Made by a program: the position numbers and the translations under genes
In this document: in pieces, positions 1 through 30,037 of the stretch
Layout of the letters: every line of letters starts with the position of its first letter
Numbering within the stretch: position 1 is the stretch's first letter
Notes under the pieces: model-generated
The model's database searches: none
What the model was told of the DNA's origin: nothing
Seen by the model: the letters and a program-made list of their open reading frames with translations, nothing else
From: Shewanella sp.
GTDB taxonomy: Bacteria > Pseudomonadota > Gammaproteobacteria > Enterobacterales > Shewanellaceae
NCBI GenBank assembly: GCA_004195335.1
Contig: SDWK01000788.1
Coordinates: 1-30,037 of the forward strand
Direction: 5' to 3'
Length of the DNA stretch: 30,037 nucleotides

Positions 1-705
1 GGGCAGGCCGGTCAGTTTTACCCATGCCGACAGGGTTTCGGAACCCAGAGCGTCGCCGCCGGAAGTGTAAAGACGAATTGAACTGGTGTCGTAATCCTTA
101 AATTTGGGGAACTTCATCAGAGCCCGGTAGCCGGTGGGCAGACCGGTGAGGATCGTTATTTTGTGTTTCTGAATGATGTAGTTGGTGTAAGTCTGCTCAT
201 AGAACTTGATCGAATTACACAAAGACTGCAGATCACTGAGCTTCATCAAGTTGAACAGAGGGGATGGTTTAGATACCAATAACATTCCCATGTTGAAATA
301 GGTAAGTTTACCCTCTCTGCGCTGCCAGTCTTCAACAGGCTCAAGTTGCTGGCATATCTCATTAATGACAGGCGTTCGGTCACGGTAGAGTCCTTCATTG
401 AACATATAAACCGTGTCTTGATCTGGGTATACCTCAAAGATGTCTCTTGCCGATGGGGTAATAATAAAATCGGCGTCCAGATAGAGTACACGGTCGTACT
501 CTTTCAGGAGCTCCCCGATATACAGTTTTTCTGACCAAGCCGGATTCGCATCATATTTAGGTTTGCTGATATCGATCTTGTAGTGAAGCTCTTCAGACAC
601 TATTAAGTCGGCACCGACCCTATCAGCATATATTTGAAAGCTATTCAATGCGGCTTTGTACATAGGGTTATCACCTATGGCAAGCGTGAATATGGCTTTT
701 TTCAT
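1..705 (-). CDS. GT8-like glycosyltransferase, 5' part; frame continues into acyl-CoA-synthetase-like sequence (partial)
   Basis: The frame opens at an ATG at 705-703, with a CAAGG ribosome site upstream, and stays open to the window edge (235 codons visible). Residues 1 to about 180 look like a GT-A fold transferase of the GT8 type: an MKKAIFTLAIGDNPMY start, the WSEKLYIGELL segment, and a DxD metal/nucleotide-sugar motif in RVLYLDADFII. It would add a sugar to a surface glycan in the cytoplasm. From about residue 185 the protein instead reads TILTGLPTGYRALMKFPKF and RLYTSGGDALGS, which is the substrate/ATP region of AMP-forming acyl-CoA ligases, and the DNA there (about 1-155) is visibly richer in G+C. 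It is the last gene of a minus-strand cluster, 29 nt after the GT9 gene. It may be a real fusion, a recombination scar or an assembly join. Confidence 0.75.
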   Translation of the reverse strand, partial: MKKAIFTLAIGDNPMYKAALNSFQIYADRVGADLIVSEELHYKIDISKPKYDANPAWSEKLYIGELLKEYDRVLYLDADFIITPSARDIFEVYPDQDTVYMFNEGLYRDRTPVINEICQQLEPVEDWQRREGKLTYFNMGMLLVSKPSPLFNLMKLSDLQSLCNSIKFYEQTYTNYIIQKHKITILTGLPTGYRALMKFPKFKDYDTSSIRLYTSGGDALGSETLSAWVKLTGLP

Positions 706-734
706 CTTTAAACCTTGTTTTAAATGGTGAAATG

Positions 735-1865
735 TTAAGAGTCAGTGTTTTCTATGCTGTTTAGCATTTTTTTATAAGTCTGCTCTACCTCATCGACACT
801 GATATCGCTTACATGCCCCTTGCCTTGGGTGGCATAGAGCACTTGAGTGCGATCATTGATTGGTGGTGCCCAATAAGGTTTTTTCTGTCTCATCATCGCA
901 ATGAGTGGGCGCTTCAGAGCCGTTGCAAAATGCATGATTGCCGTTTCGACCGTGATGACGACATCAGATTGAGCAATGATGGAGGGCAACTCAAAAAAGT
1001 GTTCATTAACGGTAAAAACGGCTACTTGAAACGGTGCTAATGATGACGATTCGAGTACGGATTTTTCCATTTCACTCAGATTTTCACCCGTGACATTGAT
1101 GATAAAACGTATATCCGGTGTATCTTGCCCCATTTTTTCGATTAGTTGAAATAACTGCTGCTGTTGCCAGTCTCGTTTACTATTCGTTGATAGATGATTG
1201 AGGAAAATCAATCTCCCTTGTCGACGATTGTCGGTAAACTTTTTTTCTATCCAAGTGCTAGTGGTGACTTTGATGTTGTCCGGTATAACTAAGTCCGGCA
1301 TGAATTCACTTTTATCAAGCTGAACACCAGCGATCTGGTTTAGCAGTTGATAATAGCGATCAGTAATATGGTGATTACTATCAAGTTTACTTGGATCGAG
1401 CTGGAAAATGGTATCGCTACCTCTGAAAAGCCAAAAGTTGAGCAATCCAGCAAACTTACTCTTACCTATGCTTGAAACGATGAACCCATCAGGTGAAATT
1501 TGACGAGCAATATCAGAGAACTGCTCACTCTTACTCCCCGAGTGGGTAATAATCAGATCATAATCAAAGGCTTTAGCTTGGGTAACTTGCGCTTGTAAAC
1601 TGTCATTAGAGTCACAGCAGCCATAACATCGAGTGAAAGCTGGCTCTGCTGTGATCCATTGTTGCATTATCTTACTGCGAGACAGACGCCATGCATCTTT
1701 ATTACTTCGGTTATCGTCAAGCCAGATATCAACTTCTATGTGAGGCTGTTGAGCCTTAAATGCGGTTAGAAAAGTTTTGATATAGAGGAAATCACCCAAA
1801 GCCAGGGGGGAGATAAAGAGTAATCGCTTTGCACTGTTTAGTTGTGAGCTTGAAATGAGTGACAT
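735..1865 (-). CDS. GT9-family glycosyltransferase (heptosyltransferase-like)
   Basis: A 376-aa soluble protein of the ADP-heptose:LPS heptosyltransferase family (GT9, GT-B fold). Seen: an N-terminal LLFISPLALGDFLYIKTFL segment in the position of the family's GD(I/V)L motif, and a C-terminal nucleotide-binding stretch IIAQSDVVITVETAIMHFAT. The latter is the counterpart of the family's 'DTGxMHLAAA' motif but with V-E-T-A in place of D-T-G. The divergence suggests a sugar donor other than ADP-heptose. It would act on the cytoplasmic face during LPS core or O-chain assembly. It lies in a minus-strand run with the glycerophosphate genes upstream and the GT8-like gene downstream. Acceptor and donor cannot be read from the sequence. 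Confidence 0.85.
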   Translation of the reverse strand: MSLISSSQLNSAKRLLFISPLALGDFLYIKTFLTAFKAQQPHIEVDIWLDDNRSNKDAWRLSRSKIMQQWITAEPAFTRCYGCCDSNDSLQAQVTQAKAFDYDLIITHSGSKSEQFSDIARQISPDGFIVSSIGKSKFAGLLNFWLFRGSDTIFQLDPSKLDSNHHITDRYYQLLNQIAGVQLDKSEFMPDLVIPDNIKVTTSTWIEKKFTDNRRQGRLIFLNHLSTNSKRDWQQQQLFQLIEKMGQDTPDIRFIINVTGENLSEMEKSVLESSSLAPFQVAVFTVNEHFFELPSIIAQSDVVITVETAIMHFATALKRPLIAMMRQKKPYWAPPINDRTQVLYATQGKGHVSDISVDEVEQTYKKMLNSIENTDS

Positions 1866-1971
1866 TGACCGTTAGCCATGCTGTTACTTAGTTAGCCTAA
1901 AGGATACATGGCTTTGAGTTGACTGAAAACTCTCATTTATTGTTATTGCCAGGTTTGGCTTCTTCTGAAGT

Positions 1972-3045
1972 CTATTTTTCAAATGCATTTTTATATGCTT
2001 TTTCTAGCTGTGTCTTAGGTATTGAGCTTAGCTTCTCTAAAAATGTCATACGACCTTTTCGCATTTCAGGGCTGATAGCTAATGCTTCAAAAAATTCATC
2101 TTTGCTAATGTTTAAGGAATTAGGGGTGCTGCGAATATTGAAACCATCAATACATTCTAAAACTGAAGGGCTTAGTGCTGGTAAATTCAGGAGTAATCTT
2201 ATGTGATGACAAAACTTCATTCCCAGTGCCACTTGTTCGCCATGTAAACCATCTCCAAGGTTGAGAAAATCTAATGCATGGCTAATCAAATGTTCTGCAC
2301 CGGAACAGGGGCGAGAGTCTCCCGAAAATCCCATTGCTAGCCCCGACAAAATAAGTCCTTCAGCGAGCTGAGTGATCACAGCTTGGTCGGTGAGTGACAG
2401 GTGCTGCATCCCAACAATTTCATTTGCCGCAGATTTTGCGAGTAAATAGGAAAACCCATCAACATCGGCCCTGTCTTTAGCATAATTCATATCAAGTAAT
2501 GCACAATAGTTTGAAAGAAGATCGCCAATACCAGCTTGAGTAAGGCGTATCGGTGCTTGGGAGCAGAGCTTTGTGTCGACGATTATGACATTGGGAATTG
2601 CAGCCGGAAGACTGAGTTTTTTCCCTGATTCATCAAAAATCACGGCAATAGGCGAAGATATACAATCGCTGGAAAGTGCAGTCGGTATTACAATGAGTTC
2701 AATATGACGTAGGCTAGCTAATCGTTTGCATACATCGAGAACTTTTCCCCCGCCGAAAGCCACGACGGTTTGGATTTGTAGCTCTGCACAAATGGCATCG
2801 ATTTGAGATACATTAGTAAAGTCAGCTTTTTCTATTATATGTGTAGTGCAGCTTTTGCTAGCCCATAAATGGGATAAAACCTGTTCAGCTAATGTCTTCA
2901 CACCATCATCTATAGCCAGTAGCACCCCTTGAGAAAGTGGTAAATTTGATAACAGAGGCGTATTTGCTATCGCATCTTTCTCAACGAGCAACTGGGCTGG
3001 AAACTCCAAATGTCGAGTGTTGAGCTTCCTTGTGAAGTCTGACAA
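1972..3045 (-). CDS. sn-glycerol-1-phosphate dehydrogenase-like (AraM/EgsA family)
   Basis: A 357-aa member of the iron/zinc dehydroquinate-synthase-like superfamily, closest by motif to glycerol-1-phosphate dehydrogenases. Seen: the nucleotide-binding GGGKVLDVCKRLA, the IPTALSSDCISSPIAV loop, GIGDLLSNYCALLD, and the metal-ligand region SRPCSGAEHLISHALD followed by HGEQVALG. Family members reduce dihydroxyacetone phosphate to sn-glycerol-1-phosphate with NAD(P)H in the cytoplasm. The start is TTG at 3045, decided by a perfect AAGGAGG at 3057-3051 five bases upstream; this TTG directly abuts the TAA of the cytidylyltransferase gene, so the two are translationally linked. In context it probably supplies glycerol phosphate for activation to CDP-glycerol. 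A related sugar-alcohol phosphate dehydrogenase remains possible. Confidence 0.8.
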   Translation of the reverse strand: MSDFTRKLNTRHLEFPAQLLVEKDAIANTPLLSNLPLSQGVLLAIDDGVKTLAEQVLSHLWASKSCTTHIIEKADFTNVSQIDAICAELQIQTVVAFGGGKVLDVCKRLASLRHIELIVIPTALSSDCISSPIAVIFDESGKKLSLPAAIPNVIIVDTKLCSQAPIRLTQAGIGDLLSNYCALLDMNYAKDRADVDGFSYLLAKSAANEIVGMQHLSLTDQAVITQLAEGLILSGLAMGFSGDSRPCSGAEHLISHALDFLNLGDGLHGEQVALGMKFCHHIRLLLNLPALSPSVLECIDGFNIRSTPNSLNISKDEFFEALAISPEMRKGRMTFLEKLSSIPKTQLEKAYKNAFEK

Positions 3046-3465
3046 TTATGCCTCCTTGATCTGTTTTATTAAGGTGCTGGTACTGACGGATTTATGATAT
3101 TCAGTATAGGCGAGGCTTACACCATGCTCGTCGAGATATGATTGAGTGCACCTAATTTGGGCTAAATATGATTCATGTTCCCAGTCATCACCATGAGCAA
3201 TGATGTCAATATTGTATTTTTCAATAATAGGTTTGATATCAAAACTATTGGTGACTTCAACCTGTGAAACACAGCTGAGCGCATTGAGAATAGCTGCTCT
3301 ATCATCTTCACTATATATTGGACGCCGCTTATATTTTTCGGTCATTTCATCGCCATTAATCAATATAATGAGTTCATCACCCAATTCTGAGGCTTTCTGA
3401 AGGAACTCGACATGACCTCGATGAAAAAGATCGAATACACCGACAACTAAAACTTTTTTAGACAT
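3046..3465 (-). CDS. glycerol-phosphate cytidylyltransferase-like (TagD-type nucleotidyltransferase)
   Basis: A 139-aa single-domain nucleotidyltransferase. Seen: GVFDLFHRGHVEFL with the HxGH catalytic motif (HRGH, about residues 15-18), the phosphate-binding RPIYSEDDRAAIL, the HGDDWEH substrate-site motif, and a C-terminal SVSTSTLIKQI equivalent to the family's 'R-T-x-G-(I/V)-S-T-(S/T)-x-(I/L)' motif. The length matches TagD/GCT enzymes, which join CTP and glycerol phosphate to give CDP-glycerol and pyrophosphate. It is first in the minus-strand cluster and is followed without a gap by the glycerol-phosphate dehydrogenase. The CDP-glycerol-using transferase lies divergently at 3751, giving a complete small pathway. 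An ethanolamine- or other polyol-phosphate substrate cannot be excluded. Confidence 0.85.
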   Translation of the reverse strand: MSKKVLVVGVFDLFHRGHVEFLQKASELGDELIILINGDEMTEKYKRRPIYSEDDRAAILNALSCVSQVEVTNSFDIKPIIEKYNIDIIAHGDDWEHESYLAQIRCTQSYLDEHGVSLAYTEYHKSVSTSTLIKQIKEA

Positions 3466-3750
3466 TTAACACCATAGAGTTACTGCTTCATACACGAATA
3501 TATGAAACACGATATTACAGTTATGAAAGAATCGCTATGATAAAGCAAAGTCAGTTTTTGAGAAACCATGATATGACTTAATGCATCTCCCTTATGTGCA
3601 TAACACTTGAGTGATGAGGGCAAAAAACGATAGTCTGAGATGTATGTGTTACAATCGCCGCATTAATTTTCGTATGAACTCTGATGAGTCATACTCGTGT
3701 TAGATTTGTATTAAGCTTTCGTTCTCGAAGCACTTTTAAGAAGGTTTTCC
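3466..3750. other. divergent intergenic region of the glycerophosphate cluster
   Basis: These 285 bases separate the cytidylyltransferase (leftward) from the glycerophosphotransferase (rightward) and must hold both promoters. I see a TACAAT -10-like box at about 3650 (in GTGTTACAATCG) without a good -35, and a short dyad TTATGTGCATAA at 3592-3603. No open frame or RNA gene is evident. Confidence 0.4.
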
Positions 3751-4821
3751 GTGATCTGTTTTGATGTTTTACATCCCTATTATCTTCCACAATACTTACC
3801 CGTTAAGGATGAGTTGATTAAACGTGGGGAAACAGTACATTTTATTGTTTATCGCAGTCTTGAGCAGCAAGCTGCACTGGATACTTTGGTGTCTCAGCAT
3901 CAATTGAATGTTCAATGGGTTAATAATGCAGAAGAAGCGTTGGCTTTTTATCTGGAAAATAAACCTAAGTGGGTTATCTTTGGTAACAGTTTTGATGCTT
4001 CATCAAAACTAAAAGGGATATCGAAAACAGCGCTGATGCAACACGGTATAGGTCCCAAAGCGTGTTATTACACCGTATCTGAGTCAGATATGGATGTACG
4101 TTTTGTTGAGGGGGAGTATCGTTTAAACCGATTACAACAGCTATTTCCCTCAAAAACATTTATCGATACAGGCTACGCAAAGTTAGATCCAATCCTACAA
4201 GGCTGTGAAAAGGGGTTAGACCTAAAAGCGCTTGGTTTAGATCCAACTAAACCTACTTTACTTTACGCTCCGACTTTTTACCCCAGTAGTATCGAAAAGA
4301 TGGCTAAACAGTGGCCCGAACATTTCACCGAGTACAATATTTTACTTAAACCTCACTATTTTTCTTTGAGTAAAGCGGGTTACAAAAAGCAGAAACAGCT
4401 TCTTGAATACTGGGCTTCATTCGATAATGTATATTTAGCTCCAGTCGAAGAAACAAATTTAGTTCCTTTTATGGCGAGTGCCGATCTGCTGATCAGCGAT
4501 GCCTCGTCGGCACTGTTTGAGTTTGCCGCTCTGGGTAAGCCTGTAGTCTGGTGTGATTTTTACCATTTACGCTGGAGCTATAGAGGTATCTTCAAGTTTC
4601 GTTTTGATCGAAGAGTTGATGAAGACCTTTATAAGTATGCGGGTGTTGCAGCACATGCAAAAACCTATAATGATTTGAAGCGTGTCGTTGGTGAACAAAT
4701 TGCAGCGCCAGAGTCATATGCACCTCAAAGAGCAAAATATACTTATGAGCTGGCGGGGAAAGTAGATGGTCTATGTAGTCAGCGGATTGTCGATTACCTC
4801 TTGAGAGAGAAGTCTGCTTAA
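3751..4821 (+). CDS. CDP-glycerol glycerophosphotransferase family protein (TagB/TagF-like)
   Basis: A 356-aa protein of the CDP-glycerol:poly(glycerophosphate) glycerophosphotransferase family, which moves glycerol phosphate from CDP-glycerol to a glycan or to a growing glycerophosphate chain at the inner face of the membrane. Seen: LMQHGIG with the acceptor-side His, LLYAPTFYPSS, the LLKPHYF catalytic-His motif, and the donor-binding ADLLISDASSALFEFAALGKP. It is close to the catalytic-domain size, with no long N-terminal membrane-binding extension, so a monofunctional 'primer' or single-decoration enzyme is more likely than a long-chain polymerase. The start is GTG at 3751 with AAGAAGG at 3738-3744. 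The divergent genes at 1972-3465 can make its substrate. Confidence 0.88.
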   Translation: MICFDVLHPYYLPQYLPVKDELIKRGETVHFIVYRSLEQQAALDTLVSQHQLNVQWVNNAEEALAFYLENKPKWVIFGNSFDASSKLKGISKTALMQHGIGPKACYYTVSESDMDVRFVEGEYRLNRLQQLFPSKTFIDTGYAKLDPILQGCEKGLDLKALGLDPTKPTLLYAPTFYPSSIEKMAKQWPEHFTEYNILLKPHYFSLSKAGYKKQKQLLEYWASFDNVYLAPVEETNLVPFMASADLLISDASSALFEFAALGKPVVWCDFYHLRWSYRGIFKFRFDRRVDEDLYKYAGVAAHAKTYNDLKRVVGEQIAAPESYAPQRAKYTYELAGKVDGLCSQRIVDYLLREKSA

Positions 4822-4833
4822 AGTGATATTGGG

Positions 4834-4867
4834 AACTGTGTTAATGAGCTCTGAGCTGAACACAGTT
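4834..4867 (+). terminator. possible terminator after the glycerophosphotransferase gene
   Basis: A 9-bp perfect stem (AACTGTGTT at 4834-4842 with AACACAGTT at 4859-4867) encloses a smaller AGCTC/GAGCT stem, 12 bases after the stop codon. There is no clean T-run after it (TTCTGTCATCT), so rho-independent activity is uncertain. The rest of 4822-5120 is AT-rich with no gene; a TACAAT box about 50 bases before coaD may be its -10. Confidence 0.35.
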
Positions 4868-5078
4868 TCTGTCATCTACTATCGAATGAACCAAATGGTA
4901 TCGCCGTTAACCTTGTTTTAAGTAATTTCAGTCATAATTTCAAACCTCACTAGACATTTTCATACCTTAATTCAATCGTTTCCTTTCCTGTTATATAAAA
5001 ATCAACACATACGACAATTTTTGAGAAAGCAGAGGAAAAGTAACAGTGTTGAGTAAATTTAGGTACAATCGGGGCTGA

Positions 5079-5597
<519 letters not shown>

Positions 5598-5611
5598 GAG
5601 TGAAAGTTATA

Positions 5612-7105
5612 ATGATGGAAATAGTAAAGTCATTTGGTGTGCGATTTTTTGTAATACTCAGCTTATTTACCTCCTTTATTTCAGTATCAGCGCCGTGGGT
5701 GGACACGTCGGATATCTATCTGCGTGCCGATATTCAGGCGCTTGCCGATGAAGGCGTGATCACGGTTCCCGTCAACACCTACCCGCTGATGTGGGCGGGT
5801 ATCGGTGCGGATCTAAGTAAGGTTGAGCCTTCGGTATTAACCCCTTCATTGGCGCAAGCTTTTGCCCGAGTGAATTACTATTATCGAAATGCGGTCGAAA
5901 ACCGCGGTAATACCAGAATAAAAGCGGCAGCGGCAACCGATGCGGCTCGTTTTCAGCATTTTGGTTCCGACTACAGCGAGCAAGGTGAGTTGCAAGCCTC
6001 CTATGAATATATGGGGGATCGCTTTGCCTTTAAGGCCTCGGCTTCAGCTAACTATGATCCCAGTGATGACAAAGAGTTCAGATTTGATGATTCTTATATG
6101 GCGGCTATCTTAGGTAACTGGATATTTACCGCCGGCGCCATAGAGCAGTGGTGGGGACCCGGATTCGACTCCTCACTGCACAGATCAAACAATGCTCGAC
6201 CGCTGCCTTCTGTGATGATCAGCCGTAACAATGCCGCCGCTTTTGAAACTCCCTGGTTATCCTGGCTTGGACCTTGGACCTTTACTGCTGGTATAAGCCG
6301 TTTAGAAGAGGAGCGTGCCATCGCTAATCCGTTACTGTGGAATTTCCGCAGTTCACTGCGCCCCTTCAGGCAGTTAGAGGTTGGTTTCTCCTGGAGTACC
6401 CAGTTCTGTGGTGAAGGCGAAGAGTGCTCTTGGGAAAGTGCACTGAAGTCTATTACTGGTCAGCGTGATTGCCGTAATGATACTGGCGCAGGTTGTACCA
6501 ACTATGGTAACCAGATGGCCGGTTACGATATCCGTTTCAGTGATACCTGGTTCGATGTTCCGTTTGGTGTCTATTACGAGAAAACTTGTGAGGATGCCAA
6601 GGGCTCCGCTCCTTGGGATATTGTCGATTGTGGTCATCTCGGGGGAGTTGATACCCGTTTCAATTTTGACAACCAGCAATACAAGCTGTTTTTTGAAATG
6701 ACCGACACCATGGTGTTTTGTGGCGAAGATCCTACCGTGTTTAACTGCATGTATGAGCACGGTGATTACAAGAGTGGCTCCCGTTACTATGGTAAGGCGT
6801 ATGGCAGTACCTATGACAGCGACGCTAAAGTCTATGTACTGGGACTCATTGGACAGTTTGCCAATAGTCACGGCATCACTTCATTGTTACGTTATGCCCA
6901 GCTGAACAAAGATGGTAAAAACCGTGGTGGCGAATGGGCACCGAAGCCGCCTAAGGAAGACTTGTTAATGCTGGAGCTTAGCTATCGCATGCCTATCTGG
7001 AAAGGGATGATGAGTGTCGGTGGTACTGTGTCTCAATCGGAATTTGAGGTCGAAGATAAACAAACCGATGCGACCCTGTTCGGCACTTACGAGTATCGTT
7101 TTTAA
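5612..7105 (+). CDS. Wzi-family capsule assembly outer-membrane protein
   Basis: A 497-aa exported protein. The first about 25 residues (MMEIVKSFGVRFFVILSLFT...VSA) are a signal peptide ending before PWVDTSD. The mature start, DIYLRADIQALADEG, and the repeated short amphipathic beta strands with a final aromatic residue (YEYRF at the end) fit the Wzi beta-barrel family. This family binds group 1-type capsule or other exopolysaccharide at the outer membrane. Cys pairs within CGEGEECSW, CRNDTGAGC, CEDAKG/DCGH and CGEDPTVFNC suggest extracellular disulfide-closed loops. ATG 5612 is chosen over an upstream TTG (5594) that lies inside the coaD stop. Many Shewanella carry Wzi homologues without a classical capsule locus, so its polymer is unknown. 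Confidence 0.85.
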   Translation: MMEIVKSFGVRFFVILSLFTSFISVSAPWVDTSDIYLRADIQALADEGVITVPVNTYPLMWAGIGADLSKVEPSVLTPSLAQAFARVNYYYRNAVENRGNTRIKAAAATDAARFQHFGSDYSEQGELQASYEYMGDRFAFKASASANYDPSDDKEFRFDDSYMAAILGNWIFTAGAIEQWWGPGFDSSLHRSNNARPLPSVMISRNNAAAFETPWLSWLGPWTFTAGISRLEEERAIANPLLWNFRSSLRPFRQLEVGFSWSTQFCGEGEECSWESALKSITGQRDCRNDTGAGCTNYGNQMAGYDIRFSDTWFDVPFGVYYEKTCEDAKGSAPWDIVDCGHLGGVDTRFNFDNQQYKLFFEMTDTMVFCGEDPTVFNCMYEHGDYKSGSRYYGKAYGSTYDSDAKVYVLGLIGQFANSHGITSLLRYAQLNKDGKNRGGEWAPKPPKEDLLMLELSYRMPIWKGMMSVGGTVSQSEFEVEDKQTDATLFGTYEYRF

Positions 7106-7107
7106 AA

Positions 7108-7223
7108 GAAGGTACTAGGTGCGAGCGGTAAGAAGCTGCTCGCTGCGCTCTCGCAGTGAGCCTGCGAACGTCCACGTAGCCACATAGTGGCGTTCTCGAA
7201 GGCGTTTTTCAGCCTTCTACCTT
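7108..7223. repeat. nested inverted-repeat intergenic element between wzi-like gene and mutM
   Basis: Several palindromes are packed together: outer AAGGTA (7109-7114) with TACCTT (7218-7223); a 10-bp stem with one mismatch, GCTCGCTGCG (7138-7147) with CGCAGTGAGC (7152-7161); GCCACatAGTGGC at 7178-7190 inside GAACG/CGTTC; and GAAGGC with GCCTTC at about 7199-7217. It is GC-richer than its surroundings and overlaps the mutM stop. It resembles a REP-type element and may also halt convergent transcription, but there is no T-run. Confidence 0.4.
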
Positions 7224-8032
7224 GTCTGACATAAGCCACAAAATACTGTGGTTCTCTGGCCCAGTTTTATCTCACTGAGCAGATTGCCACATTGGGTGCA
7301 GGTTTTACCTCCGCGCCCATAAACATGAAGTTCTTGGGCAAAGTAGCCGGGCTTTCCCTCGGCATTAGTGAAGTCTTTCAATGTGGTTCCACCTTGCTTG
7401 ATGGCATTCGCCAAGATCTGTTTCACCTCGGTAACCAGAATCGTCAACCTCTCACTGTCGACCTTGCCCGCCGGCATTTCGGGATGAATGCCTGCTGCAA
7501 ACAGCGCTTCGTTGGCATAGATATTACCGACACCTACGACAATGTGGTTATCCATCAAACAGAGCTTAATGGCTTTCTTCTTATTCTTTAATATCTGTTC
7601 AAGATAGGCTGGGTTAAATTCATCCTTTAGTGGCTCCGGCCCGAGCTTTGATAGCAGAGGGTGAGCCTCTTCAGGCAGTTCACACCACAACCAGGCACCG
7701 AAACGACGAGGGTCGTTAAACCTCAGTATTTTACCACTAGCCAGCTCTAAATCGATATGATCATGCTTCTCGACAGGCGTGTTTCTGGAGACGATTCTGA
7801 GACTTCCCGACATGCCAAGATGCACGATTGTCGTGCCGGCATCGGTATCTATCAGCAGGTACTTTGCCCTACGACGCACGTTTCGAATGGTCTCCCCCAC
7901 GATCTGCTGGGCGATATCCGGTACCGGCCAGCGAAGACTGGCGTTTCGCACGGTGAGTGCCGTCGCTTGTTGATCGACTAAATGGGGAGAGATCCCTTGG
8001 CGGGTCACTTCAACTTCGGGCAATTCAGGCAT
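7217..8032 (-). CDS. mutM: formamidopyrimidine-DNA glycosylase MutM (Fpg)
   Basis: A 271-aa base-excision repair enzyme that removes 8-oxoguanine and formamidopyrimidines and nicks the abasic site. Seen: the N-terminal [12 protein letters not shown], with the catalytic Pro-2 and Glu-3 that require the start at 8032; the LGMSGSL segment with KYLLID before it (conserved Lys); the helix-two-turn-helix region [14 protein letters not shown]; and the C-terminal zinc finger C-x2-C-x16-C-x2-C in [10 protein letters not shown]...VFCGLCQTR. An upstream in-frame extension to 8089 would bury the catalytic proline and is rejected. It is transcribed after the hypothetical membrane gene at 8121, with an 88-base gap. 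Confidence 0.97.
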
Positions 8033-8120
8033 ATTCATTCTCGGGTCAGTGGGTAAGGTTGCGTTACCGGCCATGGTCGAGGAGAGCATCGGCCATTACT
8101 CGACACTAGGTTGGATCAAG

Positions 8121-8603
8121 CTAGCTGGCGGTGTTTTCTCCGACGGATATTTTTGTGATCGGTGAAAGCGCCTCTCTTTGACTGGGAGGGATCAGGTACC
8201 AGTTATTTGCCGGGGATTTTAGTAGCCCGAGCTTTTTATACCAGTTCCAGGACTGGGCTTGCTCATTATTGGCGATAACTATGATGAGTTCTTTTGGTGT
8301 GTCGGCACTGGCATGGTCAAACAACGCCTGTTGATCGGCCTGTGGAGATAGTTGGATCTCGCTCCAGGCATTTGCCCATACCTGACAGTTAAGAATTTTT
8401 GGATGACACTGCCAGCTGCTACTGCCTTTGTTGAGCCAGAGCTCGTTCATTTGCAGCTGTGCTAAGGGGGAGTTTTCATCGAAAAGTGGATAAGCATCAT
8501 CGGGCAACTGAGCGGTTTTGTCATCCAATAGAGTGAGTATGCTGATCATCATGAAACAAGCGATAATGAGTATGTTGTTCCATTTTTTTCGAGATAGAGC
8601 CAT
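8121..8603 (-). CDS. hypothetical membrane-anchored protein
   Basis: A 160-aa protein of unknown function. Residues about 7-26 (KWNNILIIACFMMISILTLL) form one hydrophobic helix after a short basic N-terminus, so the remainder is probably periplasmic and tethered to the inner membrane. The soluble part holds a Cys pair (WQCHPKILNCQVW) that may form a disulfide, and a C-terminal half rich in W (WNWYKKLGLLKSPANNWYL). No enzyme motif is recognised. It lies upstream of mutM on the same strand and may be cotranscribed with it, but nothing in the protein suggests DNA repair. Confidence 0.75.
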   Translation of the reverse strand: MALSRKKWNNILIIACFMMISILTLLDDKTAQLPDDAYPLFDENSPLAQLQMNELWLNKGSSSWQCHPKILNCQVWANAWSEIQLSPQADQQALFDHASADTPKELIIVIANNEQAQSWNWYKKLGLLKSPANNWYLIPPSQREALSPITKISVGENTAS

Positions 8604-8734
8604 GGCATCAAGTTTCAGTATGGTTGAGTGACAGTAAATAATCAGTCTACCATGTAGTAAAAGGCAAGGCGAAGAAAGCAGCGAGTGACGAGTGACAGAG
8701 ATAAAGCTGTGATGATTAAGACTGAAACTGTAAT

Positions 8735-8770
8735 AAAAAAGGTTGGAAACAGATAGCTTTCAACCTTTTA
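8735..8770 (-). terminator. rho-independent terminator after moaA
   Basis: On the minus strand a 9-bp stem AAAAGGTTG/CAACCTTTT is extended by a short AAAGC/G-TTTC inner pairing and runs into CCTTTTTTATTAC. It lies about 65 bases after the moaA stop and closes the Moco block. Confidence 0.8.
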
Positions 8771-8835
8771 TATTCGATTGTTAAGGTGGCCCAGGGATAG
8801 TTATGTACGGCCTCTAGAGGGGAGTTAACATGGCA

Positions 8836-9822
8836 CTACCCGCCGGTTGTGTTCATAAAGCGTAAGATCTGCACATCTCCCTCAGGCCCAAAAACATGCT
8901 CTTTAGGTTTTAGTTTAATGGCCTCTAAAATGGCCGTTTTTAGTTTCTCAATATCACCGGGAAATGCTCTGACAATGGCCTTGAGATCGACAGAGTGCTC
9001 ATTGCCTAAACAGAGTAATAAGCGGCCTTCTACAGTAACCCTAACGCGGTTACATTCATGGCAGAAGTTGTTGCTGTGGGGAGAGATGAAGCCCACATGA
9101 ATAGTGCTACCCGGCATGGTGTAATAACGCGCGGGTCCACCGGTACGCTTATTAGAGACGCTGAGTTCATATCGCTCAGAGATAATGGCTTTTACCTCTT
9201 CACTGCTGCAGTGACGGCTCTTCTTACGCTCATCGATAATGCCTAATGGCATCTCTTCGATGAAAGCGATGTCCAGATCTCTACCACGACAAAATTCGAT
9301 CAAGTCCAGAACTTCACCATCATTTTGGCCCCTGAGAATAACGGCATTGATCTTGATGCGGGTAAAGCCTGCGGCTTTGGCGGCATCGATACCCTCAATG
9401 ACACGCTCAACTTTGCCATTACGAGTAAGTTCGGTGAACAAAGCTGGCTTTAAGGTATCCAGACTGATATTGAGTCTGCCGAGACCTGAGCCGCGCATTT
9501 TTTCTGCAAACTTGGTCAGTCGGGAGCCATTGGTGGTCATCGATAGCTCCGATAATCCAGGCAGGGCGCCGAGCATTTTGACCAGTTTGTCACAGTCTGT
9601 ACGTACCAAAGGTTCGCCGCCGGTGAGGCGAATTTTTTTTACACCCAGCTCAGTGAATGCCTGACCCACCCAGGCTAACTCTTCTAAGCTGAGGACTTGT
9701 TCACGATTGAGAAAACAGGGATCTTCGCTCATGCAGTAAACACAACGAAAATCACATCTGTCAGTAACAGAAAGACGCAAATATTCTACCTTACGTCCGA
9801 AGGTATCGACGATCAAACTCAT
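8836..9822 (-). CDS. moaA: GTP 3',8-cyclase MoaA
   Basis: A 328-aa radical SAM enzyme that catalyses the first step of molybdenum cofactor synthesis, converting GTP to 3',8-cyclo-GTP (with MoaC then giving cPMP). Seen: the SAM cluster motif CDFRCVYC (Cys 23, 27, 30), LTGGEPLVR, the SPHSNNFCHECNRVRV segment with LLLCLG, giving the second 4Fe-4S cluster (C-x2-C-x13-C), and the C-terminal Gly-Gly needed for activity. The start at 9822 has TAGGTAG just upstream. It is separated from mobB-moeA by a strong terminator, so its expression is likely at least partly independent of the tup operon. No Moco riboswitch fits in the short upstream gap, and moaC, moaD and moaE are not here. Confidence 0.97.
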   Translation of the reverse strand: MSLIVDTFGRKVEYLRLSVTDRCDFRCVYCMSEDPCFLNREQVLSLEELAWVGQAFTELGVKKIRLTGGEPLVRTDCDKLVKMLGALPGLSELSMTTNGSRLTKFAEKMRGSGLGRLNISLDTLKPALFTELTRNGKVERVIEGIDAAKAAGFTRIKINAVILRGQNDGEVLDLIEFCRGRDLDIAFIEEMPLGIIDERKKSRHCSSEEVKAIISERYELSVSNKRTGGPARYYTMPGSTIHVGFISPHSNNFCHECNRVRVTVEGRLLLCLGNEHSVDLKAIVRAFPGDIEKLKTAILEAIKLKPKEHVFGPEGDVQILRFMNTTGG

Positions 9823-9835
9823 ACTAGCTACCTAC

Positions 9836-9871
9836 AAAAACACCGTATTGGCTCAGCTATCGAGCCAATAC
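9836..9871 (-). terminator. rho-independent terminator after mobB-moeA
   Basis: A perfect 10-bp stem GTATTGGCTC (9845-9854) with GAGCCAATAC (9862-9871), followed on the minus strand by GGTGTTTTTG. It begins 28 bases after the stop and ends just before the moaA ribosome site, so it sits in the moaA leader and could attenuate readthrough. Confidence 0.85.
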
Positions 9872-9898
9872 AGAAAACAGTTAAACAGAGACCACTAA

Positions 9899-11704
9899 CT
9901 AGAGTAGATCGGCAAATGGTTGAATATAAACGGTATCACCAGGATTTAACTGATCATCTTTTTCGTTGATAACGATGAAGCAGTTTCCTTTTACCATAGA
10001 GCTCAACATCCCAGACCCTTGTGCACCAGTCGTCGTGACGTGTAGTTTTCCATCGGCACCTAAGTGATAAACGCCCCTGGTAAACTCGGTGCGTCCCTCG
10101 CGGCTACGTAAACCGGTATCTGTGATCGCGGGTACCATATTCGGCACCCAACTGTTTTCTCCAGCAATCTTTCTAAGTGCTGGTTGTACAAATTGCATAA
10201 AGGAGACCATAACAGCAACCGGATTACCGGGTAATCCGAAGAAGAGGCTATTGCCTATCTGGCCGAAGGCCAATGGTCGTCCCGGTCGCATATTGATACG
10301 CCAGAAGTTAATCTGACCGACTCGCTCTAGTGCCAGCTTGATAAAGTCGGCATCACCGACGGATACACCGCCAGAGCTTATCACTACATCGGCATCGACA
10401 GCCGCTTGGCTGAGTGCATCGGCAAGTGCATCCTCTGAATCATGAATAATCCCCAGATCGATGACTTCACAACCTAACTTTCTGACCATAGATTTAATGG
10501 TGAAACGGTTTGAGTCGTAGATACAGTTAGGTTTTAGTGGCTCTCCGGGCTGACACACTTCATCACCGGTAGAGAAAACGGCAACTCTGGGGCGTTTGAA
10601 TACCGGTAGCTGACCAAAGCCAAGCGAAGCCAGTAGTCCCTGCTCTGGTGCTTGAAGTCGAGTGTTGGCGGCAAGAGCCGTGTGACCTTTTGCTATGTCC
10701 TCTCCTGCGAATCGGACATGTTGTCCTAAGGTGATTTCACCTTGAAAACTAACTTGATTGTCCTGCTCTGTGGCCAACTCTTTCATTTGAATGGTATCTG
10801 CACCGGCGGGTACCGTAGCACCAGTCATGATGCGTACCGCTTCGCCTGTCTGTAGCACCGCAGAATATTGATGGCCTGCCATGACGTCGGCGACAATCTT
10901 ATAACTGGTTAGCATGGGGCTGGAGTGCTTGAAGGCATATCCGTCCATGGCAGAATTGGTTTGTTGTGGTACATCGACTGGAGAGATCGCATCTTCGGCG
11001 AGGACCCGGCTGTTGAGTTCATCCAGAGGGAGCGTTTCAGTCGCCGTTATGGGATTAACGTAAGATAAGATTTGATCTATGCCTTGTCTTACCGACAGGG
11101 TTTTACTGGTATCGACTTCGCAACCACACTCTGGTGCTGGTGAGAGTGGTAAGTTGACACTCGCTGGCTGCCAGTTTTTAGCATACTCGATAACAAAGTC
11201 GGCAATTTGAGCGACATCATTGATATCCAGTCGTCTTAAGTCGCCAGGAAGTTCAGTCTCATCACAGCAAGCAATCGCTTGAATGTTCTTGTCATGGGTA
11301 TGAATGAAAGGTTTATCATGGGCGGCACGATGGAGTTCAATTTTGGGGAGTTCGAGTTTTTTGAAGCCTTCCACCAATACAATATCGACACTCTCTTGTT
11401 CAATCTGCTGTAACAGATGAGGCAGCTTAGGATCATCCTCGACGGCATCTTCCGTCATCAATGCCCATCTTACATGTGAGGCAACTAGCACCTGGCGAGC
11501 ACCCGCCTTACGCATTTCGTAACTGTCTTTACCCGGAATATCCACATCGAAGTTATGATGAGCATGCTTTATAACTGCCAACTTCATTCCCCTGCTGTTT
11601 AACTCGGGGATCAGTTTCTTTAATAGCGTGGTCTTTCCTGTGCCACTATAGGCACAAAATCCGAGAACAGGAATTGTTAACGGATTGGTAAAAGGGATGC
11701 TCAT
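9899..11704 (-). CDS. moeA: MobB-MoeA fusion protein (GTP-binding adapter fused to molybdopterin molybdotransferase)
   Basis: A 601-aa fusion. Residues about 11-175 are MobB: a P-loop in YSGTGKTTLLKKLI, VIKHAHHNFDVD, and VLVEGFKKLELPKIEL. After a Cys-containing linker (APECGCEVD), residues about 200-601 are a complete MoeA of normal size. MoeA motifs seen are NSAMDGYAF, RIMTGATVPAGADTI, FSTGDEV, SSGGVSVGDADF, MRPGRPLAFG and FFGLPGNPVAVMVSF. MoeA inserts molybdate (or tungstate) into adenylylated molybdopterin; MobB binds GTP and MobA and helps form the dinucleotide cofactor. mobA ends 14 bases upstream, so all three activities come from one operon with the oxyanion importer. The fusion is an established arrangement in some proteobacteria. 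Confidence 0.95.
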   Translation of the reverse strand: MSIPFTNPLTIPVLGFCAYSGTGKTTLLKKLIPELNSRGMKLAVIKHAHHNFDVDIPGKDSYEMRKAGARQVLVASHVRWALMTEDAVEDDPKLPHLLQQIEQESVDIVLVEGFKKLELPKIELHRAAHDKPFIHTHDKNIQAIACCDETELPGDLRRLDINDVAQIADFVIEYAKNWQPASVNLPLSPAPECGCEVDTSKTLSVRQGIDQILSYVNPITATETLPLDELNSRVLAEDAISPVDVPQQTNSAMDGYAFKHSSPMLTSYKIVADVMAGHQYSAVLQTGEAVRIMTGATVPAGADTIQMKELATEQDNQVSFQGEITLGQHVRFAGEDIAKGHTALAANTRLQAPEQGLLASLGFGQLPVFKRPRVAVFSTGDEVCQPGEPLKPNCIYDSNRFTIKSMVRKLGCEVIDLGIIHDSEDALADALSQAAVDADVVISSGGVSVGDADFIKLALERVGQINFWRINMRPGRPLAFGQIGNSLFFGLPGNPVAVMVSFMQFVQPALRKIAGENSWVPNMVPAITDTGLRSREGRTEFTRGVYHLGADGKLHVTTTGAQGSGMLSSMVKGNCFIVINEKDDQLNPGDTVYIQPFADLL

Positions 11705-11718
11705 TTAAACCTCGGTTT

Positions 11719-12309
11719 TTATTTGGCAATTGCCTCAGAAAGTTGTTGTTTTTGTTCTGGCGTATTCACATTAACAAAGGCGTTCGGCTGATCTGAAAAG
11801 TCAGCTACCGCGCAGTTATGTTTAGCGTACCAAAAGTCGATTTTACGTTCGCCAGCATCTAAGAAGGCTTTCATTGAGTCTCTTAATTCTGGCTTTAAAA
11901 GAAGTATTACAGGTTGTTCGCGCTGCCCATCACTTGCTACCGCAAGGTCGGCATTTTCTTTCTCTATTTGGGAGAGCATGCGCTTGACAAGATCAGTCGG
12001 CAAAAGCGGACAATCACAAGGAACGACAAGAAGATAGTTGGCCTGTGTCTGCCCCATTGCCGTGATCATTCCTGCCAGTGGCCCAAGATAACCAGAGTCT
12101 TCGTCACTGATCACTCGATAACCGAACTCAGCATAACGGGTTTGGTTACGGTTTGCGTTGATCAGGATCTCTCTAACTTGTGGTTTTATACGATCTATGG
12201 TGTGTTTTATCATAGGTTGCGCTTGGAGTTCGACTAAACCCTTGTCATTCCCCCCCATGCGCCTGCCCATGCCTCCGGCTAAAATAACTGCATCAATTTG
12301 CAATGACAT
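11719..12309 (-). CDS. mobA: molybdenum cofactor guanylyltransferase MobA
   Basis: A 196-aa enzyme that transfers GMP from GTP to Mo/W-molybdopterin, making the guanine dinucleotide (MGD) cofactor of DMSO-reductase-type enzymes. Seen: the nucleotide-binding [22 protein letters not shown] at the N-terminus, [19 protein letters not shown], and [10 protein letters not shown], with the metal-binding Asp. The length matches the family. The first 17 bases overlap the 3' end of tupC in another frame, so translation is probably coupled. MGD is consistent with a bacterium rich in anaerobic respiratory oxidoreductases. Confidence 0.97.
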
Positions 12310-13012
12310 ATCTTGGTTCCTGTAGATTGATTGGAGCTGAGTCTGGAATATTGTCTGCTGCGGATGATGACATGATATGTTGATTCTCCATAACCCAAGA
12401 TTGATTGCATAAACTTGTTAGCATGCAAGACTGGTGGCTACTGATTAACATTCCCGTTCCGAGCTGTTGAAGATCAGAGATCATGGTCAATACTAAATCT
12501 TGTGAAAAACGGTCCATGTTGGATGTAGGCTCATCTAACAATAATAACTTAGGCTGCATGATCCAGGCTCTGGCGATAGCGAGTCGTTGTTTTTCACCAC
12601 CGGAGAGGCTCGATGCCGCTTGGTTTTTAAGGTGAGTTAATTCAGCCATCTCAATTGCAGTCTGGGTGCGTGTATTCAACTGCTGTTTTGTCATATTGCA
12701 AAACGGATGAGGGTAACTCAGATTATATTCGACGCTGCCATCGAACAGATACGGATGTTGATGTAGATAGACGGCTTTGCCTAACAAGGCATTTGAACGC
12801 CACCAGGGCAGTGGTTCAAAGCCTTCAGTTGTTATGGCCCCTCTGCTGGGAGATATCAGACCAGCAAGCAGTTTCATTAGGGTGGTCTTTCCACAACCGT
12901 TATCGCCCTGAAGGTGTATCGTTTGTCCCTGAGACAATTGAAGCCTATCGACACTGAATATATGTCTTTCACCAAACTTCATTTCTAGATTGTTAGCGAC
13001 TAATTTGACCAT
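12293..13012 (-). CDS. tupC: tungstate ABC transporter ATP-binding protein TupC
   Basis: A 239-aa ABC ATPase that powers oxyanion import through TupB. Seen: Walker [11 protein letters not shown], the Q-loop [14 protein letters not shown], the signature [14 protein letters not shown], Walker [13 protein letters not shown], and the H-loop ISSHQ. It is close to ABC-core length, with no C-terminal molybdate-binding (TOBE) regulatory domain as in ModC, which agrees with Tup-type importers. It starts 3 bases after the TupB stop and ends overlapping mobA. Tungstate rather than molybdate is inferred from the whole operon, above all from TupA. Confidence 0.92.
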
Positions 13013-13015
13013 GTC

Positions 13016-13723
13016 TTAATGGCTCCTCGGCTCTGCTTTGCCTCTGAGCATCCCTAAAGTAAAGTTAAGCACGAGAGATAAAATGAGTAGAACGAGACCT
13101 AAGGCGATTGCTTGAGCAAAGTCGCCTTTGCTGGTTTCAAGTGCGATAGCGGTAGGGATGTTTCGGGTAACATCTGCAATATTGCCACCGACCATCATCG
13201 AGCAGCCAACTTCTGTCAGAATGCGGCTAAATCCAGCCACAATCGCCATGAGTAACGGGACTTTCAGCTCTCTACAAACTGTCAATATGCCCCTAAACCA
13301 AGAGGCGCCAAGGGTGCGAGATGTTTCCCAGGCTCTACGGTCAACGCTGGTAAAGGCGGCTTGACTCATCGCGATTAACACGGGAGCGCAGATCATCATC
13401 TGGCCTAAAATCATGCCTTTTTGAGTAAATAGCCATTTCAGATCTCCCAGCGGGCCCATGCGGGTCAGCATAAGGTAGACAAGCAGGCCAATGACGACGG
13501 TAGGAATTGACTGGAGGGTCTGAATTAAGTTTGTGACAAACCAGCGACCGGGAAAGCGGCCAAAAGCCAGCATAAATCCCAATATCATCGAGGGCAGCAA
13601 GGTGATCGCAAGGGCCGCAAAAGATACAGAAAAAGAGACAGAGACAATGGACCATACATCAGGGTCCAATGAAAACAGCAGACCTAAGGCCTGCTGTAAA
13701 AGGGCTAACCAGCCTTCATTCAT
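13016..13723 (-). CDS. tupB: tungstate ABC transporter permease TupB
   Basis: A 235-aa inner-membrane permease with about five or six hydrophobic segments. The coupling-helix EAA-like loop, AWETSRTLGASWFRGILTVC, is where it contacts the ATPase TupC. VGGNIADVTRNIPTAIALE near the C-terminus is typical of the TupB branch of the molybdate/sulfate/tungstate permeases. TupA is encoded 94 bases upstream and TupC 3 bases downstream, so the three form one importer. ATG 13723 gives MNEGWLALLQQ, the usual short cytoplasmic or periplasmic start. Confidence 0.92.
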   Translation of the reverse strand: MNEGWLALLQQALGLLFSLDPDVWSIVSVSFSVSFAALAITLLPSMILGFMLAFGRFPGRWFVTNLIQTLQSIPTVVIGLLVYLMLTRMGPLGDLKWLFTQKGMILGQMMICAPVLIAMSQAAFTSVDRRAWETSRTLGASWFRGILTVCRELKVPLLMAIVAGFSRILTEVGCSMMVGGNIADVTRNIPTAIALETSKGDFAQAIALGLVLLILSLVLNFTLGMLRGKAEPRSH

Positions 13724-13817
13724 CTGTGGTAGCCCGATTCAGATAACTGTATATCCAGACCATTAGATGTGTCCGCTGTGTAGAATTTCAAAAAACTGCT
13801 TAACCAGAACCTTAGAG

Positions 13818-14630
13818 TCATTCGCTATAAGTTGCCTTAAATAGTTGCTCACCTTGAACTTTATAACTATTGATCATGCCTTGAGCTTCGGCGCCAATCA
13901 ACCAGTCACTAAAGGCTCTGGCGCCTTTGTGGTTTAGGTCAGGGTATTTTGCAGGGTTAATTAACATGATCTGGTATGGGTTTGCTAATGCTAGGCCGCC
14001 ATCAAAATCGATAGCCATATCCAGCTTTGCTTTGTAGGCCACGAAGGTACCACGATCAGAAAGTGTGTAACCTTGAAGTTCGTTTGCCATCAAAAGGGTT
14101 TTTCCCATTCCTTGACCCACAGACTTATAACCGGCAAAAGAGGCATCGACCTTAGCATTGTTCCAGATGATCATCTCTTTCATGTTTGTGCCGGAGTTGT
14201 CTCCACGAGAAACAAAAATGGCGCCTGATTCGGCTATTTTAGCAAATGCCTCTTCAACTGTCTTACTGTTACGGATCTTAGCCGGGTCATTTTTAGGGCC
14301 TAAGATCACAAAATCGTTTTCCATGATGCCGCGAGGCAAAAGACCGAAACCTTCATCTACAAATTTAGCTTCTGCTGCTGGGGCATGAGTCATGATGACA
14401 TCGACATCGCCTTGACGGGCAAGTTTAAGTGCCTTACCGGTACCCGTTGCAATGACCTGAACTTGATAACCGCTTTCGGCTTCAAATTTTGGTAATAGGT
14501 TTTTCAACAAACCTGAGTTCTCAGTACTTGTTGTGGTGGCTAATTTTATAATCTCTTCGGCTTGTGCCGGCATACCTGTGACTAGCGTAGCGGCTAATGC
14601 AAAGCTGAGGATAGATTTAAGGTTTAACAT
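13818..14630 (-). CDS. tupA: tungstate ABC transporter substrate-binding protein TupA
   Basis: A 270-aa periplasmic binding protein. Residues 1-24 are a cleavable signal peptide ending in MPAQA. The mature protein begins with IKLATTTSTENSGLL, carrying the TTTS oxyanion-binding motif that marks TupA, and continues with the second binding segment SRGDNSGTNMKE. The absence of ModA's motifs and the TTTST signature favour tungstate as the preferred ligand. An AAGGAG ribosome site lies about 6 bases before ATG 14630. It is the first gene of the tupABC-mobA-mobB/moeA run, and a sigma-54-type promoter lies about 75 bases upstream. Confidence 0.95.
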   Translation of the reverse strand: MLNLKSILSFALAATLVTGMPAQAEEIIKLATTTSTENSGLLKNLLPKFEAESGYQVQVIATGTGKALKLARQGDVDVIMTHAPAAEAKFVDEGFGLLPRGIMENDFVILGPKNDPAKIRNSKTVEEAFAKIAESGAIFVSRGDNSGTNMKEMIIWNNAKVDASFAGYKSVGQGMGKTLLMANELQGYTLSDRGTFVAYKAKLDMAIDFDGGLALANPYQIMLINPAKYPDLNHKGARAFSDWLIGAEAQGMINSYKVQGEQLFKATYSE

Positions 14631-14703
14631 TCTTGCTCCTTGGCGATTAAAAAATGAAGATTCTTTGCCAAAACTAATCTTCTACAAATTATGCCAGTTT
14701 AAT

Positions 14704-14721
14704 TAGCAAATTTGATGCCAA
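14704..14721 (-). promoter_or_regulatory. sigma-54 (-24/-12) promoter of the tup operon
   Basis: Minus-strand TTGGCATCAAATTTGCTA has the RpoN arrangement TGGCAY...TTGCW with exactly 10 bases between the -24 GG (14719-14718) and the -12 GC (14707-14706). Transcription would start near 14694, leaving a leader of about 64 bases before tupA. The divergent neighbour encodes a sigma-54 activator. Confidence 0.7.
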
Positions 14722-14762
14722 ATGTTATCGGTGCGTATTGAGATCACATATGGCGAAGGACT

Positions 14763-14890
14763 GTGACCCCGGTCGCACGCCTGAATGGTGCCATAAAGAC
14801 ATTTTGTCCCATAGCCCTTATTCTTTGTCTCACAGTGACCTATTTACTAGACTATGATGCTAGAATCACCATTAAATGAGTCAAAATGTC
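14763..14890. promoter_or_regulatory. candidate activator-binding dyads upstream of the sigma-54 promoter
   Basis: Three short dyads lie where an enhancer would be expected: GACCccGGTC within 14763-14778 (with outer GTG/CAC), GACATTTTGTC at 14798-14808, and a related GTCAAAATGTC at 14880-14890. The last two share GnCAnnnTGTCC. They lie about 110 and 190 bases from the predicted tupA start site. No binding factor can be read from the sequence. Confidence 0.3.
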
Positions 14891-14904
14891 CTAAAGAAGA
14901 CAAT

Positions 14905-16287
14905 ATGAGCCTAACTAAAAAAGAGTTAAAACCCCTTCCTTCCGCTGTATCTGTGCTTATTGTAGATGATGAGCCCGGTATGCGTAGTTTTCTGAAAAAA
15001 GCGCTGTCTAAAAAATTCGCCCTCGTTGAGACCGCTTCCAGTGTCGAGGACGCAGAACAGTTAAGAAGTCGATGCCATTTTGATCTGCTGATCGTGGATA
15101 TTCGTCTGCCAGGTCGTTCAGGAATTGAATGGCATGAAGCACTCAATGATCAGGAGAGACGATCGGACATCATCTTTATGACGGGTTATGCGGATATGGA
15201 TGTTGCCATCAAGGCATTAAGAGCTGGAGCTTCAGACTTTATCATGAAGCCATTCCATCTTGAGCAGATGATGAAAGCGGTTGATCGTTGTATCGAACGT
15301 CGTTTGCTCAAGCGTGAAAACCTGATGCTGCGTCGTGAAGTCTCTATTGGCCAGTCCTCAACGATTATCGGCAGTAGCGATGCTATGCAAGAGGTGAAGC
15401 ATGTCATTGAGCGTGTTGCGCCAACCAATGCGGTGATTTTAATTGAAGGCGAGTCGGGTACAGGTAAGGAGTTAGTCGCAAGACAATTACATCTGCTGAG
15501 TGGACGTCAGGGGCCTTTTGTTCCAGTCAATTGTGGTGCTATTGCGCCGGAACTGCTTGAAAGTGAGCTCTTTGGTCATGCGGCCGGTGCCTTTACCGGT
15601 GCGAAGGGCAATCGTGAAGGTCTATTTAGTTTTGCTTCTGGTGGCACCATATTTCTCGATGAAATCGGTGAAATGCCCCTTAAGATGCAGACTGCTCTAC
15701 TTAGGGTTCTGGAGCAGAGAACGATTCGTCCGGTCGGTAGTGAAAAAGAGACCAATATTGATGTCAGGGTGTTGGCGGCGACAAACCGTAAGCTCTCGGA
15801 AGAAGTGGAACAGGGCAATTTCAGACGAGACCTTTATTACCGCTTAAATGTGTTAGATATCGTCATTCCCCCCCTCAGAGACCGACCTGAAGATGTCGTT
15901 GAATTAACACATCATTTCACCAGACAACTGGCGGCGGAACTCGGTGTTAAAGAGGTGGTTTGGAGTCATGAAGACATGCTCAAATTACAACAGCATGAGT
16001 GGCCGGGTAATATCCGTGAATTAAGAAACATGATTGAACGCTGCATCTTATTGGGCAAGCCTCCTGCTGAGTATTGGAAGCAGCAACCAAAATCAGATAT
16101 GCCTAACGAGTCAGGTTACCCATTAGATTGGGGATTAAAGGAGGTTGAAAAACATCACGTTACTCAAGTCGTTGACCTTCATAATGGCAATAAGTCTGCT
16201 GCGGCTCGGGATTTAGGCGTTTCTAGAAAAACCTTAGATAGGAAGTATAAAGAGTGGTTTGATACCGATAAACAAGAGGAGAGCTAA
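14905..16287 (+). CDS. NtrC-family sigma-54-dependent response regulator
   Basis: A 460-aa activator with three intact parts. The receiver (VLIVDDEPGM acidic pocket; phospho-acceptor Asp near residue 65 in LLIVDIRLPG; FMTGYA; Lys in IMKPF) is followed by an AAA+ domain with Walker A GESGTGKE (about 182-189), the sigma-54-contacting GAFTGA loop (about 228), Walker B TIFLDEIGEM, and R-finger/sensor motifs in NFRRDLYYRLNVL. A Fis-type helix-turn-helix ends the protein (NKSAAARDLGVSRKTLDRKY). It can therefore activate RpoN promoters. I start at ATG 14905, behind AAGAAGA; an in-frame ATG at 14854 would add 17 residues without a ribosome site. The kinase follows 1 base after its stop. The -24/-12 promoter of tupA makes that operon a likely target. 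Confidence 0.93.
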   Translation: MSLTKKELKPLPSAVSVLIVDDEPGMRSFLKKALSKKFALVETASSVEDAEQLRSRCHFDLLIVDIRLPGRSGIEWHEALNDQERRSDIIFMTGYADMDVAIKALRAGASDFIMKPFHLEQMMKAVDRCIERRLLKRENLMLRREVSIGQSSTIIGSSDAMQEVKHVIERVAPTNAVILIEGESGTGKELVARQLHLLSGRQGPFVPVNCGAIAPELLESELFGHAAGAFTGAKGNREGLFSFASGGTIFLDEIGEMPLKMQTALLRVLEQRTIRPVGSEKETNIDVRVLAATNRKLSEEVEQGNFRRDLYYRLNVLDIVIPPLRDRPEDVVELTHHFTRQLAAELGVKEVVWSHEDMLKLQQHEWPGNIRELRNMIERCILLGKPPAEYWKQQPKSDMPNESGYPLDWGLKEVEKHHVTQVVDLHNGNKSAAARDLGVSRKTLDRKYKEWFDTDKQEES

Positions 16288-16288
16288 G

Positions 16289-18406
16289 GTGTCGTTTTTT
16301 CCTCGTATTTTTGGTATCAATTGGCAGCAGATGCAAGCTAAGGTTCGCTATCGAATTTTAATTCTGACCCTGCTTCCGATTCTTCTCACATTAGTCAGCT
16401 TAGTATTTATTACCATCTATTGGAATATTAGCTATACGGGCAAGCAGTTGTTTATGAAGGTTAAGGCTGACCTTACTGTTGCAAATAACACGCTTGTCTC
16501 CGTTCAGAAAAGTCAGGAAAAACAACTGGAACTCGTGATGAAATCATGGGAGTTTCAGAATGATTTTCGCCTGTTCGATGGCAATGAAAATAGCTATCGA
16601 AAGCACATCGAGCTTTTACTTGATTCAAAAAAACAGCGGTTAAATTTAGATTTCTTGCGCCTGGTTAGTGTGTCAGAAGCCGTTGCCGATCCTGACCTTC
16701 GCGTCATGCTTCAGAAAATTAACGGCGACTCTGCTTATTCAGGCTTAATGGTGCTGGAACCTAAGCGTTTGGCATTAATCGATCCTGAGATGGTTAAGAC
16801 CGCAAGTATTCCACTGGTTGAAACGCCCAGATCACAAAAACCGACGAAGAAAGTCGAAGACAGAGGCTTACTCAGTCGAAGTCTGTTGCCCGTTCCCGAT
16901 TCCGAAGGAAATATTGCCTGGTACTTAGATGGTGGGATCTTGTTTAATCGGGATATTCGTATCGTCGATCATATTAGAGACCTGGTTTACGACAAGGGAA
17001 CGTTGCCGGAACGCTCTATTGGTACAGTGACTATCTTTCTCGACAACACGCGTATTAGTACCAATGTTCCCTTACTCTTTTTCCCAAAAGCGGGTGAGGT
17101 TGAGGGGCGTGCATTAGGCAGTTTGGTCTCTGAAGAGGTTAAGCAAAAAGTATTTTCTCAGGGGCTACTCTGGGTCGATCGCGCTTTCGTGTTTAATGAT
17201 TGGTTTATTTCTGCTTACGCACCACTCGAGGATGTTCAGGGTAAGCGAATTGGCATGATCTATACTGGATTCTCAGAATCTCCATTCATTCACAACTATC
17301 TACTTAATATCATTGAGTTAGGTACAATCCTGATGTTGGTATTGCTGGTATCGGGGTTACTCGTCTATCGCGGTGCCTATAGCTTACTTCAGCCAATTGA
17401 GCGTATTCATCACGTGGTTAAAGCGGTGCAATCAGGGCGCAACCTACGCATCGGATCTTTGGGGCTTGAACGAGATAATGAATTATCAAATCTAGCTGAG
17501 CAATTCGATCGTATGTTGGATCTGTTGCAGCGCCGAAATTCACAGATCCAGGCTGCTGCCGAGCAGTTAGAGGTGAAAGTTGAAGAGCGAACACGAAGCC
17601 TGCAGGAAAAAACAGAGGAGCTTCAAAACAACGTTGCTTTGCTTAATGAAACCAGACAACAACTGGTCACCAACGAAAAGTTGACTGCACTGGGTGAGCT
17701 GACTGCCGGTATTGCCCATGAGATTAATAATCCGACCGCGGTGATCTTAGGCAATATGGAGTTGATGAAATATGAGTTAGGCGATAGGGCGGAGGATGTT
17801 GAGGAGGAGATCGATCTCGTGATCCAACAGGTTGGACGGATCAGTACCATTATCCGCAGCCTGTTACAGTACAGCCGCCCCGGCGAGTTCAATGCGCCAC
17901 TTGAGATGCACCAAATTACTCCGATTATCGAAGAGATGTTGGTGCTGGTGCGCCACTCGATCCAAGAGCAAAGGGTAATATTGAATCAGGAGTTGAACGC
18001 CAGCTATCCGATAGAAGTGAACCGTCCCCAGTTATTACAAGTGTTGATTAATCTTGTGGTTAATGCTGCCCATGCAATGGATGAAGAGGGAAGGATCTGG
18101 ATCCGAACCTATGACTGGGTGCAAGGAGGTGAACCTATCGGGGTCAAAATTGAAATTGAAGATGAAGGTAAGGGGATACCAAAAGAGCAGCTGAGTCGTA
18201 TCTTTGATCCATTTTATACCACCAGAGCCGACGGTACGGGTCTGGGGTTATCTTTAAGTTACGGCATTATTAAGCGTATCGGTGGCACGATAGAGGTCAG
18301 CTCTACGGTGGATAAAGGGACGCTATTTACCATAGGTTTATACCATAAAGCTAAGGAAGAGCAGGTAGATACACCTTATGAGGGGCTGCACTTTAACGCT
18401 CATTGA
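16289..18406 (+). CDS. membrane sensor histidine kinase with Cache-like periplasmic domain
   Basis: A 705-aa kinase, partner of the preceding regulator. The GTG start at 16289 has AGAGGAG seven bases upstream; a frame open further upstream overlaps the regulator gene and is rejected. Layout: TM1 at about 22-45; a long periplasmic region of about 290 residues whose distal part (GRALGSLVSEEVKQKVFSQG...AYAPLEDVQGKRIGMIYTG) resembles a Cache sensor; TM2 at about 340-362; HAMP; a coiled coil (EVKVEERTRSLQEKTEELQ); HisKA with GIAHEINNP (His near 476); and an ATPase domain with NLVVNAAHAM, DEGKGIP, FDPFYTTR and GTGLGLS. The ligand is unknown. Given the neighbourhood, an oxyanion or an electron-acceptor signal is possible. 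Confidence 0.93.
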   Translation: MSFFPRIFGINWQQMQAKVRYRILILTLLPILLTLVSLVFITIYWNISYTGKQLFMKVKADLTVANNTLVSVQKSQEKQLELVMKSWEFQNDFRLFDGNENSYRKHIELLLDSKKQRLNLDFLRLVSVSEAVADPDLRVMLQKINGDSAYSGLMVLEPKRLALIDPEMVKTASIPLVETPRSQKPTKKVEDRGLLSRSLLPVPDSEGNIAWYLDGGILFNRDIRIVDHIRDLVYDKGTLPERSIGTVTIFLDNTRISTNVPLLFFPKAGEVEGRALGSLVSEEVKQKVFSQGLLWVDRAFVFNDWFISAYAPLEDVQGKRIGMIYTGFSESPFIHNYLLNIIELGTILMLVLLVSGLLVYRGAYSLLQPIERIHHVVKAVQSGRNLRIGSLGLERDNELSNLAEQFDRMLDLLQRRNSQIQAAAEQLEVKVEERTRSLQEKTEELQNNVALLNETRQQLVTNEKLTALGELTAGIAHEINNPTAVILGNMELMKYELGDRAEDVEEEIDLVIQQVGRISTIIRSLLQYSRPGEFNAPLEMHQITPIIEEMLVLVRHSIQEQRVILNQELNASYPIEVNRPQLLQVLINLVVNAAHAMDEEGRIWIRTYDWVQGGEPIGVKIEIEDEGKGIPKEQLSRIFDPFYTTRADGTGLGLSLSYGIIKRIGGTIEVSSTVDKGTLFTIGLYHKAKEEQVDTPYEGLHFNAH

Positions 18407-18454
18407 TGCTTGCTTATCTGCATTGCTCAGCTATCTGGCTTGTGAAAAATGGAT

Positions 18455-18481
18455 AAAAAAATGCCGGGAAATAATCCCGGC
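18455..18481 (-). terminator. rho-independent terminator of ryhB
   Basis: Perfect 7-bp GCCGGGA/TCCCGGC stem, 5-base loop TTATT, then A and seven Ts on the minus strand. On the plus strand the stem is followed by TAAAAAG, so it does not serve the kinase gene. Confidence 0.9.
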
Positions 18482-18604
18482 TAAAAAGTGTGTGTGAGCA
18501 ATGTCGTACTTTGCAAACTCATGCTATTTCCCTCTTGAAATCTGAGAGCGAATTAAACAGAGATGAAGTGTTTAAGTCTGAATAGAGTGAGTTTCTTGGA
18601 ACGC
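18455..18604 (-). ncRNA. ryhB: RyhB-like iron-responsive small RNA
   Basis: No protein gene occupies 18407-18672. On the minus strand a Fur-controlled promoter is followed, about 95 bases after the predicted start near 18604, by GTACGACATTGCTCACA (18509-18493). This is the conserved RyhB core; E. coli RyhB has GCACGACATTGCTCACA. A TTTTTAG spacer, a GC-rich stem and seven Ts then end the RNA, giving about 150 nt. RyhB, made when iron is scarce, pairs through this core with mRNAs of iron-using proteins with the help of Hfq. A RyhB has been reported in Shewanella oneidensis; the longer 5' part here differs from the enteric RNA. The start and length are inferred from the promoter and terminator. 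Confidence 0.9.
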
Positions 18605-18606
18605 AT

Positions 18607-18639
18607 GCAAATAGTAATCATTATCATTAAGGTGTGCAA
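18607..18639 (-). promoter_or_regulatory. ryhB promoter with overlapping Fur box
   Basis: Minus strand: -35 TTGCAC (18639-18634), 17-base spacer, -10 TACTAT (18616-18611). The Fur box, read on the plus strand as GCAAATAGTAATCATTATC (18607-18625), matches 15 of 19 positions of the classical consensus and covers the -10 and spacer, so iron-loaded Fur would block RNA polymerase. Confidence 0.85.
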
Positions 18640-18672
18640 GTAGTTTTTCAATTTAATTTTAATTTACTGTAT

Positions 18673-19134
18673 CTAAATGAGTGATTTTTGTAATTCCATC
18701 TTATTATTTTCAATTTTATCAGTGGCTTGAGTCATATTGATTATTTGATATCGACTGGCGGTTAGCATGGCTAACATAGATGAAAATCGGTTAAGGGTTT
18801 TGACCTCTATGTATTGATACCCACTTTTCCTAGCCCAAGATTCTTGAGCCTGTAGCAACTGCTGAGCTAAGCCTAAATTTCTATACTCTGGAATTATCCC
18901 TCCCAGCCAGCTATAGAAAGTAGAGTTACTGAGTTCGTATCCTAGTTTAAAACCAGCAAGTTCCCCTTCTACCTTGATAAACATGATAAGTATCGGTTTG
19001 TGATTAAGCCGTAATTGGTACTCTGATTCAGAATATGGCTTATCAAATTCAGGGATCTGTTGCTGTATATCGAGTAAACAGTTCAGTAGATCTTGGGTAA
19101 GCTCAGTGGTGGTTTCTATCTCTACATTGTACAT
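18673..19134 (-). CDS. GNAT-family N-acetyltransferase
   Basis: A 153-aa acetyl-CoA-dependent acyltransferase. Seen: the central strand AGFKLGYELSNSTFYSWLGGIIPEYR and the pyrophosphate-binding RNLGLAQQLL (R-x-x-G-x-A type motif A), followed by WARKSGYQYIEVKTLNRFSSML, as in many GNATs. I start at ATG 19134 (MYNVEIETTTEL). An open extension to 19215 would run through the terminator hairpin of the upstream yhhQ gene and is rejected. The substrate is unknown; it could be a small molecule or a protein N-terminus. It is convergent with the kinase gene, with ryhB in between. Confidence 0.82.
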   Translation of the reverse strand: MYNVEIETTTELTQDLLNCLLDIQQQIPEFDKPYSESEYQLRLNHKPILIMFIKVEGELAGFKLGYELSNSTFYSWLGGIIPEYRNLGLAQQLLQAQESWARKSGYQYIEVKTLNRFSSMLAMLTASRYQIINMTQATDKIENNKMELQKSLI

Positions 19135-19153
19135 GGGGAGCCAGTCTCTCTGT

Positions 19154-19181
19154 AAAAAAAGGCAGCAAATGCGCTGCTGCC
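19154..19181 (-). terminator. rho-independent terminator after yhhQ
   Basis: Minus strand GGCAGCA, loop GCGCATT, TGCTGCC, then TTTTTTT (19160-19154). It is a textbook terminator 65 bases after the yhhQ stop and helps to fix the downstream GNAT start at 19134. Confidence 0.88.
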
Positions 19182-19245
19182 GATATTGTAAGCAGGCTAT
19201 ATTAGTACAAATCAACTGGTCTGGCCAGTGTCTTGGGATGCAGGT

Positions 19246-19911
19246 TTAGTTAGGGGCCAGTTCTTGTTGAGTGGGTATTTTTACTATTCTTTGCTCCAAC
19301 ACCTTCAATAGCACTCCATATGCCGGTAAAAATAGCCCTAAACTCACAACAAGCTTAAAGCCATAGTCGACACTGGCTATTTCAGGCCAGTTTGCGGCCA
19401 TAAAGCTATCGCTGGAGGCGTAAAAAGCCAATGAGAAGAATACCAAGGTATCCACCAGATTACCGATCAGTGTCGATGCTGCAGGCGCTACCCACCAAGA
19501 TTTAGTATTTCTTAATTTGGCAAATACCGTGATATCCATCAATTGGCCAATGAGGTAAGCGGCGAAGCTGGCAAAGGCAATACGAAAAACAAAGGTATTA
19601 AATTCAGATAGTGCTGTGAAGCCTTGAAAGCTGCCCTGATGAAAAATAACACCCATTAAATAAGAGATAATAAGAGCTGGAAACATCGCCTTTAGAATGA
19701 TGCGTCTGGCCGCGCGCTGACCGAAGATCCTGACTGTGAGATCGGTAGCAAGGTAGACGAATGGAAAGCTGAACGCTCCCCAGGTGGTATGAAAATCAAA
19801 TATCTGAAAAGGCAATTGAACCAGGTAGTTACTGGCACATATTATCAGTATGTGAAAGCCGATAAGCACCAGCAGTGCACGGCGGATTTGCGCATGTGTT
19901 AACGTTAACAT
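19246..19911 (-). CDS. yhhQ: queuosine precursor (preQ0/preQ1) transporter YhhQ
   Basis: A 221-aa integral membrane protein with about six helices, of the VUT/YhhQ family (COG1738), which imports 7-cyano- or 7-aminomethyl-7-deazaguanine for queuosine modification of tRNA. Seen: CASNYLVQLPFQIFDFHTTWGAFSFPFVYLATDLTVRIFG, the family's most conserved stretch with the T-D-L pair, then RIAFASFAAYLIGQLMDITVF and the STLIGNLVDTLVFFSLAF helix. ATG 19911 has AAAAAGG seven bases upstream. It is a single-gene unit with its own promoter and terminator, and the leader may fold into a preQ1-type aptamer. Confidence 0.95.
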   Translation of the reverse strand: MLTLTHAQIRRALLVLIGFHILIICASNYLVQLPFQIFDFHTTWGAFSFPFVYLATDLTVRIFGQRAARRIILKAMFPALIISYLMGVIFHQGSFQGFTALSEFNTFVFRIAFASFAAYLIGQLMDITVFAKLRNTKSWWVAPAASTLIGNLVDTLVFFSLAFYASSDSFMAANWPEIASVDYGFKLVVSLGLFLPAYGVLLKVLEQRIVKIPTQQELAPN

Positions 19912-19934
19912 CTTGTAGCCTTTTTAATTGATTA

Positions 19935-19968
19935 TCCGTTTTCACGGTCACGGGGTGAGGGAACCCGT
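19935..19968 (-). promoter_or_regulatory. candidate preQ1-I-like riboswitch in the yhhQ leader
   Basis: Minus strand: P1 ACGGG (19968-19964) pairs with CCCGU (19954-19950) around the loop UUCCCUCAC. An A-containing tail ends in GGA (19937-19935), which could pair with UCC of the loop as the pseudoknot of small preQ1 aptamers, about ten bases before the Shine-Dalgarno. The tail also contains a CCGU-gaaa-ACGG hairpin that the standard aptamer lacks. The gene context fits, but the match to consensus is by eye only. Confidence 0.35.
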
Positions 19969-20069
19969 TATTTAAAGTGGTATTTGGCATTAAAAACTTA
20001 GGCACGAGCATTATTAGTAAGCGGGTCGTGGGTCAGCTATACCTATTCTAGCCCCTGTAGGGGCGGCAC

Positions 20070-20097
20070 ATTATAAAGAGGTTTTCAGTTGGAGCAA
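20070..20097 (-). promoter_or_regulatory. yhhQ promoter
   Basis: Minus strand TTGCTC (20097-20092), 16-base spacer, perfect TATAAT (20075-20070). Transcription would begin near 20063, right at the hairpin GCCCC-tgta-GGGGC (20051-20064), giving a leader of about 150 bases. Confidence 0.6.
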
Positions 20098-20195
20098 GGA
20101 TAATAGGGGACTTTGTGCTCACAAACTGACAAATAGGCCTAAACTTTGATTAAGTGGGCTTAATTTACAGAGGCTACAAGGAGGACTTTTGGCTA

Positions 20196-21017
20196 ATGGT
20201 CACCATAATGAAGATACTTACGCTTACATCATCACTGATGTGTTTACTCCTTCTGCCGAGTCATCTCTTGGCTACATCCGTTCAGCCTTTAGAACAATCC
20301 AATATTCTCTTTGAAGAAACGGTTTCGGATATGACCAAGGTAGTGACCATTGCTACCGACAGCTGGATTGGTTATACCAATAAAGATGGCAGCGGTTACT
20401 ATTTCGATATTTTGAAACGGATATTTCCAAAGCCGGAGTGGCAGCTGAAAATTGATGTCGTGCCTTTTTCCCGGGTCAGATATTTGATCGATCATGAGCG
20501 GGTTAATATGGCCTTAGGCTTTTATGGTGGAGATACTGCTCAGGCTCTATATAGCAATTATCCCGTCGAAGTTGATAGTGTCGATGCCGCAATTACCCCT
20601 GAGCTGGCGGTCATATGGAAGGGGGTTGAGAGTTTGAGGCGCAAGAAAGTGCAGGCACTCTTAGCATATCGTTATGATGAGTTTATCTCGGTGCCCATGT
20701 ATTATGAGGAGAGCAGTAACCTGCTCGACATGCTGAATCGGGTCAATCGAGGGCTGGTGGATGCCGTGCTCGATTATAAGCCCACTATGTTATCTATGGA
20801 GCCACAGTTACAGCAGCTCAGGCAGTTTGTGATCGTGGAAAATGTATTCCGAACTGAGATCTATTTTGTGTTTGCTGATAACGATAAGGGGGCGAAGCTA
20901 AAACTGCATTTTGATACTGAATTGAAAAAGCTTATCGACAGTGGTGAGCTTGACGAGTTATTTCGTCATTATGTAGGGCCCGATGCCGAAAGGTTACATC
21001 CAACCAGAGAGCAGTAG
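20196..21017 (+). CDS. periplasmic solute-binding protein (SBP_bac_3-like)
   Basis: A 273-aa exported protein. ATG 20196, behind AAGGAGG at 20178-20184, gives a signal peptide (MVTIMKILTLTSSLMCLLLL ending near HLLA). The mature protein shows the pattern of the polar-amino-acid-type binding fold (family 3): VTIATDSWIGYTNKDGSGYYFDILKRIF at the first lobe, PFSRVRYLIDHERVNMALGFY, a hinge around RGLVDAVLDY, and a C-terminal KKLIDSGELDELFRHYVG. No ABC permease or ATPase is adjacent, and there is no sensor domain. It is therefore an orphan that may feed a distant transporter or act as an accessory sensor. The ligand is unknown. Confidence 0.8.
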   Translation: MVTIMKILTLTSSLMCLLLLPSHLLATSVQPLEQSNILFEETVSDMTKVVTIATDSWIGYTNKDGSGYYFDILKRIFPKPEWQLKIDVVPFSRVRYLIDHERVNMALGFYGGDTAQALYSNYPVEVDSVDAAITPELAVIWKGVESLRRKKVQALLAYRYDEFISVPMYYEESSNLLDMLNRVNRGLVDAVLDYKPTMLSMEPQLQQLRQFVIVENVFRTEIYFVFADNDKGAKLKLHFDTELKKLIDSGELDELFRHYVGPDAERLHPTREQ

Positions 21018-21046
21018 CTTTTAACTCGTGATAAGTCACTTAGGGT

Positions 21047-21109
21047 TCAGTAACTCTTAATGCTGAACTAAAGCTCAGTAACTCTTAGCCCTGAACTAAA
21101 GTTCAGTAA
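21047..21109. repeat. 28-bp tandem repeat at the 3' end of menF
   Basis: Two near-identical 28-bp units and the start of a third (units begin at 21047, 21075 and 21103). Each starts TCAGTAACTCTTA and ends CTGAACTAAAG. The unit at the right covers the menF stop and its last codons, so the array looks like a tandem duplication of the gene's end. Each unit also has TTCAG/CTGAA arms and could fold. Confidence 0.8.
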
Positions 21110-22454
21110 GGATGGAAAGTATCGTTGTCAGCTTGTTTTCTAATTCAACCCATTCAGCCTCGGGCTCTGAGCCTGAAACAATACCGGCTCCAGCGAACAA
21201 GTTAATCCGTCCAGGCTCTATGAGTGCACTGCGGATAGCGACGGCAAACTCACTTTCATATTTATTGAAATACCCGCATGCCCCAGCATACCAACCTCTG
21301 GCGTAGCCTTCACGTTGGCGGATAAAGTTCATTGCGGGTTCTTTGGGCAAACCGCCCACGGCAGGTGTCGGATGGAGCGCCTGTAATAACTGAAAATCAT
21401 CGATACCAGGTTTCAACTCGGCTCGAATTGAACGGTGTAGATGTTGAATATGGCTGAGTTTAAATACTCGAGGTATTTCTTCCGCACCCACATAGTTACT
21501 TAAAGGAGCTAAGGCATCAACAATATGTTCTTTTACGAGCTGGTTTTCATGGCTATTTTTACTATCTTCCAATAACTCTTGAGCAAGAGCTCTGTCTTCT
21601 TCCTGATTTAACCCGCGCGTCGTCGTCCCTGCCAATGCTTCGGTAAAGAGTTCTCGTTGTTTACGTCGATAGAGTCGCTCTGGTGTACAGGAGATAAAAG
21701 TACGTTCAGGGCTAAACTGGAATCCAAATTGAAAACTATTTTGATTACGTCCTTGCCAGCAAGCGAGTAGCATCCAAGGGTCGACTTCTTCATCGACTTC
21801 TAATTGAGTCAGACGTGACAGCACGACTTTGGGGGTATCCTTAATAAACTTCTCGTGAGTGACCTTTTTTACTAATTCGATCCAATGATAATGGTCTGGC
21901 CTATCACTTCTGCTTAATAAGTTGATTTTATTGGGTGGAGACAGTGGTCTTGGAGAAACAAGCTTTGCCAAGTCTTCGATCGCTTTGGTTCGCTCCGTTT
22001 CTGGGTCGTTAGACTCGCAATTAAGGTTGATCAGTAATTTATACTCTTCACCACTGCGTCTTAACTCTATTCTGGGGAGAACAAAATGGGCACGTCCAAA
22101 TTCGGGCCAACATTCAGTGGTTCTGTCGAAAGCGACGCCGCCATAATAGCGAATATCCTGATTGTTTGAGAGGGCGCGTTGTCTTTGATATTCCAAAGAT
22201 AGCTGGTTGTCACTCACGGCATCTTCATAGGCGAAATCTTTGCAACTGCCGATGGCAGCAACTTCCTCTTCGGTATCTCTGCCTTTCCAGTAAATTCTGG
22301 GGTAGATCGGCTGTGCGGCAAGCCAGGCAATCGCAGGCATGGCCGAAATGGGAACCGAAATTTGAATGATAGGATCACTGTGTGACTGAAATTTCAGTTG
22401 TTTTAGTTTGTCAGTAAGGGTTGAGATAGCCTGTGACAGCAAGAAAGCAGCCAA
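21096..22454 (-). CDS. menF: isochorismate synthase MenF
   Basis: A 452-aa chorismate-utilising enzyme that isomerises chorismate to isochorismate at the head of menaquinone synthesis (a branch shared with siderophore pathways). Seen: KVVLSRL, EALAGTTTRG, ENQLVKEHIV, SHIQHLHRSI, LHPTPAVGGLP, GWYAGACGYF, and the C-terminal FAGAGIVSGSEPEAEWVELENK with metal-binding Glu residues. The start is TTG at 22454 with TTTGGAG six bases upstream; it encodes LAAFLLSQAIS. No other men gene or siderophore gene is adjacent. A Fur-box promoter lies 100 bases upstream, so iron probably controls it. An EntC-like role is possible but less likely, given the length and the absence of ent genes. Confidence 0.92.
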   Translation of the reverse strand: MAAFLLSQAISTLTDKLKQLKFQSHSDPIIQISVPISAMPAIAWLAAQPIYPRIYWKGRDTEEEVAAIGSCKDFAYEDAVSDNQLSLEYQRQRALSNNQDIRYYGGVAFDRTTECWPEFGRAHFVLPRIELRRSGEEYKLLINLNCESNDPETERTKAIEDLAKLVSPRPLSPPNKINLLSRSDRPDHYHWIELVKKVTHEKFIKDTPKVVLSRLTQLEVDEEVDPWMLLACWQGRNQNSFQFGFQFSPERTFISCTPERLYRRKQRELFTEALAGTTTRGLNQEEDRALAQELLEDSKNSHENQLVKEHIVDALAPLSNYVGAEEIPRVFKLSHIQHLHRSIRAELKPGIDDFQLLQALHPTPAVGGLPKEPAMNFIRQREGYARGWYAGACGYFNKYESEFAVAIRSALIEPGRINLFAGAGIVSGSEPEAEWVELENKLTTILSILTEL

Positions 22455-22548
22455 TTAAAACTCCAAACAAATATCAGTGAAAATAGAACATTGAAAACGA
22501 CCGCAGAGATCCTTTGATTCTGACGCTATCTAGTTCTTATATATAATT

Positions 22549-22598
22549 GGTAATAAGAATCTTTACCACAAAGTAATGCTCAAGCCAAAAACTGTCAA
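22549..22598 (-). promoter_or_regulatory. menF promoter with Fur box
   Basis: Minus strand: TTGACA (22598-22593), 17-base spacer, TACTTT (22575-22570), start near 22563. Immediately after the -10 lies a dyad that reads GGTAATAAGAATCTTTACC on the plus strand (22549-22567), with 14 of 19 matches to the Fur consensus and covering the start site. The rest of 22455-22871 holds no gene; the operator at 22722 is listed separately. Confidence 0.65.
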
Positions 22599-22721
22599 GT
22601 CGTTGCCATTCAAGCTGTGAACTTGACCATGAATACAGCAATACAATCTTCTATTTCATCTATCTTATCATCAAGTTGATGTTTATAGCTCTGAGTAATT
22701 ATGTCCCGCCATCGTTTTCAA

Positions 22722-22738
22722 GTGGACAATTTGTCCAC
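22722..22738. promoter_or_regulatory. perfect 17-bp palindrome upstream of the TonB receptor
   Basis: GTGGACAATTTGTCCAC has two 8-bp arms with one central base, 134 bases before the receptor ATG. This is the size and symmetry of a dimeric repressor operator. I do not recognise the motif, and no regulator gene lies in the cluster. Confidence 0.55.
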
Positions 22739-22871
22739 CACCCTTATCCCGAAGTGTAGACATTGTTTGAATTTGTCGATCTAGGTTTGTTTTTGGCTTT
22801 ATATTTCTTGTTGCTAGATAAGCGGATGCTGACAATAACGGTTAATAAGCTTTGGTCAGGATACGTTAAGT

Positions 22872-24908
22872 ATGAAAGTACAACAAAAAATAATAAAAAT
22901 GTCGGCAATCGCGCTTGCCATCGGTAGTAGTGGAGCCGTATTGGCGGACGACATAGATCGAGACCCCATTCTCAGTATTAATGAGGTTATTGTGGTTCAT
23001 GGTGAGAGACCGACCGCGACAGAAGTGGCTACAACTCATTGGAGTATCGATGAAGAAGAGATAAAAGCAATGGGGGCTCAAAGCTTAGATCAAGTACTTA
23101 AAAATGTGCCTGGCGTATATGTGCGAACAGGTGGACAAGGTACCCCAAGGGTCGATATTCGTGGTTTTAAGACGCGACACGTTACCTTGCTTATCAATGG
23201 CGTGCCAGCAAATGGTGCCGAAGATGGCCAGTTTGACCCCAGTGTGATCCCAACTAGCCAGATCGCTTCAGTCGAAGTTTCCGTGGGGCCGACTTCTGTT
23301 CTTTATGGTCCTGGCGGAGCCGGTGGTGTGATTAATATCATTACCAAGCAGGGAGAGGATGCATCTACCCTGTCTGGACGTCTGGAAGCATCCAGCGAAA
23401 ATACCTTCAATGGTGACATTAGCGCTGCGGGTTCAGGCGAAAATTGGCAAGGTTTAGTCAGTGTCAGTCATCAACAAACGGATGGTTTCCCACTATCAGG
23501 TGATTATCCACATAACGATGTTCAACTTGATGATGTCAGAGCCAATTCAGATAAAGAGATCGACAATATTTATGCTCAGGGAAGCTATTGGTTATCAGAA
23601 AATACCCAAATAACGGCCAACATGAGTTTGCGCTCGGGTCAGTGGGGCAAGCCTTCACGAGATGGTAGCGGTAGCGGCACCGTTAAGTTTGAGCGGGCCG
23701 ATGACTATGATGCCAAAACGTTTCAGTTAGGCATGGCACATAAATTCAGTGAGATGTTCACCCTTAGAGGCTTCGGTTATCACAACCAGAGTGATGTGCT
23801 GGAGACTCAATATACCGATGCCAGCTACACCAAGGTGAAGCAGAGTCAGGATGGACGCTCTAAGGTACAGGGCGGGAATCTGCAATTTATCACCAATTTC
23901 GATGATGCGGGTCTGCTGACGAGCTCTGTTATCGCAGAAAATCAGAGTTGGGAATCAACGACGACTAAGCCGTCGACAGGTGACAAGTCGGATCAGAAAC
24001 GGAGTCGAGCACTCGATGGCTATAGCGGCGGCGGAAGTGGTGGTGGAAGTGGCAGTGGAAGCAGCAACTTAGATGACTCTGCATGGCTTTATACTTTAGC
24101 CGCTGAATATCAATATCAGGATGATGGCTATTATGGTTTCACCATCGGTGGTGCTTTTCATGATCAAGACCGTGTCAAAGAGTCTGAAAATGATTACTCA
24201 GGGCAGATTTCTGGATTCTGGCAAGCGTTTGAACAGACACGTTTCAATGCCGGTATCGCAAGAAAAGTTCGCTTCCCTTCGATGAAGAACTTGTACTCAC
24301 AATCTTCCGGAAATGTCGATTTAGTTGCAGAAACATCGAAACATTTTGAACTCGGTGTTGTGCAAGAACTGGGAGCATCGACGGCGCTATCCGTTGCAGG
24401 CTACTACACCGATGCCGAGAACTATATTGCCAAGGATATGTCAGGTGCCTATCAAAATATGGGGCGTTATCAGTTCAAAGGGGTCGATCTGTCTCTGAAT
24501 AACCAATCCATTGACGATCTGTCATTAACCTTTGTATATAGCTTTTTGGACACCGAAGACAAAGATGCTTTCGATGGCATGGGGGCTTTAGAGTATCGCC
24601 CAAGGCATCAGCTTCGTTTTCAGGCTGAATATGAGCTTCCTTTTGCGATGCGAATCAACATGAATCTTGAACGGATCATGGGACAGGTTTACTACGAACA
24701 GGAGAAGGTTAACGGTAATAAAGTTTGGACCGAGCAGTCATTAAAAGACTACACCTTGCTGGATTTGAACTTAGTTCAACCGATATTGGATGACAAGCTC
24801 GAGCTGTATATCAGGGCGACAAACTTGTTGGATGAAAACTATTACCAAAGCGATGCCATTCCTCAGGCTGGACGACAAGTCTTTGTCGGTATTAGCTGGC
24901 AGATATAG
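22872..24908 (+). CDS. TonB-dependent outer-membrane receptor
   Basis: A 678-aa receptor that draws energy from TonB-ExbBD to move a ligand across the outer membrane. Seen: a signal peptide of about 26 residues (ending GAVLA-DD); a TonB-box-like INEVIVVHG; a plug domain with QSLDQVLKNVPGVYVR, IRGFKTRHVTLLINGVPAN, SVEVSVGPTSVLYGPGGAGGVINIITK; and then a 22-strand-type barrel ending in the NLLDENYY segment and VFVGISWQI with a terminal hydrophobic residue. A Ser/Gly run at about 384-398 (YSGGGSGGGSGSGSSN) lies in a predicted surface loop. The ECF transporter genes begin 213 bases downstream on the same strand, so it is likely the outer-membrane half of that uptake route. The ligand is unknown. 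Confidence 0.93.
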   Translation: MKVQQKIIKMSAIALAIGSSGAVLADDIDRDPILSINEVIVVHGERPTATEVATTHWSIDEEEIKAMGAQSLDQVLKNVPGVYVRTGGQGTPRVDIRGFKTRHVTLLINGVPANGAEDGQFDPSVIPTSQIASVEVSVGPTSVLYGPGGAGGVINIITKQGEDASTLSGRLEASSENTFNGDISAAGSGENWQGLVSVSHQQTDGFPLSGDYPHNDVQLDDVRANSDKEIDNIYAQGSYWLSENTQITANMSLRSGQWGKPSRDGSGSGTVKFERADDYDAKTFQLGMAHKFSEMFTLRGFGYHNQSDVLETQYTDASYTKVKQSQDGRSKVQGGNLQFITNFDDAGLLTSSVIAENQSWESTTTKPSTGDKSDQKRSRALDGYSGGGSGGGSGSGSSNLDDSAWLYTLAAEYQYQDDGYYGFTIGGAFHDQDRVKESENDYSGQISGFWQAFEQTRFNAGIARKVRFPSMKNLYSQSSGNVDLVAETSKHFELGVVQELGASTALSVAGYYTDAENYIAKDMSGAYQNMGRYQFKGVDLSLNNQSIDDLSLTFVYSFLDTEDKDAFDGMGALEYRPRHQLRFQAEYELPFAMRINMNLERIMGQVYYEQEKVNGNKVWTEQSLKDYTLLDLNLVQPILDDKLELYIRATNLLDENYYQSDAIPQAGRQVFVGISWQI

Positions 24909-25121
24909 GCCAGTAATCTTCACGTTTAATTGAGGACTTAATTGAACGGTGTTGGAACAAGTTAACTCTCAATATCAGATAGATAGGTTTGTCTAAGTGA
25001 TGGTGGGAGTTGGCTTTTAGCTTGTGTGATAGGGCTCCTAGTTATAACGCTAGCGCTAGATGTAAGCGATAAATATAAGTAAACAGCATAAGTGAACGAT
25101 ATGGATTGGGGGTGTGCAGAT

Positions 25122-26471
25122 ATGAATTTACTGGAGTTAGATAGAGTTAGTTTCCGTTATCACAGTGACTCATCCCTTGTGTTGAATGAGGTGAGTCTGT
25201 CTCTTAGCAAGGGCCAGTGCCACTGCATCAGTGGGCCAACGGGTTCAGGAAAATCAAGTCTTCTTAACCTTATTGTGGGGTGCCTTTCCAGACCTTTCGA
25301 AGGTGAGCTTCATATCGTCGATGGCGTAGTGCTTGGCTTAGTGATGCAGGATCCCAATGTGCAGTTTATCCGGCAGAGTGTCGGTGCTGAAGTGGCCTTT
25401 GCGTTAGAAAACCTGGCCGTTCCCTATGACCTTATGGTCGGTAAGGTGCAAGCTGCATTAAGACGAGTGGGTTTATACGTCAGTTTAGATATGCCCATTG
25501 AGCAGCTATCACTCGGACAGAAGTATCGTTTGATGATCGCTGCTCAATTGGTATATGAACCCGATATTTTGCTGCTGGATGAACCTTGGGCTCAACTCGA
25601 TGATATGGGCGTCGATGAACTCATGTCAGTGTTGAGGCTTCTCAAATCCGATAACGTTGCGATCGTTTTGGTCGAACATAATCCTGCGGCGTTCAGTGAC
25701 CTTGTGGATTATTTTTGGCAATTAAAAGATGGCAAAATGACGTCTGGGTGTTTCCAGTCAGCTCCTATTTCATTTACCAGACCCGGATACGTTCCTGTTG
25801 GGGAAAGTGTGCTGGCTTTCGAGCCTTTTGAATTTTGTTTTGAAGATCAAAGTCCATTATTTGTATGCCATGAGCATCTTGAGTTATTTGAAGGTGAGAT
25901 CGTCGCTTTGGTTGGCGATAATGGTGCGGGTAAAAGTAGCTTATTGAAGAGTATTGCAGGCATACAGTCTCATATCAGAACGTTACCTTTGGCAGTATTA
26001 GGTAAGCAACCTAAGCTGGGTATCTTCGGCGGTGAACTGGGCTTATTACTTCAGCGTCCAAATCGTCAGCTTTTTGAAAACACGGTGCTGGAGGAGATGC
26101 AATTTAGTCTTAAACGCTTCGGTTTACCGCTGGAGAATGCCGACAGACTATTACGTGAAATGGGATTAGAGGACCTAAAATCTCATTCTCCTCATACCTT
26201 ATCTTACGGGCAGCAACATCTGGTCGCTCTGGCATCTCTTGCCTCGTTAAAACCGAAAGTATTGCTGCTTGATGATCCTCTCGCAGGCTTGGACCAAGCA
26301 TTTTACTGCAGAGTTTGGCAGGTACTGGTCAGCTTGAGTCAGCAAGGGACGGCCATCTTATTTAGCAGCCACAGACAGATGGGTCATATGCCGGTGACGC
26401 GTTCATGGCAGCTCTCTGGTGGGGTTCTGCAAAGTGAACAAGGGTTTATGGATAGCGTAAATGTGGGGTAA
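25122..26471 (+). CDS. ECF transporter energy-coupling ATPase, two fused ABC domains
   Basis: A 449-aa protein with two ABC domains in tandem, as in fused EcfA/CbiO-type ATPases of vitamin and metal importers. Domain 1: Walker A GPTGSGKSS (about 38), MQDPNVQFI Q-loop, LSLGQKYRLMIAA signature, LLLDEPWAQLDD Walker B, VLVEHN switch. Domain 2: GDNGAGKSS (about 265), LLQRPNRQLFENTVLEEM Q-loop (the N-R-Q-L-F type is characteristic of ECF ATPases), LSYGQQHLVALA, and LLLDDPLAGLD, with Asp in place of the catalytic Glu near residue 385. The start is ATG 25122 behind GGGGGTG; in-frame GTG 25092 and ATG 25101 are alternatives. EcfT and the S-like protein follow. Confidence 0.9.
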   Translation: MNLLELDRVSFRYHSDSSLVLNEVSLSLSKGQCHCISGPTGSGKSSLLNLIVGCLSRPFEGELHIVDGVVLGLVMQDPNVQFIRQSVGAEVAFALENLAVPYDLMVGKVQAALRRVGLYVSLDMPIEQLSLGQKYRLMIAAQLVYEPDILLLDEPWAQLDDMGVDELMSVLRLLKSDNVAIVLVEHNPAAFSDLVDYFWQLKDGKMTSGCFQSAPISFTRPGYVPVGESVLAFEPFEFCFEDQSPLFVCHEHLELFEGEIVALVGDNGAGKSSLLKSIAGIQSHIRTLPLAVLGKQPKLGIFGGELGLLLQRPNRQLFENTVLEEMQFSLKRFGLPLENADRLLREMGLEDLKSHSPHTLSYGQQHLVALASLASLKPKVLLLDDPLAGLDQAFYCRVWQVLVSLSQQGTAILFSSHRQMGHMPVTRSWQLSGGVLQSEQGFMDSVNVG

Positions 26472-26563
26472 AGGCTACTTCAGTGCTTATTCTATGGGAT
26501 GGCAGTTTTCATATCGAGTTATGCACAGTGATGACCTGTCTTTGGCTGGTGTGGAGAGCATGA

Positions 26564-27256
26564 ATGCGGGCTAAGGGCAGACATAAGCTAACGGGGTATC
26601 GCGGTACTGCCGGCTGTGAACATCATCGTGTTGATAGGGCTGCGACTCAGAAAAGCAGTTATGTTACAGCCGCCTCTTTAATACTTGTCTTGATATTGTC
26701 GAGCGCCGCCTTTTTTATTCCTGATAGATACCTTCCCGGCTTGATCTTGTGTGAAATTATCCTGGTCATCCACGGGGTATATCGCCGCGGCAACCTAGGT
26801 GTTATTGCACGAGTATTCTTAGTGCAGCTTATTATCACCATGAGCCTCTATTATCTTATTCATGGCCAGGGACAGCTTGCTCAGGGTGCCGTGGCAGTAT
26901 TGAGGATCGTATTGGCCTTTATCCCAGGATGGTGGTTATCCATTACTTGTGCCCCGGAACGTATAGGTGAAGTGCTAACTTGGGTATTACCGGTTAAGTG
27001 GGCATTCGTTATTGCGGCATCGATAAGTTTGTTGCCATACATGACAGTCGAGCTGCGTGAGATCTATCACATTCAGTGTCTGCGTGGCGCGCGAATAAGC
27101 CCTAAAGCCTTAAGAGATCCGAGAAATTGGTCTGAATTAATAAATTGTGTGATTTTCCCACTGCTTATTCAGTTGCTTAAGCTTTCAAGGCAGATCGCTG
27201 TCGCGGCTCAATTAAGATATTTTGGTAAGAGTAAACAACCCACTCATTGGAGGTGA
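26564..27256 (+). CDS. ECF transporter transmembrane coupling protein EcfT
   Basis: A 230-aa membrane protein with about five helices after a basic cytoplasmic N-terminus of about 30 residues. Its C-terminal half has the two coupling segments expected of EcfT: IYHIQCLRGARISPKALRD (comparable with the 'A-R-G' coupling helix that docks on the ATPase) and LLKLSRQIAVAAQLRYFG (the second Arg-containing helix). In ECF transporters EcfT links the ATPase dimer to the substrate-binding S component. GGAG at 26553-26556 supports ATG 26564. It lies 92 bases after the ATPase gene and 67 before the S-like gene. The N-terminal extension (HKLTGYRGTAGCEHHRVDRA) is unusual, and a later start is possible. Confidence 0.85.
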   Translation: MRAKGRHKLTGYRGTAGCEHHRVDRAATQKSSYVTAASLILVLILSSAAFFIPDRYLPGLILCEIILVIHGVYRRGNLGVIARVFLVQLIITMSLYYLIHGQGQLAQGAVAVLRIVLAFIPGWWLSITCAPERIGEVLTWVLPVKWAFVIAASISLLPYMTVELREIYHIQCLRGARISPKALRDPRNWSELINCVIFPLLIQLLKLSRQIAVAAQLRYFGKSKQPTHWR

Positions 27257-27323
27257 TTTTATATTTCAGGTATCTCGTTTTATTCAACTCCGCTGTTAAA
27301 CAAAACTATATCAAGAAGGTGTT

Positions 27324-27869
27324 ATGAGTAAGAGTTTTAACTTCAGTTTGCAGGATGCACTCTTTATCGGCTTTTGCGCCACTTTATTGGTGGCACTAAA
27401 AAGTATGTTGCGTCTCAAGTTGGGCATTGCGGGACATTCGATGTTTTTGATGACATTTTTTTATCTGATTTGTTATGGCGTGGTGGGGCGTGTTGGCAGC
27501 ATTTCGGCATGTGGATTGCTATCCGGGCTGGTCGCCATGATTTTAAGTGTAGGTAAAGGTGGCCCATTAATTCTCATTAAGTTCGCGTTGCCTGCTATCG
27601 CAATGGATATGAGCCTGATCCTTGTTGCCAGCTTATTCACCCTTAGATGGCGCTGCGTACTTGTGGGGCTGATAGGTTGTTTCGCATGGGCAGGAAAGGG
27701 CTGGGTAGAGGATCTGTTGGTGGGTATGACTATGCAGGTGGCCTTGGTTCAGTTCGCGCTGAGCATGCTAAAAGGAGGAATGTTTACTGTACTTGCGGCT
27801 CTGATGGTTCCCCCAGTGTTAGAGCGGTTGAAATCACATGATTTACTCTATAAAGAGAGCGCTAAATAG
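27324..27869 (+). CDS. ECF transporter S component (substrate-binding membrane protein), unknown ligand
   Basis: A 181-aa hydrophobic protein with about six membrane segments, the size of S components such as RibU and ThiT. Conserved-looking features: an N-terminal LQDALFIGFCATLLVALKSMLRLKLGIAGHSMFL segment, the GKGGPLILIKFALPAIAMDM segment, and the GMTMQVALVQFALSMLKGG helix near the end. I match it to no named S-component family with confidence; the call rests on size, topology and position right after the ATPase and EcfT genes. AAGAAGG lies 4 bases before ATG 27324. It would bind one small molecule directly in the membrane, with no periplasmic binding protein needed, and receive it from the TonB receptor. 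Confidence 0.75.
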   Translation: MSKSFNFSLQDALFIGFCATLLVALKSMLRLKLGIAGHSMFLMTFFYLICYGVVGRVGSISACGLLSGLVAMILSVGKGGPLILIKFALPAIAMDMSLILVASLFTLRWRCVLVGLIGCFAWAGKGWVEDLLVGMTMQVALVQFALSMLKGGMFTVLAALMVPPVLERLKSHDLLYKESAK

Positions 27870-27967
27870 TGGGGATATTGCGTAATGACTATACCGGCAC
27901 GAGCAGAACTATGAGCATTAAAGTATTTGGAAAAACTGATTTTATGGTTTGAGAGGCCTTAGATAGA

Positions 27968-28723
27968 ATGAATAATAAACAGTTGAAATCTTGGTTAATC
28001 TGTATCGATGATACGGATGATATTGGAACTAAAGGTACGGGAGAGATAGCACAAGAGATTGCCGAGATACTGTCCGGTGATGAACATGAACGCTGCTCAT
28101 TTATTACTCGGCATCAACTCTATGTGCATCCGGACATTCCATACACCTCCCATAATAGCGCCATGTGTTTTTATCTGGAGACGAATAAGTCACTCGCGGT
28201 TATCAAGCAGTTGGCTGTCGCACACCTGTTAGAAGAGAGTGCGCCAGCATCCGACCCCGGCTTGGCCATCCTGGCTTGTGATTCACAGTTCGACAGAGAG
28301 GCACTGATTCATTTTGGTTTAGAAGCAAAAGAGCAAGTTAAGACGAAGAAAGATGCTTATGACTTGGCTTTACAGCTGGGTGTCTGTTTGAGTGAACATG
28401 GCGGTACCGGACAGGGGGTGATTGGCGCGTTAGCCGGTATCGGATTAAGACTTTATGGCCAGGATGGCCGAGTGAAGGGGCAGATCGACCTGGGGCAGGA
28501 GCTTGATGAGGAGGGGGTTGAGCTCTCCGTGGAAGAGGCATTAACACGCAGTGGGCTGGATATCGTCGTTGATTTAAGTGGTCAGCAATTAAAGCGTACT
28601 GAAGTTATTCATTTAACTAAGAAGGTCAAAGCAGTGTATTGCCAACATCAATTTGCTCTTCTGGTTTACAGCCATGAGGGGCGGTGGTGTAACGCATTAA
28701 AGCGACAGTTAAAGGAGTATTAA
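27968..28723 (+). CDS. short bacterial TiaS-like protein (IDDTD family)
   Basis: A 251-aa soluble protein. Three blocks match archaeal tRNA(Ile2) agmatinylcytidine synthetase TiaS: IDDTD at 13-17 with GTKGTGEIA after it (the ATP/metal end of its kinase domain), HPDIPYTSHNSAM at 54-66 (TiaS has N-P-N-(I/V)-P-x-K-T-x-G-N-x-A), and GGTGQGVIGALAGIG at 145-159 (TiaS G-x-x-R-G-L-I-G-A-L-A-A). TiaS has about 420 residues; the OB-fold and zinc-ribbon tRNA-binding parts are missing here, so tRNA is an unlikely substrate. An ATP-dependent phosphorylation or amine-conjugation of the imported compound is a reasonable guess. A 73-aa Cys protein follows, with two bases between the stop and its GTG. Confidence 0.75.
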   Translation: MNNKQLKSWLICIDDTDDIGTKGTGEIAQEIAEILSGDEHERCSFITRHQLYVHPDIPYTSHNSAMCFYLETNKSLAVIKQLAVAHLLEESAPASDPGLAILACDSQFDREALIHFGLEAKEQVKTKKDAYDLALQLGVCLSEHGGTGQGVIGALAGIGLRLYGQDGRVKGQIDLGQELDEEGVELSVEEALTRSGLDIVVDLSGQQLKRTEVIHLTKKVKAVYCQHQFALLVYSHEGRWCNALKRQLKEY

Positions 28724-28725
28724 TT

Positions 28726-28947
28726 GTGATGATGCAGTTGAAACCTTGGTATCAGTTAGACGGAAAAGTCTTTCGCTTCAAGTTTGGCACTGAAAATAGT
28801 GAAGCATCCAGACAAGCGGCTCAGATCTGTAAGCAATTTAGCCCCGACGATGAAGATGAGCAGATCGATGACACACTCGTTTCTTGTTACAACTGCATGA
28901 ATCGGCGTTGGCTTATCGATGGCGTCGAATGTATCCAATTTAAGTAA
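28726..28947 (+). CDS. small Cys-containing protein of unknown function
   Basis: A 73-aa protein preceded by a strong AAAGGAG (28711-28717). GTG 28726 is 8 bases from it; ATG 28729 is the alternative. The protein starts QLKPWYQLDGKVFRFKFGTE, is charged and acidic in the middle (SPDDEDEQIDD), and ends in SCYNCMNRRWLIDGVECIQF, with a C-x2-C pair and a third Cys 14 residues on. It could bind a metal or form a small redox pair, but there is no fourth Cys for a normal zinc ribbon. It follows the TiaS-like gene by two bases, so the two are probably translated together. Full-length TiaS carries a zinc-ribbon domain, and this might be a detached functional counterpart; that is only inference. Confidence 0.7.
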   Translation: MMMQLKPWYQLDGKVFRFKFGTENSEASRQAAQICKQFSPDDEDEQIDDTLVSCYNCMNRRWLIDGVECIQFK

Positions 28948-29204
28948 ACATTTGTTACAGATATAAACTTTTACTCTCTGATAAATAAGCATTAACTTTA
29001 TCTCACATGTGCTCTTGGTCAATATTTAGATAGATTGAGATTGAGATGCACATCTTTGCTGTGGTTATTTAGTTTTTCAAGGCTTAGAATACCTCCCCCA
29101 CAAGGTCCTTGTTTTAAAGCAAAAAATTGTGGTAAAGATAAGACGTACTAACATATATTAAATATGTTCATTTGCTGTAAGTCATCCTGGGGGGGCTTGG
29201 ATTC

Positions 29205-30037
29205 ATGGCGGATTCGGTGGAATCTAAAGCACTTGTTAAATTTCCGGTGTCTAAATTGACTGTTGGCATGTTTGTTACGGCAATTGATAGACAAGGCTTG
29301 GTAAAAATTTCCAACGCCGGGCAGATCCGTCATCGCGATGCGATTGCTAAATTGGTTAAGAATGGCATTAAACATGTGTGGGTCGATGCTGAACGATCTG
29401 CGGAACATTGTGGATTAAAACGTGCACAATCACCTAAACCTGTTGGTAAAAAGCCTCAACAATCCCGGGAACAATCACAAAAACAAGCCAAAAAACTGAT
29501 TGTCGAGGCTAAAGTTCTCGTTAAAAAAGTCCTATCTGAAACCTTCGAGGGAAAGGCGATAGAGGTTGCACCTTTTGGGGCTCTTGCAGACAACATGATT
29601 GAGTCTGCCTTGCTCGATGCGGATGCCTTGAAATGTGTATCGGCATTAAGAACTAAAGATGCCTATCTTCTTGAGCACTCAATCAATGTTGCTTTTCTGC
29701 TGGTTACCTTCGGGAAATACCTCAAGTTAGAAAAAGACACGCTGAGGCAGATGGCGATTGGCGGCATGTTACATGATATCGGCAAAATTAAAGTCGATAA
29801 TAAGGTGCTGCATAAGCCGGGAAGGCTCACACCTGAAGAGTTTGAGCATATCAAGCTGCATCAGGTTTTTGCTATTGGTATCATGGAAGAGGCCAAAGGC
29901 CTTTCGAGCATCAGTAAAGACGTTTGTCTGATGCATCATGAGAAGCTCGATGGTAATGGTTATCCTAGAGGCTTGAAAGGGGATGAGTTGCCGCTTCATG
30001 GGCGCATGAGTTGTATTGTCGATATTTTTGATGCTCT
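29205..30037 (+). CDS. DUF3391/HD-GYP domain protein (partial, cut by window end)
   Basis: The frame opens at ATG 29205 (MADSVESKALVKFPV) after a run of Gs, and is open to the last base (277 codons). Residues about 10-120 form the DUF3391 N-terminal domain (VSKLTVGMFVTAIDRQG, then IKHVWVDAE) that precedes many HD-GYP proteins. From about 145 the phosphohydrolase begins: EHSINVAFLL, MLHDIGKIKV with the metal-binding HD, LHKPGRLTPEEFEHIKLH, MHHEKLDGNGYPRGLKGDELP with the HHE and GYP motifs, and the start of VDIFDAL. Such proteins degrade cyclic di-GMP and affect motility and biofilm. The lysine-rich link between the domains is typical. The upstream 28948-29204 holds no gene, only a dyad ACAAGGTCCTTGT near 29101. 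Confidence 0.92.
   Translation, partial: MADSVESKALVKFPVSKLTVGMFVTAIDRQGLVKISNAGQIRHRDAIAKLVKNGIKHVWVDAERSAEHCGLKRAQSPKPVGKKPQQSREQSQKQAKKLIVEAKVLVKKVLSETFEGKAIEVAPFGALADNMIESALLDADALKCVSALRTKDAYLLEHSINVAFLLVTFGKYLKLEKDTLRQMAIGGMLHDIGKIKVDNKVLHKPGRLTPEEFEHIKLHQVFAIGIMEEAKGLSSISKDVCLMHHEKLDGNGYPRGLKGDELPLHGRMSCIVDIFDA

What the first reader, a model, noticed from the sequence alone, without database searches (positions are those of the whole stretch)
22872..28947. Complete TonB receptor - ECF importer - TiaS-like enzyme cluster for an unidentified small molecule
Six same-strand genes combine an outer-membrane receptor, a double-ABC ECF ATPase, EcfT, an S-like protein, a shortened TiaS-like protein and a 73-aa Cys protein. 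Seen directly: the motifs of each family and the close spacing of the last two genes. Known: ECF transporters import vitamins and metals, usually without an outer-membrane receptor; TiaS uses ATP to attach agmatine to a cytidine of archaeal tRNA. Inference: the ligand is too large or too scarce for porins, enters by TonB, crosses via ECF, and is then activated or conjugated in the cytoplasm by the TiaS-like enzyme. This would be a salvage pathway for a cofactor-like or nucleoside-like compound. There is no B12-type leader and no thiamin or biotin gene to name it.
Basis: partly seen in the sequence, partly recalled or inferred. Interest (0 to 1): 0.85.

Follow-up and report, generated by a model that had tools for sequence, protein, structure and literature searches.

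The report
Likely tungsten uptake cassette in Shewanella
Six adjacent Shewanella genes for an outer-membrane receptor, an inner-membrane importer and a predicted ATP-using enzyme form a conserved cassette that likely brings in the scarce metal tungsten, which would be an uptake route not yet recognised for it.

Summary
The six genes are real, open and at the stated coordinates. They are a conserved cassette: in 20 of 20 further Shewanella loci with the TiaS-like gene, the double ATPase, EcfT, S, TiaS-like and 73-aa genes keep their order (receptor matched in 18). The same window carries a TupABC-type tungstate importer with mobA, mobB-moeA and moaA 8 kb away, and a palindrome (GGACA-N3-TGTCC) is conserved in both the receptor promoter and the tupA/regulator region. 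Outside Shewanella the TiaS-like enzyme sits mostly beside a FecCD/MolA-like ABC importer or an ECF importer, at loci rich in tungsten/molybdenum-cofactor riboswitches (44 in 36 loci, 1.0 expected) of the P3-less form that a published study associates with tungsten. Of 36 host genomes, 33 have the AOR family and 36 match MoaA (one partially). I read the cassette as a tungsten-acquisition system: receptor and ECF importer would bring in tungsten, probably as a complex, and the TiaS-like kinase with its four-cysteine partner would release or deliver it. The metal is well supported by context; its chemical form and the enzyme's reaction are inferred. No transport or activity was tested.

The parts
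22872..24908 (+). TonB-dependent receptor (plug + barrel), 678 aa
   Evidence: matched in 18 of 20 Shewanella loci, in one of them (L033) on the opposite strand; 28-34% identical receptors at non-Shewanella loci
25092..26471 (+). double-ABC ECF ATPase, 459 aa
   Evidence: two ABC_tran stretches
26564..27256 (+). EcfT (CbiQ family) transmembrane protein, 230 aa
   Evidence: CbiQ 5.7e-10
27324..27869 (+). ECF S component, 181 aa, no named family
27968..28723 (+). TiaS-like protein, 251 aa: TiaS-type kinase domain, no match to the rest of TiaS
   Evidence: D14 D15 D17 T24 (window numbering) invariant in 53 sequences
28726..28947 (+). 73-aa protein with four invariant cysteines (35, 54, 57, 69), probable metal or Fe-S site
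   Evidence: 48 sequences
22724..22736 (.). palindrome GGACAATTTGTCC in the receptor promoter, predicted operator
22772..22785 (+). second conserved promoter element (TTAGTCGATCT in most relatives)
13818..14630 (-). TupA-like tungstate-binding protein
   Evidence: NF041772 8.8e-61, 205.6 bits, below the curated 400
13016..13723 (-). TupB-like permease
   Evidence: NF041773 3.2e-50, below cut-off
12293..13012 (-). ABC ATPase of the Tup operon
   Evidence: TupC model 101.4 bits, below cut-off and not the best match
11719..12309 (-). MobA
   Evidence: TIGR02665 over cut-off
9899..11704 (-). MobB-MoeA fusion
   Evidence: NF011060 over cut-off
8836..9822 (-). MoaA
   Evidence: TIGR02666 over cut-off
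14797..14809 (.). same palindrome (AGACATTTTGTCC, 1 mismatch) between tupA and the regulator
14879..14891 (.). weaker copy (AGTCAAAATGTCC, 2 mismatches) just before the likely regulator start at 14905
14706..14720 (-). sigma-54-like promoter of tupA (TGGCAT-N5-TTGC); a like site in 33 of 34 Shewanella tupA upstream regions
   Evidence: no shuffle control for the 33 of 34
14854..16287 (+). sigma-54-type response regulator, candidate binder of the palindrome
   Evidence: NtrC-type models, below cut-offs; GAFTGA read in the sequence
16259..18406 (+). sensor histidine kinase

Best explanation
The six genes are a conserved cassette, standing near a Mo/W locus and sharing a conserved promoter palindrome with it, that most likely imports tungsten (probably as a small or chelated complex) through the TonB receptor and the ECF importer, after which the TiaS-like protein would use ATP to release or deliver the metal for the tungsten/molybdenum cofactor. 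Shown by calls: gene content and order, the Tup/Mob/Moe/Moa operon in the window, the shared palindrome, exchange of ECF for a MolA-like ABC importer beside the same enzyme in other phyla, and P3-less Mo/W-cofactor riboswitches at many of those loci. Predicted: the S and TiaS-kinase folds. Inferred: that tungsten rather than molybdenum is the metal, that it travels as a complex, that the sigma-54 regulator binds the palindrome, and the reaction of the TiaS-like enzyme with its four-cysteine partner.
For: Window: Tup-type importer, mobA, mobB-moeA and moaA at 8836-14630; TupA-like gene within 14 kb of the TiaS-like gene in 16 of 21 Shewanella that have the latter. Palindrome GGACA-N3-TGTCC: at most 1 mismatch in 27 of 34 tupA-regulator regions (shuffles: mean 0.17, max 2) and 10 of 17 menF-receptor regions (mean 0.115, max 2); other spacers and reversed halves 0; at most 2 mismatches in 34 of 34 and 17 of 17, without a shuffle figure. 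Riboswitch RF01055 in 7 of 7 loci given to Rfam; with model R1, hits in 43 of 80 non-Shewanella loci; in the 36 loci with whole genomes 44 hits in 0.71 Mb against 1.02 expected from 225 genome-wide. P3 helix deleted in 2 of 2 alignments shown; anchor span 56-62 nt in 57 of 58 measurable hits. Regulski 2008 (PMC2408646, sections 6 and 11) ties P3-less RNAs to tungsten use (17 of 19 organisms). AOR (tungsten enzyme family by general knowledge) in 33 of 36 host genomes; in 3 of 3 other Gammaproteobacteria with TiaS-like against 51 of 368 overall, own genome left out (p 0.0025); in Shewanella 8 of 21 with and 1 of 15 without, own genome included (p 0.036). A profile of 31 ABC-type binding proteins matches HI_1472 second best in PDB. 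In gammaproteobacterium G435, TonB receptor, TiaS-like and TupABC-like genes lie together with FdhD and YqeC.
Against: No Mo/W riboswitch in the window or in 20 Shewanella loci. 13 of 21 TiaS-like-positive Shewanella lack AOR. In the phylum sample only 1 of 3 positives other than the own genome has AOR (p 0.067). TupA and TupB in the window score below curated cut-offs. Counted over the whole window the palindrome is not rare: 4 places at up to 2 mismatches, 2.1 expected, 17 of 100 shuffles reach 4, and one lies inside mobB-moeA; its weight rests on conserved position. 18 of 80 non-Shewanella loci show no importer or receptor nearby, 5 of them among the 49 with full context. 37 of 80 loci have no R1 hit. 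The P3-tungsten link is a correlation; deleting P3 from the E. coli RNA abolished regulation and did not switch it to tungsten (PMC2408646 section 11). The receptor's closest solved relative is the B12 receptor BtuB. Nothing here measures metal, ligand or activity.
Confidence: 0.6

Rival explanations
1. Plain tungstate is imported, and the TiaS-like protein is not a ligand-processing enzyme but an ATP-using chaperone or insertase acting later in tungsten-cofactor making.
For: The ABC-type binding proteins at sister loci resemble HI_1472, and MolA binds the bare oxyanions (PMC4031551 passages; that HI_1472 is MolA is recalled). MoaA matched in 36 of 36 host genomes, one partial and below cut-off.
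Against: A TonB receptor, and at Firmicutes loci large SLH surface proteins (8 of 8 chosen, 6 with an Ig-like domain above cut-off), are hard to explain for an ion that passes porins.
Confidence: 0.2
2. The cassette salvages the pyranopterin cofactor itself or a precursor (as B12 systems do), and the TiaS-like kinase re-phosphorylates it.
Against: All 36 host genomes match MoaA (one partial): no salvage-only genome seen.
Confidence: 0.12
3. The metal is molybdenum, not tungsten.
For: Neighbours are shared by both metals (moa, mob, moe); 13 of 21 positive Shewanella lack AOR.
Against: P3-less riboswitches, TupA-type importers and AOR in 33 of 36 genomes point to tungsten.
Confidence: 0.1
4. One reading: salvage of a nucleoside- or vitamin-like compound.
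For: TiaS-type domain; BtuB-like receptor; YhhQ queuosine-precursor transporter nearby.
Against: Mo/W context in the window and in other phyla; no Rfam hit at all in the window at gathering scores.
Confidence: 0.05

Closest known systems
TupABC tungstate ABC importer
   Same: A Tup-type operon lies within 14 kb in 16 of 21 Shewanella with the TiaS-like gene; shares the palindrome; same predicted metal
   Different: Unrelated proteins; no outer-membrane receptor, no enzyme
MolBC-A molybdate/tungstate type II ABC importer of Haemophilus
   Same: Resembles the FecCD/Peripla_BP_2 importer that stands in place of ECF beside the same TiaS-like enzyme at many Firmicutes loci
   Different: Not present in the Shewanella cassette, which has ECF
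ECF vitamin importers (RibU, ThiT, FolT and others)
   Same: S-fold, EcfT, double ATPase
   Different: S component in no named family; paired with a TonB receptor and TiaS-like enzyme; Mo/W context
Archaeal TiaS (tRNA-Ile2 agmatidine synthetase)
   Different: No match to the C-terminal part; bacterial; linked to metal uptake
Methanogenesis marker protein 11 (TIGR03280)
   Same: Closest NCBIfam model, over 155 residues
   Different: 36 bits against a cut-off of 255.8; the model has 131 further N-terminal positions
B12 uptake by BtuB with BtuCDF or an ECF importer
   Same: Architecture: TonB receptor plus either ABC or ECF importer, cofactor riboswitch at relatives
   Different: Cofactor is Mo/W-type; TIGR01779 139 bits against 599.7

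Membership tests
ECF importer | two ABC domains, CbiQ-type T protein and S-fold S protein encoded together | tested here: met
ECF importer | ATP-driven uptake of a bound ligand | not testable with these tools
   needs experiment
TonB-dependent receptor | plug plus beta-barrel above Pfam cut-offs | tested here: met
TiaS | TiaS-type kinase domain with IDDTD motif and the Thr aligned to TiaS Thr18 | tested here: met
   that Thr18 is the phosphorylated residue is recalled
TiaS | full-length match over the curated cut-off, including the tRNA-binding C-terminal part | tested here: not met
   20.8 bits against 600; sequence match ends at position 156 of the profile
Methanogenesis marker 11 | score over curated cut-off | tested here: not met
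   36 against 255.8 bits
B12 uptake system | BtuB over cut-off or cobalamin riboswitch | tested here: not met
   139.2 against 599.7 bits; no Rfam hit in the window
Tungsten (Tuco) regulon | P3-less RF01055 riboswitch at the TiaS-like locus in relatives | tested here: met
   riboswitch in 43 of 80 non-Shewanella loci
Tungsten (Tuco) regulon | the same riboswitch in the window | tested here: not met
Tungsten (Tuco) regulon | shared conserved palindrome with a Tup operon in Shewanella | tested here: met
   binding itself not tested
Tungsten uptake system | binds or transports tungsten | not testable with these tools
   needs ICP-MS or binding assay

The most novel reading that the evidence does not exclude
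A third route of tungsten acquisition besides TupABC and WtpABC, spread over Bacteria and reaching Archaea: a TonB receptor (or S-layer and Ig-like surface proteins in Firmicutes) captures a tungsten chelate, an ECF or MolA-like ABC importer carries it in, and a TiaS-family kinase with a four-cysteine partner unloads it; methanogenesis marker 11 would be the archaeal branch of the same enzyme family.
Probability: 0.35. Interest if true: 0.9.

Novelty: new variant of a known kind. Interest (0 to 1): 0.78.

Why it matters
I know of no TonB-dependent or ECF system assigned to tungsten. Three literature searches aimed at one listed 0, 2 and 5 papers; no listed title or abstract start describes one, and I opened two of the seven (passages only). 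The TiaS-like family is large (3484 proteins at E 0.001 or better); among the 120 listed, most are unnamed, hypothetical or called 'DNA-binding protein'. Tying it to tungsten gives a testable role to this family, to an unnamed ECF S component, to a four-cysteine protein and perhaps to methanogenesis marker 11. It would also suggest that some marine and sediment bacteria compete for tungsten as others do for iron and B12.
Full report

IT IS A CASSETTE. TiaS-like is found in 21 of 36 genomes of the genus and in none of 24 other genomes of the order. In 20 of 20 fetched loci AA, T, S, TiaS-like and the 73-aa gene occur in order; the receptor is matched in 18, in one of these on the opposite strand. 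Thirteen Shewanella without TiaS-like were read around tupA. In 6 the flanking genes menF and HD-GYP are neighbours with no cassette gene matched between; in 3 only the double ATPase remains, one of them with a 40-residue piece of the receptor; in 4 menF and HD-GYP were not found in the 20-kb stretch. So the cassette is gained or lost at one place, at times leaving its ATPase gene.

THE WINDOW NAMES THE METAL. On the minus strand at 8836-14630 lie tupA, tupB, an ABC ATPase, mobA, a mobB-moeA fusion and moaA; MoaA, MobA and MobB-MoeA pass curated cut-offs, the Tup proteins do not. TupA-like genes are in 34 of 36 genomes of the genus. They lie within 14 kb of TiaS-like in 16 of the 21 genomes with TiaS-like; 4 have them on different contigs and 1 far away. 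The receptor promoter carries GGACAATTTGTCC, and aligned promoters of 17 loci showed the element to be conserved. The same palindrome, sought afterwards, lies between tupA and a sigma-54-type regulator: 27 of 34 regions within 1 mismatch against 0.17 in shuffles, and none with four other spacers. The 34 are the window, 13 loci without and 20 with TiaS-like. The receptor promoters: 10 of 17 against 0.115; these are the window and the 16 of 20 loci in which both genes could be placed. The regions are related sequences, so the numbers show conservation, not 34 independent events. Over the whole window the motif is not rare at 2 mismatches (4 places, 2.1 expected). A sigma-54-like promoter stands before tupA in 33 of 34 (no shuffle control). 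That this regulator binds the palindrome is inference.

OUTSIDE SHEWANELLA. Of the 80 best loci, 40 have a FecCD-type permease or Peripla_BP_2 protein within 5.5 kb of TiaS-like, 22 an ECF S component within 9 kb, 18 a TonB receptor within 10 kb and 55 the 73-aa protein within 1.5 kb; 62 have an importer or receptor, 44 of 49 where 5 kb is visible on both sides. On a quick tree the importer type needs 6 changes, 2 of them forced by well-supported branches: different importers serve one enzyme. A profile of 31 ABC-type binding proteins matches PDB 4ovk best and HI_1472 second. MolA binds molybdate and tungstate (PMC4031551 passages); that HI_1472 is MolA is recalled. In 8 loci chosen for a large ORF there, all 8 such proteins have S-layer (SLH) domains and 6 an Ig-like domain above cut-off; a shorter protein family with a sub-threshold Ig-like match is near TiaS-like in 34 of 80. 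A haloarchaeal plasmid has an unannotated TiaS-like stretch beside a FecCD importer.

RIBOSWITCHES. Rfam found RF01055, the Mo/W cofactor riboswitch, in 7 of 7 loci scanned, 15 hits. A model built from them hit 43 of 80 loci: within 500 bases before TiaS-like in 16; the next ORF called is TiaS-like for 7 hits, the Ig-like protein for 7, an SLH protein for 5, the ECF ATPase, tupA and moaE for 4 each, of 74 (crude gene calling). Density: 44 hits in 36 loci against 1.02 expected. Of 28 genomes with any hit, 24 have one in the TiaS-like locus. The third helix is deleted in the two alignments shown, and the diagnostic span is short in 57 of 58 measurable hits, 16 of 74 being unmeasurable. Regulski et al. 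2008 report that 17 of 19 organisms whose RNAs lack this P3 helix carry genes of tungsten cofactor use; the link is a correlation, and deleting P3 in E. coli did not switch specificity (section 11). Shewanella has no such RNA at the cassette, so its control there is different.

CO-OCCURRENCE. AOR, the tungsten enzyme family: 33 of 36 genomes behind the loci; 3 of 3 further Gammaproteobacteria with TiaS-like against 51 of 368 overall, own genome left out; Shewanella 8 of 21 against 1 of 15. Against: in the phylum sample, own genome left out, 1 of 3 where 9 of 397 have AOR, and 13 positive Shewanella have no AOR. MoaA: 36 of 36 match, 35 over the cut-off, one partial. So these organisms make the cofactor, and pure salvage is not needed. 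Context of the further Pseudomonadota: G435 has receptor, TiaS-like and TupABC-like genes, FdhD and YqeC together; G228 has receptor and TiaS-like adjacent; G678 has the full six-gene cassette; G748 has receptor, TiaS-like and 73-aa gene, behind an ORF that looks S-like by eye only; in G215 no cassette or Tup gene was matched nearby.

HOW IT MAY WORK. Receptor and ECF importer take up tungsten in a form that needs a receptor, most simply a chelate; the TiaS-like kinase, with the four-cysteine protein, acts in the cytoplasm to free or hand on the metal. The metal is the firmer part of the reading; the chelate and the reaction are inference. Rivals are plain tungstate import with a later-acting enzyme, cofactor salvage, and molybdenum.

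NOVELTY. The parts are known kinds. I found no description of the combination, the metal or the enzyme's role in the papers I could search (10 searches; those that pair tungsten or tungstate with ECF or TonB are 23, 57 and 65; most listed papers were not opened).

Noticed in passing
window 22772-22785: A second element (TTAGTCGATCT in most of the aligned Shewanella promoters) stands between the palindrome and the receptor start; its regulator is unknown.
   Followed up: partly
L130, L134, L136 (between menF and HD-GYP): Three Shewanella without TiaS-like keep a nearly full-length double ECF ATPase match alone at the cassette site, one with a 40-residue piece of the receptor: apparent decay of the cassette.
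   Followed up: partly
L055, L065, L100: Two or three TiaS-family ORFs in tandem in two Syntrophomonas loci and one unnamed Firmicutes locus.
   Followed up: no
L042, L043, L055, L058, L061, L063, L073, L074: Large S-layer-anchored (SLH) proteins, 6 of 8 with an Ig-like domain above cut-off, stand near the TiaS-like loci, several just behind a Mo/W riboswitch: a possible surface capture layer.
   Followed up: partly
L063:1697-2530, L058, L061 and others: AA_kinase-family proteins (molybdenum-storage-like by my eye) recur near TiaS-like loci, often with a small partner family (F42).
   Followed up: no
window 14854-18406: Sigma-54-type regulator and sensor kinase divergent from tupA with conserved palindromes: a candidate tungsten-sensing two-component system.
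   Followed up: partly
window 19246-19911: YhhQ-type queuosine-precursor transporter, over cut-off, conserved in the region.
   Followed up: no
window 1972-4821: By eye, a glycerol-1-phosphate-dehydrogenase-like gene, a TagD-like cytidylyltransferase and a CDP-glycerol glycerophosphotransferase-like gene, unusual in a Gram-negative.
   Followed up: no
L126:8001-8363: Unannotated TiaS-like stretch on a haloarchaeal plasmid next to a FecCD importer; a SulP permease lies further off behind transposases.
   Followed up: partly
window 26472-26563 and 27870-27967: Spacers about 90-100 bp longer than in relative L022 (TiaS-like 94% identical), where these genes overlap or nearly touch.
   Followed up: no
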